This document shows, piece after piece, positions 1-64,000 of a stretch of DNA of 64,000 nt. The notes beneath the pieces were generated by a model, which searched no databases, was not told the DNA's origin, and saw nothing but the letters and a program-made list of their open reading frames with translations. Within the stretch, counting starts at the first letter, position 1. Each line of letters begins with the position of its first letter. The position numbers and the translations under genes are program-made. This DNA is from Streptomonospora alba (GTDB lineage Bacteria; Actinomycetota; Actinomycetes; Streptosporangiales; Streptosporangiaceae), in the NCBI RefSeq assembly GCF_000826685.1, contig NZ_JROO01000034.1, positions 1 to 64,000 of the forward strand, read 5' to 3'.

Positions 1-155
1 CCATCGGCGGGCTGCGCTACCTGCTGGCCGGCGGTGATCCCGGCGAGGTCAGCAAGGCCAAGGACACGCTGAAGTACTCCGCGCTGGGCTATGGGGTGGC
101 GATCCTCGCTCCGATCCTGGTGGAGATCCTGCGCGGCTTCGTCGGGCTGGGCTGA
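1..155 (+). CDS. Conjugal pilin-like membrane protein (VirB2/TrbC type), C-terminal part
   Basis: Fifty codons up to a TGA at 153-155 are visible; the start lies outside the window. The fragment reads GGLRYLLAGGDPGEVSKAKD, then a hydrophobic helix (YGVAILAPILVEILRG). The GGDPGEV/K-AK pattern before a membrane segment is usual in small VirB2/TrbC-like two-helix pilins of Gram-positive conjugation systems. It ends 2 bp before the next T4SS gene, so it is cotranscribed. Family assignment rests on this short pattern and on its position first in the operon. Confidence 0.6.
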   Translation, partial: IGGLRYLLAGGDPGEVSKAKDTLKYSALGYGVAILAPILVEILRGFVGLG

Positions 156-157
156 GG

Positions 158-2026
158 ATGCGCACCCGCCACCGCGCCCGGCTCGTTCTCTCCGCTGCGG
201 CGCTGGTCGTGCTGGCACCGGTTGCCGCGCTTGTGGGCCCGGCCGTGGGTGCGGCACCGGCCGATGCCGCGGTTGCCGCCGCGGCACCCCCTGAGCCCGC
301 CCCCGGTGCCGAGCCGGAACCACCGGAGCCCTCAGCGCCGTCTTCCCCTCCTGAGGCCTCGCCTGCTCCCTCTCCCGCACCTGGGGTCGAGCCCGGCCCG
401 CCCGAGGACACCGGTAGCAGCGGCGACGGCGAGGGACAAGAGGGCCCGCCCACTGGCCAAGAGTGCGGCGCGTTCGACTACGCCTGCAAGGTCACCGAGG
501 CCCTCAACACGTGGCTGATCTCGACGGTGACCGACATGGCCAACGCCGGCCTGGTCACCGCCGCGGTCGGGATGATCTCCACCCCGCCGCCCACCTCCGG
601 CATCGAGGACGCCTGGCGGATCTCGCAGCAGGTGACCAGCACGGTGTATGTGCTGGTGGTCACCGTGGCCGGGGTGCTGGTGATGACCAACCCGAGCGTG
701 CAGACCTCGGCCGGCCTCAAGGAGGTCCTGCCGCGGCTGCTGCTGGGCTTCATCGGCGCCAATGCCAGCTGGTTCCTGTGCTCGCTGATGGCCGATGTCG
801 GCAACGGGGCCGCCCTGGGGCTGGTCAGCGAGACCGCCAACCCCGAGAGCGTCGCCCACGCGGTGGGGCGCGTCATCGCCAACCCCGAGGGCGAGCTGTT
901 CATCATCGTGCTGCTCTTCCTGGTGGCCAATCTCCTGGCGGTGTTCCTGTACTTCGCCGTGCTGATCCGCATCGTGCTGTGGCTGCTGTTGACGGCGATC
1001 GCGCCCATCGCGCTGGCCTGCCACGCCCTGCCCCAGACCGATGGGCTGGCCCGGCTGTGGTGGCGGGCGATGTCGGCGCTGCTGATCATTCAGGTGGCCC
1101 AGGCCCTGGTGCTGCGCATCGCGGTGACCGTGTTCCTCAACCGCGAGCAGATGCAGACTCTCGATCCGGGCGGCACCGTGGGCTCCCTGGCCGATGTGGC
1201 GCTGTTGATCTGCTGCCTGTATGTGCTGGTGCGCATTCCGTACTGGGCGTTCAAGCAGGTGTTCAATCTGCAAGCCTCGCCGGTGGTCAAGGGCGCCAAG
1301 CTTGCGGTGAGCCTGCTGGTCTTTCGCAACATCGGACGGGCGGTTGCCGCCGCGCGGGGCGGGGCCTCAGCCGGGGGCACAGGCGGGAGTGGGCTCCGGG
1401 GCCGCGGCGCGCCCCGGGGTGGAGGCGGCGGTCCGAATGCGGGCGGCCCGGGGCGTGGGCGTGCTGCCTCAGGCGGATCCGGCGCCCAGAGCGGCTCCTC
1501 TCGCCCCGCGGGCGCCCCGGGTAGTAGGGGCACCCAAGCTCAGCCGGGCGGGGCGGCCGGCACCGGGGGCGCGCGCCGCCGCAGCGGCACGGGCAATGCG
1601 GCGGGGCCGCTGCGCGGCACCGTCCACCCGCCCGGCGGCAACGGCCGGCAACAGAACCGTCCCCGCGGCGGCCCAGGCGCTTCCCCTGCACGCTCCTCCG
1701 CGGCCGGCGGAACTGCCGGAGGAAGCCGGCCCGGGGCCGGTCCGGGCTCGGGCGCTGGCGACACGACCACCGACGGGCGCGGCCCCCGGCAAGGCCCGGG
1801 ATCGGCATCGGCCGGCCCAGGGCGGGCGTACTCCGGCGGGATCCGCGCCCACCGGCCCCGCCCGCCCGGCCCGCACCCGCCGCCACCTGATCCGGCCCGC
1901 TATCGGCCGATTCGCCCCGAAAACGTCCGCCTCCCCCCGCAGCAACCGCCGCGGGGGCGCCGGTCGCGCCCGGTGCGCCCGCGCCCTCGCCCCAGCCGCC
2001 GAAACAACGAAGCAGGAGACGACTGA
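158..2026 (+). CDS. VirB6/TrbL-like polytopic conjugation membrane protein
   Basis: A 622-aa protein. Residues 1-37 form a signal peptide (RLVLSAAALVVLAPVAALV, then an Ala-rich cleavage zone). Residues about 40-105 are Pro/Glu-rich and presumably extracellular. About five hydrophobic helices lie between residues 165 and 375 (for example VYVLVVTVAGVLVM and LFIIVLLFLVANLLAVFLYF). From about residue 395 a long Gly/Pro/Arg-rich, low-complexity tail follows. A polytopic core with a disordered cytoplasmic tail fits the inner-membrane channel component (VirB6/TrbL) of actinobacterial type IV secretion. It lies between a pilin-like gene and PrgI, and its stop overlaps the next start (TGATG). Confidence 0.75.
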   Translation: MRTRHRARLVLSAAALVVLAPVAALVGPAVGAAPADAAVAAAAPPEPAPGAEPEPPEPSAPSSPPEASPAPSPAPGVEPGPPEDTGSSGDGEGQEGPPTGQECGAFDYACKVTEALNTWLISTVTDMANAGLVTAAVGMISTPPPTSGIEDAWRISQQVTSTVYVLVVTVAGVLVMTNPSVQTSAGLKEVLPRLLLGFIGANASWFLCSLMADVGNGAALGLVSETANPESVAHAVGRVIANPEGELFIIVLLFLVANLLAVFLYFAVLIRIVLWLLLTAIAPIALACHALPQTDGLARLWWRAMSALLIIQVAQALVLRIAVTVFLNREQMQTLDPGGTVGSLADVALLICCLYVLVRIPYWAFKQVFNLQASPVVKGAKLAVSLLVFRNIGRAVAAARGGASAGGTGGSGLRGRGAPRGGGGGPNAGGPGRGRAASGGSGAQSGSSRPAGAPGSRGTQAQPGGAAGTGGARRRSGTGNAAGPLRGTVHPPGGNGRQQNRPRGGPGASPARSSAAGGTAGGSRPGAGPGSGAGDTTTDGRGPRQGPGSASAGPGRAYSGGIRAHRPRPPGPHPPPPDPARYRPIRPENVRLPPQQPPRGRRSRPVRPRPRPSRRNNEAGDD

Positions 2027-2964
2027 TGGTGCGTGCACGCATGCCCGCCGACATCGAGCGCGAGGACACCCTGCTGGCCAACCTGACCGCGCGCCAACTG
2101 CTGATCATCGCCACCCCCGCCCTGGCCCTATGGGGGCTGTGGAGCGCGGTGGGTGATCTCGTTGCGCTCCCGGTGGTGGGGGCGGTCGCGGTGCCGGTGA
2201 TGGGCGCTGCGGTGGTAGCCGCCCTGGTGCGCCGCGACGGACTCAGCCTCGACCGCCTCCTGGTGGCCGCGGTGGGTTTCCTGCGCTCCCCCAAGCGGCG
2301 CTCGACCACCGCCCCTGCCGCCGCCGAGGTGCCCTCCTGGATCAGTGCCCGCCCCGGGCCGCTGCCCGCACCCTTGGAGTTGCCGGTGGCGGCGATTGGC
2401 GACGACGGCGTCATTGACCTGGGCGAGCACGGCGCCGCCCTCATCCTCGACTGCTCGACGGTCAACGTCGGGCTGCGCACTGAGGAAGAACGCGCCGCCC
2501 TGGTGGCCGGGTTCGCCTCCTACCTCAACTCCCTGGCCACCCCGGTGCAGATCCTGGTGCGGGCCGAATCGGTACGGCTGGACCCCCTGGTTGCCGCCCT
2601 CGATGCCACGGCACCCGATTTGCCGCATCCGGCACTGGAACAGGCCGCCCGCGAACACGCCGACTACCTCAGCGACCTGGCCGCCTCCCACACCCTGCTG
2701 TATCGCCGGGTGCTGCTGGTGCTGCGGGAGGCCTCCGGCACTGCCCGGCAGCAGGCGGCAACGCTCAAGCGCCGGGCCGATGATGCCGCCCGGGCGCTGG
2801 CTGGTGCCGGCAGCACCGCCACGCCCCTTGACGGAGGCGCGGCTGCCGCGGTGCTCGCCGCAGCGGCCGACCCCACCCGCACCGGCGGTGTCGCCCCGGA
2901 GGATCTCGCCTCCCCCGATGCCGTGATCGCCGGCCCTGAAACCGAACAACAGGAGGAGGGCTAA
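2026..2964 (+). CDS. PrgI-family (VirB3-like) conjugation protein
   Basis: A 312-aa protein whose ATG overlaps the previous stop. The N-terminus (MPADIEREDTLLANLTARQL) followed by two adjacent hydrophobic helices at about residues 28-70 is the PrgI arrangement. PrgI proteins are the VirB3-like partners of the VirB4 ATPase. The soluble C-terminal part, from about residue 95, has no motif I recognise. It is followed after 3 bp by the VirB4 gene, as is usual for PrgI-VirB4 pairs. Confidence 0.8.
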   Translation: MVRARMPADIEREDTLLANLTARQLLIIATPALALWGLWSAVGDLVALPVVGAVAVPVMGAAVVAALVRRDGLSLDRLLVAAVGFLRSPKRRSTTAPAAAEVPSWISARPGPLPAPLELPVAAIGDDGVIDLGEHGAALILDCSTVNVGLRTEEERAALVAGFASYLNSLATPVQILVRAESVRLDPLVAALDATAPDLPHPALEQAAREHADYLSDLAASHTLLYRRVLLVLREASGTARQQAATLKRRADDAARALAGAGSTATPLDGGAAAAVLAAAADPTRTGGVAPEDLASPDAVIAGPETEQQEEG

Positions 2965-2967
2965 GCC

Positions 2968-4773
2968 ATGCGGCGACTGTTCCGACCGCGGCGGGCGCAC
3001 CGGTCGGCGACCAGGTCGGGCCCCGTTGACGCTGAGGTCGAGATCGGACCGCGCCGCATGCTCCTGGGCGAGGGCGCCGCGGCCTCCTTCGTCGTGACCG
3101 GCTATCCGGCCGAGGTGGGCCACGCCTGGCTGGAGCCGCTGCTGACCTACCCCGGCCGCCTGGATGTGTCCCTACATGTGGAACCGGTGCCGCCGAAGGT
3201 GGCCGCCGACCGGCTGCGCCGCCAGATGGCCCGGCTGGAATCCTCCAACCAGACCGGGGCCGAGCAGGGCAAGCTGGAGGACTTCGAGTCCGAAGTGGCC
3301 GCCGCCGACGCCCGCGACATGGCCGCCTCCCTGGCCCGCGGCGACGGCAAGCTGTTTCGCGTCGGGTTGTCGGTCACCGTCCACGCCGCCTCCGAGGAGG
3401 AGCTGGAGGAGGAGGTCGGCCACGTCCAGTCGCTGGCCTCCTCCATGCTGATCGACGCCCGCCCCGCCTCCTACCGCCAACTCCAGGGGTGGGTCACGGC
3501 GCTGCCGGCGGGCGTGGATCTACTGGGCCAGCGCCGCAGCATGGACACCCACGCGCTCTCGGCCGCCTATCCGTTCGCCTCCCCCGACCTGGCGGTCGAG
3601 ACCTCGCCCACCGCGGTCCTCTACGGCCTCAACGCCGACTCCTCCGGGGTGGTGGTCTGGGACCGGTGGGCGCTGGACACCTACAACACCGTCGTGTTGG
3701 CCCGCTCCGGCGCCGGCAAATCCTACTTCTGCAAACTCGATCTGCTGCGCAGCATGTACGCCGGGATCACGGCCGCGGTCATCGACCCCGAGGACGAATA
3801 CACCCGCCTGACCGACGCAGTCGGCGGCACCACCATCGGCCTGGGCGAACCCGGGGTGCACCTCAACCCCCTGGACCTGGCACTGGATGCCAACGCCCAG
3901 CGCGACGCGCTGTCCCGGCGGGCGTTGTTCCTGCACACCCTGCTCGCGGTCATGCTCGGCGGTCCCCTGGGCCCGCGCCAGCGCGCCGCCCTGGACCAGG
4001 CGCTGATCGCCACCTACCGGGCAGCGGGAATCACCGCCGACGAGCGCACCTGGAACCGTCCCGCCCCGCTGCTGGCCGACCTGGTCGCCACCCTGGAGAA
4101 CGAGGGCGACGAGCACGGCCAGGACCTCGCCGTCCAACTCGCACCCTACGTATCCGGCTCCTACAGCGAGCTGTTTCGCTCCCCCACGACCCAGCGGCCT
4201 TCCGGCCATCTCGTGTCGTGGTCGCTGCGGGATCTGCCCGACGAGCTCAAGGCCACCGGAACCCTGCTGGCGCTGGATGCGATCTGGCGCACCGTCGCCG
4301 ATTCCACCCCCGACCACCCCCGCATGGTGCTGGTGGATGAAGGCTGGCTGCTCATGTCCGAACCCGAGGGCGCGAAGTTCCTGTTCCGCCTGGCCAAAGC
4401 AGCGCGCAAAAGGTGGGTGGGGCTCACCGTCGCCACCCAGGACGCCGCCGACGTACTCGGCTCCGAGCTGGGCAAAGCCGTCGTCGCCAACTCCGCCACC
4501 CAGATCCTGATGCGCCAGGCGCCCCAGGCCATCGACCAGATCGCCGAATCCTTCGCCCTGTCCGAGGGCGAACGCCAGCACCTGCTCACCGCTTCACCTG
4601 GGGATGCGTTGCTGTGCAGCGGCCAGCGCCGGGTGGCCTTCCGCGTGGTCGCCAGCCAAGCCGAACACCAGCTCGTCACGACCAATCCGGCCGAGTTCGC
4701 CTATCCCGTCCGCCCCGACGAGGGCGCCGCAGAACTGGACGTCGACACCGCCGAGGAGGACGACCTGCTGTGA
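2968..4773 (+). CDS. VirB4-like conjugative transfer ATPase
   Basis: A 601-aa protein. It has a Walker A motif, ARSGAGKSYF (Lys at about residue 251), and a Walker B motif, MVLVDEGWLLM (about 453-463). The N-terminal 200 residues lack a nucleotide fold and match the VirB4/CagE N-domain. The segment after Walker B (ATQDAADVL) is the conserved VirB4 sensor region. VirB4 ATPases energise pilus assembly and substrate transfer at the inner membrane. The stop overlaps the GTG of the coupling-protein gene, so translation is probably coupled. Confidence 0.92.
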   Translation: MRRLFRPRRAHRSATRSGPVDAEVEIGPRRMLLGEGAAASFVVTGYPAEVGHAWLEPLLTYPGRLDVSLHVEPVPPKVAADRLRRQMARLESSNQTGAEQGKLEDFESEVAAADARDMAASLARGDGKLFRVGLSVTVHAASEEELEEEVGHVQSLASSMLIDARPASYRQLQGWVTALPAGVDLLGQRRSMDTHALSAAYPFASPDLAVETSPTAVLYGLNADSSGVVVWDRWALDTYNTVVLARSGAGKSYFCKLDLLRSMYAGITAAVIDPEDEYTRLTDAVGGTTIGLGEPGVHLNPLDLALDANAQRDALSRRALFLHTLLAVMLGGPLGPRQRAALDQALIATYRAAGITADERTWNRPAPLLADLVATLENEGDEHGQDLAVQLAPYVSGSYSELFRSPTTQRPSGHLVSWSLRDLPDELKATGTLLALDAIWRTVADSTPDHPRMVLVDEGWLLMSEPEGAKFLFRLAKAARKRWVGLTVATQDAADVLGSELGKAVVANSATQILMRQAPQAIDQIAESFALSEGERQHLLTASPGDALLCSGQRRVAFRVVASQAEHQLVTTNPAEFAYPVRPDEGAAELDVDTAEEDDLL

Positions 4774-7082
4774 CTGGCCACCTCGCCGAGCTGGGTCGCC
4801 TGCCCGCCGTGCTGGCCGAGCTCCTGATATTCGCCGTCTCGACCTACGGCTGGTTGCTGCTGACGACGGGCCTGGCTGCAGTCTCGGCGCTGCTGGCCCT
4901 GCGATCCGGGGCCGCATGGCTGCGGCACCGTCGCTGGGCTCGCGATGCCCGCCTCATCGAGATCCTGCCCCCGCCCGAAAGCGACATGGCCGGCGCGGTG
5001 CACTTGTGGCGCCAGATGCTGGGCACCCTGCGCCCCGCCTGGAAACGGCTGCTGCTGGGCCAACCCCACGTGGTGTGGGAATACGCCATGACCACCAGCG
5101 GGATGCGCATCCGCATGTGGATCCCCGGCCCCACCCCGCCCGGTCTGGTCGAGCGCGCGATCACGTCCTCCTGGCCCGGCGCCGCGGTCACCACCCGCCC
5201 CGTCCCCCCGCCCGAGACCGACCAGCACGTGCGGGGCGGCCGGGTCCGGCTCGCGCGCCCCGACCACTACCCCATCGAGACCGGCTACGACGAAGACCCG
5301 GTGCGCGCGCTGATCGGCGCGGCCGGCGACCTCGTCGGCGACGAGGAGATCCTCGTGCAGGTCGCCGTGCGCCCCATCACCGGGGCCCGGCTGCGCCGCG
5401 CAGGCCGCGCCGCCCACCGGCTGCGCCAGACCACCCCGGAAACCGCCGACCCTTTTGCCCCCGGCCACCGGCCGCGCCGGCACGGGCCCTCGCCGGAGGC
5501 CTCCAGCGAGATCCGCGCGATCGTGCACAAGGCCACCCAGCCGCGGCTGGAGACCCACGTCCGCTACCTCATCTCCTCCTCCGGCGACGGTGAGCAGGCT
5601 CGCCAGGCGCGCCGCGGCCGCTCCCACGCCTTGGCCGCGGCCTTCGCGGTCTTCAGCGGCTACAACCACTACCAGCGCCGCCGGATGCTGCTGGCCCCGC
5701 GGTGGCTGGCGTCGGTGCGCTTCATGGGCCACGGCGACCTGCTCACCGCCGCCGAACTGGCCGCCGTGGCGCACCTGCCGCTCGATGAGACCGTGCCGGG
5801 GCTGCAGCGCGCGCCGGCCCGCCCGGTTCCGCCCCCGCCCCAGGTGGCTGCCGACGGCCCGCAGGCGCGGCTGCTGGGGGTGGTCGAGCAGTCCGAGCGG
5901 CGCACCATCGCCCAACACGCCGCCGATGCGCGCCAGCACACCCACATCATCGGCGGAACCGGCACCGGAAAAACCACCCTGCTGATGAACATGGCCCTGA
6001 ACGACATCGCCAAAGGCCGCGGGCTGGTGATGATCGAACCCAAGGGCGAATCCGACCTCCTGCTTCCCCGCATCCCCGAACACGCGATGGGCCGGGTCGT
6101 GCTGATCGACCCCGACGACGACGCGGCCCCGCCCGCGCTCAACGTGCTAGCCGGTGATGATCCGGTGCGCACCGCCGACACCATCACCGGGGTGTTCCAG
6201 CGCATCTTCGCCGACTCCTGGGGACCGCGCACCGACGACATCCTGCGCTCGGCCGTACTCACCCTCGCCGGAACCCCGCAGGCCAGCTTGGCCAACATCC
6301 CCAAGCTCCTCGACAACAGCAGCTTCCGCCGCCGCGCCACCGCCCACCTGGAGGCCACCTCGGTACTGGCCGGGTTCTGGTCCTGGTACGAAGGCCTGTC
6401 CGAGCCGGCCCGCGCCCATGCCACCGCGCCGCTGATGAACAAACTCCGCGCGGTGCTGCTGCGCGACTTCGCCCGCAACCTGCTGGCCGCCCGCCCGCAG
6501 CGCAGCCTGAACCTGGCACCCCTGCTGGATGAGGACGCGATCATCATCGCCCGCCTGCCCAAAGGCGTGCTCGGCGAAGACACCAGCTCCCTGCTGGGTT
6601 CGCTCGTGCTGGCCCAGGTATGGCAAGGGGTCCTGGCCCGGGCCGGCCAGCGCGAAGCCCAACGCCGCGACATCAACCTCTATCTAGACGAGGCACACAA
6701 CTTCCTGACCCTGCCCTACGGGCTGGGCGACATGCTCGCCGAAGCCCGCGCCTACCGCGCCGGGCTCACCATCGCCCACCAGGACCTGGCCCAACTGCCC
6801 CGCGAACTGCGCGAGGCCACCTCCACCAACGCCCGCTCCAAGATCTTCTTCGACGTCTCCCCCGAAGACGCCCGCGCCCTGGCCCGCCACGTCCAGCCCG
6901 AACTCGGCGAACACGACCTGTCCCACTTGGCGAAGTTTCAGGCCGCCACCCGCCTGGTCGCCCACGGCGCCCTGACACCGGCTTTCACCCTGCGCACCCG
7001 CCCCCTGCCCGCACCCACCCGCGGGCGGGCCACCGCCGTGCGCAAAGCCGCCCGCACCAACCACACCCACCAACCCCAGTAG
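4770..7082 (+). CDS. Type IV coupling protein (VirD4/TraG-like ATPase)
   Basis: A 770-aa protein starting at a GTG that overlaps the VirB4 stop (GTGA). Upstream in-frame codons exist but overlap VirB4 coding, so this start is preferred. A membrane segment (LLIFAVSTYGWLLLTTGLA) lies near residues 14-35. Walker A is GGTGTGKTTLL (about 392-402) and Walker B is LYLDEAHNFL (about 636-645). A C-terminal TraG/TraD-type domain follows. Coupling proteins bring the relaxase-DNA complex to the channel. No relaxase gene is inside the window. Confidence 0.9.
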   Translation: MTGHLAELGRLPAVLAELLIFAVSTYGWLLLTTGLAAVSALLALRSGAAWLRHRRWARDARLIEILPPPESDMAGAVHLWRQMLGTLRPAWKRLLLGQPHVVWEYAMTTSGMRIRMWIPGPTPPGLVERAITSSWPGAAVTTRPVPPPETDQHVRGGRVRLARPDHYPIETGYDEDPVRALIGAAGDLVGDEEILVQVAVRPITGARLRRAGRAAHRLRQTTPETADPFAPGHRPRRHGPSPEASSEIRAIVHKATQPRLETHVRYLISSSGDGEQARQARRGRSHALAAAFAVFSGYNHYQRRRMLLAPRWLASVRFMGHGDLLTAAELAAVAHLPLDETVPGLQRAPARPVPPPPQVAADGPQARLLGVVEQSERRTIAQHAADARQHTHIIGGTGTGKTTLLMNMALNDIAKGRGLVMIEPKGESDLLLPRIPEHAMGRVVLIDPDDDAAPPALNVLAGDDPVRTADTITGVFQRIFADSWGPRTDDILRSAVLTLAGTPQASLANIPKLLDNSSFRRRATAHLEATSVLAGFWSWYEGLSEPARAHATAPLMNKLRAVLLRDFARNLLAARPQRSLNLAPLLDEDAIIIARLPKGVLGEDTSSLLGSLVLAQVWQGVLARAGQREAQRRDINLYLDEAHNFLTLPYGLGDMLAEARAYRAGLTIAHQDLAQLPRELREATSTNARSKIFFDVSPEDARALARHVQPELGEHDLSHLAKFQAATRLVAHGALTPAFTLRTRPLPAPTRGRATAVRKAARTNHTHQPQ

Positions 7083-7117
7083 CCCGTACATCCCGCTGTG
7101 CGAAGGAGGCGAACCCG

Positions 7118-8014
7118 TTGTCCGTTGTGCTGCGCCCCGACCACCACGCCCCCATCCGCCCCCGCAGCTCGCCCGAGGTCATCAAGACGCTCGCGGCTCG
7201 CCTGACCGAGCGCGACCGCCACATCATGCGCCTGGTCTGGCGCCACAAGGTCCTAACCACCGACCAGCTCACCGCCCTGGGCTGGAACTCCTACAACACC
7301 GCCAAACAGCGCCTGGCCACCCTGCACCGCCTACGCGCCCTCGACCGGATCCGCCCCTGGAACCCCCGCGGCGGCGCCCCCTGGCACTACGTCCTCGACA
7401 CCCCCGGCGCCGAAATCCTCGCCGCCGAACACGGCATGAACCTGCGCGAGTTCGGCTACCGGCGCGACCGCGCCCTGGCCCCGGCCACCTCCGCCGCACT
7501 GGGCCACCTGCGCGGCCTCAACCAGGTCTTCGTCGACCTCTACGCCCACACCCGCACCGGGACCAACGACCCCCACCTGGACTGGTGGACCGAAGCCGAG
7601 TGCGCCGACCTCTACGGCGACATCGTCCGCCCCGACGGCGCCGGCACCTGGACCACCGCCGGCCGCAGTGCGGGCTTCTTCCTCGAATACGACACCGGCA
7701 CCGAACGCCTGCGCCGCCTCGTCGACAAAGTCGCCGCCTACGGCGAACTCGCCCAGGCCACCGCCACCACCCCCGTCGTGCTGTTTTACCTGCCCAGCCG
7801 GCGCCGCGAAGCCCACCTGCGCCGCGCCCTCGGATCCCGCCCCGCCGTGGCGGTGGCCACCGCCACCCACGACGCCCACCCGGCCGAGGCGGTGTGGGTG
7901 CGCGCCGACGACCCTCATATGCACCCGCGCCGCCTCGTCGACTTGGTCTCCGACCACACCGCCGAGCAGCCGATGCTGCCCGCCTGGGACGACGAGGAGG
8001 AGGCCGTTGGATAG
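7118..8014 (+). CDS. Replication-relaxation family protein (winged-helix, mobile element)
   Basis: A 298-aa protein. The start is taken at a TTG preceded by AAGGAGG eight bases upstream; there is no nearby ATG or GTG with a ribosome site. Residues 20-75 (ERDRHIMRLVWRHKVLTTDQ, then NTAKQRLATLHR) look like a winged helix. The overall pattern (GFFLEYDTGTE and the VLFYLPS segment) matches the Replic_Relax family found beside coupling proteins in actinobacterial integrative elements. Its biochemical role is not established. It overlaps the next gene by 8 bp. Confidence 0.75.
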   Translation: MSVVLRPDHHAPIRPRSSPEVIKTLAARLTERDRHIMRLVWRHKVLTTDQLTALGWNSYNTAKQRLATLHRLRALDRIRPWNPRGGAPWHYVLDTPGAEILAAEHGMNLREFGYRRDRALAPATSAALGHLRGLNQVFVDLYAHTRTGTNDPHLDWWTEAECADLYGDIVRPDGAGTWTTAGRSAGFFLEYDTGTERLRRLVDKVAAYGELAQATATTPVVLFYLPSRRREAHLRRALGSRPAVAVATATHDAHPAEAVWVRADDPHMHPRRLVDLVSDHTAEQPMLPAWDDEEEAVG

Positions 8015-9074
8015 CCTCGGCTGCGGCGTCGCTTTGGGCGCCGCAGCCCTGCTCGTTCCCGCCGTGGCCGTCTCCGCCCTCACCGCCGTCTCCTCCCCCA
8101 CCACCACAGCAGCGCCCGAGGAGGTCGCAGGAGTGCCGGACACGCTGCTGGACGCCTACGCCGGCGCCGCGGCCAGGCTGCACGCGACCCAGCCGCAGTG
8201 CTCGGGGATGCGGTGGCAGATCCTCGCCGGCATCGGCAAGATCGAGTCCTCACTGCTGGCCGGCCACGACATCGCCGACAACGGCGACGTGTCCCCGCCC
8301 ATGATCGGACCCCGGCTGGACGGCTCCGGCGTCGGCGGCAATCTGACCCCGCACTACGACACCGACAACGGCACATGGGACGGCGACACCGAATACGACC
8401 GCGCGGTAGGCCCCAATCAACACCTGCCCTCGGGCTGGGACACCTACGGCGCCGACGGCAACGGCGACGGCGTCAAAGACCCGCACAACGCCTACGACTC
8501 GGCGCTGGCCAGCGCGCGGGAACTGTGCCTGAGCGCCGGCCAGGACGGCGTCGACTTCACCGACCGCGAGGCGCTCGCCGACGCGCTGTACCGCTACAAC
8601 CACAGCCAGGCCTACGTCGATGACGTGCTGAAAGCCATCGACGACTTCGACGCCATCCCGGTGTCCGCGGGAAGCGGCGCCGGCAGTTCGCACGGTCAGG
8701 CGGCAGCCGAGTGGGCGCTTCGCCAGGTCGGCAAACCCTACGTCTGGGCCGCCGAAGGACCGGCCGCCTTCGACTGCTCCGGGCTGACCATGCGGGCATG
8801 GCAGCAGGCGGGCGTGGACATCCCCCGCGTCACCACCGACCAATATCAAGCTGGCCGCCGCGTCAGCCCGCAACGGCTCCAGCCCGGGGACCTGCTGTTC
8901 TACGACACCACCGACGCCGGCGCCCCCGGCCCCGCCCCCAGCCACGTCACGATGTACATCGGCGACGGGAAGATGGTCAACGCCCCGTCTCCAGGGCAAA
9001 CCGTGCGCACCCAACCCGTGCAGGACGACTTCTACAGCCCGCGATTCATGGGCGCCGTCCGCCCATCCGAATAG
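8007..9074 (+). CDS. Bifunctional cell-wall hydrolase: lytic transglycosylase-like plus NlpC/P60
   Basis: A 355-aa protein starting at TTG behind GAGGAGGAGG. A hydrophobic N-terminal segment (LGAAALLVPAVAVSALTAV) suggests export or anchoring. Residues about 65-195 hold a transglycosylase-like domain (ILAGIGKIESSL with the likely catalytic Glu, then LADALYRYNHSQAYVDDVL). Residues about 228-355 are NlpC/P60, with catalytic Cys257 in AFDCSGLTM and the His in PSHVTMYIGDGKMV. Such VirB1-like hydrolases open the peptidoglycan for the conjugation apparatus. It is the last gene of the T4SS run. Confidence 0.88.
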   Translation: MDSLGCGVALGAAALLVPAVAVSALTAVSSPTTTAAPEEVAGVPDTLLDAYAGAAARLHATQPQCSGMRWQILAGIGKIESSLLAGHDIADNGDVSPPMIGPRLDGSGVGGNLTPHYDTDNGTWDGDTEYDRAVGPNQHLPSGWDTYGADGNGDGVKDPHNAYDSALASARELCLSAGQDGVDFTDREALADALYRYNHSQAYVDDVLKAIDDFDAIPVSAGSGAGSSHGQAAAEWALRQVGKPYVWAAEGPAAFDCSGLTMRAWQQAGVDIPRVTTDQYQAGRRVSPQRLQPGDLLFYDTTDAGAPGPAPSHVTMYIGDGKMVNAPSPGQTVRTQPVQDDFYSPRFMGAVRPSE

Positions 9075-9220
9075 GGCCGATTCCGGCCATCACACAGGCA
9101 GATCCGCATCCCCACGATCCGCTTACGGTGTATACGGCTGTCGGGGCTCTACCGCGCGCCGACACGGGGCAGGCCCCACAGCGCTACTCCCCTCACCCCA
9201 CCGATCGCTAGGAGCCCTCC

Positions 9221-10057
9221 GTGAACGAATCCACCGGGCCCGACGTACCGCCGGGGGTGGATCCCACCACGGCCAGCTCGGCGCGGATCTACGACTACAT
9301 GCTGGGCGGCAAGAACAACTACACCGTCGACCGCCAGACCGGCGAGCAGATCCTGCAGGCTGTGCCCGAGACCCGCATGCTCGCCCACGCCAACCGCGCC
9401 TTCATGGGCCGGGCCGTGGACGCCATGGGCGAGCTCGGAGTTGATCAGTTCCTGGACATCGGCGCCGGGCTGCCGGCCCAGAGCCCCGTCCACGAGGTCG
9501 CCCGACGCCGCCACCCCGACACCCGCGCGGTCTACGTGGACCACGACCCGGTGGTGCGCGTGCACGCCGAGGCACTGCTGGCTGAGAGGCCCGACATCAC
9601 CGGGGTCGTCGAGGCCGACATGCGCGAACCGGAGACGATCTTCGCCCACCCCGAACTGACCGGACGTTTGGACCTCGGGCGCCCGGTCGGGCTCCTGCTG
9701 GTGTCGATGCTGCACTTCCTCACCGACGACCAGCAGCCCTACGCCCTCATGCGGCGCTACCTGGATCATCTGCCGGCCGGCTCCTGTGTGGCGATCAGCC
9801 ACATCGAGCACGACACCCATCCCGAGCGCGCCCGGTACCTGCAGCGGGTCTACGAGTCCACGAGCTCGCCCGGCCAGTCCCGTTCCCTCTCCGAAATCCG
9901 GCGATTCTTCTCCGGCACCACACTGCTGGAGCCCGGCCTGGTGCATCTGGGCGACTGGCGCCCACGCAGCGACGAGCCGTACTACAGCTCGGAGCAGGTG
10001 TGGATGGTCGGCGCCCTCGCCCGCCTGGAGACCACGGATACCACCGCCCGAGCGTGA
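9221..10057 (+). CDS. DUF574/SAV2177-type SAM-dependent methyltransferase (first copy)
   Basis: A 278-aa protein starting at GTG with TAGGAG upstream. It shows the family hallmarks: SARIYDYMLGGKNNYTVDR near residue 20, QFLDIGAGLP (SAM-binding loop), VYVDHDPVV (acidic loop) and MLHFLTDD. These enzymes are abundant in actinomycetes and substrates are mostly unknown. A paralogue lies at 36362-37192. It is separated from the hydrolase gene by 146 bp and followed by a strong terminator, so it may be its own transcription unit on the mobile element. Confidence 0.88.
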   Translation: MNESTGPDVPPGVDPTTASSARIYDYMLGGKNNYTVDRQTGEQILQAVPETRMLAHANRAFMGRAVDAMGELGVDQFLDIGAGLPAQSPVHEVARRRHPDTRAVYVDHDPVVRVHAEALLAERPDITGVVEADMREPETIFAHPELTGRLDLGRPVGLLLVSMLHFLTDDQQPYALMRRYLDHLPAGSCVAISHIEHDTHPERARYLQRVYESTSSPGQSRSLSEIRRFFSGTTLLEPGLVHLGDWRPRSDEPYYSSEQVWMVGALARLETTDTTARA

Positions 10058-10217
10058 CCCGCGAGCCCGGGCGCCGGTCATGCTCGATCACCGTGCCGAC
10101 CTCCCGGGTCGGCAGCAGGCGCTACCGGTTCTTCACCGGCTATACAGGCAGGCCGTAAGCGCTAAGATTGGAGCTGGTCATCTCACCTTTCGTCTAGTCA
10201 ACATTGGTAGTGACCAG

Positions 10218-10252
10218 GGAGTGGCCGGTTCCGACCGGCCACTCCTTCTTTT
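10218..10252 (+). terminator. Strong Rho-independent terminator
   Basis: A perfect 12-bp stem (10218-10229 with 10234-10245), a 4-base loop TCCG, then TTCTTTT. A further 7-bp inverted pair (CTGGTCA at 10174-10180, TGACCAG at 10211-10217) abuts the stem on its 5' side. It ends + strand transcription from the methyltransferase gene, or of a short RNA. Confidence 0.85.
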
Positions 10253-10471
10253 GGGCCGAGCCATGTTCTACAGCTTGCCCTGTCGGGTTTCTTCGTTTCC
10301 GCCTCCCCATCCCAGGTCTGCGGACGCCGCTGTGGCGCCGCGCTGGAGATGGCGTCGTGTTGCGCTGCAGGGTGGCCCCTGATTCGCTGTCTTGGCGTTT
10401 CCGTGATTGAGAGCGTCTGTGACGCGTCTCTGTGGACCCATCCGGAACCGCGCCGCGGCTCTCCGTGGCCG

Positions 10472-10505
10472 GTGCGTACGCACGAGGCGCCTCGTGCGTA
10501 CGCAC
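10472..10505. repeat. Perfect 34-bp nested palindrome
   Basis: The 34 bases equal their own reverse complement. The element consists of two direct copies of the 12-bp palindrome GTGCGTACGCAC (10472-10483 and 10494-10505) around a 10-bp palindrome, GAGGCGCCTC (10484-10493). It is 36 bp beyond the stop of the leftward gene at 10542. There is no T-run, so it does not look like a simple terminator. A protein-binding site or a mobile-element processing site is possible. Confidence 0.9.
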
Positions 10506-10541
10506 TCCTGCCTCCCTGCGGATGCCCCAGATCGTCGAGCG

Positions 10542-11135
10542 TCAGTCGGATGAGGCCTGCCGGCTGGGCGATGCGACGTCATCGCCAGCGGGGAGGGCTC
10601 CGGTGCGCACGTCCTGTTCCATGCGGCGCCAGTCCGGTTCGGCCTCCTCCCAGATCACGCGGTCCACGAACCGGTGCACGGGTCGGTGGTGGTCGGCCGT
10701 GTGGGAGGTGATCACCCACATCCCCTCCGCGGTGAGTACGTAGGCCCACTCGATGTCGATGGGGCCGCAGCCGTTTTGGTCGCGGGGGCAGCGGCACGTC
10801 AGGCGCTGGGCCGGCTCGTTGCGCTGGCCGTGGCAATAGCAAGCCGGGTAGTGCCCTCGGATCGGCGAGGAGGCGCCGACGAAGCCGCTGAGGTCGAAGT
10901 CGGCGCGAGTGAACGGTCCCGAGGCGTCGTCGCCGAGATAGAGCAGGCATGACCAGCCGGCCGGGTGATCGGCGATCAGCGTTTGCGCCATCGCGGTGTG
11001 GTCGCGCTCGAAGGTGTGGTGATAGAGCCGGTACAGCTCGCGCCCCAGGCCGGCGGGGTAGCTGTCGGTGTGGTGGTAGCGGCCCCACCAGCCGCTTTCA
11101 GGAGTGGGCAGGGCGATGGCTCCGCGTGTACTCAC
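10542..11135 (-). CDS. Hypothetical mobile-element protein, Cys-rich
   Basis: A 197-aa protein that I do not recognise as a named enzyme. The N-terminus (MSTRGAIALPTPESGWWGRY, then HHTDSYPAGLG) resembles a conserved hypothetical family seen in actinobacterial phages and plasmids. A Cys-rich stretch at about residues 98-120 (CYCHGQ, LTCRCPRDQNGC) could bind a metal. GTG start; it overlaps the stop of the upstream 65-aa gene (GTGA), so the two are cotranscribed and translationally coupled. Confidence 0.65.
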   Translation of the reverse strand: MSTRGAIALPTPESGWWGRYHHTDSYPAGLGRELYRLYHHTFERDHTAMAQTLIADHPAGWSCLLYLGDDASGPFTRADFDLSGFVGASSPIRGHYPACYCHGQRNEPAQRLTCRCPRDQNGCGPIDIEWAYVLTAEGMWVITSHTADHHRPVHRFVDRVIWEEAEPDWRRMEQDVRTGALPAGDDVASPSRQASSD

Positions 11136-11329
11136 TGGTGATCACCGTCCTCGATCTGTTCGGCGGCCTCAGCGGCGGCCAGGAGTTGGGACGCAAGGTC
11201 CCGGGCTCGTGCGGGCGGCAGCGGGACGAGGTGGGCGAGTTGGCCGGCCGGGGCGATCCAGGCCATGACCTGGCCGGTGGCCGGTTGCACCGCCGCGCCT
11301 ACGGCGGGTGGCGGGGGCGGATTCGACAT
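11132..11329 (-). CDS. Small hypothetical protein (65 aa)
   Basis: Starts at ATG with GGAGA seven bases upstream and overlaps the next gene by 4 bp. Composition: Pro-rich start (SNPPPPPAVG), then VMAWIAPAGQLAHLVPLPPA and an Ala/Glu-rich helix at the C-terminus. No known domain. The coupled start supports it being a real gene. Confidence 0.6.
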   Translation of the reverse strand: MSNPPPPPAVGAAVQPATGQVMAWIAPAGQLAHLVPLPPARARDLASQLLAAAEAAEQIEDGDHQ

Positions 11330-11382
11330 GCTGTGTCTCCGGTTCCTGCACGTGGGCCGTGTCAGAGACGGCTGGGGCGAGG

Positions 11383-11417
11383 CCGGGGTCGACCTGCCGT
11401 AATCAGGTCGGCCCCGG
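11383..11417. terminator. Hairpin between two leftward genes
   Basis: Arms 11383-11395 and 11405-11417 pair with one 2-base mismatch (CCGGGG and GACCT blocks) over a 9-base loop. It lies about 70 bp beyond the stop of the gene at 11487-12002. There is no clear T-tract on the - strand, so termination is only possible. Confidence 0.35.
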
Positions 11418-11486
11418 ATGACCGTTTGTTTGGGCCCGCTGAGTCAGCGGCGTGTCCGTTCCCCTCGGGCGCCTGGATCGGCGGTT

Positions 11487-12002
11487 TCACGGGGAGCGGT
11501 AGAACTCCTCCCATCGGTCGCCCATCCACAGTTCGGCGCGCACGATCCGCGGTCCCAGGTCAAGCTGGGGTGCGCTGGCGCGGGCCAGCCGGTAGTCGAA
11601 AGGCACGCCCGGCATGGTCTGAAGCTCGAAGAGCTCGGGGATGCCGTACTGGTCGAAGCTGCGCACGAGGTGGATGTGGTCGGCGTCGGCGCGGGCCGTG
11701 ACCGCGCCGTAGTCGTACTCATCGGTCAGGGCGGTGAGGACGGCGTCCTCGTCGAGGAGCTGGTTCTCGCGGTTGCGGCATTGGGCGATGAAGTCCTCGA
11801 CCAGGTCGCGTGCCTGGCGGTCGCGGGGTTGGAAGTGGATGGCTCCGCCGTTGGGGTGGCCGGTGATGGTGCCGAGCCGCCGGTCCTGCTCGCACAGGGG
11901 TGCCGTCCAGGCGACGCCGGTGGGGGTTTCGAGCTGGTGGAGTTCGGTGACCCGGATGCGGGTGTGGGGCACCTGCACGCCGGTGTGGACGAGGGTGATC
12001 AT
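11487..12002 (-). CDS. Hypothetical mobile-element protein (171 aa)
   Basis: A 171-aa soluble protein with no domain I recognise. Segments such as HPNGGAIHFQPRDRQARDLV and the C-terminal IVRAELWMGDRWEEFYRS are compact and well folded in appearance. The upstream bases contain GAGGAG seven to eight bases before the ATG. It is one of several accessory genes between the T4SS and the Tad locus and shares their leftward orientation. Confidence 0.6.
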   Translation of the reverse strand: MITLVHTGVQVPHTRIRVTELHQLETPTGVAWTAPLCEQDRRLGTITGHPNGGAIHFQPRDRQARDLVEDFIAQCRNRENQLLDEDAVLTALTDEYDYGAVTARADADHIHLVRSFDQYGIPELFELQTMPGVPFDYRLARASAPQLDLGPRIVRAELWMGDRWEEFYRSP

Positions 12003-12078
12003 GTGTATCTCCTCGCGTGGTTGAGCAGCTGGCGGGGCGACGCGGTGTCGGTAGCGGTTCCGGCGTCGGGGGTGCCGG

Positions 12079-12411
12079 TTAGTTGTCGCTGGAGTGGATG
12101 CAGGTCTGGCCCGTATACAGCGCCCAGGTGTCGAAGAAGGCCGGTTCGGCGGCCATGGCGACGCTGAGTTCGTGGGCGATGGCCTCGGTTGCGGTGCTGG
12201 CGGAGGGGGCCACGCAGAGGGCGTGGACGAAGACGCCGTCGTCGTAGGGGGTGAGGGTGCAGCTCAGGACGACGAGGTCGGTGCCACAGCGCCGGCGCAG
12301 CGGCGCCATGGCGGGGGCGAGGCGTTTGCTCACGCCGTACTGCTGGGGCTGGGTCAGGGGTGTGGCGTCCTCGTCGGCCAGGGCGAAGACTTCGACGGTG
12401 AGCACAGCCAT
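12079..12411 (-). CDS. Hypothetical protein (110 aa)
   Basis: ATG at 12411 is chosen because AAAGGAGC lies just upstream; an in-frame start six codons earlier would include that ribosome site. The protein begins MAVLTVEVFALADEDATPLT and has no recognised domain. It is part of the leftward accessory block, with ArdC upstream. Confidence 0.6.
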   Translation of the reverse strand: MAVLTVEVFALADEDATPLTQPQQYGVSKRLAPAMAPLRRRCGTDLVVLSCTLTPYDDGVFVHALCVAPSASTATEAIAHELSVAMAAEPAFFDTWALYTGQTCIHSSDN

Positions 12412-12486
12412 CGGTGGGCTCCTTTGCACGCAGGGAGAGGGGCGGGAGCCGGGTGCCAGGCGCCCGGCTCCCGCGCCGGTGCGGGG

Positions 12487-13368
12487 TCAGGTCGCGGATG
12501 GGGCCGCGTGCTGCAGCGCGGCGGTGATCTCATCGGCTGCGGCCATGACGCGTTCGGCGCTGGCGTGGGCGGTGGCGGCATCGCCGGCCCAGCCGGCGAC
12601 GTAGGGCACCGAGTAGGGCAAGGAGTCCAGCCCGGCGAGGTTGGCAACCAGGCAGGCCACGGATTCGGCTTCGACTTCCCTGCGTTCGCGGCTGGCCTCG
12701 GGGCGGGTGTCGTGCTCGCAGACGATGTGGGCGAGCTCGTGGGTGAGGGTCTTGACCGCTTGAGCCTCCTCCACGCCTTCACGCACGCGCACGGTGCGTG
12801 CGGTGAAGTCAACGTGGCCGTAGGCCGGGCCGCAGTCGCCGCGTTCGATCCCGTAGCCGCGGCGGGTGATCTGTGTGGCCACCTGGCCCCATAGCGCCGC
12901 GGGTGCCAGGCCGCGCAGCTCTTGGGGATCGGCCGCGGAGGCGTCGGGGAGTTCGGTGCCTTCGGTTTGGGCAACGTCGAAGACGCCGGCGGTGGTGAAT
13001 CCCCGCACTTCAAAGCGCGGTTTCGTGTTGGTGTCGGCGTCGTCGGAGGCGTCGGGGTCGCTGGCCTCGCTCCGGTAGCGCAGCGGCGCCAGGATCCGGA
13101 TCGTCTTTTCTCCTTTGCGGACCCGACGGCCGACCTGGTTCCACTGCTTGAGGGGGCGCACGTCGGTGGCCTCGGGGTACTGCTCCATGATCAGCAGCAG
13201 GTTGTTGAGCGAGTAGCGGCGCAGCCACGCCCGCGCGCTCAGCATGGCGTGCCATCCGTGGCTGCTGGTCAGGTTCTCCACGGCCGACTGCAGTTGTTCG
13301 TGGGCGTGGTTGAGACGTTCGCGGCGCTGTTCCGGGCTGAGTCCGCGCCGCTTGGGACTGGTGGGCAT
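12487..13368 (-). CDS. ArdC-like antirestriction protein with zinc-peptidase motif
   Basis: A 293-aa protein. The N-terminal part (residues about 20-130: LSARAWLRRYSLNNLLLIME, then QWNQVGRRVRKGEKTIRILA) is the ArdC N-terminal ssDNA-binding type domain. The C-terminal part has TLTHELAHIVCEHD, an HExxH zinc motif followed by a downstream Glu (EVEAESVACLVANLAG). ArdC proteins protect incoming single-stranded DNA from host restriction. Its position on a conjugative element fits this role. Confidence 0.85.
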   Translation of the reverse strand: MPTSPKRRGLSPEQRRERLNHAHEQLQSAVENLTSSHGWHAMLSARAWLRRYSLNNLLLIMEQYPEATDVRPLKQWNQVGRRVRKGEKTIRILAPLRYRSEASDPDASDDADTNTKPRFEVRGFTTAGVFDVAQTEGTELPDASAADPQELRGLAPAALWGQVATQITRRGYGIERGDCGPAYGHVDFTARTVRVREGVEEAQAVKTLTHELAHIVCEHDTRPEASRERREVEAESVACLVANLAGLDSLPYSVPYVAGWAGDAATAHASAERVMAAADEITAALQHAAPSAT

Positions 13369-13455
13369 GGCGGATACCTCGCAGCATGCGCGGTGGGAAA
13401 CGGCAGTGCGGCGGCCCGGGCCCGTGCCGGCGGGGCACGGGCCCGGGCGCGGTGG

Positions 13456-14673
13456 TCAGCTCAGGCGGATAGGCATCAGCAGGTGGCGAAACGCCGTGGG
13501 GTCGCTGATGCCTTTGGGGGTGTCGGTGAGCAGCACGGGCTTGGTGGGCGCCTGCAGGTGCAGCGTCACGGTTTGGCCGGTGAAGCTCTCCAGGGCATCG
13601 ACCACGAACCGCGGGCCCAGACCCACACAGAGCGGCTCGTCGATGCCGGTGACGTCGGCCTCGAGCGCGGGCGTGCGCACGCGGTCGGTGCCCTCCGCCA
13701 GCTGCGGCGCGGCGGTGACCGCTCCGTCGGCGACGGTGACCATGACGGGGTTGGCGCGATGGCCCTTGGCCTCCAGCACGGCCGCAGCCCGGGTGATCTG
13801 GGCCAGCAGCGCGGCCCGGTCGGCCACGACCGTGGCCGCGGCGCTGTGGGGCAGGAATCGGCTGTAGGCAGGGAACTCCGCGGGGATCGTGCGCATCACC
13901 ACCGTCACCGCTCCCGCGGCCAGCGAGACCACCTCGGTGAGCCCTTCCGCGGCGTGGCCGATGCGCACCTGGTCAGCGTCGAGTTTGGCCAGCACCCTGC
14001 CGACCAGTCGGCCCGGCGCCAGGACCCCGTCGGCGGGGATGCGCTCCTCCTCGACGTGGGCGCCGACATGTCCCACGGCGATGCGGTAGCGGTCGGTGGT
14101 TGCCAGCGTGAGCCCGTCGGGTCCGGGGTCGAGCTTCACTCCGGCGAGCATCGGAAGGGTGTCGTCACTGCCGCACGCGCGCAGCACGCGTTGGCACTCG
14201 CCGGCAAGGTGGGTGCGGTCGGCACGCGCCAACAGCGGCGGTTCGGCCGGCAGGTCCGGGTAGTCCTCCAACGGCAGCAGCTCCAGCGGCACCGTCGTAC
14301 CGGCGACCTCGACGGTGGCGGATGCGGCATCCTCGGCGCGCACACGCACCCGGGCGCGGTCGGCTTCACGCTTGCTCAGCCCTTTCACCAGCGCCTTGAG
14401 CAGTTTGCTCAGCTCGGCGTGGTTCACCAGCAGCCGCCCGGGCGCAACCGCGGCACCCTCCAGGCGGACGCTGACGGCTGTCTCGAAGTCGTAGCCGCGC
14501 ACCATCAGGTCGGTGCCGTCGGACTCCAGCAGCACGCCGGCCAGCACGGGAACCGCGGGACGTGGGGAAACCGCCATGCCTACGGTGGTCAGCGCAGCGG
14601 CCAGTTCTGCGCGGGAAGCGGCGAACAGCGCCGCGCCTGTTGTGGTGGGAGCAGTCTCGGCAACGGTGGTCAT
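13456..14673 (-). CDS. dnaN: DNA polymerase III sliding clamp paralogue (beta subunit)
   Basis: A 405-aa protein; ATG at 14673 with GGAGGA 4 bases upstream. Three-domain clamp architecture is recognisable: VPVLAGVLLESDGTDLMVRG (domain 1), LPMLAGVKLDPGPDGLTLAT plus TDRYRIAV (domain 2, typical signature) and a third domain ending in the canonical C-terminus LLMPIRLS. Beta clamps tether polymerase to DNA. Its neighbours are ArdC and small hypothetical genes rather than dnaA and recF, so this is an accessory copy on the mobile element, not the chromosomal dnaN. Confidence 0.9.
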   Translation of the reverse strand: MTTVAETAPTTTGAALFAASRAELAAALTTVGMAVSPRPAVPVLAGVLLESDGTDLMVRGYDFETAVSVRLEGAAVAPGRLLVNHAELSKLLKALVKGLSKREADRARVRVRAEDAASATVEVAGTTVPLELLPLEDYPDLPAEPPLLARADRTHLAGECQRVLRACGSDDTLPMLAGVKLDPGPDGLTLATTDRYRIAVGHVGAHVEEERIPADGVLAPGRLVGRVLAKLDADQVRIGHAAEGLTEVVSLAAGAVTVVMRTIPAEFPAYSRFLPHSAAATVVADRAALLAQITRAAAVLEAKGHRANPVMVTVADGAVTAAPQLAEGTDRVRTPALEADVTGIDEPLCVGLGPRFVVDALESFTGQTVTLHLQAPTKPVLLTDTPKGISDPTAFRHLLMPIRLS

Positions 14674-14708
14674 GGAATCCTCCAACCGAAGCGTCCAATG
14701 CGGACACG

Positions 14709-14734
14709 ATCGAGACCACGGTCGTGGTCTCGAT
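14709..14734. promoter_or_regulatory. Inverted repeat upstream of the clamp gene
   Basis: Two perfect 12-bp arms (ATCGAGACCACG at 14709-14720 and its complement at 14723-14734) separated by GT. It lies 36-61 bp upstream of the clamp start, in the 116-bp gap to the next leftward gene. Position and symmetry suggest an operator for a dimeric repressor. Confidence 0.55.
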
Positions 14735-14789
14735 TGCGGACCACAGGCCGACCGCCTGCGACCCACAAACGCGACCACGGGTGAAACCG

Positions 14790-15059
14790 TCACGGAATGC
14801 GTTGGGAAGGCACCGATCGTTCGGAATCCAGCAAGCGCAGACGCAGCGCGCACAGGTCCATGTGGTAGTACTTGCGCACCTGCCACTCGAAGACGTCGGT
14901 GGCGCGGTTCAAGTGCTTGCTGTTCTCCTCGAGCTCACGCTCGACGTCACCAAGCCGGCGCGTTTCGTTCTCTCGCTGGATCCGATCCAGCATCCGGAAA
15001 ATCTCACGTTCGCTGACGTGCGGGTTGGCCAACACGTCGTGCCGCATCAATGCGTCCAT
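14790..15059 (-). CDS. Small hypothetical protein (89 aa), likely helical
   Basis: ATG at 15059 behind AAGGAG. The sequence is rich in charged helix-forming residues (RMLDRIQRENETRRLGDVER, ELEENSKHLNRATDVFEW), suggesting a coiled-coil. No known domain. It is the next gene upstream of the clamp gene. Confidence 0.55.
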   Translation of the reverse strand: MDALMRHDVLANPHVSEREIFRMLDRIQRENETRRLGDVERELEENSKHLNRATDVFEWQVRKYYHMDLCALRLRLLDSERSVPSQRIP

Positions 15060-15117
15060 TTGTCTTCTCCTTCGCTTTTCGGTAGTCCGTACTCCCGAAA
15101 TCGTTGTTTAGGTCCGG

Positions 15118-15396
15118 CTACACGAGATCCCGGACCGCGCGGAACACGTCGTCTGCGACCCCGTCGAAATCGGGGCACCACAGGATCCGGTTGTCGTAGG
15201 CTTCGATCTCGCCGATCACCTTGCCGTCGAAAGCGACTTCGTAGATGTCGCACAATCCGTCGTTGTCGACGCGCACCACCGAGCCGCGGCGCCGGTCGCC
15301 CCACGTGCGCGTTCCGCGCGCGTAGATGTGAATGACTTGGGTGACCTCGAAGTCGTCGACCTTGGCAATGCGTCCGTACAGCGAACCGACCGCCAT
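15118..15396 (-). CDS. Small hypothetical protein (92 aa)
   Basis: ATG at 15396 with GAGGAGCATCGGG upstream; the same AGGAGCATC leader precedes the gene at 15494-15856. Acidic beta-rich sequence (VVRVDNDGLCDIYEVAFDGK, CPDFDGVADDVFRAV). No recognised domain. It lies 58 bp upstream of the 89-aa gene. Confidence 0.55.
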   Translation of the reverse strand: MAVGSLYGRIAKVDDFEVTQVIHIYARGTRTWGDRRRGSVVRVDNDGLCDIYEVAFDGKVIGEIEAYDNRILWCPDFDGVADDVFRAVRDLV

Positions 15397-15437
15397 CCCG
15401 ATGCTCCTCTGCTGGACGTTTTCTAGCGGGCATGGCG

Positions 15438-15458
15438 GACGCTCCCGATGGGAGCGTC
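15438..15458. terminator. Short GC-rich hairpin
   Basis: Perfect 9-bp stem (GACGCTCCC at 15438-15446 with 15450-15458) and a 3-base loop, in the 97-bp gap between two leftward genes. There is no T-tract, so it may attenuate rather than terminate. Confidence 0.35.
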
Positions 15459-15493
15459 ACCAAACGCGCTAGCAACCGGCTCCGCAGCGCTTC

Positions 15494-15856
15494 CTAGTGC
15501 CGATCGCAGTGGATACCGAGGCGCGTTCCCAGAGTGATCCGGTAGGCCGGATCACCGACCATCGACCAGCCTTTGTGTGCAGCGACGGGCGCCAGCGGAT
15601 AAAGGTCGAGGTAAGCGTCTTCCGTCGCTTCGAGAAAGACCCCGGTTTCGGTCGTGTACATGTGTGTAGCGACCATGCCGTCGCACCAGACCGGGTGAAG
15701 CACAGTGGACGTGACCCAGCTCGAGAATCGCGCCCGTGCACGCATGACCTGTATGGCGTAGCGAAGCGAAAAGAACGCTTCATTGTCGCTTTCAAGGTCC
15801 CCGATCGATGCCCGGTTGCGATCGTGGAGGACTCCGACGTATCGAACGCGGTTCAT
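15494..15856 (-). CDS. Hypothetical protein (120 aa)
   Basis: ATG at 15856 with GAGAGGAGCATC immediately upstream. The protein (MNRVRYVGVLHDRNRASIGD at the start, THMYTTETGVFLEATEDAYL later) has no domain I recognise. It belongs to a run of four small leftward genes of similar size with separate ribosome sites. Confidence 0.55.
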   Translation of the reverse strand: MNRVRYVGVLHDRNRASIGDLESDNEAFFSLRYAIQVMRARARFSSWVTSTVLHPVWCDGMVATHMYTTETGVFLEATEDAYLDLYPLAPVAAHKGWSMVGDPAYRITLGTRLGIHCDRH

Positions 15857-15962
15857 GATGCTCCTCTCGTCAACCCCTCGTGTGTGCCTAGCCCTGCAGT
15901 GGGCACCACGCGCGCGGTAACGCGTCGCGTGATGCCCCGGACACCAGAGCCGGCGAACGCGG

Positions 15963-16262
15963 CTACTCGAGCCAGGCGCGGCACAGGTTTTGATGCCGCG
16001 TTGTGGTCACCGAGTAGCCCACTTCGGGGATAACGGGGACGCCGTCGCAGCGGACCCACGCAATCGGGGTCGCATAGGAGTAGACGGCGTAGGAGATGCC
16101 GGGGTCTTCTCTGTCGGACCGGTAGGCTTCAGCCCATTCCTGCGGCATCCTGCCAGTCTCGGAACGGGGGAAGTCGTCAGCGTACAGTGCGCCGTGGGTT
16201 TGGAACGGTTTGCGCGCCGACAAAAGCCGACGGGCATCACTCCGGATAGATACGAGTGTCAT
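15963..16262 (-). CDS. Hypothetical protein (99 aa) conserved in actinobacterial mobile elements
   Basis: ATG at 16262 with AAAAGGATG upstream. The second half (YAVYSYATPIAWV, then YSVTTTRHQNLCRAWL) resembles a small conserved family common in actinomycete phages and plasmids; its function is unknown. A 6-bp inverted repeat (16279-16284 with 16290-16295) sits 17 bp upstream of the start and could be an operator. Confidence 0.6.
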   Translation of the reverse strand: MTLVSIRSDARRLLSARKPFQTHGALYADDFPRSETGRMPQEWAEAYRSDREDPGISYAVYSYATPIAWVRCDGVPVIPEVGYSVTTTRHQNLCRAWLE

Positions 16263-16974
16263 ACGATCATCCTTTTCGCCTAGTCACTTACTAGGATACC
16301 CAAAAGGCGCCGCATCATAAACGCCATCAAGACGAATCGGTGCCACTTTTTTGATCGGCGCGCAGCTACCGGAGTTCTACCGCAAGGACCCATATAAAGG
16401 CACGGGATCCACAGACCCAAACTCGAGGCAAACGCCATCGGAAAAACGTAACCACGACCTTGAAAGAGAATACGAGAGGGTCGCATCCAGCACGAATGAA
16501 AATAAAGTGTAGCTGACTTAGGCTCCAGGTACTGCCATCGAAGTCCCAAGCAAAAACCCGTCGCCTACAGAAATTTGTACCCGCGCTTGCGGCACTAGTT
16601 CGGGGAGGCGCCGACCAGGACAGTGCTGCTTATGGCCTGGGACTTCTACACTTCCCGTCCCCGCCAGCCAGGAGGGCGAGGGATGCGGCTAGGGACATGG
16701 CATCTTCAGGAGGCTCAATAAAGACCACCGGAGGACGAAATAGTCGCCAAGGAATACACGAATAAATCGCGGTCTCATTTTTGGAAATGCGCTTGGACTG
16801 GACTTGCCAGAGCATCCCACTTACCGGGCGTCACGCAGACGCGCCACGAGACCGACTTGACATGAGGCAGCCGTTCCAGGGTTATTGTTTCGCCATATCA
16901 ACCTGGAAAATCAGAGACGGCTGAGATGTGGGCACGCTTCGACCTTCGAGCCGGAATTAATCCGCGGCATCTCC
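16263..16974. other. AT-richer intergenic region
   Basis: About 710 bases between the accessory block and the Tad operon. By eye the base composition is clearly less GC-rich than on either side, with runs such as CTTTTTTGATC and AATAAAGTG. Reading frames here lack ribosome sites and third-position GC bias, so I call no gene. It could hold the promoter of the accessory block or a degraded insertion. Confidence 0.5.
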
Positions 16975-19422
16975 CTATTTCACGTCGGTGATGAGAGTGC
17001 GGATCCTCGCGTCGGGTTCGGCGTCGATCTCGCGCAGCGCGGATTCGTACTGGCGGTAGGTCTCGGCGGCGCCCCGCGTATCGTCCTGCTCCAGATACAG
17101 GCGAATGAGGGCATGGTGGGCCTCCTCGCTGTAAGCGTCTACGGCCACTGCCTGGGCGAGCAGGTCGCGCGCGGTGTCGCGGTCGCTCTCGGAGGCCAAG
17201 CGCAGTAGCGCGTTGAGGACGCGCCGGCGCAGGTGCAGGCGGTGGTGCTCGGCCCAGGCGTAGTCGGTCTCGGCGGCGAAGTCGGCGTAGCCGGCCACGG
17301 CATGCTGCAGGCGTCGGCGTGCCTGCGCATCGGCGGTGTCGTTGTGCTCCACTGCGGCGAGAACGGCTTCCAGGTCCCAGAGGTCGACGGTCACGATGGC
17401 GGGGTTGAGCCGGTATCGGCTGTTCTCGTGGACGACGAGCGGCTTGTCGTCGGTGCCGGAGCCGGTGCTGCGCTGGGCTCTGCGTAGGGCGCTGGTGGCG
17501 TCGTGGAAGCGGCGGGCGGCGCGGTGGGGGTTGTCGTGGGGCCACATGTCTTCGGTGGCGCGTTCCAGCGTCACGCCGTCGGGGTGGGCGGCGAGGTAGG
17601 CGGCCGTTTCGTAGGCGGCGTGGCGGCGCAGGGCTACCGGTTCAGTGCCGATGGCCAGGCTCACGCGGCCGAGGACGCGCAGCTCGACACGGTCCTGTGC
17701 GCGGCTGGTCGTGGTGGGCAGGCTCGAGATGAGGTCGGCGAGTGTGCCGGTGTCGGTGCCGGGCCAGTGGGCGCCGGTGAGGTGCTCGAGGGAGGGGTCG
17801 GTGGTGGTGAGGGCGCCGTTGTCGGCGATGGTGCAGGTGCCCTCGGGCCAGGCGCCGAGCAGGAGGGCTGCGATGCCGCTGTGGCGTCCCTGGGCGAGTA
17901 GCGCGTGGAGTTCGGCACGGTGGTCGTCGTCGGGACGTGCCACGAGTAGGAGGGGCCGTGGCGGCTGCGCGTCCGTCGTGGCGTCGGCGTCCTCGTCGTC
18001 GCCGGGGCGGGTCAGAAGCTCGGTGTGCAGCAGGGTGAGGGCCTCGCTCAGGCCGGGGGTGACGGTGACGGTGACGGTCGAGGTCGCGCGCTCAGCCAAC
18101 AGGCTGGCCGTTTCCGCCCCAAGCACGGTTTCGGCGTCCTCGTGGGGCATCACCACCTGCAGCGGGGATTCCTCGTCGGTGGTCACGGCTGCGGCGAGCA
18201 GACTGCGGGTCGTGGCGGGGGCGCCGGGGCCGGTGATGCCCAGACCGCCGACGCTCAGGTCGAGCACCGTGGCGGTATCGACCTCGGAAGGGGCGTCCTG
18301 AGCTCTCGCCTCTGGGGCGGTTTCCGAGGCGGGCTCCGCCGGCGTTGGGCCCGTAGGGGGTGCCTGCTCGGCTGGGGCGGGGGCCGGGTGCCGGTTACCG
18401 TGGCGGCGCCCCAGGGCGAATCCACCGGCGACTCCGCTGACGGCCATCGAGGTCAGCAGGAATCCGCCGGGGAGCTTGAGCACGATCACGGCCTGGTCCT
18501 CGCCGGCGGCCGGGGCGGGCTCGGTCTCCGACTCCGCTGACCCCTCCGACGCCGTCGGCGAGGGCGTCTCCTGTGGCTGCCCCTGCTGTGTCTGCTCCCC
18601 GGGTGCTTCGGGGCCAGTACCGTCCTGGGGCTGTGGGGTGACGGTATAGGTGATCTCGACGCGGCGCTGGGCCTCCGCATCGGCGCCTTCCAGCAGCTCG
18701 GTTTCTCCTGCTCCGCGGGTTTCTATGGGCGGTGCCGTCTCGCCCAGCTGTTCGCGCAGAAAGGTCGCGGCCGCGTCGGCGCGGCGTTGGGAGAGCTGCT
18801 GGTTGTAGGTCGCGTCGCCGGCGGCGTCGGTGTGGCCTGTGACCTGAACGGGCTGGTCCGCGCCCGTGTGGTTGTCGATCATCGTCACCACCGGCGCGAG
18901 ATCGGCTTTCATGGCCGCGGTGAGGTCGGCGGAGTCGTAGCCGAAACCGTCGAGGACACGTTCCCGCTGGATCACGCCTTGCGGGCCAGCGGGCCGATCG
19001 TCACCTTCGCTGCCCCCGGGCTGCACCGATGGCTGCGGCTCCGCCGTCGGTGGCGCCGCCACGGCGGAGTCCGCCGGGGCGGCGGCGTAGGCGGCCGCGG
19101 GCGTGGTCAGCGAGGCGCCGATGGTGGTGGCGGCCAGCACCTGCAGCGGCCCCAGCGGACGCAGCCGCGGCCCCCGTCCGCTCCCCCACGCACGGACTTC
19201 GGCGGCAAGCGCTAGAAGGTAGAGGCCCCAGACCGCCCACAACGCGAGGATGAGCGCGGCGGCGCCGAGGCCAGGCGGGAGCGCCCCGCCGCGCAGGTGG
19301 GCAAGCACCACCGTGATCGACAGGTCCAGCCTGGGCCAGTCCAGCACCACCAGCGCCGCATACGGCAGGCCCACCAGCAGCAGGGCGCTGACGGTCACGG
19401 CGGTGATTCGGCGGAGGAGCAC
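16975..19422 (-). CDS. Membrane protein with OmpA-like and BTAD regulatory domains
   Basis: 815 aa from the GTG at 19422, preferred because GAGGTC precedes it; a GTG 21 bp upstream lacks a ribosome site. Two to three N-terminal membrane helices (residues about 1-105) precede an OmpA-like domain (about 150-265: VQVTGHTDAAGDATYNQQLS, then QRRADAAATFL). A Pro/Glu linker and another helix (LTSMAVSGVAGGFALG) follow. The C-terminal 240 residues are winged-helix plus BTAD (ELRVLGRVSLAIG; AVDAYSEEAHHALIRLYLEQ). BTAD proteins of this type sit at actinobacterial Tad loci; the OmpA module is unusual. It ends the Tad operon. Confidence 0.8.
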   Translation of the reverse strand: MLLRRITAVTVSALLLVGLPYAALVVLDWPRLDLSITVVLAHLRGGALPPGLGAAALILALWAVWGLYLLALAAEVRAWGSGRGPRLRPLGPLQVLAATTIGASLTTPAAAYAAAPADSAVAAPPTAEPQPSVQPGGSEGDDRPAGPQGVIQRERVLDGFGYDSADLTAAMKADLAPVVTMIDNHTGADQPVQVTGHTDAAGDATYNQQLSQRRADAAATFLREQLGETAPPIETRGAGETELLEGADAEAQRRVEITYTVTPQPQDGTGPEAPGEQTQQGQPQETPSPTASEGSAESETEPAPAAGEDQAVIVLKLPGGFLLTSMAVSGVAGGFALGRRHGNRHPAPAPAEQAPPTGPTPAEPASETAPEARAQDAPSEVDTATVLDLSVGGLGITGPGAPATTRSLLAAAVTTDEESPLQVVMPHEDAETVLGAETASLLAERATSTVTVTVTPGLSEALTLLHTELLTRPGDDEDADATTDAQPPRPLLLVARPDDDHRAELHALLAQGRHSGIAALLLGAWPEGTCTIADNGALTTTDPSLEHLTGAHWPGTDTGTLADLISSLPTTTSRAQDRVELRVLGRVSLAIGTEPVALRRHAAYETAAYLAAHPDGVTLERATEDMWPHDNPHRAARRFHDATSALRRAQRSTGSGTDDKPLVVHENSRYRLNPAIVTVDLWDLEAVLAAVEHNDTADAQARRRLQHAVAGYADFAAETDYAWAEHHRLHLRRRVLNALLRLASESDRDTARDLLAQAVAVDAYSEEAHHALIRLYLEQDDTRGAAETYRQYESALREIDAEPDARIRTLITDVK

Positions 19423-19446
19423 GGCGACCTCACAAGGGATCACGGG

Positions 19447-19848
19447 TCAGGCGGTCGTGTTCGGGCCGGCGGTGGCGGTGGCGGCCATGGGGCGGGTGCC
19501 CAGGGGCAGCAGCGTGAAGGTGTGGTCGAGGCGGGCGGTGACCGTGACGGTCGCGCCGTCCACGCGGGCTTGGCCGTCGGCGCCGGAACGGCGCAAGAAG
19601 GCCTGGGCGGCCTGCTCTGCAGCCAGAGCGTTCAGCGCCGCAGTCTCGCCCGCCCGGTAGGCGGCCAGGTCGAGCTGTTGGGCGCCAGCGCGCGCGGCCT
19701 CCTGGGCCAGCGACAGCGCACGGCTGCGCGTGCTCAACGCGGCGCCGCCCTCGGCCACCAGGGCGAACAGCAGGACGAGGGCGAGGGCGATGATGACGAC
19801 GAAGGCCGTCACCTGCCCTCGGTCCTCACGCACGGCCGTGGGGGTCAT
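19447..19848 (-). CDS. TadG-like pilus-locus protein (Rv3654c-like)
   Basis: A 133-aa protein. The N-terminus DRGQVTAFVVIIALALVLLF is the charged-Gly-hydrophobic signature of TadE/TadG pseudopilin-like proteins processed by a prepilin peptidase. The remainder is Ala-rich. ATG overlaps the stop of the preceding TadE gene (ATGA) and GGAGCGG lies upstream. It is encoded downstream of two TadE-like genes in the Tad operon. Confidence 0.75.
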   Translation of the reverse strand: MTPTAVREDRGQVTAFVVIIALALVLLFALVAEGGAALSTRSRALSLAQEAARAGAQQLDLAAYRAGETAALNALAAEQAAQAFLRRSGADGQARVDGATVTVTARLDHTFTLLPLGTRPMAATATAGPNTTA

Positions 19849-20255
19849 GGGCCGCTCCGGTACACGTCGACGACCGCGCTCGCCTCACCGTGGACCTCCG
19901 AGGTGAGGGGAACGCCGAGGCCGGAGAGGCCAGCCAGATCCACGTGGCAAGTCAGCGCCGCCTCCACCGTGGCGCCGGGCTCCAAGCCGGCGATATCCAG
20001 TTCCAGGGTGTAGGCGGCGCAGTCGAGATCGTGCGTACGCAGTGCGTTCGCAGCCGTCGTGCGGGCGGCCTGCTCGGCGGCCGCGGGGGTGCGCTGCAGG
20101 GTGGCGGCGCGGGCTGCGGCGTGGGCGAGGGTGTTGGCGGTCATCTCGGCCGAGACCATGCGGTAGGCCAGCACGGTGAGCAGCGCGAGCAGGAGGAGCA
20201 GCGGCGTGAGCACCGCCAGCTCCACCGACGCGCTCCCCCGTTCGCGCCCCTTCAT
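19845..20255 (-). CDS. TadE-like minor pilin
   Basis: 136 aa from the ATG at 20255, which overlaps the previous stop (ATGA). RERGSASVELAVLTPLLLLL is the TadE signature: basic residues, Gly-Ser, conserved Glu at position +5 and a hydrophobic helix. TadE proteins are minor pilins or pilin-biogenesis factors anchored in the membrane. An in-frame extension upstream overlaps another pilin gene and is rejected. Confidence 0.82.
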   Translation of the reverse strand: MKGRERGSASVELAVLTPLLLLLALLTVLAYRMVSAEMTANTLAHAAARAATLQRTPAAAEQAARTTAANALRTHDLDCAAYTLELDIAGLEPGATVEAALTCHVDLAGLSGLGVPLTSEVHGEASAVVDVYRSGP

Positions 20256-20653
20256 CCCTGCTCCCCCTGTGCTGGAACGATCCGTTCGACCGGGGCCTGC
20301 TGCTCTTGGGTGATCGGCCAGGACAGTCCGGGGATCAGCGAGGGCACCTCGGCCTGGACGGCTACCCGGGCGGTGGTCGCACCCCGCTCGATGCGGACGT
20401 CGACGTCGGTCAGCACCGAGCCGCCGAGCTGGATGGCGGCCTGGTGCGCGGCGGCGTGGCCGTCGGCCTCGCTCGCCCCGGCCGCGCGGGTGGCGGCCAG
20501 GCTGTGGCGGGCGATGGTTTCGGCGGTGTGGCCGGCGTGGGCCCACAGCGCGGTCTGTACGACCAGCATCACCAGCAGCAGGAGCAGCGGGGTGGCGATC
20601 GCGAGTTCGGTGCTGCCCCGATCCCCGCGGGTCTGGCGCCGTCGCTCGGCCAC
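20252..20653 (-). CDS. TadE-family minor pilin
   Basis: A 133-aa protein from a GTG. GDRGSTELAIATPLLLLLVM is a clear TadE signature (Gly-Ser-x-Glu then a hydrophobic helix). It lies 2 bp after the pilin gene stop and overlaps the following TadE gene by 4 bp. Two adjacent TadE paralogues are common in Tad operons. Confidence 0.82.
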   Translation of the reverse strand: MAERRRQTRGDRGSTELAIATPLLLLLVMLVVQTALWAHAGHTAETIARHSLAATRAAGASEADGHAAAHQAAIQLGGSVLTDVDVRIERGATTARVAVQAEVPSLIPGLSWPITQEQQAPVERIVPAQGEQG

Positions 20654-20655
20654 GG

Positions 20656-20844
20656 CTATTGCAGGGTGATGGATTCGGCCCGGTCCATCACGGCGTTGGA
20701 GATCAGCGCCAACGCCGCCAGGGCGAGGGTGGCCAGCAGGGCGATGACGATGACGGCTTCGGTGGAATAGCCGGCATCCGAGCGCGGCGGCCGCAGGCGG
20801 TTGGTGATGCGGGTGGCGAGGTGGGCGGTGAGGCGATTGAGCAT
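20656..20844 (-). CDS. Flp-type major pilin (62 aa)
   Basis: ATG at 20844 with GAGGAGG 5 bases upstream, a strong ribosome site as expected for the main pilin. Residues 22-50 read SDAGYSTEAVIVIALLATLA: a class III prepilin-like cleavage zone (Gly/Ser then Glu) followed by a hydrophobic helix. Short length and position after TadC support a Flp-type (type IVb) pilin subunit. No prepilin peptidase gene is in the window. Confidence 0.78.
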   Translation of the reverse strand: MLNRLTAHLATRITNRLRPPRSDAGYSTEAVIVIALLATLALAALALISNAVMDRAESITLQ

Positions 20845-20885
20845 CGAAGCCTCCTCACGAGGGGATGGGCGAACTCATCGGGTTT

Positions 20886-21773
20886 CTACAGGCCGGAGAG
20901 GATCAGGCTCAGCGCCGGGTATCCGATGAGGATCAGGAATCCGGCGAACAGGAGGACGACGGGCAGGCTCATGCGTTCGGTGGCGGCTTGGGCGTCGGCG
21001 TCCATGGCGGCCAGGTGCTGGGTGCGCAGGGATTTGGCTTTGGCGGCCAGGGAGGCGCGCACGCGGGCGCCGTCGGCGCCGGCCAGTTGCAGGCTGGCGG
21101 CCAGTTCGGCGAATTCGTCGAGGTCGTAGCGCTGTCCGAGGTCGCGGAGCGCGTCCCATGGGGGGTGGCGGCGTACGGCGGCGGCGCGCAGTGCGGTGCG
21201 GATGCGGCGCATGGCCGGTGCCGTGCTGGCGTTGGCGGCATCGTCCAGGGCGCTGGTGACGCCGGCGCCGCCCGCTAGGGCGACGACGGCGAGGTCGGCG
21301 AAGGCGGCCACGGTGTGGCGCATCTGCCGGCGGCGCTTGGCGGCCTCGTCGCCCAAGGCGAGGTCAGGGGCCAGCCACAGCACCAGGGCGAGGATCGCCC
21401 AGATGATCAGCCCGTAGGCGCCGGCGACGTCGGTCCCGGCGGCCAGCAGGAGGGCGCCCAACAGCGGTGGGACGGCCAGGCCCAGCAGGCCGGTGGTGGT
21501 CTTCTCGGGCAGGTAGGCGGCGGCGTCGCGTTCGCAGACGGCCAGGCGGGTGCGGGTGCGCGCGGTGGGCAGGCCCAGGGCGGCCAGGACCGGGATGCCG
21601 GAGGTGCCCAGGCGCGCGCTCCAGCCGCCCGGCCGGTCGCCCGGCGGGGTGGGTGGGGGCGGTTCGGCCAGCAGCTCGACGAGCCGGGGGCGGGCCAAGC
21701 GCACCAGGAGCAGCAGCCACAGCCCGGCGGCGACGACGGCGCCGCCGGCGATGCCGAGGACGAGCGGGCTCAT
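20886..21773 (-). CDS. tadC: TadC-like type II/IV secretion F protein
   Basis: 295 aa from the ATG at 21773, overlapping the TadB stop. N-terminal helix (MSPLVLGIAGGAVVAAGLWL), two central helices (about 108-150) and a C-terminal helix pair (LPVVLLFAGFLILIGYPAL) surround the GspF domain (LADLAV-type segment, VVALAGGAGVTSAL). It is the inner-membrane platform that couples to the TadA ATPase. Encoded TadA-TadB-TadC in order with 4-bp overlaps. Confidence 0.85.
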   Translation of the reverse strand: MSPLVLGIAGGAVVAAGLWLLLLVRLARPRLVELLAEPPPPTPPGDRPGGWSARLGTSGIPVLAALGLPTARTRTRLAVCERDAAAYLPEKTTTGLLGLAVPPLLGALLLAAGTDVAGAYGLIIWAILALVLWLAPDLALGDEAAKRRRQMRHTVAAFADLAVVALAGGAGVTSALDDAANASTAPAMRRIRTALRAAAVRRHPPWDALRDLGQRYDLDEFAELAASLQLAGADGARVRASLAAKAKSLRTQHLAAMDADAQAATERMSLPVVLLFAGFLILIGYPALSLILSGL

Positions 21774-22621
21774 GCGGCACCCGCCTGCGACCCGGTGGGG
21801 GCGAGGACGCGGGGGCCCAGGTCGTGGTGGGCCAGGCGCGACAGCCACACCAGGGCCATGGCCCACAGGCCGCCGATGAGCGCCAGCACCGCCTGGCCCA
21901 GCAGGCTGTCGTAGGGCTGGAGGTAGGAGGCGTTGAACACGAGCAGCCCGCAGGCGAGGGCGAGGGTGACGGTGATGATGATGCGCATCGCGGTGCGCAC
22001 CCGGGCGCGGCTGGCGGCCACGCGCACGAGCATCGCCGCCTGTTCCCGAGCGGCCTCGGCCAAGCTGGACAGCAGGGAACCCAGATCGGCGGCGTGGCGC
22101 CCGGCCGCGCTGGACAAGGCGGCGGCGACCAGGTCGGCGGTGGGCGTGTCCACCGCGTGAGCGAACTCCGCGAGCGCGTGCTGGGGGTCACGGGCGCTGC
22201 GCAGCTGCTCGGCCAGGCGTTGCACCTGCGCTCGGATCGGGGCCGGGGCGATGGGGGCGGTGGCGGTGATGGCCTGCTGCAGCCCGGAAGCGCCGGCCAT
22301 CAGATCGCGGACCTGCTCGGTCCAGGACGCCACCGCTTCGATCCGCGCCACCCGGACCGCATGCGCCCGATCGGGCCCCAGCAGCCGGGGCAACCACCAC
22401 AGCCCGGCTGCGGCCAGCACGGCGGCCACGGGCCACCCGGTCAACACCCACGCCAGCACTCCCCCCGTGGCCGCTGCAGCCAGGCGCAGCCCGTGCTGCC
22501 GAGTGAGGCGCCAGGAGATCGCCGGCCGGCGCGCCTGCAGAATGGTCAGCAGTACGAGCCACACCCCGGCGCCCAGCGCCAGGCCACCGGCAACGCCGAG
22601 GATGGCCGCCGCGGTGCTCAT
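21770..22621 (-). CDS. tadB: TadB-like type II/IV secretion F protein
   Basis: 283 aa. The ATG at 22621 overlaps the TadA stop (ATGA) and is preferred over an ATG three codons upstream. Hydrophobic helices at the N-terminus, near residues 50-80 and at 220-270 frame a GspF domain (WTEQVRDLMAGASGLQQAI; then DLGSLLSSLAEAAREQAAML). It forms the platform with TadC. Confidence 0.85.
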   Translation of the reverse strand: MSTAAAILGVAGGLALGAGVWLVLLTILQARRPAISWRLTRQHGLRLAAAATGGVLAWVLTGWPVAAVLAAAGLWWLPRLLGPDRAHAVRVARIEAVASWTEQVRDLMAGASGLQQAITATAPIAPAPIRAQVQRLAEQLRSARDPQHALAEFAHAVDTPTADLVAAALSSAAGRHAADLGSLLSSLAEAAREQAAMLVRVAASRARVRTAMRIIITVTLALACGLLVFNASYLQPYDSLLGQAVLALIGGLWAMALVWLSRLAHHDLGPRVLAPTGSQAGAA

Positions 22622-23967
22622 GCGGTCCACCCCCCGGGGTTGCTGCCGAGCAGGTGGGTGATGTCGAAGCCGTGCTCGGCCAGGTCGTCGATGGTGTCGG
22701 GGCTGGGTGGGGCGGCCGGCAGCGCCTCCCCGCTGCGGCTGCGGCGGTAGATCTCGTTGGAGACCACCCGCTGGCCCTCGGCACCGACGACTTCACGCAC
22801 GCTGGTGACCACCCGATCGCCGGTCGGGGTGGCCGAGAGGTGCACGACCAGGTGCACCGCCGCGGCGATCAGCAGCGCGGTCGCTTCCAAAGGCAGCCGC
22901 TCGGACGACTGGGCGGCATAGGCGCCGAGCTTGGTGAAGGCGCCGTCGGAGCTCGCGGCGTGCAGGGTGGTCAGGGAGCCGTCGTTGCCCTGGCTCATGG
23001 CGTTGAGCAACGGCACCGTCTCCGACCCGCGGGTCTCACCCACGATCACCCGGTCCGGCGACATGCGCAGGGCCGCGCGCACCAGATCGGCCACCGTGAT
23101 CTCCCCGGCACCCTCCACGTTGGGCGGGCGGGCATACAGCGCCACCGCGTCCGGATGGCGCTCGCGGTCGCGGTGCAGGCCGAGTTCGGCCACGTCCTCG
23201 ACGGTGACCACCCGCTCTGTGTCGGGGGTATCGGCCGCCAGCGCCCGCAGCAATGTGGTCTTGCCGGCGTTGGTTCCGCCGGAGATGACGATGTTGCGCC
23301 GGGCCCGCACCGCCGCGGACAGCAACTTCGTCAGCGTGTCGTCCAGCGTGCCCAGCGACCGCAGCTCGGCCAGGGTGGTGGTGCGGTAGCGGTGGCGCCG
23401 GATCGAGACGGCCGGGGCGTGGGCGATGTCCATCACAGCGTTCAACCGGGAGCCATCCGGCAGGGGCATGTCCAGGATGGGCGCGGCCGGGTCGAAGCGC
23501 CGCTCGCCGGCCGGTGACTCGGCGGCGATGCGGCGCACCAGCGCGACGAGTTCCTCTCCGCCGGAGACCAAGGGCGGGTGGCGTTCGCGGCGCCCGTCGG
23601 CGTAGCGCACCCACACGTCGGTGCCGGTGAGGTTGATGTTTTCGATCTCGGGCTCATCCAACAGATCCTGCAGCGGCCCCAGCCCGCACACCTGGGCCAC
23701 CGCCCGCCGGGTGACCTCCTGCTCGCTGCTTGCATCGAGCACCGGATGCCCTTGGGACAGCAGGCGCTGAGCAGCTTCGTCGAGGACTTGGCGCACGATC
23801 TGCTCCGCGCGGCGCCGATACTCCTCCCCCGCCAGCGAAGCGTCCTCGTCTGCGATGGCGGCGCTGAGCCGGCGGGTGGCCTCCCCGGAGACAAAGCGCA
23901 CCCACTCGGCGAGCGCGGCCTCGGCCGAGGCGTTGACGGTGACGGATTCCTGGTGCGGCCGACTCAT
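22618..23967 (-). CDS. tadA: TadA/CpaF-type pilus assembly ATPase
   Basis: A 449-aa protein. Walker A is ISGGTNAGKTTLLRAL with Lys236; the Asp/Glu box and Walker B follow (TVEDVAELGL; RMSPDRVIVGETRGSE). The His box region (LTTLHAASSDGAFTKL) completes the secretion-ATPase signature. The N-terminal 150 residues match the CpaF N-domain (GLGPLQDLLDEPEIENINLT). It powers Tad pilus assembly. Neighbours TadZ-like, TadB and TadC overlap by 4 bp, so the operon is tightly coupled. Confidence 0.93.
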   Translation of the reverse strand: MSRPHQESVTVNASAEAALAEWVRFVSGEATRRLSAAIADEDASLAGEEYRRRAEQIVRQVLDEAAQRLLSQGHPVLDASSEQEVTRRAVAQVCGLGPLQDLLDEPEIENINLTGTDVWVRYADGRRERHPPLVSGGEELVALVRRIAAESPAGERRFDPAAPILDMPLPDGSRLNAVMDIAHAPAVSIRRHRYRTTTLAELRSLGTLDDTLTKLLSAAVRARRNIVISGGTNAGKTTLLRALAADTPDTERVVTVEDVAELGLHRDRERHPDAVALYARPPNVEGAGEITVADLVRAALRMSPDRVIVGETRGSETVPLLNAMSQGNDGSLTTLHAASSDGAFTKLGAYAAQSSERLPLEATALLIAAAVHLVVHLSATPTGDRVVTSVREVVGAEGQRVVSNEIYRRSRSGEALPAAPPSPDTIDDLAEHGFDITHLLGSNPGGWTA

Positions 23968-24707
23968 CCGCGGCTCACCTCCACCGACGATGCCTGCGGC
24001 GCTGTGCTCGCCAGTTCGTCGACGAGGCGGCGGGCCGAGCGCAGAAGCGGCCGCCGATGGGGGCGCGCCGGGCTGCTATCGCCCCGCAGAAAGGCCGCCG
24101 AGCGTGGGTCGGTGGGGATGCGCTGCAACACCGGCATCCCCAGTGCCTCCTGCACCTGTGCGTCGCTGGTGCGGGCCCCGGTCACCACCAGGCCGAGCTT
24201 CTCCACGCCGGTGCGCAGGGCGGGCAGGGCCGCCTGGGCGCGTTTGAGCTGAGCCAGGTCATCGGCCACCACCAGCAGCGCCACATCAGCGGCGGCGGCC
24301 AGGTGGGCCGCGGGCGAGCGCGGCGCCAACCGGCCGGCATCGACCACCCCCACCGCGCCGTGTGCGCGCAGGACTTCGGGGTGGCGGGCCAGCAGATCGA
24401 TGGCACCCGCGGCCCGATCGGCGGTGGCCGGGGCCAGGCACACCCGCTGGCCGCCCGCCAGCACCTGGGCGCATCCCAGCACCGGTGCCGCGGCTGCGGT
24501 CGCGGTCTCGTCGGTGCGGGCGGTGGCAGCCAGCTCCGCCACTCCGGGGGAGGTCGGCATGCGTCGCCATGCGGCCAGGTCGCCGCCGGAGGCGTCGGCC
24601 TCCACCAGCACGCTGGGGAGCGGCTCAGGCCAGGCCGCGGCCAGAGCAAGGGCGAGTGTGGTTACGCCCGGGGCACCGCTGAGGGAGAACGCGACGATCA
24701 TGGGCAT
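23964..24707 (-). CDS. CpaE/TadZ-like ParA-family protein with altered P-loop
   Basis: A 247-aa protein of MinD/ParA type (MIVAFSLSGAPGVTTLALAL; then VLVEADASGGDLAAW as the Walker A' region). The P-loop reads SGAPGVTT, with Val where the catalytic Lys normally stands, so ATP hydrolysis may be lost. TadZ proteins localise the Tad machine and some are degenerate in this way. It is placed directly upstream of tadA and its ATG overlaps the previous stop (TGATG). Confidence 0.78.
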   Translation of the reverse strand: MPMIVAFSLSGAPGVTTLALALAAAWPEPLPSVLVEADASGGDLAAWRRMPTSPGVAELAATARTDETATAAAAPVLGCAQVLAGGQRVCLAPATADRAAGAIDLLARHPEVLRAHGAVGVVDAGRLAPRSPAAHLAAAADVALLVVADDLAQLKRAQAALPALRTGVEKLGLVVTGARTSDAQVQEALGMPVLQRIPTDPRSAAFLRGDSSPARPHRRPLLRSARRLVDELASTAPQASSVEVSRG

Positions 24708-25426
24708 CAGTTCTGTCCCTCGGCGACTTCCACCGCGGTCAGCGCATCAGCTGAGGCCGCTCGCGCTACTGCCGCGGCGTCGGCGGCATCCACCACCAGC
24801 TCCACCCGTGTGGTCTGTCCGCCGCTGGCGTCGTCGGGCCGGTCGACCGACTGCACCCGACCCGCGATCGCCTCCTCAGGCGGCGGCGAGGTCGCCGCTG
24901 TAGCGGCGGGATCCTCCTGCGAGGTGGCCTCACCACTCTCCCCGGAAGGCGGGGCAGTGATCACCAGAGCGACCTGGGCCCCGGCCTGTAGTGAGATGGG
25001 CACTTGGTTGTCGGCGAGACTCGCGCCGACAACGGCTTCGTCTTCGGCCGGATAGTCCGTGTCGCCACCGAGTTCCGCGGGAGCGATGAGCGCGTTCTTG
25101 CTGATGGGAGACAGGACCGTCTGCCCGATCATCCCGTCGATCCGCGCGGACGGGATGGCCGCCAGCCGCTCACCCCCGGCGATCTCGACGACCTGCAGGT
25201 CGCCTTCGGCCACCACATGGCCGCCCGGAAGGTCCCGCGTGGCGGCCACCACCCCGCTGCGCTCATCGACCTGGCCTAGCGCGGCGGCCACCGCCGTTGC
25301 TCCCATCGCCATCAGCGCGGCGCCGATCGCCAGCCACCGCCACCGCCGCGGTCCCGTTCCCAGCAGCCGCTGCGGCGCCGCGCCCTGGTCCTGCTTGTGC
25401 TCGGTCCTTCCTGCTACTGCGGCCAT
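24707..25426 (-). CDS. SAF-domain pilus protein (CpaB/RcpC-like)
   Basis: A 239-aa protein with GGGAGG upstream of the ATG. One membrane helix (WRWLAIGAALMAMGATAVAA, residues about 30-50) precedes a SAF domain (VVAATRDLPGGHVVAEGDLQ, then GMIGQTVLSPISKNALI). CpaB/RcpC proteins bind the envelope and the secretin in Gram-negatives; in Gram-positives the role is less clear. Located at the head of the Tad core genes. Confidence 0.8.
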   Translation of the reverse strand: MAAVAGRTEHKQDQGAAPQRLLGTGPRRWRWLAIGAALMAMGATAVAAALGQVDERSGVVAATRDLPGGHVVAEGDLQVVEIAGGERLAAIPSARIDGMIGQTVLSPISKNALIAPAELGGDTDYPAEDEAVVGASLADNQVPISLQAGAQVALVITAPPSGESGEATSQEDPAATAATSPPPEEAIAGRVQSVDRPDDASGGQTTRVELVVDAADAAAVARAASADALTAVEVAEGQN

Positions 25427-25450
25427 GCGGCCTCCCGCTGCACTTCGCGC

Positions 25451-26275
25451 TTATCCGGTCGGCTCCACCAACCCGTGGGACTCCACGACCTCCGCATCGG
25501 CCTCGGCCGTGGTCACCAGCGGATCCAGCTCGCCGCCGCCTTCGCTCGATTCCCAGGACACCTCCCAGACGACATTCACCCCCAGGTCATAGGCGCCGCC
25601 GCGCTGGGTGGTGGATGCGCGGGTGTAGGTGTGGCCGCACTCCGGCGACGCCGCCGCGGGATCGTGGCGCCCGGCCACATACGCCACGCCCCGCCCTTCG
25701 CAAATGACCGTGGCGCCGTCGCCCATCGACCACCGCGCCCGATCCGGGGTAGCCGTCACCGAAACCGCTCCCCCAGGCACCTCCGCCTCCGCCGAGTGGG
25801 GGTTCCAGGCCTGTTCGTCGATCCACAACCACACCGGCACCTGCACCAGCACCGGCTGCTCCAACGCCGGCGAGGTCGCGATCTCCGGTTGCGGCAGTTC
25901 CAACGCGTCGCGGGCGGCGTCGGCCACCGCAGCCGGTGACACGATCACGTCCTCGGCGCCCAGGTCTTCCTCGGTCAGCGTGGTCTCGCACTCCTGCTGC
26001 CCGGGAGCGACTTCCTCGCAGTCGGCCTCGACTTCACCGCCACCCTGCGGACGTTCGCCGGCTCCCCTACCCGGGGCGTCACCGGCGTCCTCGCCGCCTT
26101 GTGACGCCGAGCCGGGCGCGTTCTGACCGGACTCCGCGTTGGCTTCGCATCCGGAGGCGTCACAGTGGGCGTTGCCCTCGAAATAGTCGGGATCGGCCCA
26201 GGCGGTGGAGGCTCCGATGAGCAGTGCCGTCACGGTTACGCCTCCAATGGTCAAGCGCCGTGCCGCGGTCAGCAT
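25451..26275 (-). CDS. Secreted hypothetical protein of the Tad locus
   Basis: A 274-aa protein with a classic signal peptide (RLTIGGVTVTALLIGASTAWA, cleaved before DPDYFEG). Three Cys pairs and an acidic low-complexity region (residues about 25-90) precede a C-terminal domain (VQVPVWLWIDEQAW; GHTYTRASTTQRGGAYDLGV) resembling a conserved actinobacterial domain found next to SAF/CpaB proteins. It overlaps the lipoprotein gene stop by 7 bp. Probably a surface component of the pilus system; function unknown. Confidence 0.7.
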   Translation of the reverse strand: MLTAARRLTIGGVTVTALLIGASTAWADPDYFEGNAHCDASGCEANAESGQNAPGSASQGGEDAGDAPGRGAGERPQGGGEVEADCEEVAPGQQECETTLTEEDLGAEDVIVSPAAVADAARDALELPQPEIATSPALEQPVLVQVPVWLWIDEQAWNPHSAEAEVPGGAVSVTATPDRARWSMGDGATVICEGRGVAYVAGRHDPAAASPECGHTYTRASTTQRGGAYDLGVNVVWEVSWESSEGGGELDPLVTTAEADAEVVESHGLVEPTG

Positions 26276-26814
26276 GAGCCGATCTGGCCCAGCAGGAGAT
26301 CTGAGACTTTCCAGGTGAGCCCGTTCTGATGGACGGTGGCTTCGACCTGCCGGTGGATGGGTTCGTCGGGCTTTTCCTCAATCAGTTCGCCGGTTTCGGC
26401 GTCGTGCTGCAGCCATTCGGTGGAGTCCATGCAGTCGTGGATTTCGGCCGTGCCGGCCTCGGCATCGATCTCTGCAATCTCAGCAGAGTGGGAGGGTGCG
26501 CCCTTGGCGACGACGCCGTCCTCGGCCCGCCCTCTCAGGTTGTCGCGGGCATACTCCAGAGCCTGGCCGGTGGCGTAGCGCTCAAGCGCTGTCAGGTCGG
26601 GCTCGGTACTGCGGGACTGTTTGGTGATCGCGCCCCACAGGCCGGTGTACGCACCCATCGCTTCGTCGGCGACCGACGGTGGAGAAGACGTTTTCGCCTG
26701 CGAGGGAGATGCCGTAGGCGCGGCAGGACCGTCGTTCGACGATGTGCATCCTGCGGCTACGAAAACCGCCAGCACAACGCCGCTTACCAGCGCCACACAG
26801 CGCGCACGAGCCAT
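26269..26814 (-). CDS. Lipoprotein of the Tad locus
   Basis: 181 aa from the ATG at 26814, chosen because GGGGTG precedes it. An ATG four codons upstream has no ribosome site. The signal sequence ends in a lipobox (VFVAAGC), then a Ser/Pro/Thr linker. The mature part (DEAMGAYTGLWGAITKQSRS to the C-terminal Cys) has a conserved mixed fold with no named family known to me. It is the first gene of the leftward Tad operon. Confidence 0.7.
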   Translation of the reverse strand: MARARCVALVSGVVLAVFVAAGCTSSNDGPAAPTASPSQAKTSSPPSVADEAMGAYTGLWGAITKQSRSTEPDLTALERYATGQALEYARDNLRGRAEDGVVAKGAPSHSAEIAEIDAEAGTAEIHDCMDSTEWLQHDAETGELIEEKPDEPIHRQVEATVHQNGLTWKVSDLLLGQIGSC

Positions 26815-27086
26815 CGGACACCCCATGACTTGACCGCGTTCACGACCGAAATCCGACTCCCGAGAGTAATACGACCGTCACTCTCATTGAAGGGAGTTCT
26901 CCGGCGGAAGCGATGGATAACCGGATCCTCACGGAGAGGTAAGCCCTTGCACGCAAAGGAAACAGAGGCCGGCCTCGTGTCTGGTGATCGTTTCCCTGGT
27001 GTGGAGCACTGCCTGTCCATGCGACCGAGACCGGAAAGGTCGCTCGTGACCTGCGAGGCATTCCTCAGGTCTGCGCCGGTGTCTTG

Positions 27087-27635
27087 CTATGCGCGATGCC
27101 TCGACCTTGGCACGCTGAGCAAACCGGTCTCGTCCCAGATCCGCTCGACCACGGCGTCGAACGTGCTCTCGTTGCCGAGCACGGTCTCATCCAACCCGGT
27201 GACGAGATCCTCCGGTGTGAACCAGGAACGCATCTCGGCTTCGCCGAACTCGGCGGCCTGCGGACGGCTGGCATGGCGCTTGAGGCTTTCCTCGAAACCC
27301 ACGTCGAGGTAGTAGCAGCCGGTGACGCCGCGATGGTCGGCTCGCAGCTGTCGCAGCATGACCCCGTAGCGGGCCGCGTACAGGATGCCCTCGACGATCA
27401 CGTGGTATCCGTGATCGAGCGCGTAGCGGGCTGTGGCGTCGATCAACCCGATGTTGATCCCTCCGGGAACGTCCTTCTCGCGCAGCACGACACGGCGCAG
27501 ATTGTCCTGTGCCACGAGGGCGATCCCGTACCCATAGCGCTCACGTAGCGCCCCTGCGACGCTGCTCTTGCCGGCGGCAGAATTGCCCCGGAGCACGACC
27601 AGCCGGGTCTCGGCGGTCCCGGTGGGAAAAGGCAT
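27087..27635 (-). CDS. P-loop kinase-like protein (AAA_33 type)
   Basis: A 182-aa protein. Walker A is RGNSAAGKSSVAGAL (residues about 16-30); VIVEGILYA is the likely Walker B/Asp region. Length and pattern fit the small P-loop kinases related to chloramphenicol phosphotransferase and zeta toxin that are common in Streptomyces. The substrate is unknown. It stands alone between two intergenic gaps. Confidence 0.75.
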   Translation of the reverse strand: MPFPTGTAETRLVVLRGNSAAGKSSVAGALRERYGYGIALVAQDNLRRVVLREKDVPGGINIGLIDATARYALDHGYHVIVEGILYAARYGVMLRQLRADHRGVTGCYYLDVGFEESLKRHASRPQAAEFGEAEMRSWFTPEDLVTGLDETVLGNESTFDAVVERIWDETGLLSVPRSRHRA

Positions 27636-28176
27636 AGCACAACGCTAGCTCAGGGAGCTTGGCGCATCTCCGGTGTCCGTCATCCCGTCAGAGGACAGCT
27701 CAGAGGGCTGCGCCAGCACGGAGTGCGCTTCCCAGGGGGAGCATGCTGGCCCGGTTGGTCGCCCCGGTCAGTAAGGAGGTCGCTGGCCGGTTGTGGCAGG
27801 TGTTGTGCGCGTTGAATACTCTTGCCCATCTGTCACCCGACGCGCGAACCCGATTCGGCTGGACGGTCCCTCGCCGGACATGGAAACAGCGTATCGACAT
27901 GGCCTCCACGACCCTCGGCGTCGTGCGCGAGGAGAGCACGGTCGCCATCTGAGCGTTCGTCGTGACCGTCGCCTTCCATGCGGGAACGGCCGTGGTGGGT
28001 CTCGTCCTGGATGGGTCTATCGGCCTCTTCGGCTGCTGACGCGGTTCCCGCACTGAATCGAACCTGAGAGCCCTCTCCTGAGGAGCTCTGAACAGCCCCC
28101 ACCAGTTCGGCGGGGGCTCTCTGACAGCGCGCGGTGCCGCATTATGGCCAGGTGGGCACAGTGGCCCATGGCGGAA
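27636..28176. other. Intergenic region with one hairpin
   Basis: No reading frame here has a good ribosome site or a recognisable domain. A possible fragment (RTRFGWTVPRRTWKQRIDMA) reads on the + strand at 27840-27900 but runs into a stop at 27950. I could not identify it. The hairpin at 28094-28118 lies just beyond the stop of the leftward gene at 28177. Confidence 0.5.
28094..28118 (-). terminator. Terminator-like hairpin after the leftward regulator operon
   Basis: AGCCCCC at 28094-28100 pairs with GGGGGCT at 28112-28118, with two more pairs inside one mismatch and a 5-base loop. It is 59 bp past the stop of the gene at 28177-28419. No long T-run follows. Confidence 0.45.
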
Positions 28177-28419
28177 TCAGGAACGCATGGCCGGAACCGA
28201 CCGGCTGCCGCGCGGCCTCGGCCGGTGGGTGCGCCACCAGGCCAGCAGTGTGAGGGCGTCGATGCTGTCGCGTTCGTGCAGTCCTTCGGTGTCCATCAGG
28301 TAGAAGTGGCCGCTGCGCTCGCCGAACCAGACGATCAGACCCGGATGGGCGGCCTGCAGGTTGGCGGCGGCGGTGTGCTCGGCGGCGTAGCGAGGGGTGC
28401 GTCCCCAGCGTGCAGTCAC
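28177..28419 (-). CDS. Hypothetical protein (80 aa)
   Basis: GTG at 28419 overlaps the stop of the preceding gene (GTGA), which sets the start. The sequence (TAAANLQAAHPGLIVWFGER, SGHFYLMDTEGLHERDSIDA) has no named domain but resembles small proteins found beside DUF6907 genes. Cotranscribed with the two genes upstream. Confidence 0.6.
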   Translation of the reverse strand: MTARWGRTPRYAAEHTAAANLQAAHPGLIVWFGERSGHFYLMDTEGLHERDSIDALTLLAWWRTHRPRPRGSRSVPAMRS

Positions 28420-28826
28420 GATTCCTCCTGGGATGTGGAAGCGGCCCGGTGAGCGGCGGTGCGCATCCCCTCGGCCAACTCCGGGTCGCCGTGCTGTACG
28501 CCCTCCACCACTTCGGCGAGCGAGCGCGCCTGGGCGGGAGTGATCCGGGCGGTGTAGGCGCCGCTGCCGATGGGGGTGCGCATCCGCAGTTCGACGTGCG
28601 GCGCTTCCAGTTGCGTGTAGGGGGCGCGGCCGCCGATGCGCTGGTGCCAGACCGCGGCGACGGTCAGGGCGACGGTGCCGTGGGTACCGCGGTAGGTGGT
28701 GTTTTCGTGGATGCACCACCATGCCTGTCCGCGGATGGACCGTTCGGGGTGTCTGCGGCACCACCACGGGCATCCGGACGTGTTCGCGCCCGACGCTGCA
28801 GCCGCGGGCGCGTGGGGGCGGGTCAT
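28416..28826 (-). CDS. DUF6907-like small protein
   Basis: 136 aa from the ATG at 28826, which overlaps the stop of the ATPase gene. The N-terminal CPWWCRRHPE motif, a second Cys-His block (WWCIHENTT) and a beta-rich rest resemble the DUF6907 family frequent in Streptomyces regulator neighbourhoods. The Cys/His spacing suggests metal binding. Function unknown. Confidence 0.55.
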   Translation of the reverse strand: MTRPHAPAAAASGANTSGCPWWCRRHPERSIRGQAWWCIHENTTYRGTHGTVALTVAAVWHQRIGGRAPYTQLEAPHVELRMRTPIGSGAYTARITPAQARSLAEVVEGVQHGDPELAEGMRTAAHRAASTSQEES

Positions 28827-29404
28827 GGTGACCACCTGCCGGGAACGTCGGCGGTGATTTGGTCGAGCGCCTCGAGGTCGTCGGCTTCCTGCGGGCCGGG
28901 GTGCGCGCCGGTGGGCTGGAGCGCGACGCCCGGGTGTTGTGCACCTGGACTCCGGTGGGCCGGGCTCACTTCATCCCGCGCCGCAGTTGCGTCCGGCGGA
29001 CCCGCGTCGTAGACGAGCAGTGCCCATACCGAGCGGCCGCCTTCGGCATGGTCGGTGGTTCCCCAGGCGTGGGCGGTGGACTCGATCAGCAGGAGGCCGC
29101 GGCCTTCGGTCTCCTCCCCACTGGGGGTGCGCAGACGGGGGACGGTCGGTGTGACGGGGCGCGGGCCGCCATCGGCGACTTCGAGGAGGCACCCGCATAC
29201 CAGGGGTGCGACGGTCAGTCCGATCCTGCCGTCGGGCAGTCCGCTTCGCGTGTGCCTGTACGCGTTGGTGACGAGCTCCGAGACGATGAGCTGGGCCTCG
29301 AAAAGCAACGGATGGCTCGGGCCGAGGGTGGCGGTGACTCGGGGCCGAGCGATGCCGGCGACTTCGGGGGTGCCGGGGAGCCAGCACGGTTGTTCGGGGG
29401 GCAT
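28823..29404 (-). CDS. RsbW-like ATP-binding protein (anti-sigma/AbaA type)
   Basis: 193 aa from the ATG at 29404, with GAGGAGG 7 bases upstream. The GHKL fold is clear: QLIVSELVTNAYRHT (N-box), LEVADGGPRP (G1 box region) and ETEGRGLLLIESTAHAWGTT (G2). Single-domain GHKL proteins of this type act as anti-sigma factors or partners in Streptomyces developmental loci. It is divergent from a DUF5753/DUF397 pair, the WhiJ-type arrangement. Confidence 0.82.
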   Translation of the reverse strand: MPPEQPCWLPGTPEVAGIARPRVTATLGPSHPLLFEAQLIVSELVTNAYRHTRSGLPDGRIGLTVAPLVCGCLLEVADGGPRPVTPTVPRLRTPSGEETEGRGLLLIESTAHAWGTTDHAEGGRSVWALLVYDAGPPDATAARDEVSPAHRSPGAQHPGVALQPTGAHPGPQEADDLEALDQITADVPGRWSP

Positions 29405-29550
29405 CAGCAGGCCTCCTCGAGGGATCCGGGGCCACAGGTCCGGGACGCCGTCGCGGTCGCCACTGATGGGGCGAGTCGGCGCCCTGCGTCTCCCCTGGCC
29501 GGATGAAGGGCTGTTCCGAACTCTCAGTATCACGATCAACCCACACACAC

Positions 29551-29589
29551 GCAATCCATACTGAGGAAATTTTCTCTAGCATGGATTGC
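29551..29589. promoter_or_regulatory. Inverted repeat in the divergent promoter region
   Basis: Perfect 9-bp arms GCAATCCAT (29551-29559) and ATGGATTGC (29581-29589), 21 bp apart in an AT-richer spacer. It lies between the RsbW-like gene (left) and the XRE gene (right, start 29651). A likely operator for the XRE regulator. Confidence 0.6.
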
Positions 29590-29650
29590 GGTAAGTTGGT
29601 TCGGTGATGTCCGATGCGCCAAACTGGAGCTGCGAACTGGGAGGTGTCGA

Positions 29651-30520
29651 GTGGGCCAGAGCCCGGCAGGCGTCGCGCGGCGCACGATCGCCCGCGTCAT
29701 GCGCCAGGCCCGCGTGCGGGCGGGCATCAAATCCGGAATCGCCGCGCACCACGCCGGCATCGCGCCCGGAACCCTGACCAAGTACGAGAAGGCCGAGAAC
29801 CCCTGGCCCGTCTCGGTCGTGCACCTGCTGGCCGAGTACTACGGACTCTCCACCGACGACCGCGACCGCATCGTCGGCCTCGCCCGCCAGCGCGAGCCCG
29901 GCTGGTGGCAGCGCCACGGCGACAGCGTCCCGGCCTGGTTCGAGCCCTACCTCGGACTCGAGCAGGAGGCCCACACCCTCCACAACTACGAGGACGGCAC
30001 CGTCCCCGGCCTGCTGCAGACCGCCGATTACGCCACGGCCGTCCTCACCGCAGACATCGACGCCGGCTCACACGACCAGATCGCCGCCCAAGTCGAGATC
30101 CGCACACGCCGCCAAGATCGGCTCACCGATGAAGCACCACTGGCGTTCAACGCGGTCATCAACGAAGCCGCCCTCTACCGCGTCGTCGACGGCACCGCAG
30201 TCATGCGCGAGCAGCTCCAGACGCTGCTGGATCGCGCCGACTTGCCCAACGTCGACCTCAGGATCCTGCCGTTCGAGGCCGGCGCCCACACCGGCAGCGA
30301 AGGCTCCTTCGTCATCATGCAGTTTCCCGGCATCCTCGACGACGTCGCCGCCGGCGACGTGGTGCTGGTGGAATCCCGCATCGGCGCGCTCTACCTGGAA
30401 GAGGAGTCCGAAACCGCCTCCTTCTCCCGGGTCTTCCAGCGTCTGCGGGAAACCGCGCTGACCCCTGAGGAGTCCCGGCGACGTATCCGCCACCTGCTGC
30501 AGGAGAGATACGCACCATGA
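29651..30520 (+). CDS. XRE-family regulator with DUF5753 (WhiJ-like)
   Basis: A 289-aa protein from a GTG with GGGAGGTG upstream. Residues 10-75 form the helix-turn-helix (IARVMRQARVRAGIKSGIAA; AGIAPGTLTKYEKAENPW). The rest is DUF5753: WFEPYLGLEQEAHTLHNYED, VPGLLQTADYA and the NVDLRILPFEAGAH block. These proteins pair with a small DUF397 partner, whose start overlaps here by 4 bp. It probably binds the inverted repeat 62-100 bp upstream. Confidence 0.9.
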   Translation: MGQSPAGVARRTIARVMRQARVRAGIKSGIAAHHAGIAPGTLTKYEKAENPWPVSVVHLLAEYYGLSTDDRDRIVGLARQREPGWWQRHGDSVPAWFEPYLGLEQEAHTLHNYEDGTVPGLLQTADYATAVLTADIDAGSHDQIAAQVEIRTRRQDRLTDEAPLAFNAVINEAALYRVVDGTAVMREQLQTLLDRADLPNVDLRILPFEAGAHTGSEGSFVIMQFPGILDDVAAGDVVLVESRIGALYLEEESETASFSRVFQRLRETALTPEESRRRIRHLLQERYAP

Positions 30521-30726
30521 GGCACGAGGCGACCAACGAAAGCCCTGGACCGCGCTGGCGCAAGTCCAGCTACTCCGGCGGCGCGGGCGGCAACTGCGTC
30601 GAGGTCACATCTGGTACCGACCAACGTCTGATCCGCGACAGCAAACAGCCGGAAGCGGGCGTTCTGGAATTCTCAGCTCGGGAGTGGACAGCGTTCCTCG
30701 CCTCGGCTCGGCGCGAGAATCTGTAG
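30517..30726 (+). CDS. DUF397 protein (BldB-like partner)
   Basis: A 69-aa protein. RWRKSSYSGGAGGNCVEV and LIRDSKQPEAGVLEFSAREW are the full DUF397 signature. It overlaps the XRE gene (ATGA). DUF397 proteins act with the adjacent DUF5753 regulator. Confidence 0.92.
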   Translation: MRHEATNESPGPRWRKSSYSGGAGGNCVEVTSGTDQRLIRDSKQPEAGVLEFSAREWTAFLASARRENL

Positions 30727-30797
30727 GACTGGTCCGCCTGCTTCCCCAGGCATGTGGCGCCTTCCGCCATGACTGTTCGCGTCACCCTATGGGGGAT

Positions 30798-31556
30798 TCA
30801 CTCTCCAGCACGAACAGTGAGAACACGGCCAACAAGGTCACGGATGTCCACCGACTCCAACGTACCCAGGACCAGGTCCGCTCCCGCTCCCGTTAGGTCG
30901 TCGACGGAGCTGGTCCCGGAGGCGACTGCGATGACGCCCACTCCGGCCTCTCGCGCCGCTGCGATGTCCTTGGGGGTGTCTCCGATAAGGACGGTGCTCT
31001 CGCTCGGCACCGGCGCGCCCACTCGTTCCGCAGCTCGCGCCATGGCGAACTCGACCAGCCGCGGCCGGTAGGCATCGTCGTCACCGTAGGCTCCTGTGTC
31101 CAAGTTCAAATAGCGCTCCAGACCGAACACGCTCAGCTTGACCTGCGCCGCTCGCCTGGTGTTACCCGTCAACACGCTCTGCACGACGTCGGGTTCAGTC
31201 GCCAGGGCACCAACCGCCTCCTCGACGCCGGGCAGTGCCCGCCCCCGCTTACGGAGTTCGTCCACCCGGGCGCGGTATCCGTCCGCCTGTGCGGCGGCGA
31301 AACGCTCGAATAGGCCGTCGTCGCGGTGCTGGATGCCGTTGATCTCCAGAGTCTTTTCCAACAGCACTGGTTCGGTGTGCCCGTGTGCAGTGGCCATGCC
31401 GGCGCTCATCGTCATCCCCGTCGCCTTCTCGAACGCTTCTCGGAAGACAGCGCTGCCCACACCGCGGGTCTCGATCAATGTGTGGTCGACGTCCCACAGG
31501 ACCAGGCAGCGGGGCAGCATCGGCGGCTCCAACACAGAGAATCGGGGGCGGGCCAT
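30798..31556 (-). CDS. HAD-superfamily phosphatase-like hydrolase
   Basis: A 252-aa protein. Motif I is VLWDVDHTLIET (nucleophile Asp in DxD), motif II is LTGNTRR, motif III is the Lys in the KLSVFGLERY region and motif IV is VLIGDTPKDIAAARE. Resembles phosphoglycolate-phosphatase-type HAD proteins; the substrate is unknown. Convergent with the DUF397 gene and divergent from the XRE gene at 31604 with a 47-bp gap, so promoters overlap. Confidence 0.85.
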   Translation of the reverse strand: MARPRFSVLEPPMLPRCLVLWDVDHTLIETRGVGSAVFREAFEKATGMTMSAGMATAHGHTEPVLLEKTLEINGIQHRDDGLFERFAAAQADGYRARVDELRKRGRALPGVEEAVGALATEPDVVQSVLTGNTRRAAQVKLSVFGLERYLNLDTGAYGDDDAYRPRLVEFAMARAAERVGAPVPSESTVLIGDTPKDIAAAREAGVGVIAVASGTSSVDDLTGAGADLVLGTLESVDIRDLVGRVLTVRAGE

Positions 31557-31603
31557 TTACCATGTACCCCCACGGACGGCGTTCCAGCCAGGAGGGCGGG
31601 ATC

Positions 31604-32812
31604 ATGTCGCTGGGTCAGGTCTTCGCACAACGCGTGCGGTGGCATCGCACTCGGCAGGGTAAGTCCCAGGCGGTGGTCGCGGGGCTCGCAGGCATCAACG
31701 CCGAGTACCTCGGACAGATCGAGCGTGGATACCGGATCCCGTCACTGGATGTCGTCGAGGCTGTCGCCGACGCCCTCGGAATTTCCGTGCCTGAGCTGGT
31801 AACCGAGAGCGGTGAGCGCCCGCCGCCCGCCCCCGATGTTCTCTTGGCGTCTGATCTGCACCGCTCGCTTCTCCTCCAGCAGATGGCCTCCTCAGACCGC
31901 AGTGTCGGCGAGTTACAGGAAGCGGTCGAGCACGCCTGGCGCCTCTGGCAGGGGGCCGCAGACCGCTACAGCCGTCTGGCCGCTCTGGTCCCCGACCTGA
32001 TCGGTGACGTCGCCGCGATCGGCGGCGCCGGAGCTACAGATCCCCTCCTTGAGCGCCGAGTGGCAGCCGACGCCTACGCCCTCTTACGGACTGTGGCTCG
32101 GCGCATCGGGCGCCCCGACCTGGCGCTGGTAGCCGCCGACCGTGAGCGGCGAGCTGCGGAGCAAACAGAGAACGCTGTCCGCCTGGCAAGGGCGAACTGG
32201 AACCTCGCGCATGCGCTGTTGGGCCAGCAGGAGCCCGAAACCGCCGAAGAAATTGCCTTAGCAGCCATCGCCGATCTCAAACGGCATGACACCCAAGAGG
32301 CCGCAGCGATCAGCGGCGCGCTGTGGCTCGCCGCCGCTGTAGCCGCCGCGCGTAGTCAACGAAGATTCGCGGCCATCGAGCGCATCAATGAGCACGCTCG
32401 TCCTCTCGCGGAAAAGACCGGGGAAACCAATGTGGGCCGGACCGCCTTCGGCCCGACCAACGTCGCCCTGCACATGGTCAGTATCGAACTCGAAGACGGT
32501 CACACCGCTAACGCGCTGGCTATCGCCGACGGAATCGACCCGGCTCCGCTGCAATCACGTGAGCGCCGCACTACCTTGGCGCTCGATCTAGCCCGCAGTC
32601 ACGCCCTGCGCTGCGATCCAGGTGCCGCCCTGCTGCATCTGCTGGAAGCAGAACAGAGCAGCGCCGAGGAACTGCGCTACAACCCCATGGCACACGACAC
32701 CGTGCGCCGGGTGTTCCAGCGCGCCCGGCCCTCGCTACGCAAGCAGCTCACCGCACTCGCCCAGCGTGTCGGCATCGAAGACGAGATCGCCACCGGTCAC
32801 GCACTTTCCTAG
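31604..32812 (+). CDS. XRE-family transcriptional regulator with TPR-like C-terminus
   Basis: 402 aa from the ATG at 31604, behind AGGAGGG; a longer in-frame extension upstream overlaps the HAD gene and has no ribosome site. Residues 5-60 hold the helix-turn-helix (RVRWHRTRQGKSQAVVAGLA; GINAEYLGQIERGYRIPS). The C-terminal 320 residues are helical and Ala/Leu-rich, like TPR-type sensors. It directly precedes the RiPP operon and is the best candidate for its regulator, though this is inference. Confidence 0.82.
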   Translation: MSLGQVFAQRVRWHRTRQGKSQAVVAGLAGINAEYLGQIERGYRIPSLDVVEAVADALGISVPELVTESGERPPPAPDVLLASDLHRSLLLQQMASSDRSVGELQEAVEHAWRLWQGAADRYSRLAALVPDLIGDVAAIGGAGATDPLLERRVAADAYALLRTVARRIGRPDLALVAADRERRAAEQTENAVRLARANWNLAHALLGQQEPETAEEIALAAIADLKRHDTQEAAAISGALWLAAAVAAARSQRRFAAIERINEHARPLAEKTGETNVGRTAFGPTNVALHMVSIELEDGHTANALAIADGIDPAPLQSRERRTTLALDLARSHALRCDPGAALLHLLEAEQSSAEELRYNPMAHDTVRRVFQRARPSLRKQLTALAQRVGIEDEIATGHALS

Positions 32813-32909
32813 CCCTGCGCTAGGACGTTTCAGCGCCAGTAGGCCGCGCTGAATCCTTCCCTAAATTCGTCCTCGCTGCATGATCCATCACGCTGCGAGG
32901 AGACAAGGA

Positions 32910-33131
32910 ATGGCCGACTACCGAGCGCTTTTCGGCTTGGCCACATGCGCGTCCGCGGTAGCGCGGGCGAAGCGAGGCCACAACCCAGTGATTGCCGATG
33001 GACACGGCGGGGCTGAGCAAAGGCCCGGCTTCCTCGGCCGCAGCACCTTCTGGAGAACACTAGCCCTCGGCCACCTCGGCGGGCGGTCGGACCATGAGCA
33101 CACACCGGCCAATCAGGCAGGTGAGTCTTGA
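32910..33131 (+). CDS. Small orphan protein at the head of the biosynthetic operon (73 aa)
   Basis: ATG at 32910 with GAGGAGACAAGGA upstream; its TGA overlaps the TTG start of the next gene, an arrangement expected for real coupled genes. The protein (MADYRALFGLATCASAVARA at the start, RSDHEHTPANQAGES at the end) has no known domain. A 7-bp hairpin (32830-32836 with 32846-32852) lies 57 bp upstream. A regulatory peptide or RiPP-associated factor is conceivable; I cannot say which. Confidence 0.45.
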   Translation: MADYRALFGLATCASAVARAKRGHNPVIADGHGGAEQRPGFLGRSTFWRTLALGHLGGRSDHEHTPANQAGES

Positions 33132-33712
33132 GTAGGGCAGGCGACGATACCACTGGAGCTTTGGCCCGCCTGCGCTGGCGTTACCCCCACTGGGACATCC
33201 GATACTACGCCGCCACCTCGCTGCCCGAACGCGGAGTGTTCGTGGCCAGCATCGCGCCGGCTCCCGAGTGCCTCAGAGGAGTTCTGACCGCAGCGGCTTC
33301 CAGCGAGGAAGGACTCCTTCAGCAGTTGGAAATCCATGACCGCGTGGCGCGCCACATCTCCGAGGCCGCAAACACGGGCACGAGGGCGCTCGCCACAGAT
33401 GAGGAGGCCGTGGCCGGGCTTCAGGGACAGCACCCGCATTGGCGGATCCGCTACGAGACCGACCCCGGCGATGGCCGGTTGGTGGCCACCCGGTCCCTGA
33501 CCCCGGCACAGGCCGCTCTGGGGTTGCTGGAAACCGTGACCGCCGACGACGCCACCGAGCTGGCGCACCGCTTGGCCTACCAGGACGCCCTGGCCGCCGG
33601 CGCGGACGCCATCACCCTGGCCCTCGCCCCTCACGACGATCTGGCCGAGGACGCCGCCGACCTGATCGCCGGCTGCGAAGCGTTGCTGCACCGCACCGCC
33701 GACGGCACCTGA
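33128..33712 (+). CDS. Hypothetical protein with an internal duplication (194 aa)
   Basis: TTG start inside the stop of the preceding gene. Two copies of one unit are visible: residues about 15-71 (LRWRYPHWDIRYY, then SSEEGLLQQLEIHD) and about 96-156 (GLQGQHPHWRIRYE, then DDATELAHRLAYQD). Each has the PHW-IRY core. No named family known to me. First substantial gene of the long + strand operon, 75 bp before the first P450. Confidence 0.6.
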   Translation: MSRAGDDTTGALARLRWRYPHWDIRYYAATSLPERGVFVASIAPAPECLRGVLTAAASSEEGLLQQLEIHDRVARHISEAANTGTRALATDEEAVAGLQGQHPHWRIRYETDPGDGRLVATRSLTPAQAALGLLETVTADDATELAHRLAYQDALAAGADAITLALAPHDDLAEDAADLIAGCEALLHRTADGT

Positions 33713-33787
33713 AGCCGCGCCGCCGCAGTGCCCGATCCATGCCGGATTCCCGCCCTCACCCGCCCCTCCTGTGTGAAAGCGACCGTT

Positions 33788-35128
33788 ATGCCGCTGGCCC
33801 CTGACCCCCCGCCGCCGCTCCTGCGGCTGGACGATCCCGCCCTGGACCTACCCGCCGCCCTCGACGATCTCCACCCGGAGCACTTCCAGCGGGGGCTAGT
33901 GCCCGTCGAGTTGGAGAAGGGTGTGTCCGCCTGGCTCATGATCACCCTGTATTGCCTCCAGCACGTCCTCAAAGACGAGCGGTACTACGCCCGCGACCCC
34001 CGCGCTTGGCGCGACCTGGGCAACGGCACCATCCCCGACACCAGCCCCCTCCACGCGCTGTATCCGCCTCGCAGGAACGCGCTGTCGGTCGACGGCGCCG
34101 AACACACCCGGCTGCGCGCCGCACTGACCGGCGCGCTGGAGGAGGTCGCGCTCCACCACGTCACCCACGAGGTGAGCCAGACCGCCGACGTGATCATCGA
34201 CTGGTTCTGCACCCGCGGCGAAGCCGACGTCGTCTCCGAGTACGCCTCCGTGCTCCCGCTGCTGGTGCTGTGCCGCCTGTTCGGCATGGACCAGCACGCC
34301 GGGCTGCGGGTCGGCATGGCCATGCAGCGCCTCTGGGACGGCCAGGCCGACGCCGCCCACGCCCACCACCAACTCCAAGACCTCCTGCTGGGCCACGCCG
34401 CCCACCGCCGCACCCAGCCGGGCCGCGACATCACCACCGGCATGATCACCCGCGGCCTGGACGACGAGGAGATCCGCGACCAGCTCGCGCTGATCATGGC
34501 CGCCGCCCACGACCCCATCGCCCACGCCATCACCAACACCCTCGCCGACCTCTTGCAGACATCCCGGCTGCACATGGTCGGCTCCACCTGGCTGATCAGC
34601 GAAACCCTCAACCACGGGATCTGGCACCACCCGCCCCTGGAGACCCTGGTGGGCCGCTTCCCCACCGTCGACGGCCTCGAGCTGGGCGGCTACCGGCTGG
34701 CTCGGGGCGACTGCCTGGTCATGGGCTTCGGCGCCGCCCAGCGCCACCAGCTGCGCACCGCCCCGCCCAGCCCCTCCAACCGGGCCTATCCGGTCTTCGG
34801 CATGGGACCGCACGGCTGCCCCCGCCTGGGCCGCGACATCGCCCTGGCCACCGCCCAAACCGGGGTGGAACGCCTCCAGCAGCGCCTGCCCGACCTACGC
34901 CTGCGCGAGAACGACACCCCGCGGCGCGCCTCGACGGTCATCGCCGGACGCCGCGCCCTGCCTGTCACGTTCACCCCCGCCCGCCCGCTCACACCCCCCG
35001 AAACCCACCAGGAGGACCCGTGGACGCCGTCCCCCGCCCCGCAGCGCGCATCCGCCTCGCACTCGACGACCCCGCCACCAACACGCAGCGCCTTCGAGCG
35101 GCTGGCCCGGTGGCTGCGGTTGATCTAG
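33788..35128 (+). CDS. Cytochrome P450 lacking ExxR (CYP157-like)
   Basis: 446 aa from the ATG at 33788; an in-frame start 20 codons earlier is less likely. The heme-binding loop is FGMGPHGCPRLGRD with Cys344. The K-helix position reads SETLNHGIW, so the usual Glu-x-x-Arg is missing. The I-helix (AAAHDPIAHAI) lacks the normal acid-Thr pair. Loss of ExxR is known for the CYP157 family, which pairs with a second P450. The last 36 residues overlap the next gene by 109 bp and look non-native, hinting at a lost stop codon. Confidence 0.82.
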   Translation: MPLAPDPPPPLLRLDDPALDLPAALDDLHPEHFQRGLVPVELEKGVSAWLMITLYCLQHVLKDERYYARDPRAWRDLGNGTIPDTSPLHALYPPRRNALSVDGAEHTRLRAALTGALEEVALHHVTHEVSQTADVIIDWFCTRGEADVVSEYASVLPLLVLCRLFGMDQHAGLRVGMAMQRLWDGQADAAHAHHQLQDLLLGHAAHRRTQPGRDITTGMITRGLDDEEIRDQLALIMAAAHDPIAHAITNTLADLLQTSRLHMVGSTWLISETLNHGIWHHPPLETLVGRFPTVDGLELGGYRLARGDCLVMGFGAAQRHQLRTAPPSPSNRAYPVFGMGPHGCPRLGRDIALATAQTGVERLQQRLPDLRLRENDTPRRASTVIAGRRALPVTFTPARPLTPPETHQEDPWTPSPAPQRASASHSTTPPPTRSAFERLARWLRLI

Positions 35129-36228
35129 CCGGCCTGGGCCTGTGGGCCGCCTGCGGGGACGAGGCCCTGCGCACCGTCCAAGGCGACACCAGCGGCACGT
35201 TCCTGCGCGGCGCCGAGAACTGGCCCGCCCTGCAACGCGGCGAGTTGGACCGCGCCCATCCGCTGGTGGCGCTGGTGGGCGACCTGCGCAGCCTCCTCGC
35301 CCTCAACGGCACCGAGCACGAACAGATCCGCCGCCTACTGCGGCCCGCGTTCACCCCGGCCGCTGTGAAACAGCGCCGCAGCCAGATCGAGGCCATCACC
35401 GAGAGGCTGCTCGATGGGATGGAGCAGGCTGGCCCTCGGGTGGACCTGCTGGATTACGCCTGGGAGTTGACCGTGGAGGTGTTCCTCGACCTGTTCGGGC
35501 TCGGTGCCGAGCACGCCGCGACACTCACCGACATCACCACCCGCGCCTTCGCATTGAGTGACCCGGGCGTGCATGAGGAAGCCCGCGCCTATATCGCCGA
35601 CCTGCTCGACCGCCGCTCGCCTGAGGCCGAGGGCGACCTGATCTCGCTGCTGGCCGCGGCCCAGCGCGAGGGCGACGTGTCGCGCGCCGACGCCGTCGAC
35701 ACCTGCTACCTGCTGATCGTTGCGGGTTTCGACACCACCCTCGGGGCTCTGCTGAATTCCGCCCACGCCCTGCTCACTCACCCCGACCAACGCGACTTGG
35801 TCCTGTCCGGGCGGGTGGCGTGGGCGCCGGCGGTCGAGGAGTGTCTGCGCCGCTATAGCTCCGTGGCCACCCTCCCGATTGTCTTCACCACCCGCGACGT
35901 CGAGCTGTGCGGCACCGAGCTGCCCGCCGGGGCCGGGGTGCTGCTGGGCATCGCCGCCGCCGGACTCGACCCCCACCGGTGGCAGGACCCGGAGGTCTTC
36001 GACGTCACCCGCAATCCCCGCGGCCACCTGGCCTTCGGCCACGGCCCGCACCTGTGCCTGGGCGCCCACCTCGCCCGCCTGGAACTCGAAACGGCCCTGT
36101 CGGGCCTGTTGACCCGCTTCCCCCACCTTGAACTGGCGGGACCCGTCCCGCCGCTGCCCAGCTTCATGATCCGCCGCCCCGCCAGCCTGCCGGTGAATCT
36201 GGGCTCGGGCGCCGTCCACGCCGCCTGA
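35020..36228 (+). CDS. Cytochrome P450 (canonical)
   Basis: 402 aa from the GTG at 35020, with AGGAGGA 5 bases upstream. All hallmarks are present: I-helix AGFDTT, K-helix EECLRR (ExxR) and heme loop FGHGPHLCLGAHLARLE with Cys346. It starts inside the preceding P450 gene. The pair resembles the adjacent CYP157/second-CYP pairs of actinomycete conservons, but no conservon GTPase or kinase genes are nearby. Its substrate is unknown; oxidation of the pathway peptide is possible. Confidence 0.9.
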   Translation: MDAVPRPAARIRLALDDPATNTQRLRAAGPVAAVDLAGLGLWAACGDEALRTVQGDTSGTFLRGAENWPALQRGELDRAHPLVALVGDLRSLLALNGTEHEQIRRLLRPAFTPAAVKQRRSQIEAITERLLDGMEQAGPRVDLLDYAWELTVEVFLDLFGLGAEHAATLTDITTRAFALSDPGVHEEARAYIADLLDRRSPEAEGDLISLLAAAQREGDVSRADAVDTCYLLIVAGFDTTLGALLNSAHALLTHPDQRDLVLSGRVAWAPAVEECLRRYSSVATLPIVFTTRDVELCGTELPAGAGVLLGIAAAGLDPHRWQDPEVFDVTRNPRGHLAFGHGPHLCLGAHLARLELETALSGLLTRFPHLELAGPVPPLPSFMIRRPASLPVNLGSGAVHAA

Positions 36229-36361
36229 CCGTCGCCCCTTCCCGTGTGGCCGTCGCATCCGAGGGCCTAACGATGGTGGAACGTCCCGCGCTGCCAACGG
36301 ACCCATCGGCGTGCCCGCTCTCACGCTGCAATCCGCCTCTGTTCACGACAGGTGCATCACC

Positions 36362-37192
36362 ATGTCCGACCACGCCCCCACAGGTGTCGACCCCTATACC
36401 CCCAGCGCCGCCCGCCTCTACGACTTCTACCTGGGCGGCAAGGATAACTACGCCGCCGACCGCGACGCCGGCACCCAACTCCTGCAGCGCATCCCCGAGC
36501 TGCGCAGCACCGCCCACGCCAACCGATACTTCCTGCGCCGCGTCGTGCGCCATCTGGCCACCGAAGCCGGGGTGCGCCAATTCCTCGACATCGGCTCCGG
36601 GCTACCCACCCAGGACAACGTCCACCAAGTCGCCCAGCGCCACAACCCCGGCGCCCGCGTCGTCTACGTCGACAACGACCCCATCGTGCTCGCCCACGCA
36701 CACGCGCTCCTGGCCGACGACCCATCCACCACCGCGGTCGCCAACGCCGACCTGCGCGACCCGGCCGGCATCATCGCCCACCCCGAGAGCCAGCGGATGA
36801 TCGACTTCACCCAACCGGTCGCCGTGCTGATGATCGCCGTCCTGCACTTCCTCACCGACGACGACGCCCCCAACGACGTGGTGGCCGCCCTGCGCGAGGA
36901 GCTGTGCCCGGGCTCCTACATCGCCATCTCCCACCTGGAGAACGAGACCAGCCCCGAGCGGGCGGCGTTCATGGAACAGGTCTACGCCCGCAGCTCCGCG
37001 ACGCTGCAAGGGCGCAGCCACGCCGAGATCCACCGGCTCTTCACCGGGCTGAAACTCGTCGAGCCCGGCGTAGTCCCCATCTCCGAATGGCGCCGCGACC
37101 CCACCGAGCCCTACTGGCCACCCGAACAGGCCTGGGGCGACGGCGGCCTGGCCCGTGTCACCTCCCTCCCGCCCACACCGATCCGGGGCTGA
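36362..37192 (+). CDS. DUF574/SAV2177-type SAM-dependent methyltransferase (second copy)
   Basis: 276 aa from the ATG at 36362 (ACAGGTG upstream). Family hallmarks: SAARLYDFYLGGKDNYAADR, RQFLDIGSGLPTQ, VVYVDNDPIVL, VLHFLTDDDAP and the C-terminal W-R block. It is clearly homologous to the protein at 9221-10057, but is located in the biosynthetic operon between a P450 and a hydrolase. Methyl acceptor unknown. Confidence 0.88.
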   Translation: MSDHAPTGVDPYTPSAARLYDFYLGGKDNYAADRDAGTQLLQRIPELRSTAHANRYFLRRVVRHLATEAGVRQFLDIGSGLPTQDNVHQVAQRHNPGARVVYVDNDPIVLAHAHALLADDPSTTAVANADLRDPAGIIAHPESQRMIDFTQPVAVLMIAVLHFLTDDDAPNDVVAALREELCPGSYIAISHLENETSPERAAFMEQVYARSSATLQGRSHAEIHRLFTGLKLVEPGVVPISEWRRDPTEPYWPPEQAWGDGGLARVTSLPPTPIRG

Positions 37193-37244
37193 CGCCCGCC
37201 CCCTCACCCACCCCACCCCGACAAGCAGGAAGAGGATTCGCCCA

Positions 37245-38078
37245 GTGGCGTGGTTGACGATCATGTCTTTGAATCTCCAACACGGCGGCATCCAGACCGG
37301 CGACGGCCGCCCCGACGACCGGTGGCCCGAGCTGGCCGCCACCATCAACGCCGCCTCACCCGACATCCTCTGCCTGCAGGAATGCCACGGCTGGACCGAC
37401 CACCTCCACCACCAGGTCTACCGGGCCGAGCGGGACCTGGACATGCGCCTGGCCGGACTCGTCGGCGGCCGCGCCGTCGGCGGCAACGCCGTCTTCTACC
37501 GGCCCGGCGCCGTCGCCCAGTGCGGGTGGGCCGAGGCCTACGCCCGCGAGCTCTACACCGGCCTGGGCGTCGCGCTCTTCGCGGTCGAGGGGGTGCCCGA
37601 GCGGTTGGCCGTGGTCAGCACGCATCTGAGCACCACCACCGCCGAGCAGCAGGTCGAGGAGGCCATGCGGGTCGCCGACCGCGTCACCCGCTACGGCGGC
37701 TACGGGGTGATGATCGGCGACATCAACGCCCACCCGCTGTTGGACGGCGGCCGGTTCCCGGATCCGGCCGGCATCAAGCCGCTGGACCGCACCTGCCGCT
37801 ACGACGAGGCCGACCAGCCCGACCGGCGCGTGGCGCGCCGCCTGCACCGCGCCGGGCTTACCGATGCGGCCGCCCACCTGGCCGCCCGGACACACAACAC
37901 CGACCACTACGCGCCGACGGGCACGGGAAAGATCCGGGTGGACCGGGCCCTGCTGACCCTGCCCCTGGTCCCGCTCCTGAGCGGCTACACGCGCATCTCC
38001 ACCGCCAGCGACCACGACGCCATCGCCATCACGCTCGACCGCCCCGATGCCGGCCCAGCCGCATCGGCTGCTGCCTGA
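37245..38078 (+). CDS. Endonuclease/exonuclease/phosphatase (EEP) family hydrolase
   Basis: 277 aa from the GTG at 37245, behind AGGAAGAGGA. EEP motifs are seen in order: MSLNLQHGG, ILCLQECHGW (metal-binding Glu), VVSTHLS, IGDINAHPLLDG (catalytic Asp-x-Asn), and TASDHDAIAITL (final His). EEP enzymes cleave phosphodiesters or phosphate esters in nucleic acids, lipids or small molecules. Its place in a RiPP operon is unusual and may point to a phosphorylated intermediate, or to no pathway role. Confidence 0.8.
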   Translation: MAWLTIMSLNLQHGGIQTGDGRPDDRWPELAATINAASPDILCLQECHGWTDHLHHQVYRAERDLDMRLAGLVGGRAVGGNAVFYRPGAVAQCGWAEAYARELYTGLGVALFAVEGVPERLAVVSTHLSTTTAEQQVEEAMRVADRVTRYGGYGVMIGDINAHPLLDGGRFPDPAGIKPLDRTCRYDEADQPDRRVARRLHRAGLTDAAAHLAARTHNTDHYAPTGTGKIRVDRALLTLPLVPLLSGYTRISTASDHDAIAITLDRPDAGPAASAAA

Positions 38079-38133
38079 CCCATGGCCCGCAGCCGCTGCC
38101 CGTGATCGCTGTCCCGACGTGCTCTGGAGTTGT

Positions 38134-40074
38134 ATGAACCGGCGCCGCCCACGCCGCCCACGCCGCCCTGCCCCGGCCACGCCCGCAGGACTGCCCGAAC
38201 TGGCCACCAGCCGCTTCCACCCCTGGTTCGGCGACCTGCAGCGCCTGTCGCTGTGGCGCATGCTCACCCGCCTGCCCGCCCTCATCGCCACCGCCCTGCG
38301 CTGGAGCTGGAAAGCCAGCCCCCGCGACACCTTGCTCACTGTCGGGCTCAACGTCGCCGCCGGCGCCTTCTCCGCGATCGTGCTCACCGCGGTGGTGGGC
38401 ATCCTGCAGGGCCTGTTCGCCGAGGGTCCCACCCCCGAGCGGCTGCAGGCCGCCCTGCCCTCGCTGCTGCTGGCCGGGGCCGCCGCCCTCACCCGGGCCG
38501 CGCTGCGCTCCGCAGCGATCTGGGCCCAAGGCCGGCTCACCCCGATGGTCGAGCGGGTCGTGGAGGTCGAACTCGTCTCGCTGACCACGGCCACCCGCCT
38601 GGAGGCCTTCGACGACTCCGACTGGTGCGACCAGATCCACCGCGCCCGCACCCTGGGCGTCTACGAAGCCGGACGCATCACCGGCTACGCCGCCGACATC
38701 GCCACCGAGCTGGTCAGCCTGCTGGCCGTGGCCACCGTCGTCACCGTCCTGCATCCCGTGCTGCTGCCGCTGCTGGCGCTGACCGTGGCCCCGGTCGGCT
38801 GGGCCGCGATCCGCTCGGCGCGGATGCGGTATGCGCGGATGCGGGCGCTGAGCACCTCCAACCGGCTGCTGTATATGTACACCCACGCCATGACCGAGCG
38901 CGAGGCCGCGGCCGAGCTGCGCGCCTACGCGATGCGCCCCATGCTGCTGGCCGAATTCGCCCGCATCTCCGACCATGTGCGCGACGCCCTCCTGGCCGTG
39001 GTCGGGCGCCAGACCACCACCCGCGCTGTGGGCGACGTGCTGGGCGGCATCGCAACCCTGGCCACCTACGCCGCCCTGGTGGCGCTGCTGCTGGCCGGGC
39101 TGATGCCGCTGGCGGTGGCCGGGGCCGCCTACCTCGCCCTGGGCCAGGGCAAAGCCGCCCTGGATCGGCTCATGAGCGCCGTCAACTCCTGCTACGAATC
39201 CGGGCTGTATCTGTCGGACCTGCTGGAGGCCTTCGACCACGCCCGCCGCCGCACCCCGCCCGCCACCGGCGGAACCTCCCCGGGCCCGTTGAAGGAGCTG
39301 CGGGTGCAGGGCGTGGACTTCGCCTACCCCGCCACGGAGGCCAACGCGCTCACCGGAGTCAGCATCACCGTCGAACGCGGCCGGGTCGTGGCCCTGGTCG
39401 GCGAGAACGGATCGGGCAAATCCACCCTGGCCACCCTCATCTCCGGGCTGTACGTGCCCGATGCCGGGACCATCACCTGGAACGGCACCGGCATCGCCGA
39501 CCTGGCCCCCGGCGAGCTGCACGCACGGATCGGGCTGATCCGCCAGCAGTACCACCAGTGGCCCTTCTCCGCCGAACGCAACATCACCATGGCCGCCCCC
39601 GGCGCCGCCGAGCCCGACCGGCTGGGTCGGGCCTTGCGCCTCAGCGGCGCCGACCAGGTGGTCGAGGACCTCGCCCACGGGTTGGACACGCCGCTGGATA
39701 CCCGGTTCAAAGACGGCGAGGATCTCTCCGGCGGGCAGCGCCAGCGCATCGCCGCCGCCCGCGGCCTCTATCCCCAGGCTGATCTGGTCATCGCCGACGA
39801 GCCCACCGCCGCCCTGGACGCCCGCGCCGAGGAGCGGCTGTTCTCCACCTTCCAGGCTGCCGCCGACGGGGCCGCGGTGTTGCTGATCACCCACCGGTTG
39901 GCCAGCACCCGCAGCGCCGACTGGATCTACGTCCTCGACCACGGCCACGTCGTCGAACAGGGCACCCACACCGACCTGATCACCCACGGCGGGCTGTATG
40001 CCGAGCTGTACGGCATCCAGGCGGCCGCCTACAACGGAGCCACCCCGAACCGGCACACCGAAGAAGTCCCGTAG
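38134..40074 (+). CDS. ABC exporter (fused membrane and ATPase domains)
   Basis: 646 aa from the ATG at 38134 (CTGGAGT 5 bases upstream). Six transmembrane helices are expected between residues about 55 and 360 (LLTVGLNVAAGAFSAIVLTA and LAGLMPLAVAGAAYLAL among them). The ATPase has Walker A GENGSGKST, signature LSGGQRQRIAAARG, Walker B LVIADEPTAALDA and the switch His in LLITHRLAS. Half-transporters of this kind export peptides as homodimers. It lies 64 bp upstream of the precursor peptide, so export of the RiPP is the likely job. Confidence 0.9.
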   Translation: MNRRRPRRPRRPAPATPAGLPELATSRFHPWFGDLQRLSLWRMLTRLPALIATALRWSWKASPRDTLLTVGLNVAAGAFSAIVLTAVVGILQGLFAEGPTPERLQAALPSLLLAGAAALTRAALRSAAIWAQGRLTPMVERVVEVELVSLTTATRLEAFDDSDWCDQIHRARTLGVYEAGRITGYAADIATELVSLLAVATVVTVLHPVLLPLLALTVAPVGWAAIRSARMRYARMRALSTSNRLLYMYTHAMTEREAAAELRAYAMRPMLLAEFARISDHVRDALLAVVGRQTTTRAVGDVLGGIATLATYAALVALLLAGLMPLAVAGAAYLALGQGKAALDRLMSAVNSCYESGLYLSDLLEAFDHARRRTPPATGGTSPGPLKELRVQGVDFAYPATEANALTGVSITVERGRVVALVGENGSGKSTLATLISGLYVPDAGTITWNGTGIADLAPGELHARIGLIRQQYHQWPFSAERNITMAAPGAAEPDRLGRALRLSGADQVVEDLAHGLDTPLDTRFKDGEDLSGGQRQRIAAARGLYPQADLVIADEPTAALDARAEERLFSTFQAAADGAAVLLITHRLASTRSADWIYVLDHGHVVEQGTHTDLITHGGLYAELYGIQAAAYNGATPNRHTEEVP

Positions 40075-40138
40075 CCGCACGCCGGTGAGTCCGATTCCGA
40101 TCCGTCCGCCCGCGTCCAGTCCACGGAAGGGGGCAGTC

Positions 40139-40156
40139 ATGCGCTACGACCACTGA
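40139..40156 (+). CDS. bytA: Biarylitide-type pentapeptide precursor MRYDH (bytA-like)
   Basis: An 18-bp gene: ATG CGC TAC GAC CAC TGA, encoding Met-Arg-Tyr-Asp-His. GGAAGGGGG at 40125-40133 ends five bases before the ATG and is a strong ribosome site. A P450 gene starts 78 bp downstream. This is the layout of biarylitide clusters, where the precursor (MRYYH in the type case) is the smallest known RiPP gene and the P450 joins Tyr3 and His5 side chains. Tyr3 and His5 are kept here and residue 4 is Asp. Identification rests on the exact pattern, spacing and neighbour. Confidence 0.85.
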   Translation: MRYDH

Positions 40157-40164
40157 TGCCCACC

Positions 40165-40200
40165 CGGCGGCCGGGCCCTAACGAATGCGCCCGGCCGCCG
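40165..40200 (+). promoter_or_regulatory. Hairpin between the precursor and the P450 gene
   Basis: Perfect 12-bp arms (40165-40176 and 40189-40200) with a 12-base loop, beginning 9 bp after the precursor stop codon. There is no T-run, so it more likely stabilises or attenuates the transcript. Such a structure would let the peptide be made in excess of the enzymes. Confidence 0.6.
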
Positions 40201-40234
40201 CACCCCACCGGACAGCGAAGAGGTCAGGCTCGCT

Positions 40235-41422
40235 ATGCCAACTCCCGGATACGATCCGCTGAATCCAGAAACCCTCCGTGACCCGTACCCGGCCTATGCG
40301 CTCATGCGCGAGCACGCCCCCGTGCTTTGGCACGACCGCATGGGCTGCTGGGTGCTCTCCCGCTACGCCGACTGCGTGGCCGTCCTGCGCGACCACGACA
40401 CCTTCGCGCGCGACCCGCGGCGTGTGGGCGAAGCGATCCCCGAGCCCAGTCTCAGCGTGCAGTCCCTCGATCCCCCCGAGCTGGGGCCGCTGCGCCGCCT
40501 CCTGATGAACGCCGTACACACCTGCGACCTGAACGGCCTCGCCCAACGCACTCGCGAACGGTCCGACGCACTGCTGTCGGCTCTGGCCACCCAGACAACG
40601 TTCGACGTCGTGGAGGACTTCGCGTCCCCGCTCTCGCTCGATGTCATCTGCGACCTGCTGGGCGTGGATCGACCCGAGCGGGGATCCTTCGCCGAAGCCT
40701 CCGACGCGATCATGCGCAGCATGGACGCCGGCCTGCTGCCGGAGACCGCCGAGCCGGGGCGCCGTGCACGCCAGCAGCTGAGTGCACTGGTGGCCTCCTG
40801 GTTCGCCGAGTCGGACGCGCCGGGTCTGCTCGCGGAGATGCGGCGCGGCGCCCCAGCCGCCGGAGTCCCCGAGACCTATGTGCGCAACACCGCCCGGGTG
40901 CTGTTCCAAGGCGGCTACAGCACCATGGTAGCCGCCATCGGCAACGTAACCGCCCAGCTCATGCAATACCCGGGCCTACTGGAGCACCTGAGCGAGCCCG
41001 AGACCCGCACCACCGGGGTGGACGAACTGATCCGCTACGACGGACCCGTGCAGGGCACAAGCCGCACCGCTACCCGGGCGGTGACCATCGGCGGCACCCG
41101 CATCGAGGCCGGACAGACCGTGCTCGTGCTGCATGCGGCCGCCAACCACGATCCCGACCAATTCCCCCGGCCCGACGAACTCCTGCTCGACCGGTCCCCC
41201 AACCCTCACCTGGGGTTCGGCTGGGGTCCCCATGCCTGCGCGGGCACGCTACCGGCCCAGATCGCCCTGCACGCGGTGGTCGAAGCCCTGGCCGCGCGCC
41301 CTCGGCTTTGTGCGGCGGGGGCCTTCGTGCGGCGCCGCACCGCCACCATGCGCGGCTGGCAACACCTGCCCGCCGCTTTCATCCCCGCGGCCTGCACAGC
41401 CCCGTCCGGGAGGCACCCGTGA
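40235..41422 (+). CDS. bytO: Cytochrome P450, predicted Tyr-His cross-linking enzyme (bytO-like)
   Basis: A 395-aa P450. Heme loop FGWGPHACAGT with Cys335; K-helix DELIRY with Glu264 and Arg267. The I-helix reads LFQGGYSTMVAAIGN, lacking the usual AGxxT, which may reflect radical coupling rather than oxygen insertion. The assignment as the biaryl-forming enzyme rests mainly on its position 78 bp after MRYDH. In biarylitide clusters this P450 makes the aryl-aryl bond between Tyr3 and His5. The TGA overlaps the GTG of the ligase gene. Confidence 0.82.
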   Translation: MPTPGYDPLNPETLRDPYPAYALMREHAPVLWHDRMGCWVLSRYADCVAVLRDHDTFARDPRRVGEAIPEPSLSVQSLDPPELGPLRRLLMNAVHTCDLNGLAQRTRERSDALLSALATQTTFDVVEDFASPLSLDVICDLLGVDRPERGSFAEASDAIMRSMDAGLLPETAEPGRRARQQLSALVASWFAESDAPGLLAEMRRGAPAAGVPETYVRNTARVLFQGGYSTMVAAIGNVTAQLMQYPGLLEHLSEPETRTTGVDELIRYDGPVQGTSRTATRAVTIGGTRIEAGQTVLVLHAAANHDPDQFPRPDELLLDRSPNPHLGFGWGPHACAGTLPAQIALHAVVEALAARPRLCAAGAFVRRRTATMRGWQHLPAAFIPAACTAPSGRHP

Positions 41423-42789
41423 GACTACTCATCGGCAACCACATCGACGACTCGATCCGCCTACGGCCCGAGACACGCGCCTGGACCCAGCGCATCGTCT
41501 GGTTCGCCCGCGACGGCGACCTGATCGTGCTCCCCGACCACCCCGACAGCCGCTTCGTGGCCTATGCGACCGCGCTGACCGGCGTCGACTCCACCACGCT
41601 GCGCTTCCATAGTCCCCCAGGCGGCCGTTACGGCCGCGCCAGCTTGGACCCGCTCAGCCTCACCGCGCCCGCGTTCGTCGCCGCCGTGGCCGCCGACCTC
41701 GGCGACGTCGAGGAGGTATTCGCCCTCTGGCCCTCGGCGCAGGTGACTCGCCTGGCCGAAGCGCTCGGCGTCGCCGACCGCTTCCCCGGAGCCAAGTTCT
41801 TCGCCCAAGGCGGCGGAGAGGTGGCCAACAACAAAGCGACCTTCCGCGCCCTGGCCGCCGGCGCCGGTGCCGCGACCCCCGCGGGGGCGGTGTGCCGCAG
41901 TCAAGCCGAGGCCGCGGCGGCGACCCACGCGCTACTCAAAACCACCACTGCGGTGGTGGTCAAACAGGCCCACAACGGCGCCGGCGTGGGCAATCAGGTC
42001 GTGACCGAGGACCCCGCGGTGGCCACCGGCCATGCCGGGGCCCGGCACCACCATCAACTGCCGCCCGGTGCAGGAGCCGTCGAAGCCTACTGGGAGCAGC
42101 ACTGGGCATGGGCCTCAGCCGCCGACCGGTTCCCCGTCGTCGTCGAGGAATTCCGGCCCGGCGCCACTTCGGTCTATGCCGAGTTCTACGCCGGCGACGA
42201 CGGTGTCCGTCCGACCGAGGCCGGGGCGCTCTACTACGCGCAGGGGCGGTTGAGCCACCAGATCGTCCCGCTGCGCTCCGAGCACCGGCAGCGGCTGGTG
42301 GGTGCCGCGGCACCATTGGCGCAGGCCTATCAGCGCCTGGGCTATCGGGGCCCACTTAGCGCCGACGCCCTTCTGGAAGACGGCGGAGGCATCCTCTTCA
42401 CCGAAGTCAATGCACAAGTCTCCGGATCGCTGCACATCTACCAGGTGATCGCCCACGCCATCGTGCAGGCCGATACCCCGCCCCAGCGCCTCGTCGTGGA
42501 GCACCACGTACCGCCCCGATGGAACGTGTCCGGGTTCGAGGAGTTCCTGCAGGCGCTCGACGAGCTGGACGTCGCCTACGACCCGCGTACCCGAACCGGA
42601 GTGATCGTGTCGATGCCCGTCATCGCGCTGGAACCGGGGGCGGCACGCTTCGTGTTCTGCATCGCCTATGCGACCGAGGCCCATCGCCGCCACGTCTACG
42701 CGCTTCTGGACGAGCGCTTCACCACCCCATCCGCATCGGCCGCGACCGGCCCCGCAGCCGCGGAGGCGTCCCCAGCACCGAGCGAATGA
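41419..42789 (+). CDS. Pre-ATP-grasp peptide ligase (PGM1-like)
   Basis: 456 aa from the GTG at 41419 (GTGA overlap). The N-terminal 130 residues (LLIGNHIDDSIRLRPETRAW; DGDLIVLPDHPDSRFVAYAT) match the pre-ATP-grasp domain. The ATP-grasp domain follows (AVVVKQAHNGAGVGNQVV as nucleotide-binding segment; PVVVEEFRPG; ILFTEVNAQVSGS with the metal-binding Glu-x-Asn). The C-terminal domain resembles PGM1_C. PGM1 joins a guanidino amino acid to the N-terminus of a ribosomal peptide in pheganomycin biosynthesis. A matching role on MRYDH-derived peptide is inferred. Confidence 0.82.
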   Translation: MRLLIGNHIDDSIRLRPETRAWTQRIVWFARDGDLIVLPDHPDSRFVAYATALTGVDSTTLRFHSPPGGRYGRASLDPLSLTAPAFVAAVAADLGDVEEVFALWPSAQVTRLAEALGVADRFPGAKFFAQGGGEVANNKATFRALAAGAGAATPAGAVCRSQAEAAAATHALLKTTTAVVVKQAHNGAGVGNQVVTEDPAVATGHAGARHHHQLPPGAGAVEAYWEQHWAWASAADRFPVVVEEFRPGATSVYAEFYAGDDGVRPTEAGALYYAQGRLSHQIVPLRSEHRQRLVGAAAPLAQAYQRLGYRGPLSADALLEDGGGILFTEVNAQVSGSLHIYQVIAHAIVQADTPPQRLVVEHHVPPRWNVSGFEEFLQALDELDVAYDPRTRTGVIVSMPVIALEPGAARFVFCIAYATEAHRRHVYALLDERFTTPSASAATGPAAAEASPAPSE

Positions 42790-42805
42790 GACAGAAGGAG
42801 CGTCG

Positions 42806-43777
42806 ATGCATTCCCCTTGCCCGACATGGCCGGCGCCGGCGACACAGTTGCGCCCCAGGTTCGCCCCCGACCGGCTAGTCCACGACCTGGCCCGGCTGAG
42901 GCGACACCGCTGGGCCAAGCAGCGCATCCACAACGCCTCCGGAGTCGGCGCCGAAACCGACGTCGACTGGCGCGTGCTCCCGCTGCGCAGCCCCGGCGGG
43001 GTCCCCGAGCGCACGGACCCCGGCGGCCCCGGCCCCGACGGTTTCGCCCCCACCGAATGGACCCACCACGCCCCCTACCTCGCCGAAGTCCTGGCCACCC
43101 TCCCGGCGCCGGTGAACGCGGCCCGCCTGATGGCGCTCGCGCCCGGTGCGGTATCAGCCGAACACTGCGACCCCAAGTACGCCCTGACCCGCGGCCTGGC
43201 ACGGATCCACCTTGTACTTTCCACCAACCCCGACGCGGTCCTCGTCTTGGACGGCACCGCCTACCGCTGGCAGCCGGGCCAGCTGTGGTTCGGCGAGTTC
43301 GCTCGCCCCCACCTGGTCCGCAACGACGGCGCCACGACCCGCGTCCACCTGGTCATCGACGCCCTGCTGACCGCCGAACTCGCCACATGGTTCCCCCGCG
43401 ACTGGGCCGAGGCCATGCACGCAGGCGCCGCCCTGATGAACCGGCCCGCCGCCGCTTTGGACTCCTCACCAGCGACCACCGTGCGCCTGCCCGCGTCCTT
43501 CCTCGACTTCGCCCCCACCGGCGGGGGCGACTCCATGCCCGCCCCCGACGAGCCCGCCATCGAGGCGCGTGTGGAACCGGCTTGGGATCAGTGGCGGCTG
43601 ACCGTAGCCGACGGCCGCGTCTTCGCCCTGGTCCACCTCGGGGAGGGGGAGTTCCGCTTCTGCGGCTGGAGCGAGCAGCGCACACTCCAGATCCGTGAAA
43701 GCGACGTGCTGCTGCGCACCCGCACCCCCACGTCCAGCCACCCGATGCCGATCCCGGCACGTCCCAACGAACACTGA
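42806..43777 (+). CDS. Aspartyl/asparaginyl beta-hydroxylase-like dioxygenase
   Basis: 323 aa from the ATG at 42806 (AGAAGGAG 6 bases upstream). The core RIHLVLSTNPDAVLVLDGTA, YRWQPGQLWFGEFARPHL and TRVHLVID aligns with the AspH fold. His120 (EHCD) and His169 (RPHLVRN) match the two iron-binding His, and Arg179 (TRVHLVID) the 2-oxoglutarate-binding Arg. AspH enzymes hydroxylate the beta carbon of Asp or Asn in peptides. The precursor carries Asp4, an obvious candidate. The C-terminal 110 residues are outside the known fold. Confidence 0.82.
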   Translation: MHSPCPTWPAPATQLRPRFAPDRLVHDLARLRRHRWAKQRIHNASGVGAETDVDWRVLPLRSPGGVPERTDPGGPGPDGFAPTEWTHHAPYLAEVLATLPAPVNAARLMALAPGAVSAEHCDPKYALTRGLARIHLVLSTNPDAVLVLDGTAYRWQPGQLWFGEFARPHLVRNDGATTRVHLVIDALLTAELATWFPRDWAEAMHAGAALMNRPAAALDSSPATTVRLPASFLDFAPTGGGDSMPAPDEPAIEARVEPAWDQWRLTVADGRVFALVHLGEGEFRFCGWSEQRTLQIRESDVLLRTRTPTSSHPMPIPARPNEH

Positions 43778-43788
43778 AAGGCCTCGGT

Positions 43789-44931
43789 ATGCGACTCAAC
43801 AGCCACAACGAATGGGCGCCGCTGAAAGAGATCGTCGTCGGCTCGGCCCAGAACTACACCTCCCACGACCGGGAGGTCTCCTTCGACCTCTTCCACCACG
43901 AGAACCTGTTCCGCTCCGATTGGGCCTATCCCCGCCTGCACACGGCGCGCGGGCCCGTCGAAGGACGGCAATGGCACCTCAAGCAGCGCTACGTCGACGA
44001 GCTCCACGAAGACGTGGAAGACCTCGCTCAACTGCTGGTCGGCCTCGGCGTCACCGTCCACCGCCCCATCCCGCTGCCGCCCGACGCCGCCCCCATCGCC
44101 GGTCTGGGCTGGCAGGCACCACCCACTCCCGCGCTCAACATCCGCGACAACACGCTCATCCTCGACAGCGAGATCATCGAAACCCCGCCGACGATCCGCT
44201 CGCGCTACCTGGAGACCCGTCTGCTCGCCCCGGTGTTCCAGCACTACTACGACCGCGGCGCGACCTGGACGACCATGCCGCGCCCCCTGCTGACGGACGC
44301 CTCCTTCGACCTGTCGTATGCACGCGATACGACCACCGCCCTCGGGGGGCCCACCGAGCCCATCGACGAGCCCGCGCCCTCGCCCTACGACGTCGGCTTC
44401 GAAATGCTGCTCGACGGCGCCCAATGCCTGCGCTTGGGTCGCGACCTGCTGGTCAACATCGCCACCGAGAACCACCGCCGCGGCTGCGACTGGCTGGAGC
44501 GCCACCTTCGGGGCCGCTACCGGATCCACCGCATCGACCGCATAGCCGACAACCACATCGACTCCATGCTGCTGGCACTACGCCCCGGCGTCTTCCTGGC
44601 CCGCCACGCCGACCTGCGCGACCAGCTGCCCGCACCGTTCGACACCTGGAAGGTGATCGTCCCTCCCGAACCCGCCGAAGGGAACTTCCCCGTCTACGAC
44701 GACGGCGATCTGCTGCTGACCAGCCCCTACATCGACCTGAACGTGCTGTCCATCGACACGGAAACCGTGCTGGTCAACGCCGACTGCCCCGAGCTCGCCA
44801 CGACGCTGGACAAGGAAGGCTTCACCGCCATCCCGGTCCGCCACCGCCACCGGCGCCTCTTCGGCGGCGGGTTCCACTGCTTCACCCTCGACACCGTGCG
44901 CGAAAGCGGTCTGGAGGATTACCGCCAGTGA
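43789..44931 (+). CDS. L-arginine amidinotransferase (guanidino transfer)
   Basis: A 380-aa protein of the glycine amidinotransferase family. WAPLKEIVVGSAQNY opens the pentein fold. Active-site residues can be placed: Asp209 (LLDGAQCLRLGRD), His256 (ADNHIDSMLLALRPG) and nucleophile Cys364 (GGGFHCFTLDTVR), matching the Asp-His-Cys triad. Such enzymes move the amidino group of arginine to an amine, giving a guanidine. It starts 11 bp after the hydroxylase and overlaps the next gene. In pheganomycin the capping amino acid is a guanidino acid, so a parallel is likely. Confidence 0.88.
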   Translation: MRLNSHNEWAPLKEIVVGSAQNYTSHDREVSFDLFHHENLFRSDWAYPRLHTARGPVEGRQWHLKQRYVDELHEDVEDLAQLLVGLGVTVHRPIPLPPDAAPIAGLGWQAPPTPALNIRDNTLILDSEIIETPPTIRSRYLETRLLAPVFQHYYDRGATWTTMPRPLLTDASFDLSYARDTTTALGGPTEPIDEPAPSPYDVGFEMLLDGAQCLRLGRDLLVNIATENHRRGCDWLERHLRGRYRIHRIDRIADNHIDSMLLALRPGVFLARHADLRDQLPAPFDTWKVIVPPEPAEGNFPVYDDGDLLLTSPYIDLNVLSIDTETVLVNADCPELATTLDKEGFTAIPVRHRHRRLFGGGFHCFTLDTVRESGLEDYRQ

Positions 44932-46196
44932 CCCGCATTCTGCTCTTGGAGGCCGCCGGCCCCGAGTCGGGCGCGCTGGCCCGCACCGCAGCGCGCCAGA
45001 ACTTCGCCGTCTACGCCGCCACCCACCCCGCGCGCTACAGCGATTACCCGCCCTGGCTGCGCGAAATACTGACCGATTGGCTCGCCACCGACTTCACCAC
45101 CCCCGACCGCGCACTGGCCGAGATCACCGCCTTCGCCCGCAGCAACCGGATCGACGCCGTCCTGACCGCCAGCGAATACCTCACCCCACTGGCCGCCCGC
45201 GCATGCGCAGCATTGGGACTGCCCGGAAACGACCTCGGCGCCGCTGAGGCAGCGCGCAACAAGGTGACCATGGCCGCCCGCTTTGACCGCTGCGGCGTCG
45301 ATGCCCCACCGACGTCGGTCCCCCACAGCGCCGATGCGGCCGCGGCCCTGACCCGCCGACCCGGCGGGCTGCCGTGCGTCGTCAAACCCGCCGAACAGGC
45401 CGGATCCCACGGCGTCACCATCGCCCATGACACCGACCAGGCGGTCGAGGGCTACCGCCGCGCCCGGCGTCTCGCCTACGAAAGCACCTACGGCCTGTCT
45501 TTGGATACCCGCGCGCTCGTGCAGCCGCTGGTAGCCGGTACCGAGTACAGCGTCGAATCGATCACCGCCCAAGGACGCAGCCATCATGTGTGCATCACCC
45601 GCAAGCACACCGTCGCCGGTATCGAAACCGGGCATGACCTGCCGGAGCTCCTGCCGCCCCACACCCGCCGCCGGATTCTCGCCGAGACCGACAAGGCACT
45701 CGCGGCGCTGGGCGTCTGCAACTCCGCCTCGCACACCGAGGTCATCGTGGAGCCCTCCGGGCGCTGCCGCATCATCGAAGTCGGCGCCCGCACCGGCGCC
45801 GGCCGCATCGGCTTTCTGATCGGCTACGCGCTGGGTATCGACTGGTGGCAAGCCTGCATCGACACCAGCCTTGCCTGCCCGGTCGAGCTCTCTGCCACAC
45901 GCAGCCGCCACGCCGCCATACGTTTCCTCACCAGCTCGCGCCACGGGACCCTGCAGGGTCTGGACCATCTCCCCACCACCGAACCCGACGTTCCCGAGAT
46001 CCACCTCCGCGCGGCCGTGGGCGAGCGGATGGAACCGACCAGCGGCAACAGCACACGCTTAGGCAGCTTCATCACCGTCGGCAGCACCTCGGAGGCGCTG
46101 TCGCGGCGCGCCGACGAACTGTTGGGCACCATCCGCGTCCGTCTCGCATCAAACGCGGCGACCCCGCCCCCGGAGACGGGAGTGCAGTACACATGA
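44928..46196 (+). CDS. ATP-grasp ligase (amino acid/peptide ligase)
   Basis: 422 aa from the GTG at 44928, which overlaps the amidinotransferase stop; GGAGGA lies 9 bases upstream. The N-terminal Rossmann-like part (MTRILLLEAAGPESGALART) precedes the ATP-grasp core (GGLPCVVKPAEQAGSHGVTI; YSVESITAQGRSHHVCITRK; IIEVGARTGAGRIGFLI with the metal-binding Glu). The pattern is that of L-amino acid ligases, not of PGM1. It could form a second amide bond on the peptide or build the capping unit. Substrates are not readable from the sequence. Confidence 0.85.
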   Translation: MTRILLLEAAGPESGALARTAARQNFAVYAATHPARYSDYPPWLREILTDWLATDFTTPDRALAEITAFARSNRIDAVLTASEYLTPLAARACAALGLPGNDLGAAEAARNKVTMAARFDRCGVDAPPTSVPHSADAAAALTRRPGGLPCVVKPAEQAGSHGVTIAHDTDQAVEGYRRARRLAYESTYGLSLDTRALVQPLVAGTEYSVESITAQGRSHHVCITRKHTVAGIETGHDLPELLPPHTRRRILAETDKALAALGVCNSASHTEVIVEPSGRCRIIEVGARTGAGRIGFLIGYALGIDWWQACIDTSLACPVELSATRSRHAAIRFLTSSRHGTLQGLDHLPTTEPDVPEIHLRAAVGERMEPTSGNSTRLGSFITVGSTSEALSRRADELLGTIRVRLASNAATPPPETGVQYT

Positions 46197-46978
46197 GGAC
46201 GCCCGCGAGCACCTCCCGGGAACCCACCGCGCAGAGCTTTGACCCGCTCTTCCCCGGAGACCAGACCGCGACGGGCTTTGCCCGCATCGCGCATCTGGCC
46301 GACCCGACACTCCCGCCAACGATCGCGCCCTGCTCATTTCTGACGTCCGACCTGCTGAAGCACATCGCCCAGGCCTTGGCGCTGCGACCTGGGCACGTGT
46401 TGGCCGATCTGGGCTGCGGCAACGGCGGCCCCGGGATGTGGCTGGCCGACCACTCCAACGTCCGCCTGATCGGTATCGACTTCTCCGCAGCCGCCCTGAC
46501 CCAGGCGACGCGGCGCACGACGGACTTCGCCTGCGGCCATCGCGCCCGCTTCGTCCTGGCCGATCTGGCCGCCACCAGCCTGCCCGACGCCAGCACCGAC
46601 GCCGCCCTATCCATCGACGCGCTGCAATACCCGGGCGATCGCCGCGCCGCCGCAGCCGAAGCCCATCGCATCCTGCGCCCCGGCGGACGACTCGTCCTCA
46701 CGGGGTGGCACCCTCACCGACCCGGCGATGCACGGCTGCCGCCACGCCATCGCCACACCGACTGGCCTGCCACCCTGCACCGTGAGGGATTCACGCACAT
46801 AACGGTGACCACGCGACCTGCCTGGGACAGCGCCTACCAGGCCATGTACCGTCTCGCCCTCGAACACGGCGACCCCGGTTCCGACACCGCGCTGCAGGGC
46901 CTGCAGCAGGAGGCCCAACAGCGCTTGCCCACCGCCCATCTCCTGCAACGCGTCGCCGTGACAGCAACGGCACGCTGA
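46193..46978 (+). CDS. Class I SAM-dependent methyltransferase
   Basis: 261 aa from the ATG at 46193 (ATGA overlap). Motif I is VLADLGCGNGGPGMWLA, the acidic loop is LIGIDFSAAAL, and ALSIDALQYPGDRRAAAAEA with ILRPGGRLVLTGWH completes the methyltransferase 11 pattern. It resembles small-molecule O- or N-methyltransferases. It is the last gene of the biosynthetic operon and lies 25 bp from the convergent kinase. Confidence 0.87.
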   Translation: MRTPASTSREPTAQSFDPLFPGDQTATGFARIAHLADPTLPPTIAPCSFLTSDLLKHIAQALALRPGHVLADLGCGNGGPGMWLADHSNVRLIGIDFSAAALTQATRRTTDFACGHRARFVLADLAATSLPDASTDAALSIDALQYPGDRRAAAAEAHRILRPGGRLVLTGWHPHRPGDARLPPRHRHTDWPATLHREGFTHITVTTRPAWDSAYQAMYRLALEHGDPGSDTALQGLQQEAQQRLPTAHLLQRVAVTATAR

Positions 46979-47003
46979 AGACCGCTGTACCGCGCCCGGC
47001 ACC

Positions 47004-47987
47004 TCAGCCCAGGTCGTCGGCGATCTGCCGCATGAGGGCATAGGTCTGGTCCACATCCCCGTGACCGGTGCGGTGGCGCTCCAACCGGATCGCGCTGATG
47101 TGGCGAGCGGTGTAGACGAGCTGCCTCCACCGGGACGCGGGCGTGTCCGGAAGCTGCCCGTAGGTCTGCCAGAAGGCCTCGCGCTCGCCCCCGCGCCGGC
47201 GCGTGGCCATGTAGATCGTCCAGTCGGCAGCCGGGTCGCCCCACAAGGTTCGGTCGCAGTCGAACACCCCGGTGATCTGGGGTTCCGCAGCGTCGGGATC
47301 CAACATGACGTTCACGGTCCACAGGTCGCCGTGGAGCAGGCGCGGCTGAGTCACCTCGTCCAGCACCGCACGGTGCTTATCGGTAACTGCGATGACCCGG
47401 CGAAGATCGGCCGAGTCGAGACCGGCGTCGTCGATGTCGGCGGCCGCGTCCTCCAAGGCCGCAAGGAACGCTTCGCTCCAGTTGGCGAAGCCGGGACCGC
47501 CCACGGGTCCGAAGTGTGCTCCGCAGACGTCGTGGATGCGGCGCGCGATCTCACCCATCTGCGCGAACAAGGCCGACCACTGCTCCCGGGGGTACGTCCC
47601 CAAATGCTCGGGAGCCGGAACGCCGGGTACCACGGTCTGCAGCAGGTAGTCGCGCGCCACAAGCTCATGGGTGAAATCCGCGGCGACCACCTGTGGCATC
47701 AGATGGGCGATCGGTGCCAAGAACGGGAGGCTGGCGTATTCGTTACGCATCAGCCGGCGCTCGCTGCGGTTCTGACGCGCAGGTTCCGGAGCCACCCGGA
47801 GGATCACCGGTGCCGTGCCGTCCGTTTCGAGGCGGTAGGTGGTGTTGTACATGCCACCGCCCAGCTCGACAGCGGCATTCGCCCGGACGTCCGGACCGAA
47901 CGCACGGTGCACGATGTGGTGGACATCATCGGCGGTCACAGGGCGTTGGAAGCCGGAGGAATCGCGTTCAATTGCCCGAAATTCCAT
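47004..47987 (-). CDS. Aminoglycoside-phosphotransferase-like kinase
   Basis: 327 aa; ATG at 47987 is chosen for GGGAGAA six bases upstream. Kinase motifs: ILRVAPEPARQNRSERRLMR (phosphate-binding and Lys/Arg region), LLHGDLWTVNVMLD (catalytic loop, His219 and Asp221) and VFDCDRTLWGDPAAD (metal-binding Asp). Length and motifs fit the APH(3')/choline-kinase superfamily. Encoded opposite to and against the end of the RiPP operon; self-resistance or activation by phosphorylation is possible. Confidence 0.82.
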   Translation of the reverse strand: MEFRAIERDSSGFQRPVTADDVHHIVHRAFGPDVRANAAVELGGGMYNTTYRLETDGTAPVILRVAPEPARQNRSERRLMRNEYASLPFLAPIAHLMPQVVAADFTHELVARDYLLQTVVPGVPAPEHLGTYPREQWSALFAQMGEIARRIHDVCGAHFGPVGGPGFANWSEAFLAALEDAAADIDDAGLDSADLRRVIAVTDKHRAVLDEVTQPRLLHGDLWTVNVMLDPDAAEPQITGVFDCDRTLWGDPAADWTIYMATRRRGGEREAFWQTYGQLPDTPASRWRQLVYTARHISAIRLERHRTGHGDVDQTYALMRQIADDLG

Positions 47988-48141
47988 ATCGAGTTCTCCC
48001 ATCGCCACATGTCCGCGGTCCACACTTCTCCTCTTGTGACATGGCTCAGCGCCCGATGTCGCCGCGATCAAATGATCTTCTCGATCGAGCGCGCAGGGCG
48101 CACCCTTGCCACAAGTTCGATGACACCTGAGAGTGTCCCAT

Positions 48142-48309
48142 CTATCTTTCCCACCGGTGGCCAGATGGGGCTTCCGCTGATGCAGCCGAAACTGCAATAC
48201 GCGGATCGGGCCTCCAGTTGTCACCAGACCCGTTGGGGTGGCGGAAGTACTTGGTGGCGTGGGCGATGACGTGCCACCCCAACGTGTACTGGGGCAACCC
48301 GGTAGGCAT
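48142..48309 (-). pseudogene. N-terminal fragment of a phage terminase large subunit
   Basis: The reading begins ATG at 48309 and reads LPQYTLGWHVIAHATKYFRH, then PNGSGDNWRP, which matches the conserved start of actinophage terminase large subunits. After about codon 33 the similarity ends and the frame stops at 48142, so over 400 residues are missing. The break near 48210 marks a recombination edge of a prophage remnant. Confidence 0.65.
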
Positions 48310-48322
48310 GATGTCGAGGCGG

Positions 48323-48801
48323 CTAGCTGGTGAAGCGACGCTGGTACTCATCGAGAGCCACCACCGCCGCTTCTTCGTCCTCGTCTGTGGTCTTGCCGCG
48401 TGGCAGCTCCACGCGGGCGCGCCGCCGGTCCCCCTCTCCCACCAGGAGGGAGGTCATCGCTTTTAGGTAGGCCGACAAGGACGCGCCCTTCAGCGGGATG
48501 GCGTCCCGCAGGATCTCGCCGTCGTCGGTGGTGCCGACCACCTGGGGGCACAGGTCGCGGGACGTGGATTCCGCGATCATGCACGCCAACGCCCAGTCGG
48601 AAGGTTATTAGAACCGGGACTGGCCGGATTGCGCGAGGGCCTCGTACCAGCGCTTGGCGACCCGGTGCCACTCGTCTTCAGCGTCCGGGGGCTCGACGGG
48701 AGTGGGGTGTCGGTTTCGGCCGTGGTGGTTTCGTCGTGGTCTTTGTTACGGCGGCGGCGTTGGGCCGACCGTTTCGGGACAGGTCCGCGCTGTCCGGACA
48801 C
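48323..48801 (-). pseudogene. Broken phage terminase small subunit gene
   Basis: GTG at 48801 follows AGGAGGTG. The start MSGQRGPVPKRSAQRRRRNK leads into a frameshift near 48687-48700. In the shifted frame the sequence continues DAEDEWHRVAKRWYEALAQS, then two TAA codons at 48605-48610, then PSDWALACMIAESTSRDL and ASLSAYLKAMTSLLVGEGDR to 48323. The pieces together form a terminase small subunit; the two stops replace the usual Tyr-Glu of the RFYEPSDW motif. One frameshift plus two stops make it non-functional. Confidence 0.8.
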
Positions 48802-48832
48802 AGCGACCACCTCCTACCGCTAAGTTCACCTC

Positions 48833-49561
48833 ATGCGTCGTGCAGAAGAAGCCGCCACCCCTCCCACGGCTCTCGACTGGTGGGGGCTCGTTATCGATGC
48901 GGCAGCGTCTGTCGCGTCGATCGTCGCTCTCATAGTCGCCGCTCTGGCAGTCCGATACGCCTGGGCCGATAGGCCACGTGCTGTGTGGCGTTTCGACGTC
49001 GACCGCGACCACTGGCGGGAACGGACGAGCGAATCCTCGAAGGTGAGGGTGGAGGAGTTAATCAGCACTCGCGATGAGCAACTAGTCATGGTCGATGTCT
49101 TCGCCGAGGGAACAGCGCTAATGCGCAGCGTCCATGTCCGGATCAAGGGGGCGGAGTTACTCGAAGGCAGCAGCAACCTTAAGCAAAACATCATGACCCG
49201 TGGATCCTCGCCGGTCACCTGCCTCTTAGCGATCCCTGACGCCGAGCAGCAGCAAAGCTATGTCGAAGTTCTCTGGGCCACCCGACGCCCGCTGCGGCAC
49301 CACGGACAACGTCTGAACCTAAGCACTGAAGAATACGAGACGTGGCGATGGCACTGGTGGCCGGCTCCTCTCCGCTTGACGGCAAAAGGAAGGTGGCGGT
49401 GGCTGAAGCTTTGGACCGTGCGAAGGAGCACGAGAAAGGGAACCTGGGTCACTGGCCGGAAGACGCCCCGCGACACCATCTACCAGGCCGAAGAGCGTCG
49501 CTACATCCGCCTGGGCACGTCCCCGAACTCCAAAACCCGTACAGAGTCCGAGCGGCCATGA
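48833..49561 (+). CDS. Hypothetical membrane protein (242 aa)
   Basis: ATG at 48833, without a strong ribosome site. One N-terminal helix (LVIDAAASVASIVALIVAAL, residues about 19-40) precedes a soluble, Trp/Arg-rich part. No named family known to me. Single-helix proteins with this layout are common as cargo in actinophage genomes. It is divergent from the broken terminase genes. Confidence 0.55.
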   Translation: MRRAEEAATPPTALDWWGLVIDAAASVASIVALIVAALAVRYAWADRPRAVWRFDVDRDHWRERTSESSKVRVEELISTRDEQLVMVDVFAEGTALMRSVHVRIKGAELLEGSSNLKQNIMTRGSSPVTCLLAIPDAEQQQSYVEVLWATRRPLRHHGQRLNLSTEEYETWRWHWWPAPLRLTAKGRWRWLKLWTVRRSTRKGTWVTGRKTPRDTIYQAEERRYIRLGTSPNSKTRTESERP

Positions 49562-49658
49562 CATTGTGTGAGGGGTAAGGACACCGCGGGGACGGTGGCC
49601 ACTTCGCGCCGACGGTGGAGGCGGCTCCACCAAAGCGGCGCCGCGCCCTACCAGATTG

Positions 49659-49999
49659 TTAGCGGTAGAACTCTAGGAGTTCCGCCTGTCGGCGTCGCGC
49701 GACGTGCGGTCGGCGTAAACCCCGTGTGCGGGGTTCCCCGGCGTCGTACGCCCCGTAGGCGTGGCGGAGGTCGTCGTCGAGGGTGACGACAACGGTTTCC
49801 GGGGTGGGGCGGGCGGCCGTCGACGACACGAACCGCCGCCCCGCCAATCCCTCCACCCCGACACCGGCCGCACGGCACAACATGTCCGCCGGCACCTCCA
49901 ACGGGCCCCGGCCGTCCACTCCCGACCCTCGGCCTCGACCGCCAGCTCCGCGGTGTCGCCCACCACCAGCGACACCACGGACACATCCCGCCCACTCAC
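49659..49999 (-). pseudogene. Frameshifted small gene
   Basis: GTG at 49999 follows GGGGGAGG. The first 31 codons read VSGRDVSVVSLVVGDTAELA; a frame change near 49903-49912 (a GGCCGGGGCCC run) is needed to continue as PLEVPADMLCRAAGVGVEGL, ending at 49659 with LLEFYR. Both halves have the codon bias of real genes. Function unknown. Could be decay or a sequencing slip in the G/C run. Confidence 0.5.
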
Positions 50000-50029
50000 C
50001 GAGCCTCCCCCACCAGATGCACCCGTATA

Positions 50030-50598
50030 TCACGCATCGGGATCGTCCGGAGCAAACAATCCGTCCTCGTTATGGACGCCCCACAGGAACCAATTGGCGT
50101 CCCTGAAATATACGCAGACATCGTTCTCCGGAAGATCTCCCTGATGATCCCACCAGTAGAACCGAACAGCCTGCCCCGGAGGGAGTACCGGGACGCCCCC
50201 TCTCCCACCTCGGTGTCTCCGTCGCGGACAAAACAAAATACGCCTGTCTTCCCGGCCGCCGCTCCGATATCCCTGATTCGCTCGCCGCTCTTGTTCGATA
50301 GCTCAAACACGAGATCGGGGCGCCACCGGCTCCTCACGTCCCCCAACAACCGCGCACTATGGAACGGTCTGTAATCGTCCGCGGGGACGCCAGGAAGCTT
50401 GTGGAACGCGACTGTTTCGGCCTGCGCCCGCATCTCTCGGATCTCCGATTCGTAGAACCGCTCAAGTTCCTTCTTCAAAACCCGGTTCTGCAAAGTCAAC
50501 GCGTGACCTTGCTTCCTCAGCAGCAGTAGCCCGGCAGTGAACGTTCCCACTGTGCCGATCGCTGCTGCCCAGTCCGGCACTGTCCCCCACACGCTCAC
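50030..50598 (-). pseudogene. Frameshifted membrane protein gene
   Basis: GTG at 50598 overlaps the previous stop. MSVWGTVPDWAAAIGTVGTF, a single membrane helix and a coiled segment follow. Within a GGGGG run near 50208 the frame must change to read LPPGQAVRFYWWDHQGDLPE, then NDVCVYFRDANWFLWGV and DPDA before TGA at 50030. Without the shift a nonsense tail runs to 49996. Probably a disabled copy of a phage-associated membrane protein. Confidence 0.55.
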
Positions 50599-51095
50599 GC
50601 CGCCACCCGCTTCCCGAACCTGGCGAACCAGTTCTCCACCGCGACCAATGTGTTCCCCACGTCGCGGCCAGCAAGATGTTCCCAGTACACGTCCTTGCCG
50701 TGCTCTTGGTTTGGGTTATCCGCTGGTGGCAGTTCCTGCTTCCAGGTGACTGCTCCCCACCGGGACGGCCAGTGCGCCGGCCATGCCATGCCGTTGTGTC
50801 GGTTGATCGCTATGGCCCGTTGGTGGCCACACCGGTTCCGCGCGTAGCGCACGCCGAGCATCAATCGACCGTCCCGGTCCTGGTCTCGCCGGGACTTGTA
50901 CCAGTCGGCGTATTCCTTGCGGTACTCCTCATCGACGCTGATCGCCCACCAAAGGGCCTCCGTGACGGGGACAAGCGCACCTACATCGGTGCCGTCGTGC
51001 TTGGATACCTCTTCCCTGTAGCGGACGACGGCTCCATTAAACCCGGACAGGGCGAGTTCGAGCCGGTTGTCGTGGGTGTCATCGGTGGGGGTCAT
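50595..51095 (-). CDS. Hypothetical phage-type protein (166 aa)
   Basis: ATG at 51095 is used because the reading upstream is Arg-rich and lacks a ribosome site. The protein (LALSGFNGAVVRYREEVSKH; GRLMLGVRYARNRCGHQRAI; ENWFARFGKRVAA at the end) has no named domain. It overlaps the next gene by 4 bp (GTGA). It is the only uninterrupted leftward gene in the prophage remnant. Confidence 0.6.
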   Translation of the reverse strand: MTPTDDTHDNRLELALSGFNGAVVRYREEVSKHDGTDVGALVPVTEALWWAISVDEEYRKEYADWYKSRRDQDRDGRLMLGVRYARNRCGHQRAIAINRHNGMAWPAHWPSRWGAVTWKQELPPADNPNQEHGKDVYWEHLAGRDVGNTLVAVENWFARFGKRVAA

Positions 51096-51277
51096 GACGC
51101 CATTCTTCCTTCGCCGAGGCACTCACGCTGCAGGTCCTGATACTCCTCCGGAGGTACAACATAAGCACACCTCGCCGACTCCTCCCCACCCCGCCGCAAC
51201 AGACTCGGGAACCCGCGCTCAGGACAACCCACGGGGATCGGGAACGTCGACCGGACCGGGGCCACCGCCCAGGCCGC

Positions 51278-51573
51278 TCAGTGGTGCACGTCGAGCAGGT
51301 CGAGGCCGGCGTCCTCGCCGCCCTCGTCCGGCTCGAGCAGCTCCATATGCCCGTCGGGCAGGTGCCACCGCAGCCATCCGTAGAACCCGTCATCGTCCGG
51401 CGGGACGCGGCCCGGGGTGACGCGGGCGAACACCCGGCCGTCGTCGGTGCGGTGGGGGCAGGCGAAGGGCTGCTGTTGATGTGCAGCCGGGCCGGGTGGT
51501 CGCATTCCACGCAGGCCCCGGCCTCGAACCGCGGCGGGGACGTGGGCGGGGTTGAGTCGGGGTCGGTGGTCAT
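51278..51573 (-). pseudogene. Frameshifted small Cys-containing gene
   Basis: ATG at 51573 gives TTDPDSTPPTSPPRFEAGAC, VECDHPARLHIN; a frame change near 51470-51480 (AACAGCAGCCC) is required to read PFACPHRTDDGRVFARV and then DDDGFYGWLRWHLPDGHMEL, ending at 51278. Third broken gene in a row in this segment. Confidence 0.5.
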
Positions 51574-51806
51574 GGGATGTCCTGGTGAGGGCAGACGGCC
51601 AGGCGCTGGTGGAGAAGCTCGTCGGCCCACCGTTGGTGGGTCACGAGTTCCATCCGGTAGCCGCTTCGTTTCGCCCGGTCGATGTCGCGCTGGCGGGTGC
51701 AGAATACGCGCCAGGCCTGTTCTTCGGTGGCGACGGTGTGTTCTCCGCCGGTGGTGGTGGAGAAGGCGACGGGGCATCCGCAGGGGGCGAAACTGACATT
51801 GATCGT
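51570..51806 (-). pseudogene. 5'-truncated small gene
   Basis: The reading TINVSFAPCGCPVAFSTTTG, then RVFCTRQRDIDRAKRSGYRM, ends with TGA overlapping the next ATG (ATGA). An in-frame TAA sits four codons before the visible part and there is no usable start codon, so the beginning has been lost near 51800. This is the right-hand limit of the remnant block. Confidence 0.45.
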
Positions 51807-52033
51807 TTAGCTCTATCCATCCCTGGTCAGCGTCGCCTGCTCGGTTTGCCCTCGGGGGCGGCTCCTCGGGCACCAGCCAAAGATTCCGCTGGCCCTGCGC
51901 CCTTGCTCCTCCTGACGTGCGGTTTCCGCCTTATGCGCAGCATGGGACGTATAGACACACGTTGGGGCATTCATATAGATTCCAGGTTGCTTCAAGTGGA
52001 GATACGGCTTTACACGGGGGTGTCGGTTTGGCG

Positions 52034-52939
52034 GTGACCCGCATGGACCGCCTTCGAATTACCGATTCACCAGCGCCGATCCCGTACAGGCACCCGTCCT
52101 TCATCCCGGTGAGCAGCAAGCGCTTCTCCTATACGTGTGCGTCTGCCGATGGCACCCGCTTTCTCAAGGTTTACCGGAGGATCGTCCCTGGAGAGCGCCG
52201 CCTTCGCGAAGCTCATGCAGTGACAGCGGCCCGGTCGCTCGGGATCGAAACCTCGCGGGTCATCGCTACCGGAACCGACGCCTCTGGCGCGTGGACGATC
52301 TTCGAGCGCGTCGCCGGACTACCAGGGACGCTTCGGAACCCCCACGAGCTCATGGAGTTCGTCGAGCGGGTTCTTGCGCTGCGCCAGTCACTTGACTCAG
52401 CGACCAGGCCCTTCGCATCAGGACAGGGGTGGATGGATGAGCACGGCACCGGGAGGTCGCACAGCACCTTCCTCATGGGCCAACTGTCGGCGCAGGCGCG
52501 CTTACTTCCGTGGTGGAGCTTCCTCGCGGCGGAGTTGCGGACGGTCGACTCGCGCCGAAGCGCCTATCTCCATGGCGATGTGAAACCGGAGCACTTCTTG
52601 GCAGGGCCCGACCGCGTCGCCGTTGTCGACTGGGAGGCGTGCGCCAGGGGGCCGGCGGCCGTCGACTTCGCCGATGCCGCCTTCCACGCATTACGGGACC
52701 TCGCCTACACGCACTCCGGCAAGTCTGTCCCCTTCTCGGTCCTGGCCCGCCTACCAACCACCACAGCGGTTCTGGCGTGGCGCATCGCCCTATGGCTCGA
52801 CCGTCGCCGCCCCGGCGATCTCATGCGGATCACCGCACACGACCTTTCCAACATCGTCAGCGCCCCCGACGCCGAATCGGCGCTTCGCCGCGCGTTGAAC
52901 ATCGTCGTCACCGCGCGGGACGGCGGTGTACCCCGATGA
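52034..52939 (+). CDS. APH-like phosphotransferase, first gene of the aaRS operon
   Basis: 301 aa from the GTG at 52034; an ATG three codons later is an alternative. Kinase motifs: FLKVYRRIVPGERRLREAHA (Lys and Glu of the N-lobe), AYLHGDVKPEHFLAG (catalytic loop, with His in place of the usual Asn) and VAVVDWEACARGPAAVDFAD (metal-binding Asp). No close functional assignment. Its stop overlaps the next start, so it belongs to the six-gene operon 52.0-58.6 kb. Confidence 0.72.
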   Translation: MTRMDRLRITDSPAPIPYRHPSFIPVSSKRFSYTCASADGTRFLKVYRRIVPGERRLREAHAVTAARSLGIETSRVIATGTDASGAWTIFERVAGLPGTLRNPHELMEFVERVLALRQSLDSATRPFASGQGWMDEHGTGRSHSTFLMGQLSAQARLLPWWSFLAAELRTVDSRRSAYLHGDVKPEHFLAGPDRVAVVDWEACARGPAAVDFADAAFHALRDLAYTHSGKSVPFSVLARLPTTTAVLAWRIALWLDRRRPGDLMRITAHDLSNIVSAPDAESALRRALNIVVTARDGGVPR

Positions 52940-54210
52940 CCCCGGCGAGAGGAACAGCAGGAGTGCACCGCGTCGACACAGGGCTCGGCACCAGTCGCCT
53001 TGCCATCGAAAAGGCAGTCCCCCAACCGGGCCTGATGAGCATTGTGGAGCGCAAGGGCCGCGGCCATCCCGACACCCTCGCCGATCACCTCGCCGAAGAA
53101 CTCTCCCGCACCTACAGCGCCCACACTCTCCGCCGGTTCGGCGCCGTGCTGCACCACAACTTCGACAAACTGGCGCTGCTCGGCGGCGCCAGCGAGGTCC
53201 GCTACGGCTCGGGACGCATGACCGCACCGGTGACCGTTCTAGTCAACGGCCGTGCGGCCCACTCCTGCGGGCGCGAGGCCATCGCAGTCGAGGAACTGGT
53301 CGAATCCGTGGTGCGCCGATTCTTCGACGAACGCCTGCCGGCTCTTGCCCAGCATCTGCGCATCGTCTTCAACATCACGGAGAACCCCAGCCCCGGCGCG
53401 GTCATCACCGACGACGGCGATTGTGAGCGCGGACGGTGGTTCGCCCCACGCAGCACTGACGATCTGCGCGAGCGTCGCACCCTGCTGGCCAACGACACCT
53501 CGCTGGGAACCGGCTGGGCACCCGAGGCAGACATGGAAGGTCTGGTCCGCCTGTTGGCCGACACCTTCTCCGAGGCTGGCAGGTTCGCCAGTGCCCATCC
53601 CTGGTGCGGCAGCGACGTGAAGGTGATGGGCTACTTCGACGGGGCCGCGGGCGACATCGTCCTGTGCGTCCCGCAGAAGTCCCCGTACGTGGACAGCCGC
53701 GCCGCCTACCTGGCCAACACGGAAGCCGTGCTGGCCGAGTGCCATCGCCTGGCGCGACTGCGCATGCCTGAGGTCCCCCTCGACATCCGCCTCAACGCCC
53801 GCGACCTCCCCGAACGCGACGAGCTCTACCTCACCTACACCGGCAGCTCGATCGAATCCGGCGACGAAGGCGTGGTGGGCCGCGGCAACCGAGTGAACGG
53901 ACTGATCACCCCACTACGGCCGATGAACATCGAAGGCGCCAACGGCAAGAACCCCGTCTACCACGTGGGTAAGCTCTACAATCTGGCCGCCACCCGTCTG
54001 GCCCGCCGACTGCATGAGGAGACCGGCGACTACGCCGAAGTCCACCTGGTCAGTACCACCGGCCAGCGCCTGGACCGTCCCCGTATCCTCGTCCGCTTGG
54101 CCTCAGCACACGCCCAGCACGACAAGATCCAGGCATTGGTCACCGAGATGCTGGAGGGCTTTCCTGCGCTGACCGAGGAACTCGTCACCGACGGAGTCGA
54201 GCTGAGCTGA
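52936..54210 (+). CDS. Archaeal-type S-adenosylmethionine synthetase
   Basis: 424 aa from the ATG at 52936 (ATGA overlap). [20 protein letters not shown] and the very conserved [18 protein letters not shown], then [17 protein letters not shown] (about residues 315-345), identify the archaeal AdoMet synthetase family, which is distinct from bacterial MetK. It makes SAM from methionine and ATP. A second, divergent enzyme inside a biosynthetic-looking operon suggests a local SAM supply, or SAM itself as a building block. Confidence 0.88.
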
Positions 54211-55136
54211 TGGCCCCGGATTCTCTTCCCCCTGCTCCTGCTGGGGCCCGGACGCGGCTGCGCAACCACTATGGGGGCGCGGTCACCGGCTGGCTGGATG
54301 CGGCCCCCGAACTGCTGGCAAAGGCGGCACGACGGTGGGGTCTGACTGTGCTCGGCTACCACGACGCCGGCCACGCCTCGCTGATCGCCACTGGCACCGC
54401 GGCCGATGGCCAGCGGGTGGTCCTCAAGGCCTGGCCCGAGGTCGCCCGCTATCGCGCGGAAACCGCCGCGCTGGCCTTGTGGGACGACGCTCCGGCAGTG
54501 GACACCGTCGCCACCGCCGACGACATAGCGGTGGCCGCCCTGGCCCAGGTCGGAGGCCGACCAGGCGGGAATACACGCCCGGCCCAGAGCTGTGAGCTTC
54601 CGCGGGTCGCGGCGGCTCTGCATCGCGTGCACAGCGTCGGTCGGCTGCAGGACCAACTCGCGGAATTCGCCACACTCAGCGACTACATCGCCGGCGTCGT
54701 CCGCCCGCGCATCCACCGACGCCGCGATCTCGCGGGCAAGCATGGATACCGCTGGCATCTGTGGGCCGGCGAGGCAGCGCTGCCATACGTGCGCCAGGAG
54801 GAACAGCGTGTGACACTCCTGCACGCCGACCTGTATCAGGAGAACACCCTCATTGATGACCGAGCTGAACCGGTGTTCATCGATCCGCTGCCGACGGTGG
54901 GCGACGCCGTCTTCGACTGGGCTTTCTGGGTCGTCTACTACACCCTCGGCGCTGGCACCATTGAGCGCTTGCAGTTGGCGGTAACAACAGCCGGCATCGA
55001 CACCGCCGACTTGCTGCCGTGGTGTCGGATGCTGTGCCTGGACGGGCTCCTCTACTACGTGGACACCAAAGACGCGCGCGCCCCGATCATCGCCGAGGTG
55101 TTGGAGCTGCTGGAGAACGGAGAGCGACAGCAGTGA
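54210..55136 (+). CDS. APH-like phosphotransferase, second in operon
   Basis: A 308-aa protein whose ATG overlaps the previous stop (TGATG). N-lobe: VLKAWPEVARYRAETAALAL. Catalytic loop: LLHADLYQENTLIDD (His-Ala-Asp, Asn). Metal site: VFIDPLPTVGDAVFDWAFWV. This resembles streptomycin-6-phosphotransferase and hydroxyurea-kinase relatives. Role unknown; with the two other kinases in the window it may phosphorylate an intermediate or inactivate the product. Confidence 0.75.
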   Translation: MAPDSLPPAPAGARTRLRNHYGGAVTGWLDAAPELLAKAARRWGLTVLGYHDAGHASLIATGTAADGQRVVLKAWPEVARYRAETAALALWDDAPAVDTVATADDIAVAALAQVGGRPGGNTRPAQSCELPRVAAALHRVHSVGRLQDQLAEFATLSDYIAGVVRPRIHRRRDLAGKHGYRWHLWAGEAALPYVRQEEQRVTLLHADLYQENTLIDDRAEPVFIDPLPTVGDAVFDWAFWVVYYTLGAGTIERLQLAVTTAGIDTADLLPWCRMLCLDGLLYYVDTKDARAPIIAEVLELLENGERQQ

Positions 55137-55265
55137 GCTCCGGGGAGGTCCGCAGCCACCATTGTGCGGAAGCTACAGCGGCGGCGGCGCTATCGTCGGA
55201 GAGCGACCGCACCGCTCTGCTGCTCGTCGGGCCGGTGCCCACACCACTGGAGGAGAACGAATCCG

Positions 55266-56558
55266 ATGCATGATGCCCGCGCGCTGATCGACATGGGTGA
55301 AGACGCCGTCCAGAAGCTCGCCCGCCGCGGCTACAAGCTGGATCTGTCTGCATTGGAGAGCCTCCAGTCCCGCCGCAACCACAGCATCCACACCGCCGAC
55401 GAACTGCGCGCCGAATCCAAGCAGGTGGCTAAGCAGGTCGGCGAGACCGCCCGTTCGGGCGGCGATGCCGGCGAGCTAAAGGAGCGCGCCCGCAGGCTCA
55501 AGGAGGAGATCCGGGATCTAGAGACCGCCCAGGAGGACCTCGACCGCGAACTGCGCGATTTCCTGCTCCAAATCCCCAACATCCCGCTGGATGCGGCCCC
55601 CGAGGGCGACTCCGAAGACTTCGCCGTCGAACTGCGCAAGGTCGGAACCCCGCCGGCCTTCGACTTCGCAGCGAAGGATCACGTCGATCTCGGCGAGGCC
55701 ATGGGCATCCTCGACTTCGCCCGCGCCACCAAGCTCTCCGGCCCCCGCTTCAGCGTCGCCCGCGGTATCGGCGCCGCGCTGGAACGCGCCCTGGCCACCC
55801 TGTTCCTCGACATCCATACCCGCCGCCACGACTACACCGAATACAGCGTCCCCTACTTGGTCACGGCGCAGACCATGACCGGCACGGGCCAGTTGCCCAA
55901 ATTCGAAGAGGACTTGTTCAAGACCGGTGTCGCTGACCGGGACCTCTACCTGGTTCCCACCGCCGAGGTGCCGCTGACCAACTTGTTCGCCGAGGAGATC
56001 ATCGCGCCCAAGGACCTGCCGCTGGCCCTGACCGCCCACACCCCCTGCTTCCGCTCCGAAGCCGGCTCCTACGGCCGCGACACCCGCGGCATCCTCCGAC
56101 AGCACCAGTTCTCCAAGGTCGAGATGGTGCGCATCTGCGCGGCCGAGGAATCCCAGACGGAGATGGCGCTCATGGTCGGCCACGCCGAGGCCTGCCTGAA
56201 GGAGCTGGGCTTGGCCTACCGGGTGGTTGAGCTGGCCGCCGGCGACATGGGTTTCTCCGCCCAGCTCACCCACGATGTCGAGGTGTGGCTGCCCAGCCAG
56301 GGCACCTACCGCGAGATCTCCTCGGTCTCCGACTGCGGCACCTTCCAAGCCCGCCGCGCCGGCATCCGCACCCGCGGCGCCGACGGCAAAACCACCCCGG
56401 TGGCCACCCTGAACGGCTCCGGGCTGCCTATCGGCCGCACCCTCGCTGCCCTGTTGGAGCAGAACCAGCAGGCCGACGGATCGGTGGCGCTGCCCGAGGC
56501 GCTCTTCCCCTATCTCGGATTCCGCCGCATCGCGGCGGATGGCACCCCCCAGGAGTAG
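55266..56558 (+). CDS. serS: Seryl-tRNA synthetase paralogue
   Basis: 430 aa from the ATG at 55266 (GGAGGAGAA upstream). The N-terminal long coiled-coil arm spans residues about 30-110. Motif 2 is FRSEAGSYGRDTRGILRQHQ and motif 3 is TLNGSGLPIGRTLAALLEQ, both intact, so it should charge tRNA-Ser. Placement among kinases, a SAM synthetase and a glycosyltransferase indicates an accessory copy. Known reasons for this are resistance to a SerRS inhibitor (albomycin) or supply of seryl-tRNA to a pathway (valanimycin). Confidence 0.92.
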   Translation: MHDARALIDMGEDAVQKLARRGYKLDLSALESLQSRRNHSIHTADELRAESKQVAKQVGETARSGGDAGELKERARRLKEEIRDLETAQEDLDRELRDFLLQIPNIPLDAAPEGDSEDFAVELRKVGTPPAFDFAAKDHVDLGEAMGILDFARATKLSGPRFSVARGIGAALERALATLFLDIHTRRHDYTEYSVPYLVTAQTMTGTGQLPKFEEDLFKTGVADRDLYLVPTAEVPLTNLFAEEIIAPKDLPLALTAHTPCFRSEAGSYGRDTRGILRQHQFSKVEMVRICAAEESQTEMALMVGHAEACLKELGLAYRVVELAAGDMGFSAQLTHDVEVWLPSQGTYREISSVSDCGTFQARRAGIRTRGADGKTTPVATLNGSGLPIGRTLAALLEQNQQADGSVALPEALFPYLGFRRIAADGTPQE

Positions 56559-56562
56559 CCAC

Positions 56563-57582
56563 GTGCTCGTCGGCGTCTGCGACTTCCCCGGCACCTACGC
56601 CTTCCCGCCCCAGGGCTACGGCGGGATCGAGCGGTGGCTGTGGGCCACGGCCCTCGGCGCCCGTGCCGCAGGCGCCGACGTGCACCTTCTCGGCCCGCGC
56701 TGGCGCGACGATCTCGGCGACGACTGGCCCATCCACCCGATTCGTCTGGAAGAGACCGCTGCGGGTTCCCACCAGGAGAAGGTCCTGCGTGATACGGGCT
56801 ATGACCTGCTCATTGTCGGCCATGAGTACCCGTCACTGCCTGCGTGGCGCCGCACGGCCGATCAGCTGGGGTGCGAGGTGGCCACGTTCCAGCACGCACC
56901 TGCATTCTCCCACGTTCGCGATGCCTTCGACGGTCACCGCCGACGCCTGTACTGCTACTCGCCTCAGATGATGGGCATCTACCGGGACCACCAACCGATC
57001 CAGGAACGTGCCGTGCACGCCGGCGCTGATGAAACCGAGCCGCCGGCTACCCGCGGCACCGACCTGGTGTGGGTCGGCCGCATCGACGCCGAGAAGGCAC
57101 CCCACGTGGCCGTGCGCGCCGCTCAACTCCTCACGCGCCATATCCGCCTCGTCGGCCCCGTCTTCGATGACACCTACCTGCAACGCCATCGAACCCTGCT
57201 GACCGCAGAGCATGTGTCGTGGGCGGGTGAGCTCGGCGGGGCGGCGAAGACGGCCGCGTTCAGCCAAGCGGGAGTGCTCGTCTACACCGGTGCCCGTGAC
57301 TACATCGAGGCCGGGGCCGCCGTCTTCGGCGAAGCGCTGCGTGCCGGAACCCCGGTGGCAGCCCTTGCGTGGGACAAAGGCACCTGTGCCGACGCGGCCC
57401 TGTGCCCGCGGACCGGGGCGGTGAGCACGGTCGATCCCGAAGCCGACGACGAGACCGCCGCCCGCGCGCTGGCCACGGCCATCGAGCAGGCAGAAACGTT
57501 GTCACCCACCGAGGTCCAGGAGATCGGCCGACAACGGTTCGATGCCCACGCCCACTTCCAGACGCTTGCCGCCAGGCGATGA
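56563..57582 (+). CDS. GT4-like glycosyltransferase
   Basis: 339 aa from the GTG at 56563, with AGGAG seven bases upstream; an ATG at 56539 would overlap serS. N-terminal PPQGYGGIERWLWATALGAR is the GT-B glycine-rich start, and TDLVWVGRIDAEKAPHVAVR, then AVFGEALRAGTPVAALAW, is the donor-binding domain of GT4 enzymes. Donor and acceptor unknown. It starts 4 bp after serS and overlaps the next gene (ATGA). Confidence 0.82.
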   Translation: MLVGVCDFPGTYAFPPQGYGGIERWLWATALGARAAGADVHLLGPRWRDDLGDDWPIHPIRLEETAAGSHQEKVLRDTGYDLLIVGHEYPSLPAWRRTADQLGCEVATFQHAPAFSHVRDAFDGHRRRLYCYSPQMMGIYRDHQPIQERAVHAGADETEPPATRGTDLVWVGRIDAEKAPHVAVRAAQLLTRHIRLVGPVFDDTYLQRHRTLLTAEHVSWAGELGGAAKTAAFSQAGVLVYTGARDYIEAGAAVFGEALRAGTPVAALAWDKGTCADAALCPRTGAVSTVDPEADDETAARALATAIEQAETLSPTEVQEIGRQRFDAHAHFQTLAARR

Positions 57583-58580
57583 CGCCCGCCCACGACGTCG
57601 GCCGCTTCCCCCACCTGCTGCGCCGCCGACTCGGACCACGCTGGGACATTGCCGCTGACGGTCCCCGTATTCGGGTCGAGCACGCCGACCGGGCCAGCCC
57701 GTACCGACCACCCCGCCGGCATCCCACCTGGGACGAACTGCTGGCCACCATCGAAGACGCCTTCGTCCGCCAAGGCGTGGCACGCGACCGCTGCCTCCCT
57801 CTGCGGTGGGGACGCGAGACCGACCTAACCATATCCGCAGTCCAAGCCCTCGACCCGCTGCTCAAGGACGGCACCACACGCACCTACCGGCAGGGGTTCA
57901 TCCCGCAACCGGTTGTGCGCTTCACCGCCCGCCGCGACGCCGCCGGCGAGCTCCGTGACGGCTTCACGACGTCCTTCATCAATGTCTCCCGCGTCGAGCC
58001 GATCACGGACATCACCGCCTACATCGACGCCATCGACGGCTGGATCAGCGTGCTCTCGGCCATCGGCCTGCATGCTCGCCACATCTCGATCCTCGGAGAC
58101 CTGACCGTCTGGCGCCGCGGCGCGGTGTGTGGAACGACGCTGCGCTTCCAGCACGTTGGCGAAACGATCGGGGACATCGTGCTGCTGTGGAACGCCGACG
58201 AGCCGACGCGCGCCGCCATCGACCTGGGCTCGGGGCTGGAACGCCTTGCATGGGCGCGTTCCCACCTGCCCTGGACACAGTTGATCTATGGGGGATTCGC
58301 CGACTCTGCCCCTTCGGGGGTGTTGGACGCGCTGCGCACCGCCACCTTGCTGCTGGGCCACGGGATCTCCCCGACATCCCGCGGTGCCGGGGCAGCAACC
58401 CGACGAGTCCTCGCCACAATCCCCCGAGAGACCGCATCCCCTGGTGTCAGCTCGGTCGTGCGGCACTTCCATGGCTACTGGAACGCCGCGGCGCCCCTGC
58501 CGGCAGCCTGGCCCGAGATCACACACCAGATCGAACAGGACAGGCTCGCCAAATCCCGACGTGGCAAGTGGGCCGCCTGA
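57579..58580 (+). CDS. Alanyl-tRNA-synthetase-like class II core protein
   Basis: 333 aa from the ATG at 57579. The central part (RQGFIPQPVVRFTARRD; DGFTTSFINVSRVEPI; then ETIGDIVLLWNADEPTRAAI, DLGSGLERLAWARS) follows the order of the AlaRS catalytic core, including the motif 3-like GSGLERL in place of AlaRS GMGLERL. The tRNA-binding and editing domains are absent. Such stand-alone cores may activate an amino acid without a tRNA. Similarity is remote and the call is tentative. Last gene of the operon. Confidence 0.55.
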   Translation: MTPAHDVGRFPHLLRRRLGPRWDIAADGPRIRVEHADRASPYRPPRRHPTWDELLATIEDAFVRQGVARDRCLPLRWGRETDLTISAVQALDPLLKDGTTRTYRQGFIPQPVVRFTARRDAAGELRDGFTTSFINVSRVEPITDITAYIDAIDGWISVLSAIGLHARHISILGDLTVWRRGAVCGTTLRFQHVGETIGDIVLLWNADEPTRAAIDLGSGLERLAWARSHLPWTQLIYGGFADSAPSGVLDALRTATLLLGHGISPTSRGAGAATRRVLATIPRETASPGVSSVVRHFHGYWNAAAPLPAAWPEITHQIEQDRLAKSRRGKWAA

Positions 58581-58973
58581 GAATCGAGACTGCTGGCTGG
58601 CGCAGGCATCGTTGAGGCGACACGCGCTAGGACGCCCAGACCGGCATCATCGCAGGGCTGCTTAGGAGACTTCGTCGGAGACCCTGCGGATTGCATCGGG
58701 GAGTGTGTCGGCGCCCAAGGGCCAGCAGCAGGGTGATAGCGGTGTTGTATTGCCCACGGGCTCTGACGCCCACATGCCCCCCACGCTCCGCCCCTACGCT
58801 CTCCGACGTGTGCTCTGTGATGCCGTCCTGCGCCCCGGGGCGGCCGTACCGCCTCCCCAATGGGACTCCGGCTGGTTACCAGGCGGATCGCCCGCCTGAC
58901 GGGCCATAGGATTCGGTAACACGTGAGTCATACAAGAGATGCCAGTGGCCGATCGTCAGGGGCGAAGGTACGG
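58581..58973. other. Intergenic region before the defence module
   Basis: About 390 bases. Short frames exist but none has a ribosome site with a recognisable product. It must hold the promoter of the methyltransferase gene. I see no clear -10/-35 pair. Confidence 0.5.
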
Positions 58974-61088
58974 ATGAAGGAGTCGGATCAGTTGAGCTTG
59001 GACATCGGTGGACCAGAGGGGGACAGGGCCGCCGAGGATGACGCTATTCACTCCTTGGACGACGAGCACACCATCGACTACATCACCAACAAGCCCGTCA
59101 AGCTCAAGGGCAAGGAGGTCGTGCGCCAGCGCATTGCCCGGGCTCTGTTCCACGAATACGGCATCTCGGTCGATGACATGGCGCGCGACTTCCCCATCCC
59201 CATCCAGCTTGAGGGGACCCGGCGCGGAACCAAGCGCGCCGATATCGCAATCTTCGCGCCCGAGACGGACCACAGACTGGAAAATCTGCAGCGGGTGGTG
59301 ATCTGCAAACCAGAGCCGCCCCAGGGCCGGTCGGCGACCAAGCTCCGCACCTTTGACCAGGCACGGCAGGAAATGGAGGAATTGGAAACACTACTGGGCA
59401 CGGAGACAACCCCGCAGGTCAAGTACGGGTTGTGGACCAATGGGCTGGATTTCTTCTTCCGGGAGAAAAAGTCGGGAAAATTTGGCGCCACGTTCGACGA
59501 CCGCATCGACTGGCCGTTGGCAGACGACAGTGTCAAGAGCGGCAGCGTCGCCTCCGCTGCTCGGCTGCGACGGGGCGAGCGCGAGATGCTCAAAACAGCC
59601 TTCCGCCGCTGCCACAACTATATCCACGGCAACGAGGGCATGCCCAAGGACGCCGCATTCCGACAGTTCCTCTACCTGCTCTTCACTAAGATGCACGATG
59701 AGCAGAGCAGCCGACGAGACCATCGCCCTCCGGAGTTCTACGTCCTGCCGAAGGAGCCGTTCACCGAGGAAGGACGCCAAGCGATCCAGGATCGGATCCT
59801 GCGGTTGTTCAGTGAGGTCAAGAAGGAGTATCCACTCTTCGACGACAGCGATGTGGTCCAGCTGTCGCCCCGTGCCCTTGCCTTCATCGTCGGCGAGCTC
59901 GCCACCTATGACCTGTCGGCCACCGACATGGACGCCAAAGGGATCGCCTATCAGGAGCTGGTGGGAACCAACCTACGGGGAGATCGGGGCCAGTACTTCA
60001 CGCCCTCGGGAGCCGTGGAGCTCATGGTGCAAATCCTGAATCCCCAGGAAGGCGAGCGTGTCCTGGACCCAGCTTGCGGAACCGGTGGGTTCCTACGGGA
60101 GGCGGCGCGTCACCAACTCAATCGCTGGCGGGCGGAAGAGGGAACACTGGGATCGCCCGACACCGAGGAGCAGGTGCTCGCCCATCAGCAACGTCTGGGC
60201 GAATACACCGAACAGTGTGTCTTCGGCGCCGACTTCGACCAGTTCCTCGTGCGTGCTACCAAGATGGGCTTGATGGCCTCGACTGGCCGGGCAGGCAACA
60301 TCTTCCACATGGACTCCTTGGCGTTCCCCGGCGGCCATTATCCCGATGCCGGCGAGGCGCTGCAGCACATACCACTGCCCTCGCGGAAAGATCTCGAAGT
60401 CGACGTGGTCATGACCAACCCGCCGTTCGGAACTGACATCAAGATCGAGGACCAGGAGATCCTCCGCCCCTTCCAGGACGGGGTCGCACAGTCGTGGACA
60501 CGCAACAAAGAGACCGGAGAGCTGGAAGCCGGAGACAAGCCGCTGTCCTCGGCGTCGCCCGAGCAGCTCTTCATCCAGCGGGCCGTGGAGTGGGTGCGCC
60601 CGGGAGGCCGGGTGGGCATCGTGCTGCCCAACGGCATCCTCTCCAATCCTGGTCCCAACGACCAGGCGATTCGCCAGTGGATCCTGGACCACTGCTGGGT
60701 GCTGGCCAGTGTGGAGCTACCGGTCGAGACCTTCATTGTGGAGGCCAACGTCAACATTCTGACCAGCTTGCTCTTCCTGAAGAAGAAGACGCCCCAAGAG
60801 AAGAAGGCATCGATCATGCGGAGCGAGGTCGAAGACTACCCGGTCTTCATGGCCGTAGCCGAGAAGGTCGGTGTGGACCGCAGAGGAAAGGTGGTCTACA
60901 AGCGTCGTCCCGACGGTTCACCCATCGTGGAAGACGTAACGGAGAAGGAACGCCTCCGCATCGGCGGCAAGGAAGTGGAACGCACCCTGGTGCGCAAGCA
61001 GAAGGTGGTAGACAACGACCTTCCAGAGATCGCGGCCGCTTACCACCGATTCCGCGAACAGTACCCGGAGCCGGGAGCGGCACAGTGA
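58974..61088 (+). CDS. hsdM: Type I-like N6-adenine DNA methyltransferase (HsdM)
   Basis: 704 aa from the ATG at 58974 (GAAGG upstream); a GTG at 58923 is an alternative. An N-terminal type I R-like domain (YITNKPVKLKGKEVVRQRIA; DIAIFAPETDHRLENLQRVV) is fused to the methyltransferase: SAM motif VLDPACGTGGFLREA at residue about 363 and catalytic NPPFGTD at about 482. It methylates adenine at the site chosen by the S subunit. The stop overlaps the S gene. No hsdR is in the window, and the next gene is a kinase, as in phage-defence systems rather than classic restriction. Confidence 0.9.
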   Translation: MKESDQLSLDIGGPEGDRAAEDDAIHSLDDEHTIDYITNKPVKLKGKEVVRQRIARALFHEYGISVDDMARDFPIPIQLEGTRRGTKRADIAIFAPETDHRLENLQRVVICKPEPPQGRSATKLRTFDQARQEMEELETLLGTETTPQVKYGLWTNGLDFFFREKKSGKFGATFDDRIDWPLADDSVKSGSVASAARLRRGEREMLKTAFRRCHNYIHGNEGMPKDAAFRQFLYLLFTKMHDEQSSRRDHRPPEFYVLPKEPFTEEGRQAIQDRILRLFSEVKKEYPLFDDSDVVQLSPRALAFIVGELATYDLSATDMDAKGIAYQELVGTNLRGDRGQYFTPSGAVELMVQILNPQEGERVLDPACGTGGFLREAARHQLNRWRAEEGTLGSPDTEEQVLAHQQRLGEYTEQCVFGADFDQFLVRATKMGLMASTGRAGNIFHMDSLAFPGGHYPDAGEALQHIPLPSRKDLEVDVVMTNPPFGTDIKIEDQEILRPFQDGVAQSWTRNKETGELEAGDKPLSSASPEQLFIQRAVEWVRPGGRVGIVLPNGILSNPGPNDQAIRQWILDHCWVLASVELPVETFIVEANVNILTSLLFLKKKTPQEKKASIMRSEVEDYPVFMAVAEKVGVDRRGKVVYKRRPDGSPIVEDVTEKERLRIGGKEVERTLVRKQKVVDNDLPEIAAAYHRFREQYPEPGAAQ

Positions 61089-62491
61089 AGATCGCGGACA
61101 TCCACACCCCCGTCAAGGCTGCTTGGTTGGCCGAACAGGGTCTCCGGTTGGACCCGCGTCCGTATGTCTCCGAAGCGTTCCAGGCCGGTAAGGCTCTGGA
61201 GCGCATGCCCGGCACGATGCCGCTGGCCGAGGTGTCCGAACGCATCTTCCATCCTGGTATCTCCAGCCGACACTGGACCACTGACCAAGAGCACGGAGTG
61301 CCTTTCCTGGGTAGCGCGGCCATTTTCCAGGCCGACCTGTCCCACGTTCCAATGATCACCAAGGACTCCTTCACCAAGACTCGAGACCTGGCGCTGGAGC
61401 CCGGCTGGACACTGATCACTCGCTCTGGAATGTCCGCAGGGCGCATCACCTGCTCGCGGCCGGACATGGACGGCCAGGCGTGCAGCGAACACGTCATGCG
61501 GGTGGTGCCCGACACGAATCGGATCCCGGCAGGTTACCTGTACGCCTTCCTAGTCAGTCCCTACGGAAAGCCGATCGTGCAGAGCCGGGTGTACGGCACC
61601 AGCATCAAGCATCTTGAAGCTCGCCATGTTGCCGACATTCCGATTCCGCGGTTCGGTGCCGAACTCGAGGATAAGGTCGACGGCCTGATGCAGCAGTCCC
61701 TGAAGCTGCGGTCACAGGTTCAGGCGAATCTGGTTAGTGCGACCGAGGATCTGTTTCGGAGTGCAGGGATGGCCGACCTCATCAATTTCAACTGGCATGG
61801 TCACCGGCGGGATCTGGATTTCTCGGTCCGAAGTCTTCGGAGTCGTTCGTTTCGCGCACTCAACTATTCGCCCAGGTCTAGGGCGCTGCTGTCACAACTT
61901 GGGTCTGTGCCCCATGTCACTCTGGGGGATCTCTGTGCAGGCGGCTTGCTCAGTACAGGGAAACGGTTCAAAAGAGTTGAAGCGACTCCGAAGGAAGGTG
62001 TGCGGCTCATCGGCCAGCGCCAGGCGTTCTGGTCACGTCCATACGGCAGGTGGATCAACCCGCTTCAGGCTCCGTCGGATATCCGTCCGCCGGACGAAAC
62101 CGTCCTAGTGGCTGCACATGGCACCCTCGGAGAGCGCGAAGTATACGGCCGTTCTATCCTAGTCACCGGGAATTGGCTCCAGCACGCCTTTGGTCAAGAC
62201 TTCCTACGTGTCCGCAGTAAGGATGAGGGCTTCCCTGGGGCTTACTTGTTCGCGTTTTTCCGGTCTGAGGTCGCCTTCCGCATCCTTCGATCGATGAGCG
62301 TGGGTGGCAAACAGCAGGAATATCACCCAGAGCTGCTCCGTAGTCTCCCTGTCCCTGAGTGCACTCCCGAGGACCGGCAGCGGATCGCGGACACCGTGCG
62401 CCAGGCATATCGGTGGCGCGATGAGGCCGATATGCGGGAGGATGAGGCCTTGTCGCTGGTTGAGGAAGCGGTACGAGAGACGGCGGGATAG
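61085..62491 (+). CDS. DNA specificity (S) subunit-like protein
   Basis: 468 aa from the GTG at 61085 (GTGA overlap with hsdM). Two target-recognition-like halves are visible: VSERIFHPGISSRHW to IPRFGAELEDKVDGLMQQSL, and TLGDLCAGGLLSTGKRFKRV to GKQQEYHPELLRSLPVPECT. Each ends in a helix, as in type I S subunits. It would direct the adjacent methyltransferase. Base composition is slightly less GC-rich in the middle (61730-62300), consistent with exchange of a recognition domain. Confidence 0.8.
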   Translation: MKIADIHTPVKAAWLAEQGLRLDPRPYVSEAFQAGKALERMPGTMPLAEVSERIFHPGISSRHWTTDQEHGVPFLGSAAIFQADLSHVPMITKDSFTKTRDLALEPGWTLITRSGMSAGRITCSRPDMDGQACSEHVMRVVPDTNRIPAGYLYAFLVSPYGKPIVQSRVYGTSIKHLEARHVADIPIPRFGAELEDKVDGLMQQSLKLRSQVQANLVSATEDLFRSAGMADLINFNWHGHRRDLDFSVRSLRSRSFRALNYSPRSRALLSQLGSVPHVTLGDLCAGGLLSTGKRFKRVEATPKEGVRLIGQRQAFWSRPYGRWINPLQAPSDIRPPDETVLVAAHGTLGEREVYGRSILVTGNWLQHAFGQDFLRVRSKDEGFPGAYLFAFFRSEVAFRILRSMSVGGKQQEYHPELLRSLPVPECTPEDRQRIADTVRQAYRWRDEADMREDEALSLVEEAVRETAG

Positions 62492-62493
62492 CG

Positions 62494-64000
62494 ATGGCGC
62501 AGATCCTCGGCGGCGGTCCCCCTGTTAACGACGCTGAGCGTGCTGCGATCAAGCATCTGCGTGACCACGGTCCGCACGAATGGCTGGTTCTGCACAACGT
62601 CGAGTTCCCTATCCATGGCGTGAGCAGGGAAATTGACCTTGTGGTGGTGACCGGCCACTCTGTGGCACTGGGTGAGGTTAAAGGGTTCCGGGGCAAGATC
62701 CGGGTTGCGGGCCGCCGGTGGTTCCCGACGAACGGTGCGCCGTTCGGCTCGCCGGTACGCACCCTGCGCGGTCATGCGCGGTCGGTGAAGGGTCTCTTGG
62801 AGCGGGCCAAGCCCGCGTTGAGCCGGGTGTATGTGGATCATCTCGTGGTCCTCACCGCTTCCAACGCGGTACTCGAGGATCCGAACAACCTCGCCGATGC
62901 GGACGCAAACGATGTCACGAGTCTGGCTCAGCTCATCCCGACCTTGGATGATGTATCGCGGGTGCGTACCGGGATGGTTCGGGACCTGCAGCCGTACGGC
63001 GATCAAATCATCCAGGCCTTGACCGGTTCGGTGAAGTATCCGACCGGGCCGCAGCGGTTCGGGAACTGGGAGGTGTCACAGCGCCTCGGCGGCACGGAAG
63101 AGGTCACCGAGTACCGCGCGAAGAATCCCTCGGTACCGACGTCCGAGACTGTGTTGCTGCGGGTGTATCGCGCCGACCCCTTCCAGCCCGAGGATGTGCG
63201 GGCGAGTGAGCGTCTGGCGATCGCCAACGCTTACGAGGTGCTGGCGACGATGCCCCGCAGTCCGTACATCGTCGGGCAACGCGAGTTCTTCCCCATTGAG
63301 GATGAGAGCCGGTTCGTGCTCGTACTCGACGATGTGGGAGGAGAGTCGCTGCAGCTTCTGCTCGACGATCCGCGGCGACCGCTGGGCGGCGACACCAAAC
63401 TGCGGATCATCCACGACATCTTGCGGGGGCTTCGCCACGCGCACGGACATCGGGTGCTACATCGCGCCCTGTCGCCGGCGGCGGTATTGGTGTCGGGCGG
63501 TGGGAAGGCCGTGCTGACGGGTTTCGACCACGCTCGCCCCGAGGCGCCGCGCGATCACACGGTCGTCGACCGGCTTGCCGACGTTTTGGACCCGGCATAT
63601 GTGGCTCCTGAATGTCAGGACCATCCGCAAGGCCTTGGCCGTGCATCGGATGTCTACGCCGCAGGGATGCTCTCATTCCGGATCCTGACCGGGGAGCTTC
63701 CTTTCACGAGCAGCACCGACCAGGCGACGCGGCGCAGCGAGCTGCCGGCGGAGGTGATGGAGGCGGCCGGAGTTCCCGCTGAGGTGGCGACGCTGTTGCA
63801 GCGGATGTGTGCCTTGGATCCTGCCCGGCGCCCGAGCGCGGCCGACGCCGCCGAGACGTTGCGCCGTGTCACCGGTGCGGGTGGCGGCGAGTGGCGGGGT
63901 GATGACAGCACACCGTCGGGTGTCGACTATCGGAACCTGTCCGCGGATCATCAGCTGACCCGCAAGTACACCGTGCGGCGTCAGCTCGGTTCGGGGAGAT
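62494..64000 (+). CDS. NERD-domain/Ser-Thr kinase protein (PglW-like), N-terminal part
   Basis: The open frame runs past the window edge; 502 codons are seen. Residues about 10-130 are a NERD nuclease-related domain (EWLVLHNVEFPIHGVSREID; LGEVKGFRGKIRVAGRRWF). Residues about 190-460 form a kinase domain whose key sites are altered: HRALSPAAVLV in place of HRDLKPxN and LTGFDHAR in place of DFG, so it is probably a pseudokinase. A second kinase P-loop begins at the edge (YTVRRQLGSG). PglW proteins of BREX type 2 and related systems combine NERD and kinase in this way. Confidence 0.82.
   Translation, partial: MAQILGGGPPVNDAERAAIKHLRDHGPHEWLVLHNVEFPIHGVSREIDLVVVTGHSVALGEVKGFRGKIRVAGRRWFPTNGAPFGSPVRTLRGHARSVKGLLERAKPALSRVYVDHLVVLTASNAVLEDPNNLADADANDVTSLAQLIPTLDDVSRVRTGMVRDLQPYGDQIIQALTGSVKYPTGPQRFGNWEVSQRLGGTEEVTEYRAKNPSVPTSETVLLRVYRADPFQPEDVRASERLAIANAYEVLATMPRSPYIVGQREFFPIEDESRFVLVLDDVGGESLQLLLDDPRRPLGGDTKLRIIHDILRGLRHAHGHRVLHRALSPAAVLVSGGGKAVLTGFDHARPEAPRDHTVVDRLADVLDPAYVAPECQDHPQGLGRASDVYAAGMLSFRILTGELPFTSSTDQATRRSELPAEVMEAAGVPAEVATLLQRMCALDPARRPSAADAAETLRRVTGAGGGEWRGDDSTPSGVDYRNLSADHQLTRKYTVRRQLGSGR

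Follow-up and report, generated by a model that had tools for sequence, protein, structure and literature searches.

The 18-bp open reading frame atgcgctacgaccactga, located at positions 40139-40156 (+), encodes the pentapeptide MRYDH, its codons being read from the sequence as ATG CGC TAC GAC CAC TGA. It lies within the window, the whole stretch of 64,000 nucleotides of Streptomonospora alba DNA that was analysed, and the ORF listing places 78 bp between its stop codon and the start of a cytochrome P450 gene. The ORF, its strong ribosome site, the gap to the P450 and the central Asp had been pointed out in an earlier note on this DNA, and all of them are confirmed from the sequence. The features of the locus are the following:

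38047..40074, + strand: ABC exporter, possible exporter, stopping 64 bp 5' of the micro-gene and outside the conserved set
40125..40133, + strand: ribosome-binding site ggaaggggg, 5 bases 5' of the start codon, with similar stretches ahead of the relatives' micro-genes
40139..40156, + strand: bytA-type precursor gene MRYDH, two-residue leader M-R and core Y-D-H (MxYDH conserved)
40165..40200, + strand: hairpin with a 12-bp perfect stem in the spacer between micro-gene and P450 (1 in 201 against shuffles)
40235..41422, + strand: BytO-type cytochrome P450, predicted Tyr3-His5 cross-linking enzyme (sequence matches, tree, binding positions)
41419..42789, + strand: PGM1-like ATP-grasp peptide ligase (PDB 3wvq, PGM1, E 1.1e-75; Pfam PreAtp-grasp)
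42806..43777, + strand: aspartyl/asparaginyl beta-hydroxylase family enzyme (PF05118; likely start 42806, frame open from 42668)
43789..44931, + strand: arginine:glycine-type amidinotransferase (PDB 2jdx, AGAT, E 3.2e-42)
44928..46196, + strand: ATP-grasp L-amino-acid-ligase-like enzyme, LAL_C2 (3vot, E 1.5e-21; BacD, E 6.7e-19)
46205..46978, + strand: SAM methyltransferase, optional cluster member (start approximate)
47004..47987, - strand: APH-family kinase, convergent (PF01636, E 1.1e-24; frame open to 48224, likely start 47987 by the relative L014)

The MRYDH gene has the hallmarks of a biarylitide precursor, that is, an 18-bp gene encoding MxYx(H/Y/W) tightly coupled to its P450 (500 bp or less in earlier work, 78 bp here), and it carries Asp at position 4, as the precursors of the Asp4/Pgm1 subgroup do. 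The relaxed pattern ATGCGNTAYNNNCAYTRR, which stands for MRYxH followed by a stop, returns a single match on both strands of the 5.9-Mb genome, the window locus itself, and its reversed control returns none on the same strands.

Conservation of the micro-gene and placement of its P450

Relatives of the P450 were sought in 84,980 species genomes using short peptides of the window enzyme as patterns, FQGGYSTM among them, which biases the resulting 39 loci toward close kin. All 21 close relatives (L014-L034, 54-62% P450 identity) carry an MxYDH gene with a ribosome-site-like stretch, 96-139 bp ahead of the matched P450 start (16 MSYDH, 4 MFYDH, and 1 MTYDH, one of them with a GTG start). None of the 18 distant loci (L035-L052, identity ≤32%) has, within 600 bp upstream, a 5-8-residue ORF whose third and fifth residues are aromatic; of these 600 bp, 590 are available in L037 and 82 in L047. 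Five-residue ORFs ending in YDH number 21 on both strands of the 39 loci (1,361,686 positions), which equals the number of micro-genes. A plasmid search gave eight hits, from which six loci were taken for micro-gene inspection; four of them (Streptomyces, 53-59% identity) have M(S/T)YDH upstream of the P450. The earlier note had staked its reading on the micro-gene accompanying the P450 in orthologous loci, as it does in the 21 relatives and these four plasmid loci, and its remark that gene callers miss so short a gene is borne out by the plasmid annotations, which name the P450 and the later genes without the micro-gene. Asp4 and His5 are invariant in the 26 Asp4 micro-genes (window, 21 relatives, and four plasmid loci), of which the window one is the sole MRYDH. 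Conservation of the micro-gene is thus far beyond chance. Two further plasmid P450s have a different peptide just downstream, MNYNH in Bacillus arachidis (45%; L111, 8477-9730) and MRHIH in Streptomyces albogriseolus (38%; L112, around 6001-7210). No relative was found in phage and viral collections.

In the host family, such a P450 occurs in 18 of 250 genomes, the window genome included, and each of these P450s has a micro-gene nearby, upstream in four (window included) and just downstream in 11. The MRYWY micro-gene of L095 (7677-11608) lies about 1.56 kb downstream of the P450, and the micro-genes of L096 (MRYRH; 5449-8105, -) and L097 (MRYIH; 5240-7989, -; weak ribosome site) lie about 1.5-1.6 kb upstream with another gene between. 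As described in the text of PMC13417212, such separation was previously known only in the MRYWY clade. The intervening gene of L096 weakly resembles a circularly permuted ATP-grasp protein (Pfam, 18.2 bits, below cut-off), and L095 has kin of the window APH-type kinase (56%) next to its MRYWY-type P450. Among the six genomes of the genus searched, this P450 is present at E 1e-60 only in the window genome, and the five others return no Pgm1-like gene at E 1e-30.

The P450 comprises 395 residues. In a PDB sequence search, its best ten sequences score 250-320 bits, and the next family 143. These ten include RufO (8SPP, 9DUJ, and 9EBY) and P450Blt (8U2M), as assigned in the text of PMC12186263, together with 9jv0, which is identical over 378 residues to the P450 of L004 located behind an MRYYH micro-gene; two other matches, 22yx and 9m47, are merely named 'Cytochrome P450'. 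In a tree of 43 rows, including 12 of the 21 close relatives, the window P450 belongs to a biarylitide clade of 31 rows (support 100/98), within which an Asp4 clade of 13 rows is nested (100/100). The window enzyme stands outside the other 12 Asp4 rows with support just below the usual mark (94/96), and the remaining 18 rows of the biarylitide clade group at 93/85. A small-molecule oxidase, the placement that the earlier note had named as contrary to its reading, was rejected on both the PDB scores and the tree.

Positions 84, 172, 188, and 231 (RufO numbers) hold the pentapeptide in RufO (text of PMC12186263). The combination Gln84-Met172-Arg188-Arg231 is found in 13 of 13 Asp4 rows and in 17 of the 18 other rows of the biarylitide clade, the exception being L067, which differs at 84 and 188, and none of the 12 outgroup rows has all four; residue 84 is called Glu in PMC12186263, and the 9EBY chain reads Gln by the numbering offset used here. 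Other positions set the Asp4 rows apart. Position 235 is Gln in 22 of 22 Asp4 rows and His (14), Val (3), or Phe (1) in the others, while Arg residues at 67, 170, 185, and 377 are present in 22 of 22 Asp4 rows and each in at most one of the 18 others. These four positions are in or beside stretches that touch the peptide in RufO, and the Arg residues may fit an acidic residue 4 and hold Asp4. Since AchB rejected Glu as residue 4 (text of PMC13417212), an acidic residue there plausibly needs an Arg-type change in the P450. Within the Asp4 clade, both Glu74, which falls in the leader-Arg region, and Arg2 of the precursor are unique to the window, a pairing that, as one case, is suggestive only. 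Regarding the bond, it is His234 that steers P450Blt toward a C-N link, and its replacement by Leu gave C-C links on another substrate (text of PMC10929621); the P450 of an MRYYH locus (L055) has Val at this position. Because it is Gln in the window enzyme, the Tyr-His bond is weakly predicted to be C-C rather than C-N.

Tailoring genes and the proposed pathway

The genes that follow the P450 were compared by tblastn with the loci of the 21 close relatives. The PGM1-like ligase, whose start overlaps the P450 stop (GTGA), is present in 21 of 21 (53-62%, a partial match in L034), so that the Pgm1 homologue of the subgroup lies in this cluster too. The amidinotransferase (67-75%), which has no match in NCBIfam or Pfam, the LAL-like ligase (39-50%), and the APH-type kinase (52-60%, a short match in L022) are likewise found in all 21, and the beta-hydroxylase in 19 (45-55%), L014 and L029 being devoid of it. 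The SAM methyltransferase is found in 5 of 21 (57-61%) and annotated in one of the four plasmid loci. By annotation, these four loci have the same gene order: hydroxylase, second ligase, and kinase are named in all, the amidinotransferase is named in three and hypothetical in one, and the first ligase is PGM1-related in one and hypothetical in three. The earlier note had described a minimal system of micro-gene and P450; the pair stands, but the system is not minimal, since conserved ligases, hydroxylase, amidinotransferase, and kinase follow it. With this conserved tailoring set behind the P450, the pathway probably passes through the bare cross-linked tripeptide as an intermediate. The five conserved tailoring genes define a set for co-expression. 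The cluster arrangement is also encountered in other actinobacteria.

Several neighbouring genes were rejected as members of the conserved set. The ABC exporter returns only generic matches of 29-33% in 2 of 21 relatives and none in a second comparison, and two P450 ORFs (33728-36228), a methyltransferase at 36311, and an endo/exonuclease/phosphatase-like gene at 37155 are without conserved counterpart near the relatives' micro-genes. The two P450 ORFs are adjacent, the first of them lacking any Pfam match at 0.01. A dedicated leader peptidase was not identified.

At E 1e-60, the amidinotransferase search returns 6 of 250 family genomes, three at 62% identity or more (the window genome, G489, and G541) and the other three at 40-43%. 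A Pgm1-like gene is present in 12 of 297 genomes searched, including all three with the closer amidinotransferase, and G408, found via Pgm1, has both genes within 1 kb. Two loci, L091 (8558-12306) and L092 (9586-12663), bring a Pgm1-like ligase (37-38%) near an amidinotransferase of 62-64% identity; a BytO gene was not found beside the pair in either locus, nor an MxYDH gene in L091-L094. The Pgm1 and amidinotransferase module is therefore used elsewhere too, and L091 and L092 may make other peptides with the same capping module.

Taken together, the locus is probably a RiPP cluster of the biarylitide type that belongs to the Asp4/Pgm1 subgroup and whose product would be capped and further tailored. 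From the observed gene order, homology, conservation, P450 clade, and binding positions, we infer its expression, each reaction, their order, and the product as follows. The ribosome would make the pentapeptide M-R-Y-D-H from the 18-bp gene, the hairpin behind it probably raising precursor output above enzyme output. The P450 would bind the whole pentapeptide and join Tyr3 to His5 across Asp4 (-2 H), after which a peptidase, perhaps a housekeeping one, would remove M-R; in myxarylin, a prolyl oligopeptidase likely removes the leader (text of PMC12951456). The amidinotransferase would make a guanidino acid, and once the leader is gone, the PGM1-like ligase would attach this acid to the N-terminus of cross-linked Tyr-Asp-His, much as PGM1 joins a derivative of guanidinoacetic acid to the N-termini of peptides (texts of PMC8939145 and PMC8359417). 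The beta-hydroxylase family enzyme would oxidise the peptide, Asp4 being the obvious site, and the LAL-like ligase would add a further amino acid. The convergent kinase would phosphorylate the product or an intermediate, most likely for self-protection, and is probably a self-protection kinase.

Some observations weigh against this reading. The position of P450Blt His234, important in that enzyme, is Gln throughout the Asp4 rows, and the reaction could differ; two relatives lack the hydroxylase; the cluster has no identified leader peptidase of its own; and the capping pair also occurs without BytO or MxYDH. From the sav cluster, heterologous expression yielded nothing beyond simple cross-linked YVH (text of PMC13417212), with Val4 and not Asp, so that the roles assigned to hydroxylase and amidinotransferase are tentative and Asp4 hydroxylation is insecure. 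A fully specified version is doubtful as a whole: that Asp4 clusters make guanidino-acyl-capped, beta-hydroxylated, cross-linked Tyr-Asp-His, two free-standing ligases extending the ribosomal core at either end, that the product has an activity strong enough to call for a dedicated self-protecting kinase, that the clusters spread on plasmids, and that the hairpin is general to biarylitide genes and boosts micro-gene over enzyme.

Alternatively, the pentapeptide could serve as a carrier on which Tyr3 (or His5) undergoes a different oxidation by the P450, the modified residue or a fragment then being set free for use by the two ATP-grasp ligases as a building block. RufO does nitrate Tyr3 (text of PMC12186263), the Asp4 clade lacks the I-helix His of P450Blt and RufO, and the cluster has two amino-acid ligases. 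We nevertheless regard a carrier as unlikely: a nitric oxide synthase is not seen among the conserved genes, the invariance of Asp4 and His5 in 26 of 26 micro-genes would be needless for a Tyr carrier, and PGM1 accepts whole peptides (texts of PMC8939145 and PMC8359417). It is still less probable that the bare cross-linked Tyr-Asp-His is the final product and that the downstream genes belong elsewhere, as the bare tripeptide from the sav cluster might suggest (PMC13417212, text), given that all 21 relatives keep both ligases, the amidinotransferase, and the kinase together with the P450, that the four plasmid annotations show them as well, and that the P450 and Pgm1 frames overlap.

The hairpin and the genomic context

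A hairpin was looked for in the 80 nt past the stop of 39 micro-genes, 22 Asp4 and 17 others, leaving out the plasmid loci (window, L014-L034, L055, L058-L063, L065, L066, L068-L072, and L095-L097). The sample lacks independence, L068-L071 being closely related, and the idea of the test came from the Asp4 rows, which leaves 17 fresh ones; with this reservation, a perfect stem of at least 11 bp is found behind 36 of 39 micro-genes and one of at least 9 bp behind all 39. Against 100 dinucleotide shuffles, 37 of the 39 hairpins reach p ≤0.05, the exceptions being L017 and L029. Random windows of the same loci contain a stem of at least 11 bp in 15 of 390 cases and of at least 9 bp in 68 of 390, and windows past the stops of other cluster genes in 7 and 12 of 108, respectively. 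Because the folding-energy z-scores of the spacers are modest (-4.3 to +0.2, mononucleotide shuffles), the claim rests on stem length compared with dinucleotide shuffles, random windows, and other-gene windows. Rfam reports no family match in 39000-49000. The hairpin is present whether the micro-gene precedes or follows the P450; it would ease the detection of 18-bp genes and poses a testable question about their expression.

An operon preceded by a short ORF and a hairpin shows the classic layout of an attenuator, and a stem of at least 9 bp accompanies every micro-gene tested. That MRYDH is the leader peptide of such an attenuator of the P450 operon, and not a precursor, is very improbable: in 11 of 18 family loci micro-gene and hairpin lie just downstream of the P450, which they cannot attenuate there, and known biarylitides contain the encoded tripeptide (text of PMC13417212). 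A functionless chance ORF, for which it can be said that 18 bases are few, has a negligible probability and was rejected, being refuted by the conservation in 21 of 21 relatives and four plasmid loci; the single match in the genome with none in the reversed control, and the equal numbers of YDH ORFs and micro-genes in the 39 loci, speak against it as well.

Other parts of the contig (window 1-30000 and 58923-61088, and the rest of the contig, L105 and L106) bear conjugation-like genes (PrgI, TraG P-loop), T2SSE/T2SSF, an extra DnaN, an ArdC-like anti-restriction gene, a restriction-modification methylase, a pPIWI-RE island, and an ISL3 transposase. The conjugation stretch of the window matches three plasmid records (66-67% over 63-66%), and one of the four M(S/T)YDH plasmids is typed conjugative. 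By its gene content, the window resembles a conjugative plasmid or an integrative element, and the cluster likely arrived by transfer. At 54210-57582, a second seryl-tRNA synthetase (other copy on contig C21, 42%) lies beside an APH_6-type kinase and a glycosyltransferase; this stretch, which has no match in the relatives' loci, is possibly another small biosynthetic or self-protection locus.

Comparison with known systems

The rufomycin pathway shares with the window locus a related P450 and a pentapeptide substrate. In contrast, RufO nitrates Tyr3 together with a nitric oxide synthase, and its I-helix residues His235 and Glu239 are replaced by Gln and Ser in the window P450. Pfam and NCBIfam detect no nitric oxide synthase in the ten neighbouring genes (33.7-47.0 kb). 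In L003 (243-2652), a RufO-like P450 adjoins an ORF that, from its sequence, we take to be nitric oxide synthase-like, and no MxYx(H/Y/W) gene lies within 700 bp ahead of that P450. With pheganomycin, the locus has in common a PGM1-like ligase (E 1.1e-75), an amidinotransferase, and a ribosomal peptide as acceptor. In pheganomycin, by contrast, a type III PKS takes part in making the donor, a nonproteinogenic guanidino acid of the phenylglycine type; the window cluster is devoid of such a PKS, the two matches in the genome being both on other contigs (C2 and C18).

Closer likenesses are found among biarylitides. The sav cluster of Saccharothrix variisporea (MRYVH) also has an amidinotransferase and an Asp/Asn beta-hydroxylase beside bytA/bytO, but its precursor has Val4, and no Pgm1 ligase figures in its description. 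The biarylitide YYH system (bytA/bytO) and P450Blt with MRYLH share with the window the 18-bp MRYxH-type gene beside a P450 of one clade and the conserved peptide-binding positions, and differ from it at residue 4, in the I-helix (Gln in the window, His in P450Blt, and Val in the MRYYH P450 of L055), and in lacking the extra tailoring genes.

The biarylitide reading of the earlier note is supported by conservation, P450 clade, and RufO binding positions, with the amendment that the Asp4 type had already been described bioinformatically: a subgroup with Asp4 and Pgm1, amounting to 47 of 277 biarylitide clusters, was reported in July 2026 (text of PMC13417212). No characterised member was found there, and the text gives neither a list of subgroup motifs nor a product; its main text makes no mention of a kinase, phosphotransferase, L-amino acid ligase, or hairpin. 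In the main texts of open papers, MRYDH was not found, which leaves room for a prior listing, and MSYDH was found in an unrelated paper only. According to the text of PMC13417212, no function is known for any biarylitide. If the kinase marks a self-protected bioactive product, the Asp4 subgroup would be the place to seek one. The window cluster, with its Asp4 pentapeptide, BytO-type P450, and Pgm1 ligase homologue, is an added example of this recognised subgroup, to which the present analysis brings an expanded gene set, a kinase probably serving self-protection, and a hairpin of general occurrence. It differs from the 25 other Asp4 micro-genes, which have Ser, Phe, or Thr at position 2, by its canonical Arg2, and MRYDH, as first branch of the Asp4 clade, is a natural link from ordinary biarylitides to the Asp4 kind.
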